A stretch of DNA of 64,000 nucleotides from assembly GCA_033030425.1 (NCBI GenBank), contig JAUFSD010000006.1:1-64000 (forward strand). Reading direction: 5' to 3'. Positions 1 to 64,000 of this stretch are shown here, one piece after another. This DNA is from Verpa conica. Its lineage: Eukaryota; Ascomycota; Pezizomycetes; Pezizales; Morchellaceae. Within the stretch, counting starts at the first letter, position 1, and each line of letters starts with the position of its first letter. The position numbers were made by a program, and so were the translations under genes. The notes below the pieces were generated by a model. That model did no database searches, had not been told where the DNA came from, and was given only the letters and a program-made list of their open reading frames with translations.

Positions 1-110
1 CCCAACTAAACCCTAACTAAACCCTAACTAAACCCTAACTAAACCCTAAACTAACCCTAACTAACCCTAAACTAACCCTAACTAAACTAACCCTAAACTA
101 AACCCTAACA
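1..110. repeat. Telomere-like repeat tract, C-rich strand
   Basis: The tract is built from CCCTAA-type units, but most are interrupted by an extra CTAA or CTAAA, giving units such as CCCTAACTAAA and CCCTAAACTAA instead of uniform CCCTAA. The C-rich strand reads 5' to 3' from base 1, as expected at the left end of a chromosome. The irregular units could reflect a slipping telomerase template, a degenerate proximal telomere, or base-calling error in a repeat. It joins retroelement sequence at 111 with no spacer. Confidence 0.8.
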
Positions 111-1065
111 AGGTACGGCCACTACGAATACACGGTCATGCCTTTCGGACTGACCAACGCCCCCGCGACCTTTCAACATTTTGTCAACGACTGCTTGAGG
201 GAATATCTGGACCAGTTCTGCACCGCCTATTTAGACGACATTCTCATATACAGCGACACTCTCAAGAACACAGGCTGCGCGTCGAGAAAAGTGTTCTGGG
301 CCTTAAGTAACAACGAGTACTTCTAAAAACCCGAAAAATGCGAGTTCCACTGCCAGAAGACAACATACTTAGGACTGGTTATCTCACTGAAGGTATTAGC
401 ATGGACACAAAGAAGGTATCAGCAGTTATGGACTGGACACGACCCAAGCATCTTAAAGATCTACAAGCATTTCTCGCTTTCGCTAACTTCTACAGACGCT
501 TTATCAAAGATTTCTCCAAACTAGCCGCCTCTCTTACCGCTTTCACAAGAAAATAACCAGGAACTAAAGAACATGTTCCCCTTTATTTGGATTTAACGAC
601 CACCAACTAGCGTTCGATACATTAAAGCGCGCCTTCACCTCAAGCACTGGCCCTAATGCACTTCGACCTGCAGAAACCAATCGTAGTAGAAACAGACGCC
701 TCCGATTACGTTTCCGCGGGAGTGCTATCCCAAAAAGATAGTCAAGGAATTTTACACCCTGTGGCATTCTTCTCCAAGAAACACTCCCCAGCCGAATGCA
801 ACTACGAAATTTATGACAAGGAACTACTGGCGATTATTAGAAGTTTTGAGGAATGGAGACCAGGAACTGGAAGGAGCCGCCTTCCCATCGCAGTCATATC
901 GGACCATAAGAATTTGGAATATTTTATGACTACCAAAAATCTTAATCGAAGACAAGCGCGGTGGGCCGAATATCTTCGCGTTTTAATTTCGTAATCACAT
1001 ACCGACCAGGAAAACAAGGAGGGAAACCAGACGCGTTGACAAGAAGATCGAGGAGATCTCCCTGG
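111..1065 (+). pseudogene. Gypsy reverse transcriptase / RNase H fragment
   Basis: The RT palm motif [10 protein letters not shown] lies near 228-257, after [13 protein letters not shown] at 138-176. A premature TAA at about 324 is followed by the KPEKCEFH motif, then a frame change leads into an MDW..P segment (425-445) and NFYRRFIKDFS (487-519). The RNase H part (656-1000) contains the VETDASDY and [13 protein letters not shown] motifs and a DHKNLEYF segment, again with frame breaks near 860 and 980. Family knowledge identifies these motifs as the Ty3 RT connection and RNase H. The gene is inactive. Confidence 0.88.
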
Positions 1066-1102
1066 AGAGGGGGATGAAAGAATACAACACCCGAGTCAAA
1101 TA

Positions 1103-2660
1103 GTGTTGAAAAAGGAAAATTTAGATCCTAAGTTAAGTTTGTTAGCGGGTACTTTGTCAAATGAACCCGCTGAAATGACTGTTCCCATAGCAAAATTGAT
1201 ACAAGAGGCACAAAAAACTGACCCGTTTCCGCAAAAGGTTTTAGGAATGTTGGCCAGAGGAGAAAAGAAATCCTCGAGAGATATCACTGAGCCAGAGTCT
1301 TCAGAAAATAACGGACTCCTCTATTATCGAAATTGCCTGTATATACCCGACTACGATCCCCTTCGCCTGCACATTCTTAGGGAACACCATGACGCACCAG
1401 CAGCAGGACATCGGGCAGAGAAAAACCTTTGAACTAGTCGTCGTCAGTACTTCGGCCAAAAATGCGCGAGTACATCGGAAGATACACCAGAAACTGCCAC
1501 ACCTGCCAAAGGAAGCAAGCCGTACCCACAGTAAATACGGAGTCCTCCGTCCCTACCCATTCCAGAACAACCATGGAAAGAGGTATCGATGGACTTCGTC
1601 ACCGGCTTACCAGAAAGCAACGGGTTCGACGCCATATTGGTAGTAGTGGATAGACTGTCCAAGATGCGGCATTTGATCCCTTGCCACACCACCACCGACG
1701 CAGGACAAGTAGCCAAACTGTACCTTCACAACGTTTGGAAACTTCACGGTCTCCCCACGCACGTTACCTCCGATAGAGGCACCCAGTTCACTTCGAAGTT
1801 CTGGAAAGCACTGTGCCAATTCCTGAAAATCGAAGCACGCATGTCGACTGCGTATCACCCAGAAACAGATGGGCAGACAGAAAGGATGAACGCAATCGTG
1901 GAACAATATCTTCGCGCATACATATCCTATCAACAGGACGACTGGAGTGAGTGGCTCACCTATGGCGGAGTTCGCAGCCAACAATCGGTTGTCAGAAACC
2001 ACCAAAGCCACTCCCTTCTTTTGCTAACTACGGGTTTCACCTCGCTTTCAAGTAAGTTTACACCTCGAGGACAAACTGCCCGAACTGGATGCAAGGGACT
2101 TCGCCTCGCGAATGACGGAATTGCATGAGTGGTTACGAACCCAAATGAGGACCGCACAGGACAAGCAGTGAACAGTACACAAACGCGCACCGGACCCCCG
2201 CCTCGGTATCAACCAGGGACATGGTTTTTGTATCCCTAAAAAACATTCGCACCACCGTGAACTCTAGGAAGCTCGATTGGAAAAAGCGGGTCCCTATCGC
2301 GTTAAAAAGCGTTGTTAGCCCCTATGCCTACGAGATCGAACTACCCAAATCCATGCCAAATCACCCAGTATTTCACGTCTCCCTCTGGAACCCTCCGCCT
2401 CGGACCCTTGCCAGACAGATACAACCTCCCCACCCCCATAGTTACTCGGGAGAACGGAGTGGGAGGTAGAAGAAATTCTAGATTCCAAAGTGATCCGAAG
2501 CCCGAGCTATTACGTCGAAGTGGACTGGCTATTCCCAACCCTCACGGGAACCTGCCGCACTGTGAGGAGACAGCAGCAGTGGACGTTTTTCATCGACAGT
2601 ATCCCAACAAACCAGGACCATGGGATTTGAAGCCTCGCAGGAGCTCGCGACTAAAAGGGG
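1103..2660 (+). pseudogene. Gypsy integrase and chromodomain-like tail
   Basis: An HHCC zinc-binding module is split between REHHDAPAAGH (about 1375-1410) and CHTCQRKQ (about 1495-1518), in different frames. The catalytic core is the best preserved part: MDFVTGLP at 1589, [24 protein letters not shown] near 1770 and the [11 protein letters not shown] block near 1855 supply the DDE residues. Downstream, the LPKSMPNHPVFHVSL segment near 2340 and an EVEEILDSK..YYVEVDWL segment followed by YPNKPGP resemble the GPY/chromodomain C-terminus. Several frameshifts and at least two stops after 2165 make it non-coding. Confidence 0.86.
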
Positions 2661-2666
2661 GGGCTA

Positions 2667-3015
2667 CTTTCACGGATCGATCAGGGGCGCCAGGGTGAGT
2701 CTCATCGTGACTCATGCGAGGAGGGAGGCAGGGTAACAGGTATTAAGGAAGGAGACAAAGGCGTTGTACGGCTGGGGATTTTGGGTATAAATAGGGAGCG
2801 TTCTTTCTCTCTCGTAATAGTTTTTCTTTCTCTTTTCCTCACGCAACGTTTCTTCAGTTAGACTCAATACAAACTTCTTTCTTCGCTGCCTCTCCGCTGT
2901 TTCATCGCTTCGCGATCGCTGAACCCACTTCCTACTTCACAAACCTTTGGTATTTTGCTTGTAACGGATAGTTACCTTGCCATCGAGTTAGTTGTATCCT
3001 GTGGTTACGCTGCCC
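2667..3015 (+). repeat. 3' LTR of the gypsy relic (approximate limits)
   Basis: A purine run (AAAAGGGGGGGC, 2653-2664) is in the position of the polypurine tract, directly before the sequence ACTTTCACGG that resembles an LTR start. The segment contains a TATA box and a pyrimidine-rich transcribed leader. The 3' limit is uncertain because no 5' LTR remains for comparison. Confidence 0.6.
2786..2794 (+). promoter_or_regulatory. TATA box in the LTR
   Basis: TATAAATAG sits about 120 bp into the LTR and is followed by the pyrimidine-rich stretch TTCTTTCTCTCTCG, the usual arrangement for an LTR promoter and start site. It is presumably a relic now. Confidence 0.55.
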
Positions 3016-3032
3016 TCACGCTGTCCCCCTTG

Positions 3033-3275
3033 AAAAATACACTCACCCAATACACGCAAGGAATACACTTAGAAAATACACTCTGGAAATACACTTACCC
3101 AATACATGCTGGGAATACACTTACTCAATAGACCGACCTACCCAATACACGTTGGAAATACACTCACAAAATACATTTATTTAATACACTCAAAGAATAC
3201 ACTCAAACAATACACTTAGAAAATACACTTAAAAAATACACTCATACAAAATACACTCAAAAATACATGTATAAA
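3033..3275. repeat. 15-bp AATACACT minisatellite
   Basis: About sixteen degenerate units with a core AATACACT and a variable tail (for example AATACACTCAAAGA, AATACACTTAGAAA) repeat roughly every 14-16 bp. A second short patch of the same core lies at 3535-3585. No coding content is seen. Confidence 0.85.
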
Positions 3276-4167
3276 GTACACGAGAGATGGAAATTCTATT
3301 AAATATATGTTTAGAGTTAAAGACAAACAGTTATAGTGATTACAAGTACAAAATACGTAAATATTAGAGAATATAATTCTGATAGTGTATTTCTCTGTAA
3401 TGATCACGATATCTACGATGGTTTGATACATGTAAAGCTATGCACAATATAATATATTTATTGCGTATCAGATATTAGTAGTATAAGCTTAATTAACCAT
3501 GACTATCAGTAGAGAACACTTTTAGTGTACACGGAATACATAGAAAACACTTATACACTCATAGTAATACACTCAATACACTCAACATGTAAAAAACCGA
3601 GTGATATTACATGACTCAATATTTATATGTACGGATTAGTGTATTAATTATACCATGTGATAGAGAATTTTCTCCTCTACAAGATGGTATATTTATTATA
3701 TGGTTCCGATTATTTTATTTATATTGTTGTGTGGTTGTGCTGAGCTTTACACAGGCCATACAAAATTTGTATGTGTAACCAATTTGAGGTGATCAGATAT
3801 ACTGTGGCCAAGCCCCACAACCAACCCCTTGCCAACAACACCACAACCCCCTGAACATGCCTTTTTTATGGGCTTAATCGATTCAGAGGGGTCTAATTAG
3901 TCTATAGCCAAAGCCTGGCGAAAAATATCTTATAGATTGTGGAGCTCCCATTTTCACTTGACTTACATTCAGGTGTATTAGGCACCGGGCTAACCTTAAA
4001 TTCTTAGATAAAAACTTTCCTTACCCCATTTTATCTAATGCTCCCATATATCCTCCTATATATCAAATTAAATCTAAAAAGAGCTGCAAAGTTATAATGT
4101 ACTAGAAAAGTAATATTTTAAGTATTTCTAACCCCATAGGGGTTAGCTAATGTAACGTTTTAGAGCA
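3276..4167. other. AT-rich subtelomeric DNA without a recognisable gene
   Basis: The stretch is AT-rich with short stop-laden frames. It carries one copy of the CCGAGTGAT boundary motif at 3597-3605 and, at 3858-3981, a 125-bp block (block F) that recurs at 8338-8461 with only a few differences. No RNA gene was seen. Confidence 0.6.
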
Positions 4168-4662
4168 TATAATCGTGACATGTGCCGAGTGATATCTCGT
4201 GACTCGTGCGACTGCGCAGGCAGGCAGGCAATAAGCAAGCAAACAGGCAACCAAGCAGCGCCACAGAGACGTCAGAGAGAGAAGAAGCAGCAGGCTCGTG
4301 AAGCGTCCTGCAGGTCAATATGCAGCACTGCATTGCGCACCATGGTCGAGAGCTCAGGGTGATCGAGCAACCTGCAGCAGCGCGCAGGCAAAAGGCAAGC
4401 GAGGAAGTACTCGACCATGTCCAGGTACATAGAGAGAGAGCTTATGACCACCAAGACACTGTCTGATTGCCCCTCTCTAGAAATAAATATACACAAGAGA
4501 CTACAAGAGTCGCCAAAATCTCGCTACCAGTCAAAAACCACCATGGATTGCGCCGTGGATCGAGCAGGTCCCACGGCTGCGCCGAAGCAACGCTACAGCA
4601 ACGTCTGCAGTAGGTAGGGGGTAGGGCTGCAGCGCAGGGGAGTCTATGGGGGGTCTATATAG
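4168..4662. repeat. Telomere-associated block A, copy 1
   Basis: The block begins around CCGAGTGATATCTCGTGACT (from 4185). It continues through CAGG/CAAG-rich microsatellite, a segment containing CATGTCCAGGTACATAGAGA (about 4417), a CCTCTCTAGAAAT segment and a GGTCCCACGGCTGCGCCGAA segment, and ends in G-rich GGGGGGTCTAT repeats. Related copies are at 6897-7427, 9563-10059, 10603-11152 and 11640-12185, with partial copies at 5398-5640 and 12602-12790. Short ORFs inside are by-products of the repeat. Confidence 0.8.
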
Positions 4663-5357
4663 GTGTCGAGCGACAGTAGGCTGCAGCGCAAGGTAAAGAA
4701 AACCCGTCGTGCGACAGTTTGGGTGTGGGGCTAGAGTGGTCTACTTTCTGTCGTGCGACAGGTTCCTGTGGGTCCCAGGGGGCTGCAATTGCTGTCGCCA
4801 GACAAGAAGCAAGTGCCAGGGTTGTCAAGAAAAGCTGTCGAACGACAGGTAGCTGCACCCAGCAAAAGCACAGATAGCTGTCGGGCGACAAGCAGGGACA
4901 GGCAGCAAGTCCCCAGTTGCTGTTGCTCGACAAAAAGCAAGTGCCAGAGATGTCTCTCTATGTTGTCGTCCGACAGTAATCTGCAGCCCTCAAAGCCATA
5001 AAAAGCTGTCGTGCAACAGAAGAGAGATGACAGAGAAGCCTCAATATATTGTCGAGCAACAATGATGCGCAGCCCCCAAAGTCACAAAAAGCTGTCGTGC
5101 GACAATCAGGTACAGCCAGCAAAGCCCCCAATTGCTGTCGAGTGACAAGCAGGCACATGAAGCAAAGGCCCAGATAGCTGTCGGGCGACAGTGTTTGGCG
5201 CCGCTGGAGAGAGAAGTTCTTGTCGAGCGACAGAAAGCAGTAGCCAAGCGCAGGTCCAGTACAGTCGAGCGACAGAAAGCTGCAGGTATAGGGAGAGAGA
5301 ACCTGTTGCCTAACAGCTATTATTGACGCCAACTCTGGTCTTCTTGTCGAGCGACAG
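4663..5357. repeat. Palindrome array 1: 17 units, 41-44 bp period
   Basis: Seventeen copies of a 14-bp inverted repeat, consensus YTGTCG-NN-CGACAR, start at 4663, 4704, 4748, 4792, 4835, 4878, 4920, 4963, 5006, 5049, 5092, 5135, 5178, 5220, 5262, 5303 and 5344. The interval is 43 bp for most steps (range 41-44). The 27-30 bp between palindromes differ strongly from unit to unit. The layout resembles a CRISPR array, but this is eukaryotic DNA without cas genes, the repeat is only 14 bp, and some intervening sequences recur. I read it as a minisatellite whose palindromic half is held nearly constant. Confidence 0.9.
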
Positions 5358-5397
5358 TTGACCCTAGCCCAGGTCACATACCAGGAAAAAACCATAT

Positions 5398-5640
5398 AAT
5401 AAATATATACAAGAGACTACAAAAGTCGCTAAAATCTTGCTACCAGTTGAAAACCACCGTGGATCGCGCCGTAGATCGAGAAGGTCCCATGGCTGCGCCG
5501 AAGCAACGCTACAGCAACGTCAGCAGCAGGCAGGGGGTAGGGCTGCAGCGCAGGGGGTCCATATGAGGGGTCTATATGGGGGGTCTATAGGGGGGGCAAT
5601 ATAGGGGGGCTGATATGGGGGGTTTGCACCAGCGCCCAGG
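5398..5640. repeat. Telomere-associated block A, 3' half
   Basis: This repeats the second half of block A: the ATACAAGAGACTACAAAAGT segment, the GCCGAAGCAACGCTACAGCA segment and G-rich TCTATAGGGGGGG repeats. It directly precedes a 415-bp block E copy. Confidence 0.75.
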
Positions 5641-6055
5641 CAAGCCGAGTGATAGATCATGATCCTAGTAATCCGTACATAAAAGCACACTTTTTACGGT
5701 CATTAGGGAGTCTCTATATACCAGTCAGTATACCCACCGAGTTTCAGCAATTTGGGACCACTCCATTATTTTGTATATTTACTAGTACTGAGATATTCGC
5801 TAGACTAACGCAAAAGTCCCCTGTTTTTGGTGTAGAATAATGCAAAAGTCATGACCAGATATACACCACAAAAGTCCCATGTAGCAGCCCCATGGCAACA
5901 CAGCCACAACCCCCTGTACTCGCCTTTTTTTTTATTGCAATCGACTCTCCAGGTGCTCTTTAGTCTATACCTCTTTAATTATAAATACTTTCTTTGTGGT
6001 TGTTGTGTTGTCGCCTAGCCACGATTTTGGTCTAGCCACGGTTTGAGGTATAGAT
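5641..6055. repeat. 415-bp block E, copy 1
   Basis: Block E recurs almost unchanged at 10060-10470 and 12186-12601. It opens with CCGAGTGATAG, contains TAATCCGTACATAAAAGCAC and the CCTGTTTTTGGTGTAG region, and ends with GCCACGGTTTGAGGTATAGA. Copies 1 and 2 keep a 63-codon frame with few replacements. The copies are so similar overall that this does not show coding selection. No transposase or terminal repeat was recognised. Confidence 0.85.
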
Positions 6056-6896
6056 GAGGGTCGACGTCCAGGTGCCGAGAGAGAAGTAACTGGACAAGCA
6101 AAAGTCGAAAAGAGAAGTCACAGTACATCAACTCCACTGTCACCAAGGCCCCACAAAGAAAAAAGACTGCACCCCCTTACGCAAGAAACGAAACCCCGAC
6201 AGAAACCGAGTGATTTTCTATGACTCGTGCAGTCGCCCCCCCCCACCAAGCGCAGCAAGCAAGCAGGCCTAGGAGCAGCGCTGCAGCGACTGCAGGCAGT
6301 TAAGGAATGCTGGGGCAGACGTGGGGTGCCTGGGTAGGGGGGTAGGGGTAGGGCGCAGCTTGTCAGCAGTCAGCGAAGTCACGAACGAGAGTTGCGCCGT
6401 GGCAGCGTGAGTGGTCCAGGTGCCGAGACAGAAGTACCTGGACAAGAGGAAGTGCATACAGAGGATCTCAGGACATCCAGACCACTGTCAGTTAGGTCCC
6501 ACTCTGAAAAAAGACTGCACTCCCTTACTCACAGAACGAAACCGCGACAAAAACCGAGTGATTTTCCGTGACCCGCGCAGTTGCCCCCCCCACCAAGCGC
6601 AGCAAGCAAGCAAGCCTAGGAGCAGCGCCACAGCGGCTGCAGGCAGGCAGGCGGTGTTAGGGCAGGCGTGGGGTGCCCGGGGTAGGGGCGGTAGGGGTAG
6701 GAGTAGGGCGCAGGCGCATGTTGTCAGCAGTCAGCGCAGTCACGAGTCGCGGCCGCGAAGTGGGAAGGGCCGAGGTCCAGGTGTCAAGAGGGAAGTACTT
6801 GGACAAGTAGAAGTGCATACAGAGGATCTCAAGACACCTAGACCACTATCAGTCAGTCCCCAGGGTGAAAAAAGACTGCACCCCCCTACTTAAAAA
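6056..6896. repeat. Tandem telomere-associated block D
   Basis: About two and a third units of roughly 360 bp. Each opens near TCCAGGTGCCGAGACAGAAG, a short hairpin closing with ACCTGGA. Each then passes through GACTGCACTCCC, a CCGAGTGATTTTC boundary motif (6206, 6554), a C-run with CAAGCGCAGCAAGC and a G-rich GGTAGGGGTAGGG stretch. Block D appears to be a diverged relative of block A, since both share the boundary motif and flanking order. Confidence 0.75.
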
Positions 6897-7427
6897 TCGA
6901 AATCGTGACATGGACCGAGTGATATTTCGTGACTCGTGCGACTGCGCAGCAAGCAGGCAAGCAGGCAAGCAGGCAAGCAGGCAAGCAGGCAAGCAGGCAG
7001 ACAAGCAGGCAGCGACGTCAGAGACAGGCCCCAGGCAGCTAGGCAAGCTGCAAGACGTCGCGCAGGCTAATATGCAGCACTGCATTGCGCGCCGTGGTCC
7101 AGAGCTCAGAGTGATCGGGCAATCTGCAGCAGCGCGCAGGCAAGAGGCAAGCGAGGAAGTACTCGACCATGTCCAAGTACATAGAGAGAGCTTATGACCG
7201 CCAAGACACTGTCTGATTGTCCCTCTCTAGAAGTAAAGATACACAGGGGACTACAAAAGTTGCCAAAATCTCGCTCCCAGCCGAAAACCACGGTGGATCG
7301 AGCAGGTCCCACAGCTGCGCAGAAGCAGCGCCACAGCGACGTCTGCAGCAGGCGCCCAGGCATGTGGGGGGTAAGGTTGCAGCGCTGGGGGGTCTATATG
7401 GGGGGGTCTATGGGGGGGTCTATATTG
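6897..7427. repeat. Telomere-associated block A, copy 2, with (AAGCAGGC)n
   Basis: This has the same order as block A at 4168. At about 6946-7012 it carries a clean 8-bp microsatellite AAGCAGGC (about eight units). It ends in (GGGGGTCTAT)n runs and leads straight into palindrome array 2, as copy 1 leads into array 1, so block plus array behaves as one duplicated module. Confidence 0.8.
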
Positions 7428-8296
7428 GTGTCGAGCGACAGTATGCTGCAGCGCGAAGTAAAGAAAACCCGTCGTGCTACAGTTCAGGTGTGGGGCTAGA
7501 GTGTTCCATTTTCTGTCGTGCGACAGGTTTTTGTGGGTCCCAGGGGGCTGCAATTGCTGTCGCCCAACAAGAAGCAAGTGCCAGAGTTGTCAAGAAAAGC
7601 TGTCGAGCGACAGAACCTTGCACTCAGCAAAGGCCAAGATAGCTGTCGGGCGACAATCAGGTACAGGCAGCAAAGTCCCCAGTTGCTGTCAAGCGACAGG
7701 AACCTGTACCCCCCAATGCCACAGAAAGCTGTCGTGCAACAGATTACTGGGGTCCCAGGGGGCTGCAATTGCTGTCGCCTGACAAGAAGCAAGTGCTAGA
7801 GTTGTCAAGAAAAGCTGTCGAGCGACAGGCAGCTGCACCCAGCAAAGGCACAGATAGCTGTCGGGCGACAAGCAGGGACAGGCAGCAAAGTCCCCAGTTG
7901 CTATCGTGCGACAAGTAACCGTGAGTCCCAGAGGGCTACAATTGCTGTTGCTCGACAAGAAGCAAGTGCCAGAGATGTCTCTCTATGTTGTCGTCCGACA
8001 ATAATGCGCAGCCCCCAAAGTCACGAAAAGCTGTCGTGCGACAATCAGGTACAGCCAGCAAAGCCCCCAATTGCTGTCGAGTGACAAGCAGGCACATGAA
8101 GCAAAGGCCCAGATAGCTGTCGGGCAACAGTGTCTGGTGCCGCTGGAGAAAGAAGTTCTTGTCGAGCGACAGAAAGCAGCAGCCCAGCGCAGGTCCAGTA
8201 CAGTCGAGCGACAGAAAGCTGCAGGTATAGGGAGAGAGAACCTGTTGCCCAACAGCTATTATTGACGCCAACTCTGGTCTTCTTGTCGAGCGACAG
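7428..8296. repeat. Palindrome array 2: 21 units, 41-44 bp period
   Basis: Twenty-one copies of the YTGTCG-NN-CGACAR inverted repeat start at 7428, 7469, 7513, 7557, 7600, 7643, 7686, 7729, 7772, 7815, 7858, 7901, 7945, 7988, 8031, 8074, 8117, 8159, 8201, 8242 and 8283. The first and last units match array 1 in order and spacer content. Array 2 differs mainly by about four extra whole units in the middle, where spacer types containing AAGCAAGTGCCAGAG and GGTCCCAGGGGGCTG recur. This fits unequal exchange in whole 43-bp steps. Confidence 0.9.
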
Positions 8297-8337
8297 TTGA
8301 CCCTAACCCAGGTCACATACCAGGAAAAAACCGTATA

Positions 8338-8461
8338 ATGCCTTTTTTATTAGCTTAATCGATTCAGAGGGGTCTAATTAGTCTATAGCCAAAGCCTGGC
8401 GAAAAATATCTTATAGGTTGTGGAGCTCCCATTTTCACTTGACTTACATTCAGGTGTATTA
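8338..8461. repeat. 125-bp block F, copy 2
   Basis: Near-identical to 3858-3981, from ATGCCTTTTTTAT through GATTCAGAGGGGTCTAATTA and AGCCAAAGCCTGGCG to CATTCAGGTGTATTAG. The ends are sharp, which suggests insertion or copy-paste of a discrete segment. Confidence 0.8.
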
Positions 8462-9562
8462 GTCAGCAAGGCCCCACAAAGAAAAAAGACTGCACTCCCC
8501 TACTCAAAAAAAGAAACCGCGACAAAAACCGAGTGATTTTCCATGACTCGCGCTGTCGCCCGCCCCAAGCGCAGCAAGCAGGCAAGCAAGCAGCGCCACA
8601 GCGACTGCAGGCAGGCAGGTGGTGCTGGGGCAGACGTGGGGTCTTTGGCGCAGGGGGGTGGGGGTAGGGGTAGGGGCAGGCGCAGGTTGCTGGCAGTCAG
8701 CGAACGTTTAGGGGAGAACCATGCCGTGGCGAGGGCCGAGGTCAGGGTGCCGAGAGAGAAGTACCTGGACAAGCAAAAGTGAAAAAGAGGAGTTACAGGA
8801 CATCAACTCCACTGTCAGTCAGGCCCTACAAAGAAAAAAGACTACACTCCCTTACTCAGAGAACGAAACCACGACAAAAACCGAGTGATCTTCCATGACT
8901 CGCGCAGTCGACCCCCCCCACCAAGCGCAGCAAGCAGCGCCACAGCGACTGCAGGCAGGCAGGGGGTGCTAGGAGAGACGTGGGGTGTCTAGGGCAGGGG
9001 GGTGGGGGTAGGGCGCAGGCGCAGGCGCAAGTTGCTAGCAGTCAGCGAACGCCTAAGCGTGGGCCGCACCGTGACGAGAGTCGAGGTCCAGGTGCCGAGA
9101 CAGAAGTACCTGGACAAGTAGAAGTGCATACAAAGGATCTCAGGACATCTAGACCACTGTCAGTCAGGTCCCACTGGGAAAAAAGACTGCACTCCCCCAC
9201 TCAAAAGAAGAAACCGCGATAAAAACCGAGTGATTTCTCATGATCCGCGCAGTCGCGCCCCCCCACCAAGCGCAGCAAGCAAGCAAGCCTAGGAGCAGCG
9301 CCACAGCGACTGCAGGCAGTCAGGCGGTGCTGGGAGAGACGTGGGGTGCCAAGCGCAGGGGGTGGGGGTAGGGCGCAGGCGCAGGTTGCCAGCAGTCAGC
9401 GAAATCACGAGTCCCGGCCGCAAAGTGGCAGCGTGAGAGGTCCAGGTGCCGAGACAGAAGTACCTGGACAAGAGGGAGTGCATACAAAGGACCTCAGGAC
9501 ATTTAGACCACTGTCAGTCAGTCCCCACAGTGAAAAAGTCCTGCACCTCCCCACTCAAAAGT
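8462..9562. repeat. Tandem block D, further copies
   Basis: Three full or near-full ~350 bp units plus a partial one, with boundary motifs at 8529, 8881 and 9226. Each carries the CAAGCGCAGCAAGC segment, CAGCGACTGCAGGCAG, and G-rich GGGGGTAGGG tracts. The internal ORFs change frame between units, which argues against coding. Confidence 0.75.
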
Positions 9563-10059
9563 CGAAATTGTGACATGGACCGAGTGATATCTCGTGACTC
9601 GTGAGACAAGCAGGCAGCAGGCAAGCAGGCAAGCAGGCAGACAAGCAGGCAGCGACGTCAGAGACAGGTCCCAGGCAGGTAGGGGGCTACGAAGCGCATC
9701 GAGCGTCGAATATGCGCACTGCAGCCGCGCCTTATTGTGGTCAGGGGCTTCCGCGGTGTTCGGGCAACCTGCAGCAGCGCGCAGCCGAGAGGCAGGCAAA
9801 AAAGTACCCGACCGTGTCTAGGTACATAGAGAGAGAGCTTATGACCGCCAAGACACTGTCTGATTGTCCCTCTCTGGAAATATAGATACACAAGGGACTA
9901 AAAAAGTCGCCAAAATCTCGCTCCCAGCCGAAAACCACCATGGATCGCGCCGTGGATCGAGCAGGTCTCATGGCTGCAATGCAGGGAGGTCCATATAGGG
10001 GGTCTATATAAGAGGTCTATAGGGGGGGTCGGTATGGGGGGCTTGCACCAGCGCCGAGG
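9563..10059. repeat. Telomere-associated block A, copy 3
   Basis: The boundary motif is at 9580, followed by CAGG/CAAG microsatellite, the GTACATAGAGAGAGAGCTTA segment, the CGCTCCCAGCCGAAAACCAC segment and a closing G-rich TCTATAGGGGGGG run. The middle part (about 9680-9760) is more diverged than in other copies. Confidence 0.75.
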
Positions 10060-10470
10060 CAAGCCGAGTGATAGGTCAAGATTCTAGTAATCCGTACATA
10101 AAAGCACACTTTTTACTATTATTAGGGGGTCTCTATATACCAGCCAGTATACCCACCGAGTTTCAGCAATTTGGGACCACTCCATTATTTTGTATATTTA
10201 CTAGTGCTGAGATATTCGCTAGACTAACGCAAAAGTCCCCTGTTTTTGGTGTAGAATAACGCAAAAGTCATGACCAGATGTACACCACAAAAGTCCCATG
10301 TAGCAGCCCCATGGCAACACAGCCACAACCCCCTGTACTCGCCTTTTTTTTTATTGCAATCGACTCTCCAGGTGCTCTTTAGTCTATACCTCTTTAATTA
10401 TAAATACTTTCTTTGTGGTTGTTGTGTTGTCGCCTAGCCACGATTTTGGTCTAGCCACGGTTTGAGGTAT
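10060..10470. repeat. 415-bp block E, copy 2
   Basis: Very similar to 5641-6055 along its whole length, with the boundary motif at 10064 and the end at GTTTGAGGTATAGA. It follows a G-rich end of block A, as copies 1 and 3 do. Confidence 0.85.
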
Positions 10471-11152
10471 AGAGGGAGAGGTCCAGGTGCCGAGACAGAA
10501 GTACCTGGACAAGAGGAAGTGTATGCAAGGTATCACAGGACATATAAACCACTGTCAGCCAGGCCCTACTGTGAAAAAAGACTGCACCTCCCCACTCAAT
10601 AGTGGAAATCGTGACATAGGCCGAGTGATATCTCGTGACTCGTGCGACTGCGCAAGCAGGCAGGCAATAGGCAAGCAAGCAGGCGACGCCATAGAGACGT
10701 CAGAGAGAGACCCCAGGCAGTTAGGCAGGCTGCAAGGCGTCGCGCAGGTCAATATGCAACTCTACACTGCGCACCGTGGTCCAGAGCTCAAGGTGATCGG
10801 GCAACCTGCAGTGGCGCGCAGGCGAGAGGCAAGCGAGGAAGTACCCGACTATGTCCAGGTACATATTGAGAGAGCTTGTGACCGCTAAGACACTGTCTCA
10901 TTGTCCCTCTCTAGAAATATAGATACACAAGGCACTACAAAAGTCGCCAAAACCTCGCTACCAGCCGAAAACCGCCATGGATCAGGCAGGTCCCACGGCT
11001 GCGCCGAAGCAACGCCACAGCGACGTCTGCAGCAGGCGCCCAGGCAGGTAGGGGGTAGGACTGCAGCGCAAAGGGTCTATATGGGGGGGTCTATGGGGGG
11101 GTCTATGGGGGGAGTCTATGGGGGGGGGTCTATGGAGGGGGTCCTTGCGCGC
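10471..11152. repeat. Partial block D followed by block A, copy 4
   Basis: 10483-10602 repeats the first third of block D (GTCCAGGTGCCGAGACAGAA). Block A then follows from the boundary motif at 10621. The closing G-rich tract, 11066-11146, has five TCTATGGGGGGG-type units on this strand and could form G-quadruplexes. Confidence 0.75.
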
Positions 11153-11235
11153 AGGGAAGCGAGGGTTAGGTGAACCTTATTTCCCTCGATCGAAGGAAAT
11201 CAATGGGAGGTGGCGCAATATTGCTTAGTGGCGCC

Positions 11236-11320
11236 TATAAAGTCGCTTTTAATTATGGCGCCATCTATAAAGTCGCTTTTAATTATGGCGCCATCTATAA
11301 AGTCGCTTTTAATTATGGCG
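11236..11320. repeat. 30-bp direct repeat, about three units
   Basis: The unit, starting at 11236, 11266 and 11296, contains TATAAAGTCGCTTTTAATTA and a GGCGCC palindrome. The surrounding 11215-11340 carries further TGGCGC copies. The small ORFs on both strands here are translations of this repeat and are not genes. Confidence 0.9.
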
Positions 11321-11552
11321 CACATAGTGGCGCTGCCAGATAAGGCAGGTGCTGCTAGTCTCGGCAGCGCTTGGCGCTCCCCCACGGAAAATGACCACCC
11401 CTTCTAATGTATATATGGATGTAAAAATCATGGAGTTTAGCGATTCTAAATGTATGGGTCGATTCGCCTTCCTTTTCTCTATCGATCCCTGCTTTCAGCG
11501 CCCGGAAAACCCCAGGCTATATAAGGACTAACTGTGACTTTTCCGCTATTAT

Positions 11553-12185
11553 AGTGTATGCAAGGTATCACAGGACATATAAACCACTGTCAATCAGGCC
11601 CTACTGTGAAAAAGGACTGCACTCCCCCACTCACAAGTCGAAATCGTGACATGGACCGAGTGATATTTCGTGACTCGTGAGATTGCGCAGGCAGCAGGCA
11701 AGCAAGCAGGCAGGCAGGCAAGCAGGCGACGCCATAGAGACGTCAGAGAGAGACGTCAGAGAGAGACACCAGGCAGGTAGGGGTGCTGCAAGGCGCTGCG
11801 CAGGTCAATATGCAGCACTGCATTGCGCGCCGTGGTACAGGGCTCGGGGTGATCGGGCAACCTGCAGCAGCGCGCAGCCGAGAGGCAAGCGAGGAAGTAC
11901 TCGACCATGTCCAGGTACATAAAGAGAGAGCTTGTAACCTCCAAGGCCTTGTCTGATTGCCCCTCTCTAGAAATAAAAATACACAGGGGACTACAAAGGT
12001 GACCAAAACCTCGCTGCCAGCCGAAAACCGCCGTGGATGGAGCAGATCGCACGGCTGCGCTGAAGCAAAGCCACAGCGACGTCTGCAGCAGGTGCCCAGG
12101 CAGGCGGAGGGTAGGGCTGCAGCGCTGGGGGGTCTATATGGGGGGTCAATATGGGGGTCTATGGGGGGCTTGCACCAGCGCGCAG
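11553..12185. repeat. Partial block D end plus block A, copy 5
   Basis: GTATGCAAGGTATCACAGGA (11553) matches 10520 and opens a short D remnant. Block A follows from the boundary motif at 11656, including a local duplication of GACGTCAGAGAGA near 11740-11765, and a final G-rich run before block E. Confidence 0.75.
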
Positions 12186-12601
12186 GCAGGGAACCGAGTG
12201 ATAGTTCATGATTCTAGTAATCCGTACATAAAAGCACACTTTTTACAATCATCAGGGAGTCTCTATATACCAGCCAGTATACCCACTGAGTTTCAGCAAT
12301 TTGGGACCACTCCATTATTTTTTGTATTTACTAGTACTGAGATATTCGCTAGAGTGACGCAAAAGTCCCCTGTTTTTGGTGTGGGGTGACGCAAAAATCA
12401 TGACCAGATATACACCACAAAAGTCCCATGTAGCAGCCCCATGGCAACACAGCCACAACCCCCTGTATTTGCCTTTTTATTTATTGCAATTGATTCTCCA
12501 AGTGCTCTTTAGTCTATACCTCTTTAATTATAAATACTTTCTTTGTGGTTGTTGTGTTGTCGCCTAGCCACGATTTTGGTCTAGCCACGGTTCGAGGTAT
12601 A
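12186..12601. repeat. 415-bp block E, copy 3
   Basis: Third copy of block E, boundary motif at 12194, ending GGTTCGAGGTATAGA. It differs from copies 1 and 2 by scattered substitutions and a shorter T-run near 12473. Confidence 0.85.
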
Positions 12602-12790
12602 GATTGTCACTCTCTAGAAATAAGGATACACAGGAGGCTACAAAAGTCGCCAAAACCTCGCTCCCAGCCGAAAAACCACCATGGATCGAGCAGGTCCCAC
12701 GGCTGCGCAGAAGCAACGCTACAGCGACGTCTGCAGCAGGCGCCCAGGCAGGTGGGGGGTAGGGCTGCAGCGCAGGGGGGTCTATATGGG
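12602..12790. repeat. Block A, 3' half, last copy
   Basis: It starts at the CTCTCTAGAAATAAGGATAC segment and ends in the G-rich GGGGTCTATATGGGGG run, where the last palindrome array begins. Confidence 0.7.
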
Positions 12791-12792
12791 GG

Positions 12793-12954
12793 ACTCCCGC
12801 TCGGGAGTGAGCAAAGCAGCAGCAGAGGACTCCCGTCCGGGAGTAGCCTGATAGTAAGAAGTATAGAAAGACTACTCGAGTGAGTCTTATGCTCCCGAGC
12901 GGGAGCCACACTAAGTCACTCCCGGCCGGGAGTGGACCACTCTATGGCGGGAGT
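12793..12954. repeat. Second palindrome family, ACTCCCG-NN-CGGGAGT
   Basis: Sixteen-base inverted repeats occur at 12793, 12829, 12891 (GCTCCCGAGCGGGAGC) and 12918, with a degenerate copy at 12939. A related imperfect palindrome around CTCGAG lies at 12870-12886. Arms of seven bases flank a two-base centre, the same design as the 14-bp palindromes at 4.7 and 7.4 kb but with an unrelated sequence. Spacing is less regular (21-62 bp). Confidence 0.85.
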
Positions 12955-12959
12955 CAGAG

Positions 12960-13335
12960 GACTGCTTTAAGTAAAAAAGTGAGTTTCTAGCCATAGCCCT
13001 AAGGCTTGACACGCATTTTCGCCCTATAATATATTGTGGAGGAATATATTATATATAATCTAGATGAGGCTCTCGATTTCTATAAGAGTGACCGGGTATT
13101 TTTGTCCCCCTACAATAGTTGATCCCCTGATACGCTTGGTTGAGCCCCCAAAGTCTGCCTTATTTAACATATATATTGGCCTTATCTTAAGTGGTGTACG
13201 GACAAATATGGTATGGGCTTGCAGGCTCCTATGGTGGTTTTCACTCTAGGAATATAGAAGTCATGTTTGGTCACATTCAGGAAGGGGCAAATTTTGGGGA
13301 GCTTAAGAAATATTCGTTTTTATGTATCTAGTTTA
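12960..13335. other. Transition from repeats to single-copy DNA, no gene seen
   Basis: It contains an AT-rich palindromic stretch (ATATATTGTGGAGGAATATA, from about 13028) and short frames only. No feature could be assigned. Confidence 0.5.
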
Positions 13336-14013
13336 TCAAAAGTTCCTCTCGTACATTTGAATGCTAATCAATTTTCTCGACTGCGAGGCCGAGATGACCG
13401 ACTCCTCCAGGCGCGTTCGTACGGCCCTCTCTCTCTCTGGAGTCTGTTTGTGTTCGTAGCGCTCCCCCGCTGATATCCAGGTGTATTTCAAGGCCTGCTT
13501 CGCTGAAAGTCGTAAACCTGGGTCCAGGGCCAGCAACGCCTTCACAAAATTCCTACAGCTCCTACTAACGCCTATTCTTCTGAGGTATTCGGTGGGGAAA
13601 TCTATCTTCCCATCGTAGTATTGTACGATTAAACGAATATCCATGCTGGGAGCTGCTTGGGCCTGTGTAACGCCTGAGTACACGCTGTCATTATCGTCGT
13701 CGTCGTCGTCAGGAATTTCAGTAAACGGTACATAGTCGGTTAGGACCCAATGTACGAGACAGCCCAGTGACCATATATGGACGGCGTTTGTATAAGGTTT
13801 TCCTGAGTTGTATATTTGCTCGGGTGCAGAATATCCAGGTGACATGATGGTGGTATGGAGCTTTGTGTCAGTGGTAGTCTTAGAGATCCCGAAGTCCGCA
13901 AGTATAACATGGATATGGTTCCGGGATGTGGCAAGGACATTCTATAAACGACAGTGAGAAACCGAGTCATCAAGAGCGGAATATGGGAGGGAGGAGACCT
14001 CTGGTTTGATATC
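13336..14013 (-). pseudogene. Protein kinase C-lobe fragment
   Basis: On the minus strand, DIKPE (13999-14013) joins ENVL after a 57-bp GT-AG intron (13942-13998). This gives DIKPENVL, then ILADFGISK with the DFG motif near 13880, a GYSAPEQ (APE-type) motif at 13820-13840, and the WSLGCLVHWVL helix. An acidic run of six Asp sits in the C-lobe, and the conserved late Arg lies in DPGLRLSAKQAL. The catalytic-loop Asp is present, but the two residues before it read GS instead of HR. No N-lobe (glycine loop, VAIK Lys) could be found upstream through 14.4 kb. I infer a truncated subtelomeric kinase gene; an unrecognised upstream exon is the alternative. Kinase identity is secure, subfamily is not. 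Confidence 0.75.
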
Positions 14014-16947
14014 ACTGCCTAGACCGATTTCCGGTACCGACAACAAAGTCTTGTTTGGTATCGCTGAGATATTACGGTACTACCGTACTAATTGTAATAA
14101 GCTGTCGATCTCACACGACCTCAAAGATTCCCTTCTCTAGTAACGCGGTGTGGCGCAGCACTAGCTGAAGAGGCTAGTGATGTAGATAAATAGCTCCGTG
14201 ACCCACAGGTCACAACCAATTGATCATCCTCGTTTTATGACATCTTTGATTGGTAGATCACCAGTCAAAAGAATACAGAGCAGCCCACAGCGGCAAGAAA
14301 AAACGGGGAACCCGAGGCCATCTTGCATGAAAAGGCAACTCCAAGGTCTTGTCAATTATTATGGTATTCACTCAATAAGATTCACTTAACCCTGACCTTC
14401 TAGCCCAACCTCTTTTGTTCGAAATTAGCTTACACTAGGTCGAGGATAGCCAATTTTTTGCGGGTTTATACAGTAGGTGCCGGAAATCTTAAAGGTGTAC
14501 CAAGCTAAAGGAGCATATAACGGTCTTGCGTTCAGGTCAAAATATGTGACCTAGAAAAATAAGCTTAAAAACTATGATTAGGGAGTAAATCAAAGCAGCT
14601 AGGCCCTTTAATGAACATCAAGATCAAAACAGCAACAAGAGTCTAAATTTGCTGTTCATATATATACCAAAATGTAATCTGTATTGATAGTATTTTACAC
14701 CTAGCCCTGGTGCCAAGAGCGCTGCACTCTCCCTTAGCTTGGTACACGTTTAAGAGTTCCGGTACCATACTTCAAACCCGCCTTTCCCGCCAGGATTCAT
14801 ATGATTCAAGGTAGGGAGGTGTAACGGCAAGGCCGGGGCTACTCGGGCCGAGAGGTTACGTGGCACCATGAGACCCGTATGTATAAGCGAGGGGCTGCCG
14901 ACGGTAGGAGAAGGCACGCTATACGTGCGTCATTGCTGTATATAGCGGTGTTCTGGGACTAAGAATAGAACACTATCGGTTTACCAGCTTATAATAAGGT
15001 ACCGTAAAATTACAGGAGATATCTGTGAAAGTACGGGTGCGAGCAATAGAATGATATTTCGATAATGCGCCTAGAGGAGGGGGTAAGCCCGACCTCTTAT
15101 ACCCTACATGCCTATGTGATCGACCGCTGTCGGCCATACTCCAACAATATCTGAACAGTGTATCGACCTGCTCTACCCTCGTTTCTCCAAACAATAAATG
15201 TATGGAAGTGGTTGACTACTACCTTGTGTGTGGACTAGCCTGCGCCACATATCGCCAAGCCTGATTTCCCATACAGTCCTCATACAACCGGCCTTTGATG
15301 CTCTGGCTAACCCCTGTTTCACAATAATTCTACTGGAGACTGTACTCGTGCCCTGTGGTTGTACTCGGGTGTGTGCTTTAAGGCCGAGAACTCGATTCCC
15401 ATACAGTTTCCAGTAGAATTTTTGTGGAAACATAGGGCTTTGCAGCCAATACTGATGCTAGAACCTTCGCCGAGGGCCAAGAAGGCCAATCAAGGTTATT
15501 AGTCTTGCACGCCGCACTTCCACAATAATTCTACCAGATACTGTAAGGGGTAAATATGCGGGCGCCACAAGAGGGGCCTGATAGTGTCTACCCTCATACG
15601 CATAATTTTTTTGGAGGAAAGAAGTATCAGTAGCATTTTATATATCTTTCGGAAATCAAATACTAAAAAGATACTAAAAGAATACCTACAAGATTGCGCT
15701 TTTCCTTAACTCCAAGCTAATAGTTCTTGAGCTTTATCATTATCTTGTATACTAGGTACTGTAGATATTAGAGCCAAATTAAGGTCTTGGAGGTTTTTTT
15801 GCATTGCCTGGGGGCCTCGTAGCTTATATACTATGTTGCTGACTAGCATGGCATAATCAGACCAACCGCAGGCCTATGCCCAACCGGAGAGAGTTCTTGT
15901 TACTTACCCTACACATTAAGCGCAACAAGCTCAGTCAGCTACCAATATTTGTCGATCGCGCAATCAGTGACACTTCGGCAGAGGAGATATAGAGCGAGTG
16001 CTCAGGCCAAGATGCAGATACATCACCATATAACATTGTTGATCTAAACCGACCAACTACCACGTACCTGGTAATCAGGGCCTAGAGCTATCTCACTCTG
16101 GTGAAGAACTTCATCTCCTAAGGATTTTATCTGTCAATGTCATGTTAACACAGCCAGCCACGTGAGCACTGTAGTAGGTGAGACATACATTCGCTGATGC
16201 TCGGAGGTGTAGGCCCGGCATATGGTATTGACAGGGCAGCACTGTCTCATATTCTTCGCCTGGAAATAATAGACACGTGGGAACTACCTGTTCGATCTCT
16301 AACACGTCTTTTATTGCCAACCCTTCGTCAGATACAGTCTCTACCTTTATACAGAGTATCGTCATCAATTATGTCCTCACTAGACAACATATTATAAATA
16401 TCCCATGTTATATATGTATTCGTAAGATTTTCCTAAGAATACCTATCGATGTTTGATAACTCAAAGACCATAACTATTAGGCGCTCTCCTATAGCAAAGG
16501 TCTGGTTCAAATAATATGTGTCTTTGCGTTAATTTTTGCGATAGGGGTTTGTCTAATAATTCGGATGCCAAGGCGTATTTAGAGCTAAAGCGCCGGGACA
16601 GGGTTGATGCTGTCTTAGACTACAGTTGGTCCGCTTAGTTCCGATCAAAATCTAGCCTGGCTCCAATCAGTTGTGGCTGACACGACTCGTCTTGATGTTT
16701 CTAAACACGACTGATCCCTTACATTACATCACACTATGATACAAAGTACTTAGTTCAAACTACTATATTAGAGTAGTCAACGCTTGCTACAGACGCAACC
16801 ATTATCCAAAATAAAGTTCCTTCGAAGAATGTCACTCTTGTGAGAAAGTTACGTCAAACCCACAATCACCCTCTCCACTTAGCATCACCCTTTCCCTTAT
16901 TCAAGAGTTATACTCGGCGCTCTCACTTTTTTTTACCCCCAGATACC
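14014..16947. other. Gene-poor intergenic DNA
   Basis: No ORF here has recognisable protein features. It holds one inverted-repeat element (15402-15545), a half-copy of the same element's right end (about 15316-15344) and scattered short hairpins. The last 100 bp before 16948 are pyrimidine-rich, as expected upstream of a fungal start codon. Confidence 0.5.
15402..15545. mobile_element. MITE family 2, copy 1 (TA-flanked)
   Basis: A 144-bp element begins TACAGTTTCCAGTAGAATTT and ends with its inverted counterpart, finishing CTGTA. The internal part (GCAGCCAATACTGATGCTAG) matches the copy at 26158-26308. TA at each end suggests a Tc1/mariner-type target site. It has no coding capacity. Confidence 0.85.
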
Positions 16948-19305
16948 ATGGCAACTACAGAACAATACAGGACTTCTTACTGGCCATGGAGTCGCACATG
17001 TGAGTCAAAGTAAATACTTGAGCTCTAAGCTAGCTAGGGAAGACTGACAGCCACAGGCCTCCCAGAACCACAACAAATTACTATCACTACCGCCGCGTCT
17101 ACCCCTACGGAAACGAAGAAGACTGTGGTTTCAAAGGATTTACCCTCTATCGTGGCCTGGCACTTCTGGAGCATTGTGCCGTGCCTCGCTGCAGTGGTAC
17201 TACTCTACTTAAATCTCTCTGGTTATGTCATTGGTACGGAAGTTGGCAAATCCCATGAAGGAACAGAAAATATACTTGGCATGCTCCAGGTAGTTGCAAA
17301 GGCTTACGAGGTAACCACGATAGTTTGCCTTGTGAACATTGTACAGCAATGGATTCAATGGGCCCTGATCGGTAGTGGAACACTCTTTGGGCTGTTATGT
17401 GCTGAGAAATCCCTTGGGGGTGTCGACTTCTTGAATTCGAAGGAGTATCTGGCAGCTATCGGCTATGGCTTTCACGGTCTGTTTTGGTGGATTGATGGTG
17501 ACCCGGGAGAGAAAAGGCAGCGGCAACAAGTGTTTTTCCTCTCTGTCTTCATGGCATTGGTATGCCTCTTATGCGCTGTGGTAGGGCCGGCAAGTGCAGT
17601 TTTAATGATTCCGGAACTAGACTGGTTCTTTGAGGGAAACCGAGACTGGATACCGTGGAATGAGCAAGACGTACGATCAGGTTCGCAGTGCTATCCATAC
17701 ATCTTAATCGACCCCCGGCTAGGCACCGGTGAATATATACCTAGTCGAGTAGATACCATACCTATATCCGACTACTGGCGGTACACCTGGTATATGAAGA
17801 ATCCTTATGGTCCAGAGTCACTACGGAGCCTCTATGCCCACCAACAACATAAATTTACGGATCTCGGGCTCTCGATTACGATAAACTCAACTACCACATG
17901 GGACCGTCCCATTTTCCCCGGGGCCAACTGGACTGGTGGTACGAGGTTCACAACTGGTGTTCGTTGGGACACTAGATATATGAGTAGTTCTTTATCGGAT
18001 TACCATCCAAAACCGCATAATAGGGGCTCAAAGTCTCAGTTTGTCGTCGATATGAGCGGAATAGTGGCAGATGCGGTATGCAGAAGAAGGCACAAGGTGC
18101 CCTGTAATAGTGGTAATAGTTCGGCATGGTGCTACATGCATGCAACCATGGATGATGATAAGGGCGAGCTACTAAGTAGCCAAGACCTGCTACTCATGGT
18201 TAACCACAGCTGGGGGGGAGATATTGATACAGTAATGCTTCCGAGGTTTTGGATGAGTGAAGGTCCAAGAATAAAGAACAGAAAATTCACGGACTCCATT
18301 GTCTTCGTTTTCGAAGACTCCACCGAATCGCCAATCCCAGACCCATTACTCACAGTTTGCTCGATAAATGCCACCTTACACTCAGTAACTGCCATATCAC
18401 CCAGTACCATGTTTTCGGCGGACCTACTTCATTTCTTTGACTATCTGGCTTACTTCACGTCTACACCACACACCCCAGGTCCACCACGAACCTTCCTCTA
18501 CCACGAAAACTGGCTTGATATGATCCACGAAGATCTAGTGGTCCCAGGCCGCATGCCAGACGCGGTCATGCAGCATGGAAACAAAACGTACCTGCCACGT
18601 ACCGAACTAAGAGCAACAGAGAATACCCTCCTAAAGCCCTGGGCGATTGGGATTCAAAATGCAGACTCATACACTGGCAGCCCTATTTGGTGGCCTGATG
18701 ACAGTTCAAATTACACGGAAGCAGGGGAAGTGGAGTTGGTTGTGGGTGGCGCTTACCTATCGATTCTTTCGAGAATACTAAAGCAATCAAATTCGCAGTA
18801 CTCGATGTCCTTTGTTCCGAATGATTTTAGTAGGGCAGGCAAAACGCAGGAATACGCTGAAGAATTAATGCCCGAACCCGTGATAAACTGTCAATATAGG
18901 TATACTCCTATGAGAATCTACCACGAGATATACGGTTATAAGTCGACATCGACCGCCGCAATTCTTAGCATGGCTGTGCTCATCACTCTCCTTCTTATCG
19001 CGATATCTGGCTCAATATGGCAATGCCGAAAAGGTGCTATTGTCAGGGCGTGGAATTCTATCCCAGAATATGCTACCCTGTGCCTTGGGACGAACCCGGA
19101 GCTAGGTGGAATAGAGAACACATGTGCGGGGATTCGTTCAAAGGAAACGATGGAGAGATTCGTCAAGATAAGGGAGACAACACCGGATCATTTAGAGTTA
19201 ATTGTATCCCCATTCCCTACTCTTGGAAACCTAAATGAAGTCCAACCGGGCAAAGAATATGGATTTTTGGGAAATAATACAAGAAAAGATAGGTTGTGTA
19301 CGTAG
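16948..19305 (+). CDS. Large fungal membrane glycoprotein, unknown function
   Basis: Proposed exons are 16948-16999 and 17051-19305 (51-bp intron, GTGAGT donor, ACAG acceptor), giving 768 aa. The long frame has no ATG at its beginning; the upstream ATG after ATACC and the phase-correct splice provide one. Near the N-terminus are about three membrane segments (around VAWHFWSIVPCLAAVVLLY, WALIGSGTLFGLLC and VFFLSVFMALVCLLCAVV, the last followed by GPASAVLMIP). A long loop follows with at least seven N-glycosylation sequons (for example NSTT, NWTG, NHSW, NKTY). One last membrane helix (ILSMAVLITLLLIAISGSIW) precedes a short cytosolic tail. This architecture is common among uncharacterised Pezizomycotina proteins. 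I know of no assigned activity. The exon 1 call is inference. Confidence 0.75.
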
Positions 19306-22300
19306 AGCTTTTTCATTATCTCAAGGTTTTGTAGCCAGTTTAAGATATAACTTCTTTTGTGGAAATAGCTATATTAGGTATATAGTATATATACCAACGT
19401 GCTTTCATCCGGCGATATTTCAATCGTTCGATTTTTTATTTTTTTCATTTTATGTATATACAGTTCGATAGCTCAGGCGGCCAAACAACACACAATATCA
19501 GACAAAAATAGTCAATATTACCTATTTTCTAGCTACTTCCTTTACCACTATGGTAATAAAACTGTATAATACTGGATAAAAGAAATCCAACTATATACGA
19601 TATACATTGTCTAGGATGAGTGGGAGTTCAACCAGTATATACAACGGGGCAGTCTGTCCGTTCCGAGGCTAGTATAGGACGTCTTACGGCTCTATAGTTC
19701 GTTCAAACCCCTCTTCCGGGCGGTCTAGGGCGTAAGGAATGGGGACTATGGGCTGTATAGGGCCCTACAGGGCGCCAAGGTTTCAGGGCTAGGGTTTATG
19801 TGCCCAAACTGGCCATCAGGTTTTACCTACTCTTACTTAAGCTGTGATTTGCAGCAGATATCACATGCTTTTTTCTCTAGAATGGTATAAAAAATCTCTT
19901 GGCAAATATTTATCGGGCTCCACAGGCTCCTATGGCCATCGTAGTCATGGAAAATCTCGCCCAGTCCTGGGATCACTGCAGAAACGGTCATGAGCACTGA
20001 GTTCTACTATATTTGGTAATTAGATCCAGCATTATCGTGGTATAGGCTCCTAATTTAGGGTTCACTTGAAATCAATAGCCCCATCCTATAATTGATAAGC
20101 AAGTAGGATCAACAGAACTACACTCTCCCTATAACAGTATGTATTTTTGGTCCTAGCTATGCTTTTAAGGATAGGTTACCGCTATTGAGGGGGGTTTTCG
20201 CCTTATGGGAGTACTGAATAGTGGTCCCAAGCGTGTCCTCATAGAGGGAGCATATTATATATGTGACTTGGCGTGCTGTGCCGTTTTGTCTTGGCAACGG
20301 CAACTCAACACGTGTGGCTATTGGCACCAAAACCCTTGTCTATCGCCAGATGGTACCCTCCATGACCAGTGAACGACTTTACCGCATGTGAGTACTGGTA
20401 CATCCCCTGGTATCTAAAAGAGATTGAGGGACGTGAAACCTGGACTTGAGGTATTAATTGGCCCTTCATGTTCTCGGCGAAGCTTAAAGATAGTATTGGA
20501 CTGAGGGCCTCATTGTTTAAGCTTTCTTCTAGATATTTTCTACCAGAGGGTGTAGATAGTCACACGTACAGGTGTCCATATAGGATTTACTATTGGGAAT
20601 CTGTATTTGATCGGCCGTAATGATGTACTACAGTAGAGTACAAGCGCCCTATAACCAATATCGCCCTATAAAGGCTTGGCTCCTGGCACCTGGTTACGAG
20701 ATATAACTCACGGGCCACAAGAGGCATGTTACGCATGCCAAGACATAAATTGATGACACATAATAACGGTATTACTTACTCTCGTAAGGAGGCTGCAACC
20801 TTAGGCGACACTCAAAATTATGCGTGTGGGAGGTAGTAGCAACAAAACAACATGATAAGAGAACAAACACAATCACAAAAGCAATATAGATTTGGTGAGT
20901 TTTGGCGCTGTGCCTCCTCACTACGAGTATTTAACAAACGCCTGAGTATAAGGATATCGTTAACGGGAGCCCTAGAAAGCGCCCCACGGGCATTATTTGG
21001 TAACGTCACTGCCTTGGGTCTCCTAATTAGGTTAGTCTTAGTCTCGTACCCAGTCCCATTATTTGCTGCGCAATACCGTAGGGTCTGGAGCAGTAAAGTT
21101 TCGAGAAATCTCGGGGATATCTCCGAAAAACTCCGGATCTCTCGGGGTACTGGGCTGGCTCGGGGGGGCTTTTGACCACCTAGGGTGCTTAAGTTTGCGT
21201 GATGGCTAACTACAAATGTAAGTACCTAATTTCCGCCTTTTAAAGGTACCTATGTTTGTACGGAACAACCACACAAAGGTAAGTGCCAAGTTTTTCCCCG
21301 AGAGGAATATCCCCGGAAAAATAATTAGGCAAGCTCTGAGGGGCTAGTAAACCATACCCTACGGTGCTGCGCAGAAAATAATAGTACTAGGCACGAGACT
21401 AGGTTAGCCTAGCCTTTCTATAAGGATATCCTTACTAGTTCTTCCCAACTGTCATGTGATGATCTGGCGCTGAGGCGCAGGTGGCTAGTTTGTGAGTCTT
21501 GGCACGCTAGTAGCTACAGATACATATCTTCTCTCATGGTGACGAGAGAAGACATTATCATACATTACATTCAATTCTTTCCCTTTCCAAGAAGAAGTGC
21601 CTTTAGTGCCAACAGAGTTGAGGGTGATATGATACCAACTGTACATCTGTATAGAGTGATTGTACTGTACAGCGAGTTCACCGTATAAAAATATATAATT
21701 AGGGTAGTGTTATATTCTTATAGGGCCAGGTCATAGTTTATACTACATACCAGATTTTATACCCAGAATAATAAAATCACTTGATATAAAAAGAAAAAGG
21801 AAATTTCCTTATAGGGTGGATCCTTAAGAGTATATATCCTTACAGAAAACACCCAAAGCACACAAAGTAATCCCTGTCGGCCAGGATTACCTACCCTTAC
21901 AGGCGGTTATTATACCCGGATCACTTATAGGGTGTTTGTGTTATTCTTATAAATATGGGACGATTTGAGGTATCCTACTTTGGATGAAGACTTCCGCCTC
22001 GATCGAACCGTATTACCTGAGTACAGTCATGAATTACCGGGTAGTGGACTTTGTGCGGACTATCAATGGAACACCGGACAATAGATAGTGTACCACTAAA
22101 GGGACTATTTTTAGGATACTATAACACTGGTAGGGCATTTTACGGGGTGACCCGTAGGCAGGCCTTCCAATGGGTCGACCCATATTCGGGCTCGCCCGGG
22201 CCGGAAGAGCATTTTTACTAGTTGGGCTGGGCTGGGCTGTAGGAAATATTCGTCTGCGCTCAATATTTAATTGGGCCAACCTTAAATCTTTTTAGAAAGG

Positions 22301-23024
22301 CTTGTCTTGAAGTAGCACCAGAGGGTACCGGTTTTCTTTTGGAGGGGGGAGGGCTCTAGGGCAATAAGGGTAATGTTAGTTTATTGGCTACTTGGGCTTG
22401 CCTGGGCTCCCATCAAATAGCTTGGGCTGAGTGCATACCACTGGTGGTGAACTAGGACCCATTGATAAATTAGGCGCCGCCTGTGGTACAGGCTCTTAAT
22501 TTCATTGCTTTGGTACCACCGGTAGTAAAGTAGCTTTTGATATATTCACCGCTCTATAATATGTCTGTTATTAAAGTCTTAAAGGGGTTTGGGCACCATA
22601 TTAACTGGGGAAATTTACCATCTCCGGTCTCAGATCTATCATTTTAGGATCAGAGAGAGTATTGCTTAGCGGAGGTTTAGGAGTAGTATAGTGCGCGCGC
22701 TCGTTCAAGGCAAGGTCTCAACATTATTTGTTTTTGAGGCCGTAGCCTTCAACCCAGCCCTGACTCTCTGGTAGAGACCTAACATAACTGAGGCTGAGCA
22801 TACCGATTAATCTTTTGAGTAGATATGGTATGCCCCCGGCATAGTCGCACGATATAATACAATATTCTACAGAACTAATCTCCCTCTTGCCCTGGATATC
22901 GGGAATCAAGAAATATTATTATAAATACTACAGAAATGACAGTCAATCAAATAAGAACCGAAATACTAGTAACACAATATAGATATCATAAGAAAACAAG
23001 AAATCACATCAACCAACGGTGACT
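19306..23024. other. Intergenic DNA with dispersed-repeat fragments
   Basis: No convincing gene. 21040-21130 is a repeat shared with 27630-27712. 22140-22430 contains runs of GGGCT/GGGCTTGGGC low-complexity sequence. The ORFs at 20852-21175 and 22034-22279 overlap these repeats and show no domain features. Confidence 0.5.
21040..21130. repeat. Dispersed repeat fragment, copy 1
   Basis: TACCCAGTCCCATTATTTGC...TAGGGTCTGGAGCAGTAAAG is matched by a diverged copy at 27630-27712 (CAGTACTATAGGGTCAGGAG, AGCAGTAAAG). It is probably part of an old transposon. Boundaries are unknown. Confidence 0.55.
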
Positions 23025-24767
23025 TTACAAGTGTGGCCAGTAATCCGTCCAGGACGCGGTCAGAAACATAGTACTGGGAACCTCCCGCAGACTCAAGTAT
23101 GATTCGACCGTGATATAAGAGACTGCACAGAAGTATACCAGAATAAAAGAGAGTACTAGTGAAACAGCGCACTTATGAAAAACGTATTTGATATTATAAT
23201 CTGGTGCATTGGCGACATCACTTTTAGGCAGCAGGCCGGCATGTCTCAGGCAAACTTCATCTATATCTTTCAATACCTGTCGCAAGCACTTCCAAAATCC
23301 ATCTTCGTTGAGGTGAGATTTCCATATCACAGCAATCAAGTCTTGTTCGTACTCTGTGAAGTTGGCGATGAGGAAGATTCCTAAGCAGCAAAAGCACATT
23401 GCCAATGCTGAGATACGCCATAGCCACCGTTCGGCATGGGTGGGGAATTGACTATTCCAAGCGGCAGCATGCAGAGCGCCAGTTACACAAACTAGTAGAG
23501 CCTCTGCAAACAGGCCAAAACTGAACCTAGCAGACCACGGTGTAGGGCTCATGTCTCCTGTCGCAGTACCCTCCTCTGGCGCTGGGCCAAGATAAGTGTC
23601 TCGGCGGTTTTCGCGTTCACCACTGTCAATCTGGATGACGATATCGTATAAAGCCTTGTTGTTGAATGAAAGAAAGCTTTGAGGAGATTGTATGGTAAGA
23701 GTATTTGGCTCGTTGGGCTGGTAGGTTTTGCTAGCTTCTATTTTCTCCAACCAAGTATCACCCGAAGGTAGGCCGAAATTACTGATTCCTGAATGATGGG
23801 GTGAGGATACTGGACTCGCTGTTATATCTTTATCTAGCTCAATAAAAGTTAGAGAATCAGCAAAAATCATACGGTATGAATGCTAGAGTTGACTATTTGT
23901 CGGCAGTGCCATCTTACCAGTTACCTGCATCTCTTTTTTCTCTTCATGCAGACTTTCATCTGCTTCGTCTTTCTCACTTCGAAAAAGTTTGATCTTGATC
24001 GGCTCGTTGACATCAAGGGGCTTGTGCCACCAGAACGCGTAGATTAATGCAGTGCGGACAACGTGAATAATAACGTGAATCTCAAGCAAGCTAAGTGGCA
24101 GTCCTGCATGCCATCTAGTAGTGCAATCAACAAGCAACCAGAAGGCCTGAACAGCTGATAGGAACTTTCCAAACGCGCTTGCTTTACCCTTGTCTCTAAT
24201 CTCGGCCTTGTCAAAGCAGCCCTTCTGGATTAACCCCTTCTTGATGTAATTCTTGAACCCCGTAGGCGTCAATATCTCTCTGTGTGTCAATTTCCTGTCG
24301 GACTGATCCTCTTCGTCCGTATCAATGTAGAATCCTCCCATGACGACAAAGTATGCGACCTGCATATCCACTATGTTCTTATCCTTTCCTTTTTCGAGCT
24401 CCTGCCACGCCTTCTTAAGCCGACGTGCTACACGGTATTCACCCATGGCGCAAACTAATACCCCTTCAGGGAACAAGATCGAAACAAACATAAGGACTGC
24501 CTTATAATAAAAACGCTGACCAGCTTTGACTCCCGGAACAATGTTTGGGTGTACGGCTGTCCAGATGCAAAAGATGAAAGTGGCAGTACAACTTATAAGA
24601 ATGCCGACTGTACCTCGCCCGTGTGGCTCAGAGGCGAATGTAGTTTCACCGAAGGTTGTGATAGTGACGTTCCCCTTTCCAGCAGGTGCAGCGAGCACAT
24701 GGGTAACAAGAGCAAGGAAAAACAAGGTCTGGGATAATCCCATCAATGATCTCTTGCTAGAGTACAT
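23025..24767 (-). CDS. Fungal multi-pass membrane protein with signal peptide
   Basis: Two minus-strand frames join across an 84-bp intron (23834-23917; donor GTAAGA, CTAAC branch site, acceptor CTAG) in matching phase. The ATG at 24767 is preferred over 24998 because it puts a signal peptide (SLMGLSQTLFFLALVTHVLA, cut before APAGKG) at the N-terminus. Membrane segments follow (VGILISCTATFIFCIWTAVH, a helix around AVLMFVSILFPEGVLVC, one around HVIIHVVRTALIYAFWW). Then come the family signature FWWHKPLDVNEPI, two or more C-terminal helices and the ending SYLSLREVPSTMF..WTDYWPHL. This FWW(H/D)KPLDV...SLR..P family is widespread in filamentous fungi and has no known function to my knowledge. A separate start at 23870 is unlikely, since the intron restores one frame. 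Confidence 0.82.
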
Positions 24768-25273
24768 CCCTAATAGTTTAATGATACAATGGTCAGTGAA
24801 AGGGTCCCGGTTGTCAGCCTGGAAGGGACGTACTCTGAGTACAAGCCCTAGATCAAACGGCGCTAATGGTTGTTGGTTGCACGCTTGATGGTAGGTGTCC
24901 GAGGTGCTGTTTATGAGAGTTCGGCTTAAAATTAACAAACTGTTTAAGTAGATTTGAGGAGAGACTCTGACGAAGTAAATGTTTAAATGGGAATACATAG
25001 CTTCAGAAGAAGTTAGGTTTGCTTGCGCTCTGTATCTTATATGGTGTTATCGATTGTGATACGCTCAGGAATAGAGGGGGATAGATGCGCATGATCGGCC
25101 CTATGGCACCCCACCTTGTGTCAAACAAATATCTCTGCTAGTAGAAGGCGCGCCAGGAATTCCTACGTTGAACACCAGTATTGGGTGGCTATCCCCCAAT
25201 TCATCACTGGGAGTGACATGTTGCCGGCAATCCTTACCTGACACTCGAAATGCAGGCAGGCAATCGAGAGGTG

Positions 25274-25420
25274 TACTCGGGGCAGGCCATAAGTACCGGA
25301 CAATGCAAGTCTTGAGTAAGGGTTCTTTATTGGAGGTAATCACCTTTAGCGAGTAAGTATACATACTGGTTGGTGAGAATAAGACTTGCATTGTCCGGTA
25401 CTTATGGCCTGCCCCGAGTA
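25274..25420. mobile_element. MITE family 1, copy 1 (147 bp, TA-flanked)
   Basis: It begins TACTCGGGGCAGGCCATAAG and ends with the exact inverse. The inverted repeat runs about 40 bp per side (25274-25313 and 25381-25420). The interior contains GGGTTCTTTATTGGAGGTAA. A second complete copy of identical length lies at 45808-45954. TA ends point to a Tc1/mariner-class transposase acting in trans. Confidence 0.92.
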
Positions 25421-25816
25421 CTGCGCAGGTAGGTGGCATATCATATCGGTACTGCCATGCTGGGTTATTGGGCGGGGATGCAGAGGCTTAGTTAGGGCCA
25501 CGTTAGTGTCTCACTCCTTCTGGTTGGGGCTGCACTGTAGCGAATTTAATACTCAGGTATCAGGCACTCATGTGCGCTCGTAGTAATCAAAGCAAGCAAG
25601 AGGCATCTTGCTTTACTAAACCCCCCATCGAAAACACAACTGATAATAGTAGTATAGAGATTGCGCCCTTGTCTCCTGACCCATCTTAGATCTTCTTATC
25701 ATACTACACCTTTTTTTTGTTACACTCTTACTAAATAAGAACCTAGAACTAAGCAAGAAAATTTTAATTCATGTTTAATGTTTGGTGAACCAGGATCACC
25801 CTACCTGCTTCTTAGA

Positions 25817-25925
25817 TACTCGGGGCAGGCCATAAGTGCCGGATAATGTAAGTCTTGAGTATAGGTTCTTTATTCGAGGTAGTCGCCTCTAGAAATCAAG
25901 GTCCTGTACCTGCAATTGGTGAATA
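25817..25925. mobile_element. MITE family 1, decayed copy
   Basis: The left end TACTCGGGGCAGGCCATAAG is intact, followed by GGTTCTTTATTCGAGGTAGT. The right half decays after about 25880 and the right inverted repeat is lost (only TTGGTGAATACT is recognisable). Confidence 0.75.
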
Positions 25926-26157
25926 CTCTATAAATTTTGGGTTATCGGGTACCTCATCCTTCCCTAAGAAGTTTCGGTGCTGGCCGATATTGTAGGGTAG
26001 ACAAAAAATACCTAGCGAGGATAGATATTTAGTTCAATTATAGTCTTTCATACCATCTCGAACAAGACTCTACCTCAAGACCCGCAGGTACATATTAACT
26101 ACTCTGAGTAAACATGAAGGAGCTAGGTACCCGCAATAAAAGCTTTATGAGGTAATG

Positions 26158-26308
26158 TACAGTTTCCGGTAGAATTATTGCGGAAACATGGGTTATGAGT
26201 AGGGTTTTGCAGCCAACACCGACGCTGGAATCTTCGCCGAGAACCAAGGAGGCCAAGGCCACTGATCTTGCTCGCCACACTTCCGCAATAATTCTACCGG
26301 AAACTGTA
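26158..26308. mobile_element. MITE family 2, copy 2 (151 bp, TA-flanked)
   Basis: It starts TACAGTTTCCGGTAGAATTA and ends with its inverse GGAAACTGTA. The roughly 28-bp terminal repeats match perfectly or nearly so. The interior (GCAGCCAACACCGACGCTGG) matches 15402-15545. The better-preserved terminal repeats suggest this copy is younger than the one at 15.4 kb. Confidence 0.9.
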
Positions 26309-26375
26309 GTACCCAAGGATAACGAACAGGGCTGAGACTGCAGGACAGGAAAATAATCTACTAAACTGGAAGCAG

Positions 26376-26527
26376 TACAGTCGTTCACCCCGTGTGACGA
26401 GCGCCATATGGCGAACGGGGGCCCATATCTCCAACTACTCTATAATCCAGTTTTATGACATCCATTACTTACTTAGACCCCTGTTCGCCATATGGGGGCC
26501 CTCGCCACACGGAGGGGAACGACTATA
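26376..26527. mobile_element. MITE-like element, family 3
   Basis: Terminal inverted repeats of about 40 bp begin TACAGTCGTTC and close GAACGACTATA. Both contain CCATATGGCGAAC or its inverse. A short AT-rich centre separates them. It is a single copy here with no ORF, and the exact target duplication is unclear (TA or TATA). Confidence 0.75.
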
Positions 26528-27629
26528 CTCAATCTACAGTCTCAGCCGCTTCCTACTTAATTAAGCAGGAGTTAAAGTACATTTTGGGGGAAATGAATTG
26601 GCTTAACAATCACCGCGTATAGAGGAGTAGCAGTTAGGATATAGATTTCCACACTATTTCTTTCTCCGAAGTAGTGTGCTTTTGGAGTTCTCAGCCCCAT
26701 TTCCCGATCGACTCTGTGGGTTGGCGCGGGGTGACTCCAGGCGAGTTGGGAACACCACACTTCACCGCGCCCTTGTCTCATCTTAATGCACGTGTACATC
26801 AGCTCGCGCTGCCAGCAGCGAGCAGGATCACCCAGCAGCGATTTCCGGGGAAACAGAGCGTGCACCCCTGTGCCAATCCGGAAAAAGCTGGCTGCGTACG
26901 TGCCTAGTAATTTAAAAAAAAACCCTAACAAGATTAACCTTGCGTGTAGAGTGAATCTGTTCTATCCCCTCAGTGTCTTGATGTACTGTCACTCTTATAA
27001 AGACTTAAGAGAAAATAGTAAAAAGGACGGGGAAGTATATAGCTAGAGATTTCGTGTAATTGTTAGCTTGTGTAGGTTGTCGGGGGATTCTATCAGCATC
27101 ATTAGCTATAGGTCGCTGTTTGCAGGTCCGATCTCTGGCTGAGTTACACAGCTAACCAACTCAGCTCAATGCACGCCAACAGGCTCATGTACTCTACACG
27201 ATTCCGCGCATCGAGTGAGACAGCGACTCCACCGCATTTTTAGCCCGCTTCGGGCCAAGGTATCGGCTCCCCTCCGAGTGAAGTCATTGATAAGCGAAAG
27301 TAAAACCGTTACGGCTATCTCTCCGGCCCACGATCGCTACAAGGTTATGCCTCAACATGCGTAGAAAAAACATGCGCAAAATAAAAAACTCAAGAGTCCA
27401 GTCACTCACCCAGGATTATACCCAGTATATCGTAAACAAGAAAATCTAAGCCGAGCAGATAATTTGTCTTCGGCTCCGAACCCTCTTATCTAGAGTCAGA
27501 TGGTATTCGTCGCGGCAAGGTAGACAATTGTACGGCAGTACGGACTCTACAAGTTGCGGAATAAGTGCTTTTATATTTATTAGGCTTTGGCCGATTTACG
27601 CTTTTATAAGACCTATCCATCAGTAGTCC

Positions 27630-27712
27630 CGTGCCCAGTCCCATATATTTTCTACGCAGTACTATAGGGTCAGGAGCAGTAAAGCCCCGAGGCGCCTCGG
27701 AGCCACCCCGGA
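27630..27712. repeat. Dispersed repeat fragment, copy 2
   Basis: A diverged partner of 21040-21130; the shared core is CCCAGTCCCAT, then TAGGGTC.GGAGCAGTAAAG. Confidence 0.55.
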
Positions 27713-29279
27713 AACCCCCGCAGTGCTCAGGGACTCTGAAATGAATAATATACCCGAAAAGCACGGGCTAAGGCTCGAAGAGTAAGCATGCTATGCCCTA
27801 CAGTACTATATAGCAAATATGATATTGGGAAGTATTATGTACCATGGGATCTGGGTTAATAACGCCCTGGAGTACTTCCTTAAAGCACCAGAATTTCCCC
27901 GAGAGCCCTCGAGCTACAAGATGCCTGTAATTTCCAAATAAAACCTGGGCTTGAGAACGAGGCTAATGCATCAGTATTGTATGTAGTAGTCAATAACTCA
28001 TCCCAGGGTTAGGGTTCAGATCATTCAACCTAACCTCAACCCCTAGCCATAGCGTAAGAAAAATTACAATCTGTTACACGGATCTCTGAATCTAGCTGAA
28101 AATCGCGGGGCAGCTTCCACTCATTGCTCCCGCCTATAAAAGGTCACCTCTCTTACAGGTACTATGTGTTCTCCTTGATTTAAAAGTCATTTATTCTTAT
28201 CTAGATCCATGGTTCCCACCCCAGTATCAAAGTAAGACTGCTGGCAGAGAGGCCGTAGGTTTAGGACAGTCAAAGCACGCGCTATTCCTGAATACGTTAC
28301 GCCTCTAGCAATACTATAATGGTAGCCAGCGCGGATAGATACACAATATCTACCATTTATTCTTTGGTCCTTATCGCTGCCTTTAACTGAGAATGCGCAT
28401 TTCTGGTGTTACGTCTAATTGTGAGATGTAACCGACCATTGGGCTGCCAAGCTATCTGACTGGCCTATAAAAGGTTGTAGGCGTGTAGGGGAGGGCCAAT
28501 AGGTAGCCATTACTTATTACCTGAGTTACCCATTTTTAGCTCTTTGCATCTTGACTATTTTACATATCTATACCCTAAATCGGCGATCCTGTGAAGATTA
28601 AGGTAAGGCCATGTCTCGGCAGTAATGACAACATAATTCGATTAGTGAACAAAGTTGTTGTCTCAAATAAGTCTCTATGGTTGGTTTGAACTGCTTATCT
28701 TGAATAAAATGTTTCGGAAAAGCCCACTTCATCCAATTAGCCATTTTAATAGGCAGGCGTTTACCAGGTAAGGTCAGATCAGCAGATCAATCGCATCAAG
28801 ACATCCAAGGAAACTCAATTGCGCAGTCTGAGGAAAGAGATATAGTGGGGTAATGAGCTGGCAATATTCAACGGTATACCGTACATTCGAATAGGACTTG
28901 GCTATCAATAAGAATTTACACTTGGGGATTAAATAGAATAAATCTTTTTTGAAACATCCCCAATGGGTTGGTATCTTAGGTCAACATTGTGTATGTGGGA
29001 GCCAATCTAGAACTAATTCGCTTCCGTTTTGTTTGCTATTTCAATTATAAGGGACAATAGAATCTCGCCAACTTGAATCAGTTGAACTAGACCATGGCCC
29101 AAGGGAAATAATATACCAAATTCTACCCATAACTACCACAACCCCCCCCCCCCTTCTACGTTCTCGCTATACATATACCTAGAAACTATTGGACCCCCCT
29201 ACCTCTACCTCTTCTAAGAGCCCCTAAACCTCTCGATATATTCTTCCGAGGAAGCTTGACGGTCGAGCCCGTGCAAGTA

Positions 29280-31280
29280 ATGCCGCAGCTACGTCTTTTG
29301 GTTAACCACTCCTTGGGCTATATACAGCATTTTCTAGTTACTTTTTTCGTAGCACTTCTTTCTGCAGATATCGTCCTCGCTCAACAACCGCTTAGCGAAC
29401 TAGGTGGCTGGCCTGCTGGTGCACTTACGCTTCTTGGTGGTGCATGGCTAGCCGTTAAATGCCTTTCGGAATCGAAATTCGATGTCCTTCCACCAGTTAA
29501 CGCGGCTCGGTTACTCCACAAAATCGGTACTATTAGAAACTTACTGAGGTCCGACTACGACTTTGGTGGATTGGCAAGAGAGCTGATACTCACGAGTGTT
29601 GTATACTCTAAGAGGAGAGCCATCATTCACGAATGGGACGCATTGATTGTCACATCAAAGCAAGTGGGTGCCGAGTTCGGAAAAGGCTTCTTTACCTTAC
29701 GACAGACCAAAACTACACAAGCCGGTGACCCCGAGGCGAATACAGGCGATAGTGAAGCATTTGAAATCGAGATTCGTACCCCTCCAGCTCTCGATATGAA
29801 AAAGTTCGATAGAGAGGCCAGCTGGCTCCTCCATAACCTCGGCTTAACAAAGATCAACGGCGATAATCCCAGCCTCGATAGACTGCTAAAGCGGTGGCAC
29901 GCTTTTCAGCTATACCAGAAATGCCGGCAACAATCTAGGTGGACCCCCAAACTTACCGTGGAGTCTGAAACGGGATCACATAAAGAGATAAGTAGTGGCG
30001 TCGAACGCTATATCTGCTTGATGGAAGGAAGAGACTCGAACTCTACGAGAAGACATGGTGCTCCCGAGGACCCTGACCCCCCCTTGCTCATGGAAGCAAA
30101 GATGCCGATTTATTTTCCTGATGCCCCATACAACGATGGAGAGCTTTCTGCTGGTGCTACTACAGAGGGTTGGGTATGTGCAAAACATATAGCTATAATG
30201 TTAGCTTTTACCGAATATGTTTGCGGGGATAGGTATACTCAAATTAATCCAGTTATATTTTGCCTCTGGCTCTGGGCAAAAGGCAGATTGGGCTATTCAG
30301 ACAATTTGCTAGTTACATTACCGCCAGGGCAATTCATCTCCCCCGGAAGAGATCTATCGCCCGCTTTACTAGCACAAGCTAATCTGACGACAATAGACGA
30401 GTCAGGAGGAGATGTTAAGCTATCAGTGCATGCCAATTCGGGGATAAAGGACGAGTTACAGAAACAAGTTGATCGGGCAGTACAAGCCGAACTACCAGCA
30501 AATGCCGAGCACGCTGTAAATATCCTTGACCTTTCGCAGAGTGGTTGGGAAACTGATGGCGGAAAGTTCTTGCACTTTTGGAAAGCCCTTTGGACCCTCA
30601 GTCTTTCCACCTCTGCTATTGTCACATTCTTCGTTGTTTTGTCTGGTGGTGGCAATCCAACCCTGGCAACAACACTTGGGTTGATGTTCGGAAAACCATA
30701 CAGCATTGATTCAAACTTCCGTGATGCTGGTTTCCCTCCATCCTGGAATGGCAGAAGACGGATACGCTGGGGCGACGGTTATTCCTGTGGGATATTCAAA
30801 GGTGTATACAATAAGAAAATGGGTCCCACTGGAACTGCTTTGGTTAAAACGCTTATCATTTACTCGATTAGCTGGCTTGCATGGTATTGGAGATTTCCCT
30901 TACGAAAGGCATTTAGCTTTACCGAAAGAGAAAAGGCATCAAACTGGGTGCTGTGGGTATCGACTAGCCTTGAAATTCTATCAGCGGTACTATGTTTAAT
31001 TGGTGTATATATTCTAACTCGCTGGAACCAAAGAAAGGCTGCTCTCGCTTGTGGTTTAGGCTGTGTTCTTTTTGCTGTCACTTCTCTATTTATGTATCGC
31101 TCAATTCGGCATCCGGATGAGCGTAGGATACTTTTCTTTCTGTCTGAGTTAGGTGTTTCAGTAGGAATCTTTTATCCGGCTGTGATACTCCGTGGGATTG
31201 GACCCTCTAACGGACCTTTTGTAGGGTACACCGCAATGGTTTGGGTTCATATTATAGGTAGCTCTTGTTTCACAAATTGA
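29280..31280 (+). CDS. Multi-pass membrane protein, unknown function
   Basis: The ATG at 29280 gives 666 aa; the frame stays open a little further 5' without another ATG. The N-terminus has a hydrophobic segment (HFLVTFFVALLSADIVLA) that may be a signal or anchor, then a second one (AGALTLLGGAWLAV). Residues of roughly 70-430 are soluble and show no motif I recognise. The C-terminal third has about six membrane helices (for example LSLSTSAIVTFFVVLSGGG, VLWVSTSLEILSAVLCLIGV, ALACGLGCVLFAVTSLFMY). No catalytic motif is visible. It looks like one of the lineage-specific fungal membrane families. The upstream pyrimidine-rich leader with a long C run is compatible with a promoter. Intronless within the frame. 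Confidence 0.75.
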   Translation: MPQLRLLVNHSLGYIQHFLVTFFVALLSADIVLAQQPLSELGGWPAGALTLLGGAWLAVKCLSESKFDVLPPVNAARLLHKIGTIRNLLRSDYDFGGLARELILTSVVYSKRRAIIHEWDALIVTSKQVGAEFGKGFFTLRQTKTTQAGDPEANTGDSEAFEIEIRTPPALDMKKFDREASWLLHNLGLTKINGDNPSLDRLLKRWHAFQLYQKCRQQSRWTPKLTVESETGSHKEISSGVERYICLMEGRDSNSTRRHGAPEDPDPPLLMEAKMPIYFPDAPYNDGELSAGATTEGWVCAKHIAIMLAFTEYVCGDRYTQINPVIFCLWLWAKGRLGYSDNLLVTLPPGQFISPGRDLSPALLAQANLTTIDESGGDVKLSVHANSGIKDELQKQVDRAVQAELPANAEHAVNILDLSQSGWETDGGKFLHFWKALWTLSLSTSAIVTFFVVLSGGGNPTLATTLGLMFGKPYSIDSNFRDAGFPPSWNGRRRIRWGDGYSCGIFKGVYNKKMGPTGTALVKTLIIYSISWLAWYWRFPLRKAFSFTEREKASNWVLWVSTSLEILSAVLCLIGVYILTRWNQRKAALACGLGCVLFAVTSLFMYRSIRHPDERRILFFLSELGVSVGIFYPAVILRGIGPSNGPFVGYTAMVWVHIIGSSCFTN

Positions 31281-31652
31281 ATTTTCACCTTTCATTCCCT
31301 GTTTTCCTAGTAGTCACTCTAGTTTGGCTTTTATATCAATTTCTTTTGTCGGGTATTCCTTTGGAGTGACATATTAGCGTACCGGCTTGCAAGGCCTCTT
31401 GTAAAATATATACCATAGAACTACTATGCTTGAAATCCCCAACTATGTTGGGTTTTCCGCCCCCTCTATACCTATTCGATGCATGGTATTAAGGGGACTC
31501 AAAGTAGTCAGTTAATCCTGAGCCCTAGGCGGCGTAGAGTATAGGGGGTTTGGGTCAGGACTAGTATATAAATGGAAATCCTAATTCTGGCCCTCGTCAT
31601 GGGCTACCATAGTATGTGGACGATGAGAAAAGTAAAATAAGAATTACTTTAA
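31281..31652. other. Short intergenic gap before the LINE
   Basis: No feature is recognised other than the left target-site duplicate at its end. Confidence 0.5.
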
Positions 31653-31665
31653 ATAATATGCTTTA
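31653..31665. repeat. LINE target-site duplication, left
   Basis: ATAATATGCTTTA is repeated exactly at 39006-39018, directly after the LINE tail. The bases just outside the match differ, so the duplication is 13 bp. Confidence 0.93.
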
Positions 31666-32227
31666 AAGCGACAACCACAACGAGAAGACGAGTTTTTGAA
31701 ATTTACAACACAACAACAAAGATATTATCAGAGAAAAGCACATTTCCATCATCAGCAGAATCAGGGCTATCCAGCCATCTTCTTTTTACCCAGATAGGAG
31801 TTCTTTCACAAAACTTCCTAAGTTCCTCCCTCAGAAAAGCGCCAAGAAGTGGGCTTTTACCCAATCAGGTGGTGACACAACCTCTCTCTGAGAGTAAGTG
31901 AAGTGTTCATCACCCTAACTCAATAACCAACACAGCTATTATCAAACAGAGAAAGGGATCAGGATCCTGGAGCTCTGTTTGTACAGATACCAAAGTTTTT
32001 CGAATTTGCAGCAAAGGACACATTCCCCTTTGTTTACTTCCTCTGGGAAGCTACCCCACCCCAGAGAGGCTTGGCGTTTCGCTGAAGCAGCTGTTACCCT
32101 ACTGACCAGGCTTGGCAAAGGCTTGGCACAGAAACGAGCAGAAGGATCAAGAATCAAGGGAGATAAGATTAGGAGATTAGGAAGATAAGATAAGATAAAA
32201 CAAGGAAAGGATAAGAAGATAGTCACC

Positions 32228-34888
32228 ATGACAACCAACGTGGCAGCAAAGAACAGGGAAGACCCCCTTGCGGAACTGAGAGACTTCAAAGGAAACACCA
32301 CACAGGCCTTCCAAGTGTTGAAAGGGAGTCTGTCGATTATTTACAGAGCCCAGCTGGGAAGCGGACTCAGGAAAGTATGGGCGAGGAATGCAGAGAAAGA
32401 GTTCGAACTGGTGGACGTTGAGTGCAAGAAGGTCAAGGGAGTGTGGAACATGATGGCAGTAGACTGGAACTGGAGAGCAGGAGAGACTGTTATATCGTGG
32501 AAGGAACTTAAGGACACGGTCGATAACTTTAAGAACTGGAGCGATTACGTCCCCTCCTCCTCCTCCAGCGGGAAGCCCTATACGTGGTCTACCACGTCTA
32601 ATGGTGAACTAGTTAGCGAGATCACACCAGGCTTGAAAGTCGACAGCAACACAGGACTGGGCTTTAAACCCAGGTATACAACAGAACCAGAAGTTATCAA
32701 CTTGATCACGTCTGAGATACAGGAACCCAGGGAACGCGCATCACCCTCTTCTTCCTCCTCCTCCTCCCCATCCCCCGTTCCTCCTTCATCACCACCAGTA
32801 GTACCCGGTCAGGGCAGGGAGTGGTGCAGTCACTCCGAGTGCGGTGACGAGTGCAAAGAAGAACTGATGGAGTTAGAAGGGGATCCAAAGTCGAGCGCAG
32901 CATCAGACAACAATAGCAGTGTGGTAGAGGACACAAGGGACAGCGAAATGACGGATCTGAGCAGTGAGGCGTCAGAACCAACCCTGCCGGACCCAGTCCC
33001 GGAATCCCCAGTAGAAGAGGTGGAGAGAATGTGGGAAGGCTACTCCCTCGAAGAAAGAGTTGAAGTAGGAGTCATGGTAGTTAGAGCGGTCAGGAGCGAA
33101 GTGGCAGAAGCACAAGGGAGCACAGACGGCATGGACATAGACGACCTGGAGGATTGGAGAGAACACCTCCGCGATAGCGAGGAACCCGAATTTATGAGGA
33201 GGGTCATGCAGGTCACAGGCTTGGACAAGGAAATGGAGAAGGCCCCTGCGGGAAAAAGGAAGGAGATGGCTCAGGCGATTGCAGAAGAAACGTGGGACAC
33301 TTGGTGCAACAAAAGACATAAGTATTACACAGGCCCCAAAAAAGTAGTCAGAGACCAGATGATTACCGGCCTCCTCGCCAGCAAACATGCACATGTAGCT
33401 GATCAAGCGCTCGCCAATTACAAAACCAGCCTGGAAATCATAGCCCTTCAGAAGCGGAATAGGAAGGCCCTACAAGAACCTGAGTTTATAACAGGAACCA
33501 ACGACACTGGACCGGCAAGCGACAGTGAAGAGGAGGAGAAGGCCAGCAACGAGGCAGGAGCAGGTATTCCGGAGTGGGGCCTGAAGCTGATGAGTGAAGT
33601 TAGCAGGCTGAGGAAAAAGGTGGCTAAGCTGGAAGGGGAGAAGGAAGCCACCCGCAGAAGGAAGGGCAGAACACCAGAGTGGATTGTAAGGCGTGACCCC
33701 ACAGCAAAGGGGGAAAAGATAACTCGCAATCAGAGCCAGAACCAGAGCCGAGAAAGGAAATCGACACCCTCCCCCTCCACACAACAGCGAACCAAGGCCA
33801 AACCGATGGTAGTGGTTGAAAAGAGGGCAAATTTGGGCACGGGGGCAAACGCAATAGCTTTGGGAAGTGGGGAGGACAGCACCGTGAAAACAGGTAACTG
33901 GAGAGTGGTAGAAAAGAAGGAGATCGAGAGAATGTCCGAGAAGAGGAAGAGAAGGTTGGGGGAGAAAAGAGAGAAAGAGGTTATCGTGGAAATTAGCACC
34001 AAGGGAGAGGAAGATGAGGAGGCACTAGCCAACCTCGGGAAGTCCGAGTATGCGAAGGCACTTAGTGTGAAACCGGAGGAGGTGGTGGGAGTAAGAATAC
34101 TCCCAAAGAGAAATAACAAACCAAGCGCAGTAGTGGTCCAGCTGGTCAACGCAAAGATCGCAGAGTTAGCCAGCAAGACCGATTCCACCAAGTATAAGCT
34201 AGGCACAGGGGTCTCGAAACTCACAGCAGCCCCGAGCGAAGGCCTAGAGATCCTAGGCACCAAGACAAGGGGGGAAGACTGGTTTGGAGTTGTAGTTTTT
34301 GCAGTTGATACCAAGTGGGGCCAGGACCTCGGAAGACTCCAGACCCGCATTGAGAAAGACAACAACACTAGGCTCATGAGAACCCCACACTGGCTTACCA
34401 AAGCGGACACCAAGGGAAGAGGAACTTTGGACCTCGTCCTCCATTTTGCTAGCAAGGAGGCAGCGGAGCAGGCCACCAGAGGGGGGATTAGACTCCCGGA
34501 CCAGTACGATTATTCAGCACAAGGCCTCAAAGTACATCAAGTGAGAGAGTACATCTCCAAGGCAGCAAAGAGAGAAGCCATGTGCAGCACCTGCTGTAAG
34601 TGGGGACATTGGTGGGCGGTATGTCCAGTTCGAGGGCAGGGCAAAGCCGCGGTGTGTGGGATCTGTGCCAGGAGCGGACACGCAACGTATCAACACCCGT
34701 GCGATAAGTCTAGAGAGGGGTGCAACTCTAAAGGGTGGTGCAACAAGGAGGGACACTGGCAAGCAAAGAAGTGCGCCAACTGCGGAGGCCCCCACTCAGC
34801 AAAGTCGCCGTATTGCAAGAAGAGAAAAGAGTACTTTGCGTCTACCATTAGCGACACCCCCACCCCCATACTGTTGAATAAATGTTAG
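32228..34888 (+). CDS. LINE ORF1 protein (Gag-like RNA-binding)
   Basis: 886 aa, starting at an ATG in a CACCATGA context. The N-terminal half is charged, with a Ser/Pro-rich segment (SSSSSSPSPVPPSSPP, about 180-195) and acidic stretches. A short coiled-coil-like part (SRLRKKVAKLEGEKEATRR) lies near 458. The C-terminal end carries three zinc knuckles: CSTCCKWGHWWAVC (about 784), CGICARSGHATYQHPC (about 811) and CANCGGPHSAKSPYC (about 849). This pattern is typical of Tad/I-type LINE ORF1 proteins, which coat the element RNA to form the ribonucleoprotein. It overlaps ORF2 by seven bases. No nonsense or frameshift mutation is seen. Confidence 0.92.
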   Translation: MTTNVAAKNREDPLAELRDFKGNTTQAFQVLKGSLSIIYRAQLGSGLRKVWARNAEKEFELVDVECKKVKGVWNMMAVDWNWRAGETVISWKELKDTVDNFKNWSDYVPSSSSSGKPYTWSTTSNGELVSEITPGLKVDSNTGLGFKPRYTTEPEVINLITSEIQEPRERASPSSSSSSSPSPVPPSSPPVVPGQGREWCSHSECGDECKEELMELEGDPKSSAASDNNSSVVEDTRDSEMTDLSSEASEPTLPDPVPESPVEEVERMWEGYSLEERVEVGVMVVRAVRSEVAEAQGSTDGMDIDDLEDWREHLRDSEEPEFMRRVMQVTGLDKEMEKAPAGKRKEMAQAIAEETWDTWCNKRHKYYTGPKKVVRDQMITGLLASKHAHVADQALANYKTSLEIIALQKRNRKALQEPEFITGTNDTGPASDSEEEEKASNEAGAGIPEWGLKLMSEVSRLRKKVAKLEGEKEATRRRKGRTPEWIVRRDPTAKGEKITRNQSQNQSRERKSTPSPSTQQRTKAKPMVVVEKRANLGTGANAIALGSGEDSTVKTGNWRVVEKKEIERMSEKRKRRLGEKREKEVIVEISTKGEEDEEALANLGKSEYAKALSVKPEEVVGVRILPKRNNKPSAVVVQLVNAKIAELASKTDSTKYKLGTGVSKLTAAPSEGLEILGTKTRGEDWFGVVVFAVDTKWGQDLGRLQTRIEKDNNTRLMRTPHWLTKADTKGRGTLDLVLHFASKEAAEQATRGGIRLPDQYDYSAQGLKVHQVREYISKAAKREAMCSTCCKWGHWWAVCPVRGQGKAAVCGICARSGHATYQHPCDKSREGCNSKGWCNKEGHWQAKKCANCGGPHSAKSPYCKKRKEYFASTISDTPTPILLNKC

Positions 34889-37800
34889 AACAACTCAGAA
34901 TTTTACAACACAACATTTGCGGGTCGACAAATGTGTTTAGTGGGATCTCAGACCAAGGAGAGTATGACATTATAGCAGTTCAGGAACCGTGGATAGGAGG
35001 CAGAGGCGCTGGGGGAGATGTTAGGTGGGATGAAGAGAAGAGTTTTTCTTTAAGTCAAGCAGTTACGAATAGTCACCCAGGGTGGCACAGCGAGTACCAG
35101 ACAACCGAGTATAAACCCAGGGTAGCGTGGCTCGTCAACAAAGCCAGCAAACTGAGCTATAGCATCAGAACCGATATTTGGAAGGATAGCGACGCCAGCA
35201 TTCTTGACATACAAACGAATAAAGGCACACTCAGGGTAGTGAACGTGTACAGTCAGGCACGCAAGGAAGGAAGTCAGTGGTGCGCGAGGAGAATCCCGAA
35301 GGAAGTGTTTAGAGCCAAGAACCTGGTTATTCTAGGGGATTTTAACGCGAAATCAAAGGAGTGGGATGTGGGATGTAAGGAGAATAGGGAAGGAAGGAGG
35401 TTGCTTCACAGAATGACAGCGGAAAAAATGACGTTGCTTAATACTCGGAATCAGTTTACGTGGAAAAGAGTGGTGAAAGGCGAAGTGAGAGAGTCGGTTT
35501 TAGACCTGGCGTGGGCCAGTGAAGCAGTGTATCCGGTGTGCAACTGGGAGGTGCTGACCAGTAGTGGCGCGGGTTCCGACCATGCGGCTATTGGGATATG
35601 CATTTACCTTGAGGCAAAAAGGATACCGGACCCCCTGAGACATCAAATTGACATAAGCAAGGTAAACTGGGACAAGTTTAGAGAGTCCGTCCAGGAGTGC
35701 GCCAGTCAACATAAGGAACAGTGGGCCACAGTCGCAGAAGCCAAAGATGTGGACAGCATGGCAATCCTGTTAGAACAGTGGGTCGGCGAAACACTGAAGG
35801 AGCACACCAAGCCTAAGCAAACAGTTTGGAGGTCAAAGGCGTGGTTCGACGAGCAGGTGAAGGAAAAGAGGAAAGAAGTGACAAGGAAGGACAGGTGGCG
35901 AAAGAGAGTTGAGGTTAGAAGCGAGACCGGGAGAGAGTGGGCCAAAAGGTGTGAGAAGTGGAAAAAAGAAAGGAATGAGTACTTTAGGCTCATAAGAAGA
36001 AAGAAGAAAGAAGCCTGGAGCAAGTTCATAAACGAATCCAAAGGCAAAGATATGTGGAAAGTGTGGAAGTGTGTTAATAAGAGGAAGACAGTTCACACCC
36101 CAAATATTACAACAACAATGGGGAAAGTGTGCGTCACCTTCGAAGACAAAGAAGGCGCCTTTTACGAGTCCCTGTTTCCCAAAGGACGAGAGTACAATCT
36201 TGTCAAAAACACAGCAAGCTCAGCGAAACTAAGCGAAGCAAGCAGCAAAGACGTGAGAAGAGCTGTGTGCGCCCAGTCCCCAAACAGAGCCCCAGGGCCG
36301 GACGGCATTAACAGCAAGGTGTGGAAGGAGTGCTGGCCGATCCTGGGAGGAAAAGTGGAACTTCTCGCCAACACAGCCCTAAGCGAAGGCAAACATCCCC
36401 AGTGCTGGAAGAAGGCAGACGTAGCAGTTATTCCCAAACCAGACAAGGGAGACTACACAGTTACCAAGGCGTACAGACCAATTTCCCTCTTGAGCGTATT
36501 GGGGAAAGGTGTTGAAAGATTGGCAATGGAAGCCCTGAGTCAGATAGGGGAGAAGGGAGCATATAACAAGCACCAGTGGGGAGGCAGGACAGGCAGGTCT
36601 GCTGAAGACTGTGTGCTTACCACGCTGGCATGGTGCGAAGTTAAGAAGCAGGAGGGGAAAAAAGTAGTGCTAGTAGCTACAGACGTAGCTCAAGCTTTCC
36701 CGAATACCCCGGCCAGGGTTTTGGGTAACAGACTTCGAGAACAAGACACCCCCGAGAGCCTGGTAGAGTGGACAGAAAGTTTTATGAGTCAAAGGAAAAT
36801 CAGAATAAAACTTGACGACCAAGTAGGCGAGTGGAGGGTTACACATACAGGCATTCCTCAAGGCAGCCCAGTTTCACCCACGCTGTTTAATTTACACATG
36901 GCGGCCCTACTGGACTATTTAGAAAGCTACATCGAAATACATTATCCAGACGACGCCATCACTCCCACCTTTATCGACGATCTCACGTTTGCAGTAGCAG
37001 GAACCAGCTGGAGCAGAACCCTTCAAATAGTTACCGATCTTGCGAAAAAGGCAGCAGAGTGGGGAAGAGACAAAGGACTAGTGTTTGACCAGGGGAAAAC
37101 AGAGTGGATCAGGCTGTGGTGCAGAGAAGAAATAGGGAGCGAAGGAAAGTTGGAGCTTGAAGAGGGAACAGAGATTGAGGAGAAGAAAATTATGAGATGG
37201 CTTGGAGTGTGGATTGACAGGGGGTTGAATTTCCAAGAGCATCTTGAGATAAAAATTGCGAAAGGAAAGAAAGCGGCGTGGAATGTCTTGGGACTAGTGA
37301 AAGGAGGAGTCGGGATCGGAGATCTTAGAAATATGTATATTTCATGTGCCAGACAGGTCATGGAGTATGCCAGCAGAGTGTGGTGGAAGGGGCAAGCAGG
37401 CTTCGCCAGCAAGCTTAATCAGGAAGCCACTAGAGCCATGCGAAAAATAGGAGGCCATTACAGCAGTGCCCCGTCCAGAGCAGTGCAGATTGAGAATGAT
37501 CTCATTCCAGCCGAACACAGACTCAATCACAGAAGACGGATGGGAGCAATCAAAGCACTCCAAACCTCGCCGAGAGATACACGCCGCAAAGAAGCCGAAG
37601 AAAGGTTGAAGAGAAAGAGTAGAAGAGAGGATCAAGATAGTAGCTGGGGGAGACAGGGGAAAAAAGGAGACAGAAGAACGGGAGTGTGGAAGGAGACCCA
37701 GTGCCTAGTTGAGGAACTGGGAGTGAAAAAGAACAAAATTGAGAAGTGGAAAAGAATTTTTAGGGACGAATTAAATTGGGAAAGAAAGATCAGGCAAGAA

Positions 37801-38886
37801 ATTGAAATTGTAGTCAGAAAGGATTGTGATGAGGAAAGAAAAAGACAGACGGAACGAGTAGAAGCAAGACATGAAGTAATTGTATATAGTGATGCAAGCA
37901 AGGGAGAAAATGGGGTGGGAGCAGCAGTGGTTAGGATTGATTTGGAGGGGAAGAGCATTAGGGAGAAGAAGGTGAATTTGGGAAAGGAAATGGAGATAGG
38001 GGACGCGGAGATGGTAGGGATCAGGGAAGCAGTGAAGCTCGGGGTGGAGTCGGCAAGGAATAGCGGGAGGAAACTGGTCACGGTTAGGTCCGACAGCAAG
38101 TACGCAATTCTGAGGACAATAGTTAGAGAAGCAACCAAGGGAGAGATGCTAGCCGAACAGATCAGGTGGGAGTGCGACTCGGCCAAAGCGGAAGGAATCG
38201 CAGTCAAACTGGAATGGGTCAAAGCCTACGTTGGGATCCAAGGGAATACCATAGCAGACAGACTGGCAAAAGAAGCAGCCTTGGACCCCGTAAGTCGACA
38301 CGCCTTTACATCCTTTGCCTTCTTGGAAGCTAGCTCCAGGCAGAAAGTAGTGAGCGACTGGGAGAGTAGTTACCAAGAGGCCAGGAACCTGGGGCGACAA
38401 GGAGTTGGAAGGCAGTACACCAACTCACCCGCGAGCAGACACAAAGCCAGGTTTCCCAACGATGAGCGCACAGCGAGAACCATCACCACACGACTGCGCA
38501 CGGGACACATTGACTGTGCGGAGTACCTATACAGAATCGGCAAAGCAGAATCCGAGAAGTGCGAGTGCGGAGCCCCCAAAGAATCGGTCAAACACGCCCT
38601 ACTAGAGTGCCCGTTCACAGCAATCAGAAGAGGAATTATTCAAAGGGAACTCGGAATAGACCAAGACCTGACGCTCGACGATATTCTGTATCCAGGAGAA
38701 CCAAAGCATTGGGCCTGGGGAGCCTTGGTGTGGAGAGAGTTTAAGAGGAAGAGAAGCAGGGTGAGGAAGGCGAGGGGAGCTGGAGAGGCAGACGTAGGGA
38801 GAGAAGGGGAAGACAGAGAAGAGGAGTGGGGTTGGGGGGATTTGTGGGAAGAAAGAGAGAGCGTAGTAGGCGGTGAAGCAGAATAG
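34882..38886 (+). CDS. LINE ORF2: endonuclease, reverse transcriptase, RNase H
   Basis: 1334 aa. An APE-type endonuclease occupies about 1-240, with QHNICG, VQEPWI, LGDFNAKSKEW (about 148) and GSDHAAI (about 232). Reverse transcriptase spans about 440-750: NRAPGPDGIN (469), AYRPISLLS (529), ATDVAQAFPNT with the first catalytic Asp (598), GIPQGSPVSP (656), and FIDDLTF as the catalytic pair (697; most families have YADD). RNase H lies near 999-1130 (YSDASKGE, DAEMVGI, RSDSKYA, NTIADRLAKEA). A Cys-His box, CECGAPKESVKHALLEC, sits near 1226. The protein nicks target DNA and copies the RNA in place by target-primed reverse transcription. All recognisable catalytic residues are present. Translation probably depends on ORF1, as stop and start overlap in ATGTTAG. 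Confidence 0.95.
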   Translation: MLEQLRILQHNICGSTNVFSGISDQGEYDIIAVQEPWIGGRGAGGDVRWDEEKSFSLSQAVTNSHPGWHSEYQTTEYKPRVAWLVNKASKLSYSIRTDIWKDSDASILDIQTNKGTLRVVNVYSQARKEGSQWCARRIPKEVFRAKNLVILGDFNAKSKEWDVGCKENREGRRLLHRMTAEKMTLLNTRNQFTWKRVVKGEVRESVLDLAWASEAVYPVCNWEVLTSSGAGSDHAAIGICIYLEAKRIPDPLRHQIDISKVNWDKFRESVQECASQHKEQWATVAEAKDVDSMAILLEQWVGETLKEHTKPKQTVWRSKAWFDEQVKEKRKEVTRKDRWRKRVEVRSETGREWAKRCEKWKKERNEYFRLIRRKKKEAWSKFINESKGKDMWKVWKCVNKRKTVHTPNITTTMGKVCVTFEDKEGAFYESLFPKGREYNLVKNTASSAKLSEASSKDVRRAVCAQSPNRAPGPDGINSKVWKECWPILGGKVELLANTALSEGKHPQCWKKADVAVIPKPDKGDYTVTKAYRPISLLSVLGKGVERLAMEALSQIGEKGAYNKHQWGGRTGRSAEDCVLTTLAWCEVKKQEGKKVVLVATDVAQAFPNTPARVLGNRLREQDTPESLVEWTESFMSQRKIRIKLDDQVGEWRVTHTGIPQGSPVSPTLFNLHMAALLDYLESYIEIHYPDDAITPTFIDDLTFAVAGTSWSRTLQIVTDLAKKAAEWGRDKGLVFDQGKTEWIRLWCREEIGSEGKLELEEGTEIEEKKIMRWLGVWIDRGLNFQEHLEIKIAKGKKAAWNVLGLVKGGVGIGDLRNMYISCARQVMEYASRVWWKGQAGFASKLNQEATRAMRKIGGHYSSAPSRAVQIENDLIPAEHRLNHRRRMGAIKALQTSPRDTRRKEAEERLKRKSRREDQDSSWGRQGKKGDRRTGVWKETQCLVEELGVKKNKIEKWKRIFRDELNWERKIRQEIEIVVRKDCDEERKRQTERVEARHEVIVYSDASKGENGVGAAVVRIDLEGKSIREKKVNLGKEMEIGDAEMVGIREAVKLGVESARNSGRKLVTVRSDSKYAILRTIVREATKGEMLAEQIRWECDSAKAEGIAVKLEWVKAYVGIQGNTIADRLAKEAALDPVSRHAFTSFAFLEASSRQKVVSDWESSYQEARNLGRQGVGRQYTNSPASRHKARFPNDERTARTITTRLRTGHIDCAEYLYRIGKAESEKCECGAPKESVKHALLECPFTAIRRGIIQRELGIDQDLTLDDILYPGEPKHWAWGALVWREFKRKRSRVRKARGAGEADVGREGEDREEEWGWGDLWEERESVVGGEAE

Positions 38887-39005
38887 AGGAGTTGAGGTTG
38901 CGTTTGTTTTTTCTTTTGTTTTATATATTTTTAAGTGTGCAGTGTGCAGTGCGAATACCTTAGCTTCAGGGCTTCATGTATTTATGAACAATCATCATCA
39001 TCATC
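38887..39005 (+). other. LINE 3' UTR with (ATC)n tail
   Basis: A T-rich stretch is followed by AGGGCTTCATGTATTTATGA and then about five ATC units (38991-39005). The AGGGCTYCATGTATTTATGA segment recurs at about 39531, marking a related 3' end. Confidence 0.8.
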
Positions 39006-39018
39006 ATAATATGCTTTA
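39006..39018. repeat. LINE target-site duplication, right
   Basis: An exact copy of ATAATATGCTTTA at 31653-31665. Confidence 0.93.
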
Positions 39019-39524
39019 TGCACAACTAGATATTTATTAGAATTGTAGAACCTTAGATTCGATATTTTCACTGTATTGGGTCATATGAGAGAAATGAGAG
39101 AGTAGAGGGAGCGGGCGGTTTGAGAGAAAGGATTGGCTATTGGTTTTTTGGAGAACTAATTTTATCTACGTATTTAAATTTATAATAGAAGGTTAAATAT
39201 ACTTGATAAAATTATTTTTGCTACTAGTAGGGTTAGGGTTGTTTTGTTGCCTCCTATCGTATTCTCGCGGGCCACTAGCATGACAATTCAGGTAATGGGC
39301 AGCAAATATATCGCTAGAAGAAGTATCTGTATGCTCAGTTTACTAAGGTTAGCGTACTACACTTAAATCTACCACCAGTAGTAAAGTATAAAACCAATAG
39401 ATCAGGAATGTATGCTTACTATACTAACTTTGCATGTTCAGCATGCCGACCTTAGTTAGGATTGAGTGTACAGATGCTGACCCAGTGCAACTGAATCTAC
39501 GGATGCTAATTTCCAACATTCCTA

Positions 39525-39565
39525 ATTAGGGCTCCATGTATTTATGATTCATTCATTCATTTATC
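39525..39565 (+). mobile_element. Truncated LINE 3' end, tail (ATTC)n
   Basis: TAGGGCTCCATGTATTTATGA matches the full LINE's terminal AGGGCTTCATGTATTTATGA and is followed by ATTCATTCATTCATTT, a different tail repeat. It is probably a severely 5'-truncated copy from a sister subfamily. Confidence 0.6.
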
Positions 39566-40309
39566 TTTATTCCAGTGGCCCTAAAGCTTTAATTTACCGA
39601 TGATGGCTATACATTAATTATGATCGATTCGTGCCTCTATCTCAAAACACCAATTACTTTATTAAACCCAAGAACAAGTCTTCTAAAGGTCATTGCTGCC
39701 GAAGAAAATAAAAGACATAATTGAGTCTGCTGAAAGTGTAATAGCCTTCTTCTTGGCTCACTACCGGTGCTTATTTGAGACTTCGGAAATTAAGGTTAAC
39801 AGTGAAGTTAAAGCTCCCTCTCTAGCTTTATGAGATGGTGGATTCGCGATAGAAAATCTACTCCAGCGGTGTTTTAAAGAACAGCTGATACACTGCACAT
39901 TCGAACCTACTAGGCCTATTACCAATTATAGTGCGCTGGGCGTTCTTCTCCTCTTCAAGGGAGTTCTTGATGGTCCTACAGAAATACCCCTACCACCGCT
40001 TAAGTTTTGCTTTAGAAGAGATACTATATAAGTCGCAAGCCTGGAAGCCAGACCGATGGTTGTCACTACACATAAATACAGATAACGTTGCGTTGGTGAT
40101 ATCACTTCAACGTAGGATATCTATTGTTAATTGGGGTATGTAACAGCAGGACCATCCACTACCGAGGCCACAGGAGTGTTTTGTAGTTACTACAAACAGG
40201 CTCTAGGTCAATGACGCAAGAGCCTTCGCCTCCAGGAGCATATACAGGGGCCACGGAGCGCTCTCTGGGGGAGAGACCTATTAAGTCCACAATCTACTCT
40301 ATTTTACCA

Positions 40310-40495
40310 TAGGAGGCGGGGAGACTTAGACCGGGACGAAGAGGGGAGGAGGACGGGGAATAAAAATAAAGAAAAGGGAGAAGGAGTGTTTGCTGGTGTT
40401 ATGTTTTAAATTTTTGTATTGGTTAAATTAGGTTAGAGCCTAGGGCTAGAAGTAGAGGATTACCATAACCGAAAGGCTCATGTAATTAATGAGAA
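40310..40495 (+). mobile_element. 5'-truncated LINE remnant (probable)
   Basis: A purine-rich stretch (GAAGAGGGGAGGAGGACGGG) resembles the end of LINE ORF2. It is followed by a T-rich part and AGGCTCATGTAATTAATGAG, in the place of the terminal GGCTTCATGTATTTATGA. Similarity is moderate, so this is tentative. Confidence 0.4.
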
Positions 40496-41438
40496 ATTTC
40501 TTATTTTTATTTTACCGTAGATCTGCAGTGTGTGTATCAGAGTGATACCTAATAATCCAAACAGCCGGAAAGGTGATAGCTGACTGCAGGGCGGGTTTAG
40601 ATACTTTCTTGTGCTAGTTGATAGTTCCTAAAGAATGATTCTCAGATTTATTGTAGACACAGTAGACACAGACAGAATAATAGGGAGTCCGAAGAATCCT
40701 TGATACTTGGCAGGCACCTTTTCTAATCAATTGCCCTCTCCCCCGGCCAGCTCTCAAACACCCTGTATAGTCAAAGAAACAGTTAACTAACATTAGCTAA
40801 TTGAAACCACACATCCTGCACCCACCCATGTTCTTCTACTATAATACTTAGGTGTTCATTAATATCTCGGAGTGAGGCTACAACCACGTAACCTCACAAA
40901 AAAAAAACAGTAACTCCGGACCAGCGACACAGCAGAATGGCACCTACTGTAACGATCCCATTCAATTTGCTACCCCTATACAGCTTCCTGTTAGATCACG
41001 TGGACAGATCTACATATGATTAGACGCTTCTATTGCTTTTTCTTTGCTCTTGGCAGTCTTTGTCATCATTTCTTTGTTTTAGAGTCCCTTGGATGGCTAT
41101 TCTCTTCGCTCTTGTAGACAGTTTTAGGGCATCAATTAGATAGATAGAGAATCAGCCTATCTACAGACTTCACACTTCCCCCCTTATGTGGCTGTTGTAA
41201 ATATCCACACTGTATAGGTCACTTCTGGTAAAGTTATATATGTGGTTGTAGCCTTATTTTGAAATATTAATGAACGCCTAAGTATATACTGTGTATATAA
41301 CTTACCCTCAACTATCATCTCGCAGTGCATAAAGTCATACTTGCTCGGGGTTCAATCATCTATTCGCTCACAACCCCTACATAGACTACGTAGGACTAAC
41401 TAAAATATACGGTATATCTTACGGTCACGACTTCAAAA

Positions 41439-43742
41439 CTAGAAATCCTCTGGGCCCCAACGAATCCTTCTTAACCATCTTTGCGGGTCCCGCACCTCGC
41501 TCCTCGCATGCATCCACTTCGCATTGTCTAGGCAAACAATCGTCCCGTCCCTCATAATATCAGTATCCAGTACTTTTGCCCACCCATTCTCCTCCGATCT
41601 CAAAAGTACTGAATCTAGCTCTTCTATAGCTCTTGTAGCTTCATCGCCCAACGGTTCAATAATCTCTTTACGGTACCGAATTTTGCCGTCAGATGTTAAG
41701 AGTGCTCCCGTAACGTGTGCAATGTTTTTGTCAAACTCTTTTGGAACTCGTATTCGAAAGACCGGCCTCTTCAATATCTCCAGGGTTGATGGGCTTAGAA
41801 CATTAAGGATGCTGTCTACGGAGAGAACTTTAAGTTTTCCGCCTCCGCAACGATCGGATCGTATAACATGAAGTGCAAAATACCGTGGAGGGGCCGAGTC
41901 GAAAGAGCAATCCTAAGAGAAGAAACAAATCAGATCCTTGGTAGTTAGTAATTATTGTGGAGATCCACTTACAGTGTGCCAAGGAAAGGAATTAGCAGTC
42001 TGAGACCGGGCTAGGTCTGCCCCACTCTTTGGCTTCACATCCCATAGAGGACCGTTCGTGTTTGAGTGATCTATTAATGTGCCGAGCGATGTTGCTAGAT
42101 TTACCATATAAGTGCTGCTGGGGTCTGAGAAACTTAGGTGAACAGCTGCAATGCCCCACGTATTCAAAGCGTGTTTGACGATATTAAGGTGGTCCGGTAG
42201 GCTATCGATTGATCGGACTTGGATGCGAGCCGCCTCGGGAACTTGTAGGCGGTTTGACATATTTTTGACAGCTGGGCTAACCCTAGGGACTTTCGGACCT
42301 CTCAAAGACGTTTCGCTACTAGTTACACCACTTAGGTATACACCGCCTCTGCAAACCGCAGTAATATCTGATGGTGATGTCCGCCAGGTGCTAACTCCAA
42401 GAAATGTATCGTTTATACACAGTAAAGTTCCTACCATGAACCAGTTCACTTGACGAGGGGCCTCCCCTAAACCCATTGTATTGACAATGAGATTATGCCT
42501 CTTTTGCTCAAAGTACCTTTGGAAGACGAACGGGACTTGAGTAGAAGTGAGGGAGTTATAACTCGATAGTTTGCCTTCTGGTTTCGATTTAAGAACATTT
42601 TGCCATGCTTCTTCGTCGACGTCTTTGCCAAATATGATTCCTTCACCTTTTCCGGCGAGGAATGGTTTAACCAACCACATGTTCTTGTCTTGGGGCTTGT
42701 CTATGATCATCTGAAATGGCTTCGAACCTGGAAGATGTGTCTCGATAATCCTGGGCCGGAGGAATTCAGCTTGTGCTGGGGTTAACGCCGATGATGAAAC
42801 TAGGTGATCAAGCTCTTGGAGGATAAGGCCTAACATGCGCTTGTCATGCATGAAGAATATGGTACGGAGGTCATTGTGGCACCGAGCCCCGATTTCGAGA
42901 AGTAATCCTTCGTCTAGAGCGTCTAGTTCGTCTTGATGTAACTCTAAAGAAACCTGCTCGATGGTCCCAAAATCATCGGCTAATGTGTAACCCGATGGAG
43001 ATTTGTTGCACGGGATGAGTCTTAAGTCTTTAGGGTTTACAAAACGAGCCTTGCTGTAACAGTGTTGGAATAAATGAATATCGAACCCGGCCTCTCGCCC
43101 TTTGACTAAGGCTAGTGGTTCAGTTTTATCAAATAATTGGGAAAATGTTGGTATAATCTAATAATGGATGTCTCAAGGGGTAAGTTCTGCGGCCCGATCC
43201 CTAGGTAATTGTCAGATATTACTTACATCTTCAACTGTACTTCTTCGGAGGTCCCTTTTATTTCCCCAATCGTTACTCTTATCAAGGTAATCGCCGGTAT
43301 ATGACGCCGAAATATAGCCGTTGTACAAGAATCTAGCATTTATTTCGCAAACTGCTAGGGGCGCATTATCGTGCAAGGGGATGAGGAAATCAGGGCGATA
43401 ACTCCCAACCTTGGTGTATGGACGCCGAAGGTCTAAGGCCCGAAGGACCCGCTCAACCTTTGGAGAGGTGGGGATAGCGGCCTGATATCTAGGTGTAGAC
43501 CACCAATTCCTGATGATAGCCAAGATTGCGATATGGAGTACTGACTGGACTTGCTGGAGCTCGGCGACCCGCTTAGGTGGAGTATAAATCGGATAAGGAT
43601 GTGCCGCCAACATATACCCACTAGGCCATTGTGGATTTGAAGAAAGCAAAAAGTCTTGAAGGTTGGTAACATGAGCGGCGTACTCAGAGGTTGATGGTAG
43701 CAGGGCTGGGACAGCCTGAAAGAAGTCGTCATTAAGCTTCAT
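41439..43742 (-). CDS. ATP-grasp-like / TauD dioxygenase fusion enzyme
   Basis: Three phase-0 exons (43227-43742, 41973-43157, 41439-41912) with introns of 69 and 60 bp, GTAAGT donors, giving 724 aa. The C-terminus (about 500-724) is a TauD/clavaminate-synthase-like Fe(II)/2-oxoglutarate oxygenase. It has FPWHTD carrying His566 and Asp568, followed by PPRYFALHV, distal His702 in MHARSEV and 2OG-type Arg residues in RWLRRIRW (712-719). The HxD motif is completed only by splicing, which supports the intron. The N-terminal 500 residues include RPDFLIP, CEINARFLYNGY (about 130), LVKPFLAGKGEGIIFG (about 335), FVFQRYFE and TAVCRGGVYLSG, resembling an ATP-grasp or circularly permuted ATP-grasp ligase. 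That part is less certain. Such a fusion would couple ligation or activation to oxidation in specialised metabolism. The substrate is unknown. Confidence 0.82.
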
Positions 43743-45452
43743 TATGTATCAATTTCCTTAGTACTTGACCCTATGGTGTGGAAAGAAAAAGCCGAAGTTC
43801 TGGTTCGATGAGTGATAATGAGAAAGGTATCCTTACTGAGGTGAGGTAGCTATAAAGAACGGAAGAGACTGACGCATTATATCTATGAGGTGAGGCCCCA
43901 ATCCAAGCCCCAAGAGTATATTGTGAAACATAATCTTATGCTGAATACAGAATTCCTTACATGCCCAGAAAACTAATGCTGCCTCTACTGTTTACTTGCT
44001 GAAGGTACTTACGTCAGGTAAAAAGAGCCTAAAGATGCATGTCTCGGACCACCGGCGCCAAAAAAGTAGACCTTAAGCCTATTTAATATTGGTGAGATTA
44101 ATATGGAAGGAGTTTATTCCGGGGTACCACTTTCTTCTTACATGAAGCAAATATTTTCCCTATTATGGTTCCCCCCATATGGGATCAGCTTGCAACTATA
44201 ATCGATACGCATTTATAAATGCTGATCTTTTTCAGCCGTAAATAGTTGCACTGCATTCATGCATCTATACTACAACTGCAGGTGTGTACCACAGTTGCCC
44301 CCATGTTTTATATTTAATACCAATACTGGGAGTGGATCACGTGAAATATCGCGGATGCGGCATGTTGCCTTCTAAGCTGGTAGGAACTATTGGTTCTGGG
44401 TGAGCTTTGGTCGTAAATAATTACTGCAGACCATTAAGAGCCAGATATCTAGTAACAGTGGGTTACTACTGTAATTTTTTTACGACAGGGTGGTTATACA
44501 CCGAGAACGTGGACCCGAGGCCAGGCCTGTTTATTGTATTATAGCAGTATCATTGGTTATAGAGCCCTGCTCACGGAATTTTTTCTTGTCTCTGTATTAA
44601 CCGCTACTAGGAATTGAGATCCCCGTATACCACGTAAGTCGAGATCTTTCTTGCAGAATATAGTTAGTGAGCGTATTGAGATTGACGTCATACACGGTAG
44701 ATTTACTCATAGTTCGATATCAGGACTTCCTATTGTATGCAAAGATTCGGATATTTCCATATGGTAAGGCATATCTAATTTTGTTGGTGTCTTAAAGAGA
44801 TCATAAGAAGTGCATCCCTAAGCCCATTTCAAGATATAGAACCGGCTGGCAACACAAAAAAACTTGCGATGACAAGGAACACGTGCACACGGACTGGTAA
44901 TAGACTTACCCTTACAAGTGCACCGCATGGGATATGCCAGCATTTCAAGATCGGGAGTAATATATGAAACCTAAATATGTGTAACGTAACTGGCACAGTC
45001 TGATGCTTCTAACTTTGATCCCCCATAGATCACCTCGGCCCGATACGATAAAAAAAACCGATTACCCCTAAGTAAGTCTAGTGTTTTGTAGAAGACATTG
45101 ATGTTCTATTATCTGCCTAGGCTGTGCTGAGTAGTACGCGGGCCCTGCTGACGAACGAACCAAGTTAAGGGTGTTGTATAGGAGAGTATAATGAGAGTTT
45201 TGTTCGGGGCATCTGGCACCTTGCTTGGTGGTATCGCTCTAGCGGGCGGCGACATACACTGTCTCTGGTTGGCCAGGACCTGCCTAAATTGCGGTAACCA
45301 GGGAACTCAGCGCTAAGGCACGAAGCGAACCGGCCCTGCGGTACACAACCTCTGGTAAATAAGATCGATTCGGATTTAGGTCTCCTAATTGGCCTTTTTT
45401 GCCTTGTGGCAAAGTCCTGGTCGTAGGGCCCCTGTTCACTGACCCTTGTTCC

Positions 45453-45612
45453 TCTACAGCGAACGGCAAAAAAGATCGAGAAACGCGAGACACGAGAATC
45501 AGCGTTCCTATTCGTTCTTTAGGTTTTTGGCAAAGATTCTAGTAGTAGGATTGGCCACAATACCCTGGTAGCAGACCCTGGTTTGTCGATCTTTTTTACC
45601 GTATGCTGTAGA
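45453..45612. repeat. Inverted repeat pair around AAAAAAGATCGA
   Basis: ACAGCGAACGGCAAAAAAGA (about 45457) is matched in inverted, slightly diverged form at 45577-45612 (GATCTTTTTTACCGTATGCT). About 25-30 bp of homology flank a ~100-bp centre. It may be a decayed foldback element. Confidence 0.55.
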
Positions 45613-45807
45613 AGCCGTGCTTCTCCATGCATGTACCTCGCGCTGATCGATCTGTGCTCTCGTCCTACTGTCGATCTCGTTCAGCTTAATCTGCAGGTCG
45701 AGAATTGAGATTAAGCACCGGGGTTTCCCGCTCTTCCGTGATGGTCGATCCGCATTTAAGCTAGGGGTATAATTCTGTTCTGAGTTCCTCATGCATACAA
45801 AATAATA

Positions 45808-45954
45808 TACTCGGGGCAGGCCATAAGTACCGGATAATGCAAGTCTCGAGTATGGGTTCTTTATTGGAGGTAATTGCCTTTAGCGAGTAAGTATACATAT
45901 TGGTTGGTGAGAGTAAGACTTGCATTGTCTGGTACTTATTGCCTGCCCCGAGTA
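45808..45954. mobile_element. MITE family 1, copy 2 (147 bp, TA-flanked)
   Basis: The same length and terminal repeats as 25274-25420, with a handful of substitutions (for example TCTCGAGTATGG for TCTTGAGTAAGG). The left flank is ATAATA and the right flank TTTACT, so TA is the probable target site. Confidence 0.92.
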
Positions 45955-48373
45955 TTTACTCTCTAATATGGCTAGCATACCAATTACTCAAGTTTGTCTG
46001 CCTCAGACCCGTCCTTCTCACAGTAAAGAGTAAACCTAGCCCATACATGGTAAATCTCCACCTTCCTGCTCTCTTAATCGCGTTCGTAGCGGCTGGGGAA
46101 GTGATTGTATTCCTCAATCTCTTCGAGCCCAAGGTACTCGAGGAATCGCTGTCGGTGCTTTGGGGTTCACTTGCCCAGAATATGTGTCTCAGTCATAAAT
46201 CCCCGATAGCGGATTTATAGGCATTTACGGTAGTTGATCTGCCCTAAGACATCGTAGAAACAGCATAATGCAGCTACTCTGCTCGCTAAACGTTATTGAA
46301 CTACCGTGAAAGCTGATGCCATACCATCTTTTTACTCCCCGCTTATTTAACCCCGTATTTTTGTGGGTAAGATCCTACTTCTTTAGCGGGCCCAAATCCG
46401 GCAGCGTGAGTAGAGGAGGTCTATCCAATACACCTTCTTGGATTAGTACCGGGAATTCGCATGAGTTCATTTCGGCTAATGGCCTAAAAACCAAGTTTGT
46501 GAGTACTTATGATGTGCCTTTCTATTTCTGTAATCAGGGTTACCTACACAATCTGCGAGAGGGAGCACCGGTATATTCTTTTATACCTACATGGAAAATG
46601 TGTAACCGGTTTGTTTACCACCATCCAAGTCATGCCGTCACAAGATGGATCAATATACTTCTGCAAAAGTACAAGGAAGAAATTGAATATCTTAGTAGAG
46701 TTAAAGCTGCTAGGAAGGTGGTACATGCCTCGGGTGTAGCGATCTTGTATCGTATTAACCTGTGGGATAAATGAGGCTGTTTCTGTGCCGTATTTTCTGT
46801 TTGGATCTATCTTCCAGTAGTAAATAGAGCATATATTGGCGTGCACCTGGACAAGTTGGAGTTATAGAGACCGGGGTCACTAAACACTTAGACTTTACTA
46901 TACAGTACCTTCTCATTCAAAGTATTTTACTAAATGTTTTACTCACGGAAACCGAATCCTAAAGGGGTATTTTTGGCTAGTGTGAATCCTGGTGATTAAT
47001 GCAGGGACCTGTAGGCGTTTGGATCTATACTCTAGACCGTGGTAGTCTAGTGACTTATGCATGGGCGCCACCAGTATGCATCTATGTGTAGCATGACCTA
47101 AGATCTACCGCCTAGCGATAAATTGCAACGGTCCTACTATGGCCGGAGTACTGTGTAAAGGAGGGCCAGCCCGTGCCTTGGCTACAACACCAGAGAAAGT
47201 AACCAAATAAGCTCTCTGAAATAATGCGGATAAAGGGAGTTTCTGTACCTATTCAAAGCCTGCAACCCTACTAGAGAATCACTCTATACTATAAGGGTTA
47301 CCTAACCAGCAAGAGAAACATATGTAGTTGTTATATCACACCAAACCTCAGGCATACTTAGCTACAGAACGAGGTTTTGCTCGCTTACATATTTTGGGAA
47401 TATTGCCTAGGAACGATCGGGAGATACACGTATGTTTAGTTTTTGGTTTCTAGCTAGTACATAAATCATAGTAAAAGGAATTCCAACACAGCAGGTCTCG
47501 TCCATATTACTCTACTCAGGTCGGGCAAGAAGCTCCCGGGGATGGAAGTCTCGGACAATGGAGATCTATAAAAAGTGTACGTTTAATTGGTGAATATAAA
47601 ACCTGCATTTCAGGTACTTCATGCCTACTCTGAGCAGAGTAGTATTTCGGATTTTCATCGCTCTAATCATTCTAGCACATGCTACCCCGCTGGCCCGGCT
47701 ACAGTGGGTCAAGTTTCGAGAGATAATAGGGTAATATATCCATTAGGGCTTCTAGGTTGTCTGTGGCAAAAGCTTGGTTACGTTGCAAGCGCCAGTCTTT
47801 CCCCTCTTCCGTTTAATTCATGATATGTTCACATGGGTAGGAATTTTAGTAAAAGGATATATGGAAATTTGCTCATCTGGTGGGGGCTAAAGGACTAGAG
47901 ATCGATCTGTGAACAATCCCTACAAGATCTTCCATGAGTGCGGCATTGCAAGCTAGGGTATGCGGCATGCAGGGCAAATAATGTATCATAACATAAACCT
48001 CCTTCTGGCACTCGCCGAATAATCGAGCTCACATAAATTTTGGTGAAAAAGAAATTTATATGATATGCAAGGGTAGCGAATTCTTTGTAATTGACCTAGT
48101 CTATCCTAGGGGATCTACAAGTACTCATATGATCATTCCCATTGCTTCAGCTTGTCTCGTGTTGACTACTAATCATATAAAAATAGATATTATGGTAATG
48201 TGAGTAAAAAGTTGCTATGCCGAGGTTCAGTGCACCGTTCTTGGTCCCGCCAGAAGGAAAACCTAACACCCTGCTTTCAGTATATACACAGGTGGCTCCC
48301 CACACTTTAGCTCCCCACACTCTGGCCCCAGTCTACCCTTTTCATCTACTAAACATATATCCTCTTTTTTAAA

Positions 48374-49689
48374 ATGGGTTTTACACTTGAGAAAATAATT
48401 GAGTCTGCTGCTTCACATCCGTTTTATTCGGGCAGCCTTACCTCGTCCGAGAGAACTCTTTCAGCCTTCCCTCTATTAGACAAGACTAGACTCCACACCA
48501 GTATCCAGTCAGCTATCAAGACAGACCCAGGTTTTCTCAAGTCTAGTTACATCAGTTCCACAGGCGGCACCACCGCATCTTCCAATGACCTTTTGTTTTT
48601 TGTCACGGATGCTGCTGAGAACCGGCAACAACGGAAGGATGCCGGACAACTCATGAGATACATACATACGATAGACGAAAATGATATTGTTCTGAACTTG
48701 CATTGTGGAGAAGCGCTCTACCGGTAAGCCTAGTTTTTCGTATCTCTATAATGCGAGGAGCTAACACCTAGTGAAATAGTTCGCTAGACCTAACTGGTGA
48801 CCTTACTGAGTATGCTGGTGGCACAAATATTCCTGCTGGTCATTCTTATTCCGATGAAAATCTTATCACCCTAGCCAACCAATTCGGCACAAACGTAGTT
48901 GCGGGTACATCCTCCCGTATCTTGACCTTCGCCCGTTACCTCATGTCAAAGCCCGAAATGAACCTCACTTTCGCCAAAGTTTTGTATACTTCAGAGCCTC
49001 TATCAGTATACCAAGAGGAATACTTGCGTAAAGCGTTTCGTTGCGAAGTCATTGTATCAATTTATGGCTCCGCGGAATGTGGGCCTTGGGCGTGCTCGCC
49101 ACCTCTAAAGACCCATGGCTCTAAGCCCTATAGAGAGTTCGTTTTCGATATCGATTCAATGGTAGTTGAGATTATCAACGATGATGGGACCCCAGTACCT
49201 GATGGTGGGGTAGGTGAAATTGTCGTAACCTCACTTGTGCGGGTTCGAAACCCGCTGGTCCGTTACCGTACAGGGGATATTGGGTCTCTTCAACAGTATA
49301 TCACTGACGATGAGGATGCCAAAACACAATATCGATGTATCCGTCTATACGGGCGGCACCCGGAAAAGTCATTTCACTTGAATAGTGAAAAGTACGACTT
49401 AGTTGAGCTAGAGAAGCTTATGAAGCAAGAACGTTGGGGTATTTTGGAGTGGCAGATTATCCTAGAGTCTGATCGTGTCGGGCAAAAGGAGGAGTCTGCG
49501 GAGTTCAGGGTGGTATTGGAGGATAAAGACCCTGGAACACGTTTAGAAGAATTGAAGTCGGCAATAATAGGCATGGCAGGGATGCGTAAAATAATAACTG
49601 CAGAGATAAGTATAAAATCGGTCGAGTATGTGGACCTGGAAAAAGGTTCAAGGGCAAACAAGATTCGGAAGATTATCGACAGGAGATAA
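48374..49689 (+). CDS. PaaK-like adenylate-forming enzyme
   Basis: Exons 48374-48723 and 48780-49689 (56-bp intron, GTAAGC donor), 419 aa, near the length of stand-alone phenylacetate-CoA ligases. Motifs: SSTGGTT phosphate-binding loop (61-67), YTSEPLS, then IYGSAECGPWA, GEIVVTSL and the adenylate motif YRTGDIG. The family activates a carboxylic acid as its acyl-AMP and usually passes it to CoA. The C-terminal part has the expected small-domain pattern, though no obvious catalytic lysine motif was identified. The acid is unknown. It is followed after 309 bp by an acyltransferase gene in the same direction, a plausible functional partner. The start is well supported, since PaaK proteins begin with a similar HPFY...LPLL segment. 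Confidence 0.85.
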
Positions 49690-49998
49690 GGGCTGTTGTA
49701 GCTGTAATACTGTTCATTTTTATCCCGATATTATTAGCCTAGCAATTGTGCAATTCCAATTTATTCAATCAATCTTTATAGCTAGATGTCCACTGACACT
49801 ATAAACCGAGCTCTTATAATCCAGGGCCCCATGTAGAGTAGCTTACCAGGTAACACCAAACGATCTGTCGATCTCACCGGATTTACCTATAAAAGGGGTA
49901 TAAGAGATCCCCAGCCCAGACCAATAAGCAGCGCTGGGGTCCCGGGGCATGTACTATGCCAGGGCTCTTTACTAACCCCTGAGAAAATACAACACACC
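49690..49998. other. Intergenic region between the PaaK-like and MBOAT-like genes
   Basis: It contains the TATA box at 49888 and otherwise no recognisable element. Confidence 0.5.
49888..49895 (+). promoter_or_regulatory. TATA box upstream of the acyltransferase gene
   Basis: TATAAAAG lies 104 bp before the ATG at 49999, a usual distance for a fungal TATA promoter with a short leader. Confidence 0.5.
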
Positions 49999-51365
49999 AT
50001 GTTATCACCGTCCGCTGCGTGTTTCCTGCTCTTTGGGCTCCAGGTATTAGCTCTGTGGGTTCCTCCCTTTCGCGGCAGAGCTCTGGTTTTCGTTTCCGCG
50101 ATCATAGCATGCGCAATTCTCCTACATTCGGACCGGGTGAGCGATGATCCTCAGATCGCTTACGCCTTTGGTATGGCCTGGCCATCATATTTGGCAACAA
50201 TCGACCGGCTACTCTTTACTAAACCAGAGCTCTCCTTCTGGCGCGCTGGCGACAAGCGAGGGGAAGCTTCATATGGATTCGGACTGAAGAAGCTCTCCTG
50301 GAGTGCTGGGCAAATCGTCAACCCGCGCGGTAGGGCCTGTCGCAAGACTCCTAGCTTAGAAATTCAGCAAAGATTCTGACGATTGAGAAGGGATACATTG
50401 GAATTACCAAGTGAAGGGCATCACCAGTACAGAAGGAAAGTCGGAGTTTTGCTCACGCAAAGCCTTTCTATACAGACATACGGCGACATTTGTTAAACTC
50501 TGCCTTGGTTATGACCTACTGCACAGCTACTTGGTTTCGCAGCATCGTCACGCTGGGTCAATCGATGGCGATTACACCCCGCTGGGCGACCGTCCCTTCG
50601 CCTGGAGTTTTGCAACTACTGCTGCGGCCGCGTACGTGATGTTTTGTGGCATTCAGTTGAATCACCTAATCACGTCGATCACATTCGTTGGTTTGGGACT
50701 GAGTAGACCGGAGGTGAGTTGTCCTCATGGACGGCTTTTTGTACTATCTTTTCTCACCGTTATATTGGCTTATATTTACTAGGACTGGCCACCGTTATAT
50801 GGTAGCGTTCAGGATGCCTTCACTGTGAGGCGGGTGTGGGGTTGCTTTTGGCACAAGCTTATCCGCCGGGTTCTACATCCCCTCTGCACGATCTTAACCG
50901 CAGTAACACTCCATAACTAATACAAACATCGTGTAGACATTAAGTGCGTATGCAAAATTTGTTGTACAGATACTCGGGATTACAGATAAAACCACCGGTG
51001 CAGTCGTACACTTGTTCACTGTGTTCACTATTTCGGGAATCTTTCACGCACTTCCTCTGCGTGTGATGCTAGTTACCGAACATTGGCTACCACTCGGCAC
51101 GGTGTTCTTCTTCTTTTCGCAGGCAGTGGCAATTTTATTCGAGGAGGCTGTGATGGAAATCTATACACGGGCTGCGGGGGGCAGTATAGAGCCACGGTCA
51201 TGGCATCGCTTGGTTGGCTTTGCTTGGGTAACAGCTTGGTTGTATTGGAGTTTACCTTTCTTTTTGGATGATATGTTTGCGTCGGGGATGATGGATGCTT
51301 CGACGATACCATTTTCTGTTGCAAGAGCCGTGGCTAGGAGTTTTGGATTTGTGCTGAAGGGTTAG
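49999..51365 (+). CDS. MBOAT / wax-synthase-like membrane acyltransferase
   Basis: Four exons (49999-50329, 50391-50713, 50783-50869, 50937-51365) joined by introns of 61, 69 and 67 bp with CTGAC or CTAAT branch sites, giving 389 aa. Splicing creates the family signatures: GIHWNYQVKG across junction 1, LSRPEDWPPLYGSVQDAFTV across junction 2 and FWHKLIRR plus TLSAYAKFV across junction 3. ISGIFHA supplies the conserved His (about 284) in a membrane helix. Several hydrophobic helices span the protein. The family (MBOAT_2, which includes fungal acetyltransferases of secondary metabolism) transfers acyl groups from CoA to hydroxyls in the ER membrane. Its position beside an acid-activating enzyme suggests O-acylation of a small molecule; this is inference. 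The third donor (GTTCTA) is atypical. Confidence 0.85.
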
Positions 51366-51598
51366 GTCTGCGTGTCAGTTATTATAGATTTCATTTATCT
51401 TTACCTCTCACCCTTGGGTGTTGGCGGCGTTTGGATCTACATACATGCTTTCCTCCCCGGAGATATTATATGCGTGTATTTACATGTATTTATGGATTTA
51501 TATGGCTGTCCGTCTTGTTGCCTACATGTCTATTGTATTATTGCTACTGACTCCAAACAATCCTATTCACTCCTATAGACAGTTACCCTACCCGCCCA

Positions 51599-52602
51599 AT
51601 GACAGTTCAACGTATGGGGGGGGTTCCCATGCTCTCCCCCATGATTTTCCCTGCATCAATATTCGTCCATCTGAGGACAGCCCAGAGAGTAATATCTCGG
51701 GGTTCTAGGCCCCAGATAAACCATTTGCCCTCTATCACCACCCCGATTCAATGTCGGCATTTTATTGGCCAATTCTTCCGCTCGACGAAGCCGAAGACCC
51801 TGTCAACTACCGAATCCCCTGGCACGAAAGGTATGGGTAAACGTAGATAGAAAAATGTGTCTTAGTAAAGACTAACCTTTAATACACGAAATTAGGGCTG
51901 GGTGAGAAGGTCCTCATATACTATGCTGGCCAAAGGATTGTCTTTGTGGCTACTTTGAAGCTAGCTACCCTGTTTGTTGCCGGCTTCTGTGCCTTCATTG
52001 CGGCCCCATCAGTTGGCATTAACACGGAGTATGGATACTGGGCTCCCGTGGGTAGTGAGTACCAGACCCACGCCTACGTTTTCCTAGGCCTAAAGAACTA
52101 CAGTTAATGTAATTAAATCTGCGAATAGTTATTATTGCTGGTGCTGTTCCTCTTGTTTTTATGCAGTACACTAGGTAAGCATGGTATCTATTCTGTGTAA
52201 ACTTCCTTCAACTGACTCAATTGCAGCCCGCCATATGTTACTCACGCTTACCTCCACTTACCTCCATGGGCTCGTCAGTCTCAGGGAATGGTGGCTCGAT
52301 ATGCCCAGAAGTTACCGCCAAGTGCTCAGCTATCGTTAGGGACTATTCGGATTCTCGGACGACCTCAGCTACAGACCGTTATTCTAAGCGAATTGACCTA
52401 TAAGCCTAAGCGATTGGGATGCGCAAACTGGGAGTGGAAACCCCCATTTGAAGATAAGAAAATATTTAGAGATTTCTATCTAGATCAGAGGGGCAGTCCT
52501 GCAAAGGTCCCCGCCGTAGGTATTATCGATGAGGTAATAAGGTTGGTCCAGGAGCAGACACGCGAAAGCCTGACGGGAAAAAAAAACATGGAGAAGCTAT
52601 AA
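51599..52602 (+). CDS. Small, probably mitochondrial membrane protein
   Basis: Four exons (51599-51830, 51896-52051, 52129-52174, 52227-52602), introns of 65, 77 and 52 bp, giving 269 aa. The N-terminal 80 residues are basic and Ser/Thr-rich with no acidic residues until late, like a mitochondrial presequence. Two membrane segments follow (FVATLKLATLFVAGFCAFIA and IIAGAVPLVFMQY), then a soluble domain with YLHLPPWARQS and ARYAQKLPPSAQLSLGTIRI. This layout, a KVLIYYAG strand, two helices and the LPP..AR motif, resembles fungal members of the TMEM70/TMEM186/TMEM223 group, linked to respiratory-complex assembly. That assignment is from memory of the pattern. It probably has a housekeeping role, unrelated to the neighbouring enzymes. 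Confidence 0.75.
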
Positions 52603-53094
52603 AACTTCATAAGGAAATCCCATATTACTAGACCTGCCGTGAGAAATCTCCATGTGTTGATAAATAATTATACCCCCTCGTTCGGGAGTCAAATATCCAG
52701 TGCTGTGCACATATCGTATCACTTGAATACTATTCCCCATAAAGTCTGATTGCAGTGAGGACTTTTGTTCTACTGGGGGCTATGGGTAGTTTAACTATTC
52801 TTTTTTAGTTCTCCTAAAATCTGTGCGCTCAATATATAGATTTTAGGGCAACTCATGTCCAAATGCTAGACGAATGAATCTGCTTTGTCACTATAGAAGA
52901 TAATCTATTACGCACGTGACTAGCCTTGTAAGTCTTTCCACGCTCTAGGCAATTTAATTAACTAGATATAGCTAACGCTAGAAAGCCACCTTTAATAAAT
53001 GTTCTTGGCTCTAAGAAACAAACTAAGATAAATCTTCCATACAGACACAAAATATAAATAAAGAAAACAAACACCACAACCCGAAATTTAAGTA
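52603..53094. other. Convergent 3' intergenic region
   Basis: It lies between the ends of a plus-strand and a minus-strand gene. It is AT-rich with possible polyadenylation signals (AATATA, AATAAA-like) on both strands. Nothing else is seen. Confidence 0.5.
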
Positions 53095-56000
53095 CTAATT
53101 CTCAGGGATAGAATTATTTCGGTCCTCTCCCCTCTCCGGATCAAAATCTAATCCTCTGTACCTACTCACTGGGCGGTTCATAATTCTTAAAGATGGCAGC
53201 TCCCAACTAGCGGATTGTTGAACAGGAAGAGACTCTGCTCTATAGAAGGATGGTCTTCCTGTAGAAAGATGCGGTGCGACCGGATCTGGTAGCACAGGTG
53301 GGTAGGAGTATAACCCTTGTTGAGGATATGGTGCTGATTGCAGATATTGTACTGGTGGTATGGGATGTGAGGTCCCAGACCCTATGTTGGTATCATATGA
53401 GTTTGTATCCGGGGAAGGCATATAAAGCGGGGCTGGCACTGAGGTACTGGCTGCGGTATTTGATGAGTTGAATTTTTCTGCGTTTAGGTCTGTTTCCCTG
53501 TCGTGCTTGACAATTTCTCGGAGCAATATGTCCATTGAAGTATGGGAATATGTTTCATTTTCTGGAAAAGCTAGAGGTGTTCCTGTCTCACCTCGTTTTC
53601 GTTTCTCAGAAGGGTGGCTCCCGCGGAGACCACGTGTAGGTATTTCCTTCAGAATGGCAATAGGTGCCCAAAACCAGTCTTTCCATAGTGAATTGGTGTT
53701 TTCATTCGGAGTGGACTTCTCCGTCGGTGTTGCACGCTTTGAACGCGGAAATACCCCGGAAGCTGAAACCCCTTCTGAACTGTCCCATCCAAGGAGAGTC
53801 TTTGAGAAAATCATCAACAAAAAATAGTCGAAAATAATAATAAGCGCGTACAATGGGAGAAGCACTAGTCTGAAAGGAATGATAGCGATAGCCCATATAG
53901 GTTCCGGCTGGTTTGGTCGGGCGCTAGACGTTATCCTAACATACCCGGAACTCATGAGGCCCCTCAGTCCACCAAATTTATAGAGCTCGTTTGCAGGTAG
54001 AAGAAACATTAGCCACATGATACAATACCATGTATACCAAAGCTCTGCGGGAACCTTTTTCCCCCTTCTTACGAGATTCTCTGCCTCGTCTGTGTCCTTG
54101 AGTGCCTTTCCTTTCTCTGCCCAAGAGTCCCCCACATTGATCATCGATGATTGTAAGTACTGTCCAAACCGCTGCCCGTACTTCGCGAGGATCAGGAGGA
54201 TGCTGCCGAGATTAAGCCCTAAGATTAATGTAACAAGAAAGACGGCTCCCATAGTTATTCCGAAGGCACCGAGGGTCCGGTAGTTTTCGGGCATAAGAGG
54301 CATGCTGAATAGTGTCTATGGGTAACAAGTACTAATATTAGTTGAGGTAGGCTCTATGAAGATTGGGACAAAGACTTACTATAACCACACTGATTGGAAG
54401 GAAGATAATCATAAATACGGTAAGTATATGCATGCTTTCAGCCTAGAAAACCAGGATATTAGTTTGCCCCATACTATTGGTAGAAACAATAGGTGTTTAT
54501 TTACCTGGGAAACAGCAGCTCGTGACTCTAACACTCCCGAAGCACTGACTAGTGCATCCCTCTAAAAGCAAATAGGTCAGTGATTTGTTGGCCTCCTAGG
54601 ATAAACGCCTCTAAAGGTACTTACATAATCTTTGATCTCCGTATACTTTGCTTCGATCTTCGCCCTCACTTGTTTGGCCCTGTCCACCTTCCTCTCGAAG
54701 ACCTTTTCAGAACTGAGCTCTGATTTTCCCATCTTTACCTTCGACCGTACTCTGTGAGCTTGTGCGTTTCTGCGTAGGTTGGGTAGAGATATCTTCTCGA
54801 ACTCTTCAATGGCTATCACAAATTCATTCATGCTATTAGATATTTTCCTAAGCCACTGAAGTGCCCAATGATACTTCTTCGATCTCGAAAATTGATGATC
54901 ATCGAACAGTAGTTTCTCATTCTCATCCTGTGAGAATAGCGTGTCGGCCTGCATGGGAAATTTTAGAACTAATACCGGCGCAAGCGACGGATTATAACAA
55001 ACATACCGGATCTCCTAGCTCAAGCTCAAGCTGATCTAATACCTCTAACATGCCATCATCAACCGCCCAATCAATAACCCTTGCTAGCTTATCCAAGAAT
55101 ACCTCCTCCGGTGCTGTGTATTTTTCTACCTCCTTGACATTTCGTGGCTTTTCAAAAGCTCTTTCATCAGAATATTTGCCTATGGAGGTGATAGTCCAGT
55201 ATGTCCCGTTCTCCGTACCCATAGAATCAAATACCAGAGAAAGTGTTGTTTGGCGTATATTTTTAGGCCTGTTCGTCCTCGTGGAATTCTTAGGGGCGAA
55301 TAGACCTTCGCACTGCGAGCCAAATTTCTCCCCCTTGTAAAAAGGGGGAGCAGCAACAGTAGTCGGACGTTGATAACCGTCATCATCGACAAGCTCAAAG
55401 AATACTGCAGTGAACATAAATGTGTCGTGGTTCATATACCCCTATGACGGAACTTTATCTTAGTTACTATATCTCTAACTCTAGAGACTGTGAGGGTGTA
55501 GCTGGAGATTGTACTGCAAAGTTCTGAAGCGATCGTGGCTCGGGAGTCAATGCCAACGACATGGCCATAATCAAAGACTCCACAGGCTCAATGCTATCCA
55601 GCTGTAAACCACTGTAGGCGGCATTAATCAGTATAGACATCGCGATGTTTGGTGTCAGCTGGTTTATCACGCTAGATGTAGACAAAAGTTAGTATTATCT
55701 CAATTTATAAAGCCATTTAAGAATACTCACATCTCCCGACCATAGGCATGATTATTTTCTCCATCTTCGTTAATTGCTTCGATTGCAGTAATCTGTAATC
55801 ATTTTAGAATAACAAAAATTCAAATAAACACTACGGATAAATACTTTTTCCCAGCCGGGATGGATTGTCGTACTTTGGGCTTTCATTCCCAACTTCCTCT
55901 GTCGGTAGAAGCAATCAGTAACTGAAGCCTTACGTAGAATATACTACATAGTTCAAATCGCAAACGAGTCTTTAGAATATTACCGGTCTTGAAAGTGCCT

Positions 56001-56727
56001 TCCACAAATCCCCATAGTCGGATGCTTTATAATACAAGACCTTTTCGCATGCCATGTCTGTAAAGTCTCGTATGCTCACGTCGACCAGTTGAGGGCCTTC
56101 GCCAACAAGACTTAGAAACTCAGGAAGGCGTAATTCGTCTTCGTCTTCATCTTCTTCGTCGCCTTCCTTTGGAACCCAAGAGAAATTAAACCCTTCTTTC
56201 CGTAGTTCGTCACTGGCGGTTTTCGGGTCAGGGATACGTATACTGATAAAATGCTCATCTAATTTTTTGACTAATATATCTCAATAGGTTAGCCGAGAAT
56301 ATTGATATACAAAGGCTCTTGGTTAGTCGTCTGGAATACGATACGTACGCTCGAACTTCAGTGCATTTTCATCCACCCCATATGTTTCAGCCCATTTCCG
56401 TACATCTTGATCAAAGGTTTGCAGTGCACCGCCTCCCGGGCCTGGCACCAGGGCATCGCTATTTCTGCTGGCTGGATTTCTTGTACCCTGGCGTTGTATC
56501 GACGTTGGGGGCGGTTTCCGTGGGACCTGGTATTGTAAATTCGAATTCTTTCGGTCTAAAAGGTTCTTGGTGCAATTTTCTTCAGCCGTTGATAGAAAGG
56601 CTGCAAGTGCCTGAGTCTGTTGTAGTTGACTCTGCTGAAAAGCTTGAAGTAATTTTTCGAACCCAGCAACCTTATTCTGAAGTCTTTCTAGTTCCTCCAC
56701 CGCCGTCAGGCTTAGTTGGTTGCTCAT
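53095..56727 (-). CDS. CorA-like membrane protein, ten exons
   Basis: Ten exons join in consistent phase: 56349-56727, 55984-56270, 55845-55898, 55731-55792, 55515-55671, 55007-55441, 54625-54948, 54505-54561, 54380-54442 and 53095-54315. Introns are 52-85 bp and the product is 1012 aa. The N-terminus has a coiled coil (AVEELERLQNKVAGFEKLLQ) and low-complexity parts, including an acidic EGDEEDEDEDE run. A helical stalk (residues about 480-585) leads to ESMHILTVFMIIFLPISVVI (586-606), reminiscent of the first membrane helix of fungal CorA-like proteins, then a second helix (MGAVFLVTLILGLNLG). The CorA GMN signature is replaced by SMP, so Mg2+ transport cannot be assumed. Two further hydrophobic stretches and a Pro-rich tail follow. 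The 73-bp intron 55442-55514 is the weakest join; without it there are two genes (55467-56727 and 53095-55435). Confidence 0.72.
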
Positions 56728-58375
56728 AGTGTCGTTGAGGTTTTTATTCAAGCCAGCTGTTTTCTGTGTTTGATACTTTAAGAGTCAAGTCAAAGTGAGA
56801 ACTCGCGGGCTTGGTGGTTATATCAAGTATTGAATTGCCAACTGGTACCGTTGGCACATTTATGTACCTCGCATGGGCTTTAATGCCCGCCGTTTCAGGC
56901 TGGTGGTACAAGAAATATCCCTACCAAATTTGCGGTATAGGTTTTCGATGCGATATCATACTCTAGGAATTCTGTTCTCACATCACGGTTAAAGCCCCGA
57001 CGACCCTTAGGTACACTGTACTCACCTAGAATAGTCTGATGCTTAATAGCGCTTCCAAGTGCTTACCCTGTAAATACAGAATTTCGTAATATTAATGTAT
57101 AGCGGACTGTGATGGGCTTCAGGCGGTTAATTAGCTATCTCACAGAACATGCAAAGTTAAACGAAACATCTTATTTTTGGCGCTCATACTATATAAATAC
57201 CCCTAAAATAAAGATTTAGGAACCTTGGTTTACCTCCCGGTTTCTAGCTTGCGAGTATCCACGAGACCCAAGCTATTCACTTTAGTAGAAAGAATCTCCC
57301 CTCTTATAGAAGTAAAGATAAAAGTATAAGCTAAGATATTGCGCGGCGGAGAATATATGTGCAACCACCTTTCAGGATCTTACCCCAAGGTTGGTATACT
57401 AAAAACACCGGTGAAGGAGATCGTAGAAGCACAATACACAAATATTGAGTGATCCTTGCTACTGTTACACGGGGTGAAGTCCCGCCCTTGCAAGTGTGTG
57501 TGTTAATAATCTAAATGTCTAAATTACCATAACCCCTGGGAGAAGATAATTCTATGTTTAGCCGTCTGCTTTAACAAAGGTTGAGTTGTCCTGTTTCCGG
57601 CGTTGCTGCCTAGGGAGAAATATATTGAAGCTTCTCGGTTTGTAGGAATCACTTTTTAGGCAATACCTCGGTGGTCCACATGAAATTGTGTAAACCCCCT
57701 GAAAATTCTCATAATGGAAAGCCACTCCCCGGCTTGAGAGACCGAGATATATCCACCACTGGAAGCTCTATACTAACAGGGGCCAGCGCCATTGCTAGTC
57801 ATGTAGAAAGCTTATATTCACAACCCCGACACAATCCCAGTAGGGCTGCCTCAAAAACGTGGGTTCCTACATATATGGGCAAAGGTGAATGAAGTTGAAC
57901 ACTGTATCCCAACCTCGAGTTCCATATACAGCCGTAGCCATTAGCACTCGATTACTCTTGAAACTTCCACTAGCTATAAGATATAATTGGGTGGAAATTC
58001 ACGTGGGTAGCAATGGCCCTATGGCGGTGAAATGGAGTCTTGTATGCCACTTACTAGCTAGCGCAGGTTGGGTTGGCTATATGCTGAGATAATAAGTTAT
58101 AGGGGTTGTGCTAGCTGCACCATGGCTGTCTGGGGATTTATGCCCCGCTCCAATAGAACCCAAGGGGTATAATATTATGTATCCTGCACTGGTAGGCTGC
58201 ATAAAGCTAGAAACAGGGGCTTAAATATTTGCAGAGTTTCTAAGGCACGATGGCTGACCCCTTAATTCGGAGCACCGGCTACGGGAGTGATAGGTAGAAG
58301 ATGGAGATAATACACGGCCAAATATACATAAATCTTATTATATCATAAATTCCTGCCTTTGGTAGTCGACAATAA
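56728..58375. other. Intergenic DNA, no gene recognised
   Basis: Short plus-strand frames at 57671-57892 and 57889-58092 have no supportive features. Sequence upstream of the minus-strand gene at 56727 is presumably its promoter. Confidence 0.5.
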
Positions 58376-59386
58376 CTAGATAGCATAGTAGACTTCAACT
58401 TGCATCTTCTCGACGTTGTTCTGCCACCCAGGATACTATTCGAAGCATGGTCAGAATCAGCCGAAAATATCAAGGTCAGATGACACTCACCATAGCTTTA
58501 GCAGTAACGGAGATTCTATCACCTGGCTTCAGGCACCTCACAAAGTCGCCACCTCTGCCAGCCCCATTTATGATCTCGCCTTCAGTATCAGTCCAGTTCC
58601 AGATCACCTCGTGCTTTTTAGTACTTCTGTCAGCATGGACATTGCACTGAACCTGCCAGGTCTCCTTCATGACTACATCCTCTGTACCGCTGTCTTTTTG
58701 CCTCGCTTCTGGAATAGCAACACTCCTCCAAGACTCTAACTGGAATTCCTGCAATGATCCTTCACTCGTTATATTGACTGGGCTTAATAGTGGGGTAGCT
58801 TCTTGAGCCGCAGCGATGGTTTGTGGGCGTTCGGGAAAGGACTCGAACCACGAATAAGAGTCTTCATAAGTCCCTAGATTCAGTGCCCAAAAGTTTTAGC
58901 AGGGAAAATTTAATCAATAGAGATCAAGTTTAGTTAACCAAACATACCACGGCCATCATTTGAGCTCCAACCTTGATCGTGACTCCAGATTCTAAAGATG
59001 ATTCTTCTGGCAGGATTGAGCGTTCTGGTATGAACTCCTCCTATCAAAATGCCTCTCTCCACCTCCCCATCCTGAGGGCCTTCTGGGACAAAAGTCCCCG
59101 GGAGTAGCTGCGACCGGAGGTATAAGAAGGAAGAGCTATTCTCCACACATAATTCTTCTTCAACCTCCGTGATATGATGAGGCCAGTATTCTGCAAAGTC
59201 GATAATCAAGTCGATAAGCTCGGTGGGTATTCTTCTGAGTAGTAGTGATTTTATATATAAAACATCCTGTACGCTAGGTACAAAGCTGCTGGCACTGGCG
59301 CTCATTCTGTTTCTGGCAACTTCAGGCCCGTTGACGTTGGATAAAAGGCGGAAGGCTCTTGTCGCTCGGCTGATTATTTGAAGCAT
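58376..59386 (-). CDS. Fungal protein of the SHDQGWS family
   Basis: Three exons (58948-59386, 58491-58873, 58376-58435), introns 74 and 55 bp, 293 aa. The first exon contains RRIPTELIDLIIDFAEYWPH, an F-box-like helix pair, and later IIFRIWSHDQGWSSN. Splicing then gives GRGTYEDSYSWFESF, and the second splice adds the ending YPGWQNNVEKMQVEVYYAI. This pattern (P.EL.D.IIDFAEYW, SHDQGW, GTYE.S..WFE, PGW.N.V....V.VYYAI) is shared by many uncharacterised Pezizomycotina proteins. No enzymatic function is known to me. The repeated return of the family pattern exactly at the splice junctions makes the exon model reliable. Confidence 0.82.
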
Positions 59387-59913
59387 AGTGCGGCAATATT
59401 TAAGGATACTGTGAATTTCCCCCTATCCCCCTGAGGTTGGGACTGGCGCCACGTCGCTCGCTACGCGTTACCACCACGATAGGCAGTTATCTTATCTTAT
59501 CAATCTCAATTTTTAAGGATATCACTTGGCTTAGATAAAGTTTTTTTCTAACTCTTTTATTCGTCAAGTAAATACAGCCTCATGTGGGTGATAGTTGAGC
59601 TACAGAGACCAGTTTTTAATAGATACAATGAAAAAACGAAAATAAAAAATGAAAATAAATACTCTATAAATTTATGGGTTAGGGTTAAATGTTGATAGCT
59701 ATCTGATTGTGGAATCTAGTAGGCTGGGTGCCAAGTTTAAGGTATTGGAGATTTCTGAGGGGGCTGCTGAGGATGAGCCAGGGGGATTTGCTGAGTTGGC
59801 TGCGTGGTAGGATGGTAGGCTCCACTAGCGAGCTGGTTGAGAGGTACGCTCGAAGCTAGATGCCATCAGTACGTCTTGTTTGAGTGAAATGATATAGTAA
59901 CATGGGGAGGAGA
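59387..59913. other. Intergenic region between two minus-strand genes
   Basis: AT-rich with a GGGTTAGGGTT near 59676 and repeated GGCTG...GCTGAG segments near 59760-59830. No gene. Confidence 0.5.
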
Positions 59914-61711
59914 TCAATTACCAGGTAGTTTTCCATGAATATATGTTGAGCAATTCGTTCTGATATTTTCCTGGTACCACCAAGCAAAAAGGCAAAGGGC
60001 CGCCACCAGAGACAACCCGAGCACGCCCGTTGGCATCCATACTTTTCTGGCCGAGTCTCGATGCATTTGAGTGTCAGTAGCGAATTGAAGTGTGATGTTG
60101 GCGTTTCGGTTTATAAAAGCTTTGATACCAGCCTTGCATATGCAGTTGCGGTAGACACCAGTAAGCTGCATGATTGTTCCACCGATACCAGATATGAGTG
60201 CTAGGCCTAGAGCCAAACCTTCGGGGGTCCTTTTCACAATCCAAAGCAAAAGACTAGGAACCTGTTTAAACTGATGATTCAAAAACTCAGCCCACAATCT
60301 AGACCATTTAGGCTGATATCTCTTTGGTTCGTGAGATATTTGTTCCACGATGAAAACAGTGATTAGTACCATCTGCGAAACCCAATACATCAAAAACATG
60401 AAAGACCGACATCCTAACCCAACTTCTGGAGTGTTATATGACACTATGGCCGCCAACAAGCAAGGAACTGTGATGAGTACGGCAGCAAAGAATCCCATGT
60501 AGCCTATCCAATTCTCTACGTCCACCTGAAGATCCTGCAGTTGGAACCCATTCGCCCACTTGAATGTGTTCGCACCGCGCTTCCAGATAGGGGCTGGCTC
60601 ATATCTTGAGTAGAACACGGCAGTAGATCTCTTTTTGGTACCAGTAAGCCCATCAGTAACGATGCCTTCGAGTGCTGCTGGATTATTGCAGCCCAACAGA
60701 CACTATAAGCCGGTTAGTAATGAGCAAGAGTAGATCATAACGGAGATATGACTTACCCCACAAATGATTGCCACAACGACGATAATCGAATACCAGAGGC
60801 CGAGTGCGATTGAATGAGAAGTGTCGTTATCTCCCAAGTTCTTCGACACATCAAGGAGTGCATATACGAAGGATCCCATGTAGAATACGACCGGCGATCC
60901 GACAACAGTCCCAAATGCGGCCTAAAATACAGTACTAGTAAGCGAACTGTTCTTAATTCGTTTTCCCAAGGGGATTTCTGTATCATACCTGGGACTCGAG
61001 TAGAGAGTGTAGGTGCGCCCTTGCTTCAGTAACGGGCGCATCTAAAATATACCGTGTAACATCGTCCACCGCGGTTTCGTAAGACAGATTCCCCAAAAGC
61101 AACGTGACCAGCATTTTCCGTGTATCTCGTGGAATATCCATGCCGTTATAGCTCTCAAAGTCACGACCAATCTTACTTAAAAGGCGATTATCTAGAAAGA
61201 TCTCATGGAGACCTCCCACAAGCATGGGGCCAGCATAGACGAACACAACCATAACCCACCGGAGAGTTTCTATGGTTGTGATAATTAGAGCAATACACAA
61301 ATAGACAAAGGATATATGTGCTGAACCGCATTCCGAGAGATTCTTCCTAAAAAGAAAACTAGGGACTGGCAGTTCCCAGTCGCGGGGGATTGACATGCTG
61401 AAGACAAGTGCTGGGAGTAAGAATCCTACAAGAGGGCCTGCCCATTCACTAAGGTGATTAACCCGAGAGAGCTGGAACCCGCCACATTCTTCATTACACC
61501 ATCTCAACGATCCGTGAATAGGCTTGGCCGGTGGTCTCCCGTCACTGTAGCTTGCTCCGCATGTATAGCTGCTGTCGAGAGACTGGTCGAGGAGGGCTTT
61601 AACACAACACTGGGTGAAATTGGTATTTTGGGCGGTAGTTATTGGTAGGTAGCTGATGGATAATAGAACAAGTAGTAGAGGCCCTAAAGCCTTTACGGCC
61701 TGAGACCGCAT
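59914..61711 (-). CDS. TQCC-type multi-pass membrane protein
   Basis: Three exons (60989-61711, 60757-60921, 59914-60702), introns 67 and 54 bp, 558 aa. The ATG at 61711 gives a clear signal peptide (VKALGPLLLVLLSISYLP, cut near TTAQNT). An extracellular Cys-rich domain follows (NFTQCCVKALLDQ, YTCGASYSDG, RWCNEECGGFQLS) and then about eight or nine membrane helices (for example PLVGFLLPALVFSMSIPRDW, FVYLCIALIITTIETL, YSIIVVVAIICG). The IPRDTRKMLVTLLLGNLSYE segment lies between helices. The TQCC...CNxxCGG head and VFSM.IPR motif mark a family expanded in filamentous ascomycetes and of unknown function; it looks receptor- or channel-like only in topology. Confidence 0.85.
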
Positions 61712-64000
61712 AGCTAATTCCCAGCCTAGTTCGAGATTCAAGCTGAGCAAGATTATCGAGAGTGCTATGATGTATGTGAGTTTGAATATTAAGCTGTAGC
61801 TTTGACTGGTATCTAAGACTATGGAATAGTTTCCTGGGATATACTAAAGGTGCGTATACCGAGGGGGCTGCTATGGGGCTGTATGTATAGAAAATCAATA
61901 CGCTCTGCAGTTATGCGGGTAGCAAGTTATATACTATGTCGGCTAAACCTTACGCAAGGCAGACTCAACACCAATAAACAAAAGCTGATTTTTGATCACA
62001 GCTGCTGGGAATGCTAAGGGAACTGGTGATCAGCTGTGTACAGGCATTTTACAAATGAATACACAGTCATCTTTTTTGTTCGCATAGATGGTTACGTAGT
62101 GGTGGGCACCTAGTATTGTAGCGAACCTTAGAACAAATATAGGACAGATCTGAAAGAACCCAACTCTGCTATCTCAGTGGTGTGCTGACCAGCAGCGACC
62201 CACAGGTCAGTCACTCTATTTCAGAAATTATTTTATCAGATATAGGGCACCGGGGGGCTAGATCCGCCCCGGTGTTACGTAGTACAGCCGTAACACTGTG
62301 CAACAGTGTTCGTGAAATTACTCTGATTAGATGATTTAAAACGGCTCACAGCCGTTGGTGATTTGACCTAACTCTAAAAACTCTCTGCCATAAGCGGTAC
62401 TATACGCTAAAAGAATGCTTATAATTTCTAAAATACTCTTTGAAGTCTAGATTTAGTACCTAATCAGTCATGCGTACTTAGAGAAGTCTTCTACTTGACC
62501 TAACACTAGCAAGGCGTTCTACCAATAAGGCGTGCTCTTGTCGCCTAGGGCCCCCCCCATGTCTCTTTTGTGGGGTGCGGCATTTCGTAGTTATTTGTTC
62601 ATTATTGTTTCTGAGGGCTGAGTAGGTTTTAATACTGTGTTTGGGTTTTTGTTTGGTGCTGCTTTGCATAGGCCGGGGCGGGGAAGGTAGGCTCATATTT
62701 ACATTAATAGGGAAAGCAAGGAATAAAAAACGAATAATGTTCGGTAGTGACTGTATATCACGTGTGGGTGCAGTCTATCGAGAATATATTATCGATGCTT
62801 TGCCACGAAAGATAGTACTTGCGCCCCGAATATTATTGCTATATAACAGTCGACTCACGTATACGCACTTGTAATTATTCAGGGGGGCGCATTAACAGCA
62901 AAGCCTCTACCTTATTTATGTGTGCATCACAATACTTCCAGTCATAGACCCTTCTGACTGAAGGATGATCAGAGGGCGGATCACATAGATAGGAATGATG
63001 TATCACATGATTATTCTAACGATTATGCGCGCGAATACAGCCTAAATATCTATGCGACCATAGATAGGGGTACACAATTTACCAAAAATCATTTATCTTT
63101 AGGTACGTAGCTCTTTCAAAGACCGCCAGCCTCGTTTCTATGTGGATATGTGGCTGGGGCTGTAGACGGTCGCTAAAAAAGATATTGTAGATAGGTATGT
63201 ACAAAGGACTTTAATTTCGCTGATAACGAATTCATGACAGCACAGACATGGGTCTCTACAAGGTAAGGGGTCAGTCAATGTGCCATTCTACCAACAAGGG
63301 TCTTTATTGGTAAAATATAGTAATAATGTGCTTTTGGACAGTGCACATTAATATACTGGTTAAGTATCACATATAACTACGCGCCTTTATAACATTTGCA
63401 ATATCATAACCATACCATTCTCCCTGCCGTTCTTCCTCATAGAACCATGGGCTAGAGATTAAAGTGACTTTGGGTAACTATACACATAAGATAGCCAAAA
63501 CAGAGCGTGAAACACAATGACCTATCATATCTCCCAGCACTATTACGAATGTCCTGAGCTAGTTATACCATCATTCCTCGGTATTGCCTTGTATAATAGT
63601 AGGATGGGTCAGAAAGAATATAACAGGGCGGAAGAGCTTACCAAAATCCATACTAAGGTGTGTAGGAGTAGGGTGTTATGGGCCCAGCACGTACAGGAAG
63701 CCTCTATACCGAAACACTTCGCTTCTACATAGCTTGGGGAATCCATGATTACATTTCTCTCTCGCTTGATGATACCTGCACGGTGCCTAGTTAGGGAGAG
63801 TGCTAGGCACCATTCATTCATGAGTAGTCATCATCATCATAGGGGGCACTTCCAACTCCTTACGAGTGATACAGTGTGATCAACGACAGCACCCTGAACT
63901 ATTAGAATTCTTTTACCTAATAGAACTCTTCGTTCGAGCCGTATTAGTAATCCTGTGATATTTTTGGGTTTAATTTTGATTACCTGAAATCTACTAACCC
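61712..64000. other. Distal intergenic DNA
   Basis: No convincing gene. 63517-63732 is a 71-codon ATG frame without recognisable features. Three perfect hairpins lie at 62248-62356. A TCATCATCATCAT run at 63828 resembles the LINE tail and may mark another 3' end, with GTGCCTAG...CTAGGCAC forming a short hairpin just before it. Confidence 0.5.
62248..62356. repeat. Three consecutive small perfect hairpins
   Basis: CACCGGGG/CCCCGGTG (62248-62274), AACACTGT-GCA-ACAGTGTT (62292-62310) and AACGGCT-CAC-AGCCGTT (62340-62356) occur within 110 bp. Two have three-base loops. No ORF or known element accompanies them. Confidence 0.7.

Follow-up and report, generated by a model that had tools for sequence, protein, structure and literature searches.

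Palindrome arrays in the subtelomeres of Verpa conica as 3′ modules of a probable telomere-attached retroposon family

The window analysed here, a stretch of 64,000 nucleotides at the start of a Verpa conica contig, opens with telomere repeats, followed by a series of element copies that includes two palindrome arrays (Table 1). A preliminary description of this DNA had counted 17 and 21 palindromes, recurring every 41-44 bp and mostly at 43 bp. Both arrays were found where it had placed them, with steps of 43 bp in 20 cases, 41 bp in six, 42 bp in five and 44 bp in five (n = 36). A scan of the window allowing two mismatches gave 43 palindrome matches against 4.6 expected and a maximum of 10 in 100 shuffles; 37 of the 43 are array units, and the one remaining array unit, at 5303, carries three mismatches and so falls below the threshold.

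Table 1. Features of the window, with positions counted from its first letter
Feature	Position	Strand	Basis or content
Telomere repeat tract, AACTAAACCCT / AACTAACCCT type; contig end	1..108	+	sequence
Copy 1, 5′-truncated: backbone (BBa, BBb) and G-rich (GGGGGTCTATAT)n leader	4171..4662	+	
Palindrome array 1	4663..5357	+	17 units YTGTCG-NN-CGACAR
Constant 3′ tail of copy 1 (TTGACCCTA..CATATAAT), sharp 3′ terminus	5358..5400	+	
Copy cut on 5′ side (BBb from position 20), module M3, end GGTATAG	5401..6053	+	
Array-2 copy: 350-bp repeats, BBa, BBb, G-rich leader	6054..7427	+	
Palindrome array 2	7428..8296	+	21 units
Constant 3′ tail of array-2 copy, end CGTATAAT	8297..8339	+	
S128 fragment (97% copy of 3857-3984), adjoins 3′ end of array-2 copy	8340..8465	+	
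Copy: three 350-bp repeats, backbone, G-rich leader, M3 (end GGTATAG)	8462..10472	+	
Copy with module M4 (30-bp units with TGGCGCCA), end ATTATAG	10473..11554	+	
Copy with module M3	11555..12602	+	
Copy with module CTC, end CCCTATAAT	12603..13030	+	

On comparison of the copies, a common order can be read, in which 350-bp repeats are followed by a backbone, a G-rich tract and one of several 3′ modules, namely the TGTCG array, the CTCCCG module (CTC), M3 or M4, with M5 probably a further one. The element 5′ terminus, CACGCGCGAACC, is joined to telomere repeats, and the 3′ ends read TATAAT or TATAG. As judged from this comparison, each array is the 3′ module of a larger element and not a free-standing satellite, a point that the preliminary description had missed. 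The CTC copy of the window contains four palindromes of another kind, CTCCCG-NN-CGGGAG (at 12794, 12830, 12892 and 12919).

A genome-wide search, as had been proposed, revealed the same arrays at other chromosome ends. Exact cores number 162, of which 139 lie within array units near contig ends and the remaining 23 are at about chance level (control 31); the suggested subtelomeric bias is thus borne out, the arrays being confined to subtelomeres. Twenty-four chains were built by palindrome search, which may have overlooked units whose arms are badly decayed and would then overstate arm conservation; C18L 2050 is a lone unit within another module and no array. The intervening DNA, described earlier as widely diverged, does vary more than the arms, but it is not unique. 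Spacer types recur within arrays, between arrays and between chromosome ends, with 218 of 281 units falling into 16 groups (linkage at 80% spacer identity or more), and in C5L neighbouring units that are identical or nearly so show that units duplicate in tandem. The arrays share with CRISPR arrays a palindromic repeat and a near-constant step; however, the 278 units contain 109 distinct palindromes and the spacers form shared groups, so that repeats as well as spacers are imperfect and shared, and the CRISPR-like label was therefore dropped. Both parts also decay, and the host is a fungus.

The preliminary description had also argued that a step of 43 bp would place all sites on one face of the DNA. 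This argument is weak, since at an assumed 10.5 bp per turn each unit runs about 34 degrees past four turns and small indels are no rarer in the spacers than in the backbone (88/474 or 0.186 per substitution vs 181/931 or 0.194, p 0.78, in a nearest-neighbour count). A smaller first count, which left out two length variants, leaned the opposite way, with 0 internal gap events over 79 spacer substitution steps vs 34 over 378 in BBa and BBb; in view of the larger count, a spacing constraint on the arrays is unproven.

As for the arms, said to be near-constant, they do change more slowly than the spacers, but unevenly, with frequent changes at CpG positions. After dropping 6 of 284 units with more than three arm mismatches, T3, A10, C11 and A12 are each kept in 274-276 of the 278 units, G2 in 263 and T1 in 241, and the CpG positions C4, G9, G5 and C8 in 245, 232, 267 and 261 respectively. 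Diversity (pi) at non-CpG arm sites is 0.052 vs 0.145 at non-CpG spacer sites (permutation 0/10000), in line with the arm constraint proposed earlier; with CpG columns included the values are 0.106 and 0.159 (22/10000). For pi and for the pairing tests, 3 of 284 units with more than four arm mismatches were dropped, and pi was then computed on the 218 grouped units, the arms being less variable than the spacers in 14 of the 16 groups. That the palindrome is just the better homogenised part of a neutral 43-bp tandem repeat seems to us quite improbable. The tandem duplication in C5L and the sharing of spacer types are what such a minisatellite would give, and with CpG included the arms are as variable as the spacers in one of five position-anchored sets (0.158 vs 0.151). 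However, non-CpG arm columns are about three-fold less variable than spacers within groups of related spacers and lower in all five position-anchored sets, and the poor-arm units removed before the position counts are few (the six mentioned above). Similarly the unrelated palindrome family of the CTC module gives the same contrast (arms 0.013 vs 0.081, P 0.005, on 10 of 11 rows, the partly misaligned L006 being left out).

A dimeric site, a hairpin and a recombinase site had all been offered as reasons for this constraint. The most economical reading of the palindrome, in view of its symmetry and constraint, appears to be a dimeric DNA site, of the type recognised by dimeric transcription factors (e.g. 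a Zn2Cys6 inverted repeat), and YTGTCGNNCGACAR would be a candidate target of sequence-specific binding needing both half-sites. We judge it unlikely that the palindromes work instead at the level of the element's RNA, whether as hairpins or through promiscuous pairing from unit to unit. Array parts fold better than shuffles (z -3.1 to -4.4), and the arms are complementary by definition, promiscuous pairing needing no covariation; however, pairing of the outer Y/R bases is rarer than chance would give (OR 0.38, p 0.002), the changes C4>T and G9>A occur independently of each other (the pairs G5/C8 and G2/C11 showing very few changes), and arm changes comprise 66 G>A vs 43 of the G-U-tolerated C>T (p 0.03, with units not independent). 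A 2-nt hairpin loop is also sterically poor. No compensatory stem changes were thus seen, and arm changes lean to the class not tolerated by a hairpin on the + strand; a dimer-binding DNA site is favoured because the tested stem positions do not compensate, yet the excess folding energy on both strands means that the hairpin reading is lowered rather than dropped. A recombinase or nuclease site acting at the central dinucleotide is very improbable. The central 2 bp vary and are self-complementary in 1 of 278 units, which resembles an asymmetric crossover core, but centres are inherited between units and are therefore not independent, and the fourth palindrome of the CTC module is usually centred on self-complementary GC.

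Further clues come from the ends of the copies. Amongst 22 array termini, read without requiring the terminus sequence, the 3′ end is TATAAT in 19 and TATAAA or TATAAC in three, and the DNA beyond is unrelated and different from copy to copy. Copies with the modules CTC, M3 and M4, each kind located through its own end motif, likewise run into differing DNA. The 5′ ends are either complete or cut at many points: eight chains have as their first unit GTGTCRAGCRACAG, which follows the G-rich leader, those at C16L, C18L, C6R and C3R start inside the array beside another element's 3′ end, and that at C15R starts inside the array beside telomere repeat. Such a combination of fixed 3′ and variable 5′ ends is of the HeT-A type. 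The 3′ end faces inward at 19 of the 22 array termini, with opposite polarity in three short copies (C5R, C20R, C22R), at two of which, C5R and C20R, no target-site duplication is evident by eye. All 40 scored BBb backbone matches (from 68 first-look candidates) and all 38 CTC matches have the expected orientation, with the 5′ end toward the chromosome end as in MoTeR and FoTeR elements. The 5′-terminus pattern occurs within about 300 bp of contig ends, exactly at C3, C18 and C19 and with one mismatch at C20 and C22; the other five of its 10 matches carry 2-3 mismatches, and three of them are interior. None of the 22 array termini runs directly into telomere repeat. At C17L a short LINE tail follows the array terminus, with telomere-like bases beyond it.

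Where one element meets the next, the cut neighbour could be recognised for 23 of 45 module ends, the other 22 having no usable parent and parents sharing the end being left out; as the 45 ends were gathered by patterns containing the terminus, decayed or different ends would be missed. Amongst these 23, counted only from alignments whose first base directly follows the end, 19 share 1-3 nt with the incoming 3′ end and 14 share at least 2 nt, with a mean of 1.74 vs a null of 0.33 (0/20000), although two of the parents match over just 19-20 bp.

Fixed 3′ ends, variable 5′ ends, inward polarity and microhomology together fit stepwise HeT-A-like retroposition onto eroded ends. We consider it reasonably probable that both arrays belong, as 3′ modules, to a family of telomere-attached retroposons that appears to be non-coding, the palindrome being most likely a dimer site. 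The 3′-OH of an eroded chromosome end would base-pair through 1-3 nt with the element RNA at its 3′ end, a reverse transcriptase would then copy this RNA outward, and the new 5′ end would be capped by telomerase. Later erosion would leave a 5′-truncated copy on which the next element lands, repeated landing giving head-to-tail stacks with 3′ ends inward. The palindrome, repeated along the module, would be a candidate site for a DNA-binding protein of symmetric (dimeric) form; it may be kept by selection acting on those element lineages that are active, with copies decaying afterwards, chiefly through CpG transition. Taking HeT-A as a model, one may guess that the array is an activating region for the next inward element. 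Less probable is that a telomerase-positive fungus has a second, RNA-templated way of rebuilding its ends, in which swappable 3′ cassettes of palindromic protein sites would give the element or its host a handle on expression or delivery.

The same stacks could have arisen by repair after telomere failure without any RNA, through microhomology-mediated or break-induced copying from other subtelomeres, with the modules being ordinary repeats; this we regard as rather unlikely. Microhomology of 1-3 nt and terminal truncations fit such repair too, and for Magnaporthe PMC8381367 describes end repair in which internal sequence is picked up and tandem arrays form in the subtelomere. However, copying from a donor should begin at many points, and the array termini stop at one point in 19 of 22, with one base changed in the other three. 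CTC, M3 and M4 copies also each end at their own motif before differing DNA, an argument that is weaker because the end motif was part of the search pattern. If retroposition is the true origin, these stacks of 3′-inward elements, joined by microhomology and lacking evident genes, would document, in nature, how ends have repeatedly eroded and been repaired from RNA templates with telomerase still present. Since they can be read junction by junction, retroposition as a telomere back-up outside flies becomes directly testable, and the palindrome arrays, being defined and well replicated, offer a bait for a protein with a possible role at chromosome ends.

Amongst known systems, Penelope-like/Athena elements and terminons are added to chromosome ends independently of an endonuclease with their 3′ ends inward, and the array family resembles them in polarity and, on the reading preferred here, would resemble them in its addition to ends. 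HeT-A, TART and TAHRE of Drosophila likewise have inward 3′ ends and 5′ truncation, as in the array elements, and end in oligo(A); no poly(A) was found at the 3′ ends of the present elements. Tandem stacks at chromosome ends, insertion at a terminal 3′-OH and a member relying on another element's machinery (the last two putative for the array elements) are further likenesses, according to excerpts of PMC4700185, which also place the HeT-A promoter in its 3′ UTR and describe Drosophila as being without telomerase. Unlike the HeT-A group, this fungus has telomerase, and its elements end in TATAAT or TATAG, have an interchangeable 3′ half and show no protein family in the frames tested. MoTeR of Magnaporthe and FoTeR of Fusarium similarly have the 5′ end toward the chromosome end, 5′-truncated copies, internal tandem repeats and a telomere motif at the 5′ end; in FoTeR, telomere repeats follow the 3′ ends and a reverse transcriptase and a REL endonuclease are encoded (excerpts of PMC12857005 and PMC8381367). 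Unlike in FoTeR, the 3′ ends of the array elements adjoin non-telomeric DNA, and no reverse transcriptase was found in them. Amongst the literature matches listed, with closed journals outside the scope, none described palindrome arrays of this kind or the element family itself.

No reverse transcriptase was seen in the element regions, where five open frames, a subset of frames and copies, gave no Pfam match. Rfam gave five matches in positions 2700-13400 of the window, all well below gathering scores, and neither hammerheads nor any other family passed that threshold there. A telomeric LINE (L012), considered as a partner, was rejected, its 3′ end being AATCAC followed by telomere repeat, unlike the module ends. 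The elements do not appear to replace telomerase, as a telomerase RNA-binding domain is present in two pieces (C11:378823-379297), one with two in-frame stops that are possibly introns, and telomere repeats occur at contig ends.

A telomere repeat of about 108 bp opens the window at the left end of contig C6, and the two arrays of tandem YTGTCG-NN-CGACAR palindromes reported in the preliminary description were found in their places, with 17 and 21 units. Their claimed period of 43 bp holds for 20 of 36 steps, the others being 41, 42 or 44 bp. Palindrome matches in the window number 43 against 4.6 expected (scan with up to two mismatches), and the genome of 45.8 Mb (25 contigs) contains 162 copies of the exact core TGTCGNNCGACA, as compared to 31 for a reversed control pattern. 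Since 139 of the 162 cores sit within the array units read, the motif outside arrays is at chance level. Searches with the DNA of array 2 and with the tail sequence of the arrays (19 matches genome-wide) locate the arrays within about 39 kb of contig ends, in line with the subtelomeric bias initially proposed. Reading covered 20 contig left ends (the window and 19 stretches of 10 kb), one further C6 stretch, 3-kb loci and 13 short stretches. In all, 284 units were read in 24 chains of up to 31 units, one chain being a lone unit within another module. All counts come from one genome, where homologous copies are non-independent samples.

The array was found to be one of several alternative 3' modules of a larger element. 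Twenty-two array termini, read outward from the last palindrome with the terminus not part of the search, have a common tail (shorter at the right end of C22) and an identical stop point, 19 with TATAAT and three with TATAAA or TATAAC, beyond which the DNA is unrelated to the element. On the 5' side, eight chains are preceded by the common backbone and then a G-rich leader, (GGGGGTCTATAT)n, others being cut within the array. The common order is 350-bp repeats, backbone parts BBa and BBb, G-rich leader and a single 3' module, which is the TGTCG array, a CTC module with four CTCCCG-NN-CGGGAG palindromes, M3 or M4. The CTC module ends in TATAAT, and M3 and M4 in TATAG, with the sequence beyond varying from copy to copy; these copies were gathered with patterns that include the end motif. 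A fifth, probable module (M5) carries a near-perfect hairpin, GGTAATACG-GTR-CGTATTACC; one copy in locus L023 continues into array-type units and that in L007 ends GGGTATAAT. The CTC palindromes constitute a second family of the same arm-CG-NN-CG-arm form, with 106 exact copies of CTCCCGNNCGGGAG genome-wide as compared to one for the control.

Features of the window and of other subtelomeric loci (L numbers are loci read)
Feature	Position	Remarks
TGTCG array 1	window 4663-5357	
TGTCG array 2	window 7428-8296	
CTC palindrome family	window 12793-13030	four sites, usual spacings 36/62/27; subtelomeric 3' module
M5	L005 1480-1850; L007 4060-4190; L023 2080-2400 and 4120-4430	repeated AAACGCGGTAAAAAACGCG-like units
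Third gap-2 palindrome, ATGCAG-CA-CTGCAT	window 4320, 7072, 11810	in backbone copies; 15 occurrences, 9 loci
Telomeric LINE	L012 2401-8199, C8 left end	RT frame 989 aa; relative in Morchella sextelata
Ty3/gypsy-like relic	window 110-2700	decayed, immediately behind telomere repeats; integrase core in one open piece
Two-frame LINE	window 32189-38886	endonuclease, RT and RNase H domains; strong purine skew
AATACACTC-type minisatellite	window 3035-3270; L009; L012	repeated across several subtelomeres

The backbone matches scored (40, from 68 first-look candidates) and the 38 CTC matches share one polarity without exception, + strand near left ends and − strand near right ends, the assignment on C21, C23, C24 and C25 being by match position only. 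The same polarity was observed for 19 of the 22 array termini, the exceptions being short copies at the right ends of C5, C20 and C22. At C3 and C19 the 5' terminus of the element, CACGCGCGAACC, abuts the telomere repeat, and assembled C1 and C11 start at a terminus of this type. Ten matches to a pattern for this terminus were obtained at up to three mismatches: five, with 0-1 mismatch, lie no more than ~300 bp from contig ends, two others lie ~7 kb from the C13 end and three are interior. Telomere repeats adjoin a truncated array at the right end of C15 and a truncated 5' region at C2, and may also cap truncated elements directly.

At the 3' side, 23 of 45 module ends were kept, namely those whose downstream sequence has a relative elsewhere, alignable from the first base (across just 19-20 bp in two cases). 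In 19 of these 23 junctions the incoming element's final 1-3 bases recur in the relative directly before the aligned sequence; microhomology averages 1.74, versus 0.33 for random offsets (none of 20,000 trials reaching this value). Microhomology is missing at four junctions, two of M3 (L006, L014) and two of arrays (L009, L020); in L007 the array junction has 1 nt rather than 3 with alternative relatives. We infer an RNA intermediate, the 3' end of which would pair transiently with the 3'-OH at the tip of an eroded chromosome; erosion would take place between successive additions, and telomerase would cap the new ends. Telomerase is present in the genome, therefore such addition would supplement, not replace, normal telomere synthesis.

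MoTeR/FoTeR elements, like the array elements, have their 5' ends facing outward, occur as truncated copies and carry tandem repeats internally, but they encode RT, and FoTeR 3' ends run into telomere repeats (PMC12857005). In the array family, the five open frames tested from elements with arrays (part of the frames and copies) gave no Pfam match, and the 3' ends meet unrelated DNA. Stacking and terminal addition are also described for HeT-A (PMC4700185). HeT-A replaces telomerase, whereas this genome has one. HeT-A ends in oligo(A). Features that define each group were looked for in the array family and not found, so we assign it to neither; we classify it as a variant form of telomere-attached retroposon, working like MoTeR/FoTeR and HeT-A. 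A literature search, covering the best-ranked matches for several queries, returned no earlier description of the family.

Arms and spacers were compared in 218 of 281 units, placed by single linkage in 16 groups of at least 80% spacer identity, a procedure that would tend to underestimate spacer divergence rather than inflate it. The mean pairwise difference is 0.052 at the six non-CpG arm positions versus 0.145 in non-CpG spacer columns (0 of 10,000 permutations; arms lower in 14 of 16 groups), bearing out the constraint on the arms suggested earlier. It is 0.159 for all spacer columns, 0.188 and 0.293 for CpG positions of arms and spacers, and 0.214 for the palindrome centre; all ten arm positions give 0.106 (22 of 10,000 permutations against all spacer columns). 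Right-end sets anchored by position gave 0.022, 0.088, 0.057, 0.096 and 0.000 for non-CpG arms versus 0.131, 0.151, 0.217, 0.228 and 0.557 for spacers, and with CpG counted one of the five lacks the arm reduction (0.158 versus 0.151). As chains were found via their palindromes, badly decayed units may be missing. The same contrast is seen in the unrelated CTC palindromes (0.013 versus 0.081, P 0.005, 10 sequences). In the subtelomeric sequence read, palindromes with 6-bp arms number 174 at a 2-bp gap, versus 53 and 69 at gaps of 1 and 3 bp and 116 at 4 bp, the last overlapping in part with the 2-bp sites; sequence from further inside the contigs (61 kb) shows no excess (16 versus 17 and 18). 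The central dinucleotide is self-complementary (CG) in one of 278 non-independent units, AT, TA and GC occurring in none.

The preliminary description had offered both a dimeric DNA site and a hairpin as the source of this constraint. If the arms formed a stem, their changes should compensate; with arms numbered T1 G2 T3 C4 G5-NN-C8 G9 A10 C11 A12, C4>T and G9>A changes are independent (4 double changes among 245, OR 0.85), the G5/C8 and G2/C11 pairs have few changes, and the outer Y/R bases (positions 0 and 13) pair less often than expected (OR 0.38, p 0.002). G>A changes, which are not tolerated as G-U pairs in + strand RNA, exceed C>T (66 versus 43, p 0.03, units non-independent). Array and CTC pieces do have more stable folds than shuffled sequences, whichever strand is taken (z -3.1 to -6.4), and backbone and M3 do not, which speaks for a role in RNA, although any palindrome-rich DNA would show such excess folding. 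A symmetric protein site on DNA is considered about twice as likely as a palindrome acting in RNA. Its core, CG-NN-CG, presumably resembles the inverted half-sites of fungal Zn2Cys6 factors. Across array units the outer Y and R show negative covariation, with an excess of C..A and T..G. As to function, one guess is that arrays might promote transcription of the neighbouring element on the inner side, as the 3' promoter of HeT-A does (PMC4700185); another guess would make them a tether for an RNA-protein complex or a silencing factor.

The telomeric LINE of C8 was rejected as the RT partner of the array family, its 3' end, AATCAC, being unlike the module ends; this end is followed by a short telomere repeat and a second copy (86%). 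Among 150 scored of 186 candidates, other RT matches near ends (C9, C17, C4, C3, C25) mostly have the polarity of this LINE, and one at C8:1862208, ~22 kb from an end, is opposite. The host is probably a pezizomycete, judging by the closest named relatives of two proteins, which are in Morchella sextelata (44% over 58%) and Discina gigas (37% over 76%). The AATACACTC-type minisatellite is also found just inside two element 3' ends, that of a CTC module in L009 and that of an array in L038.
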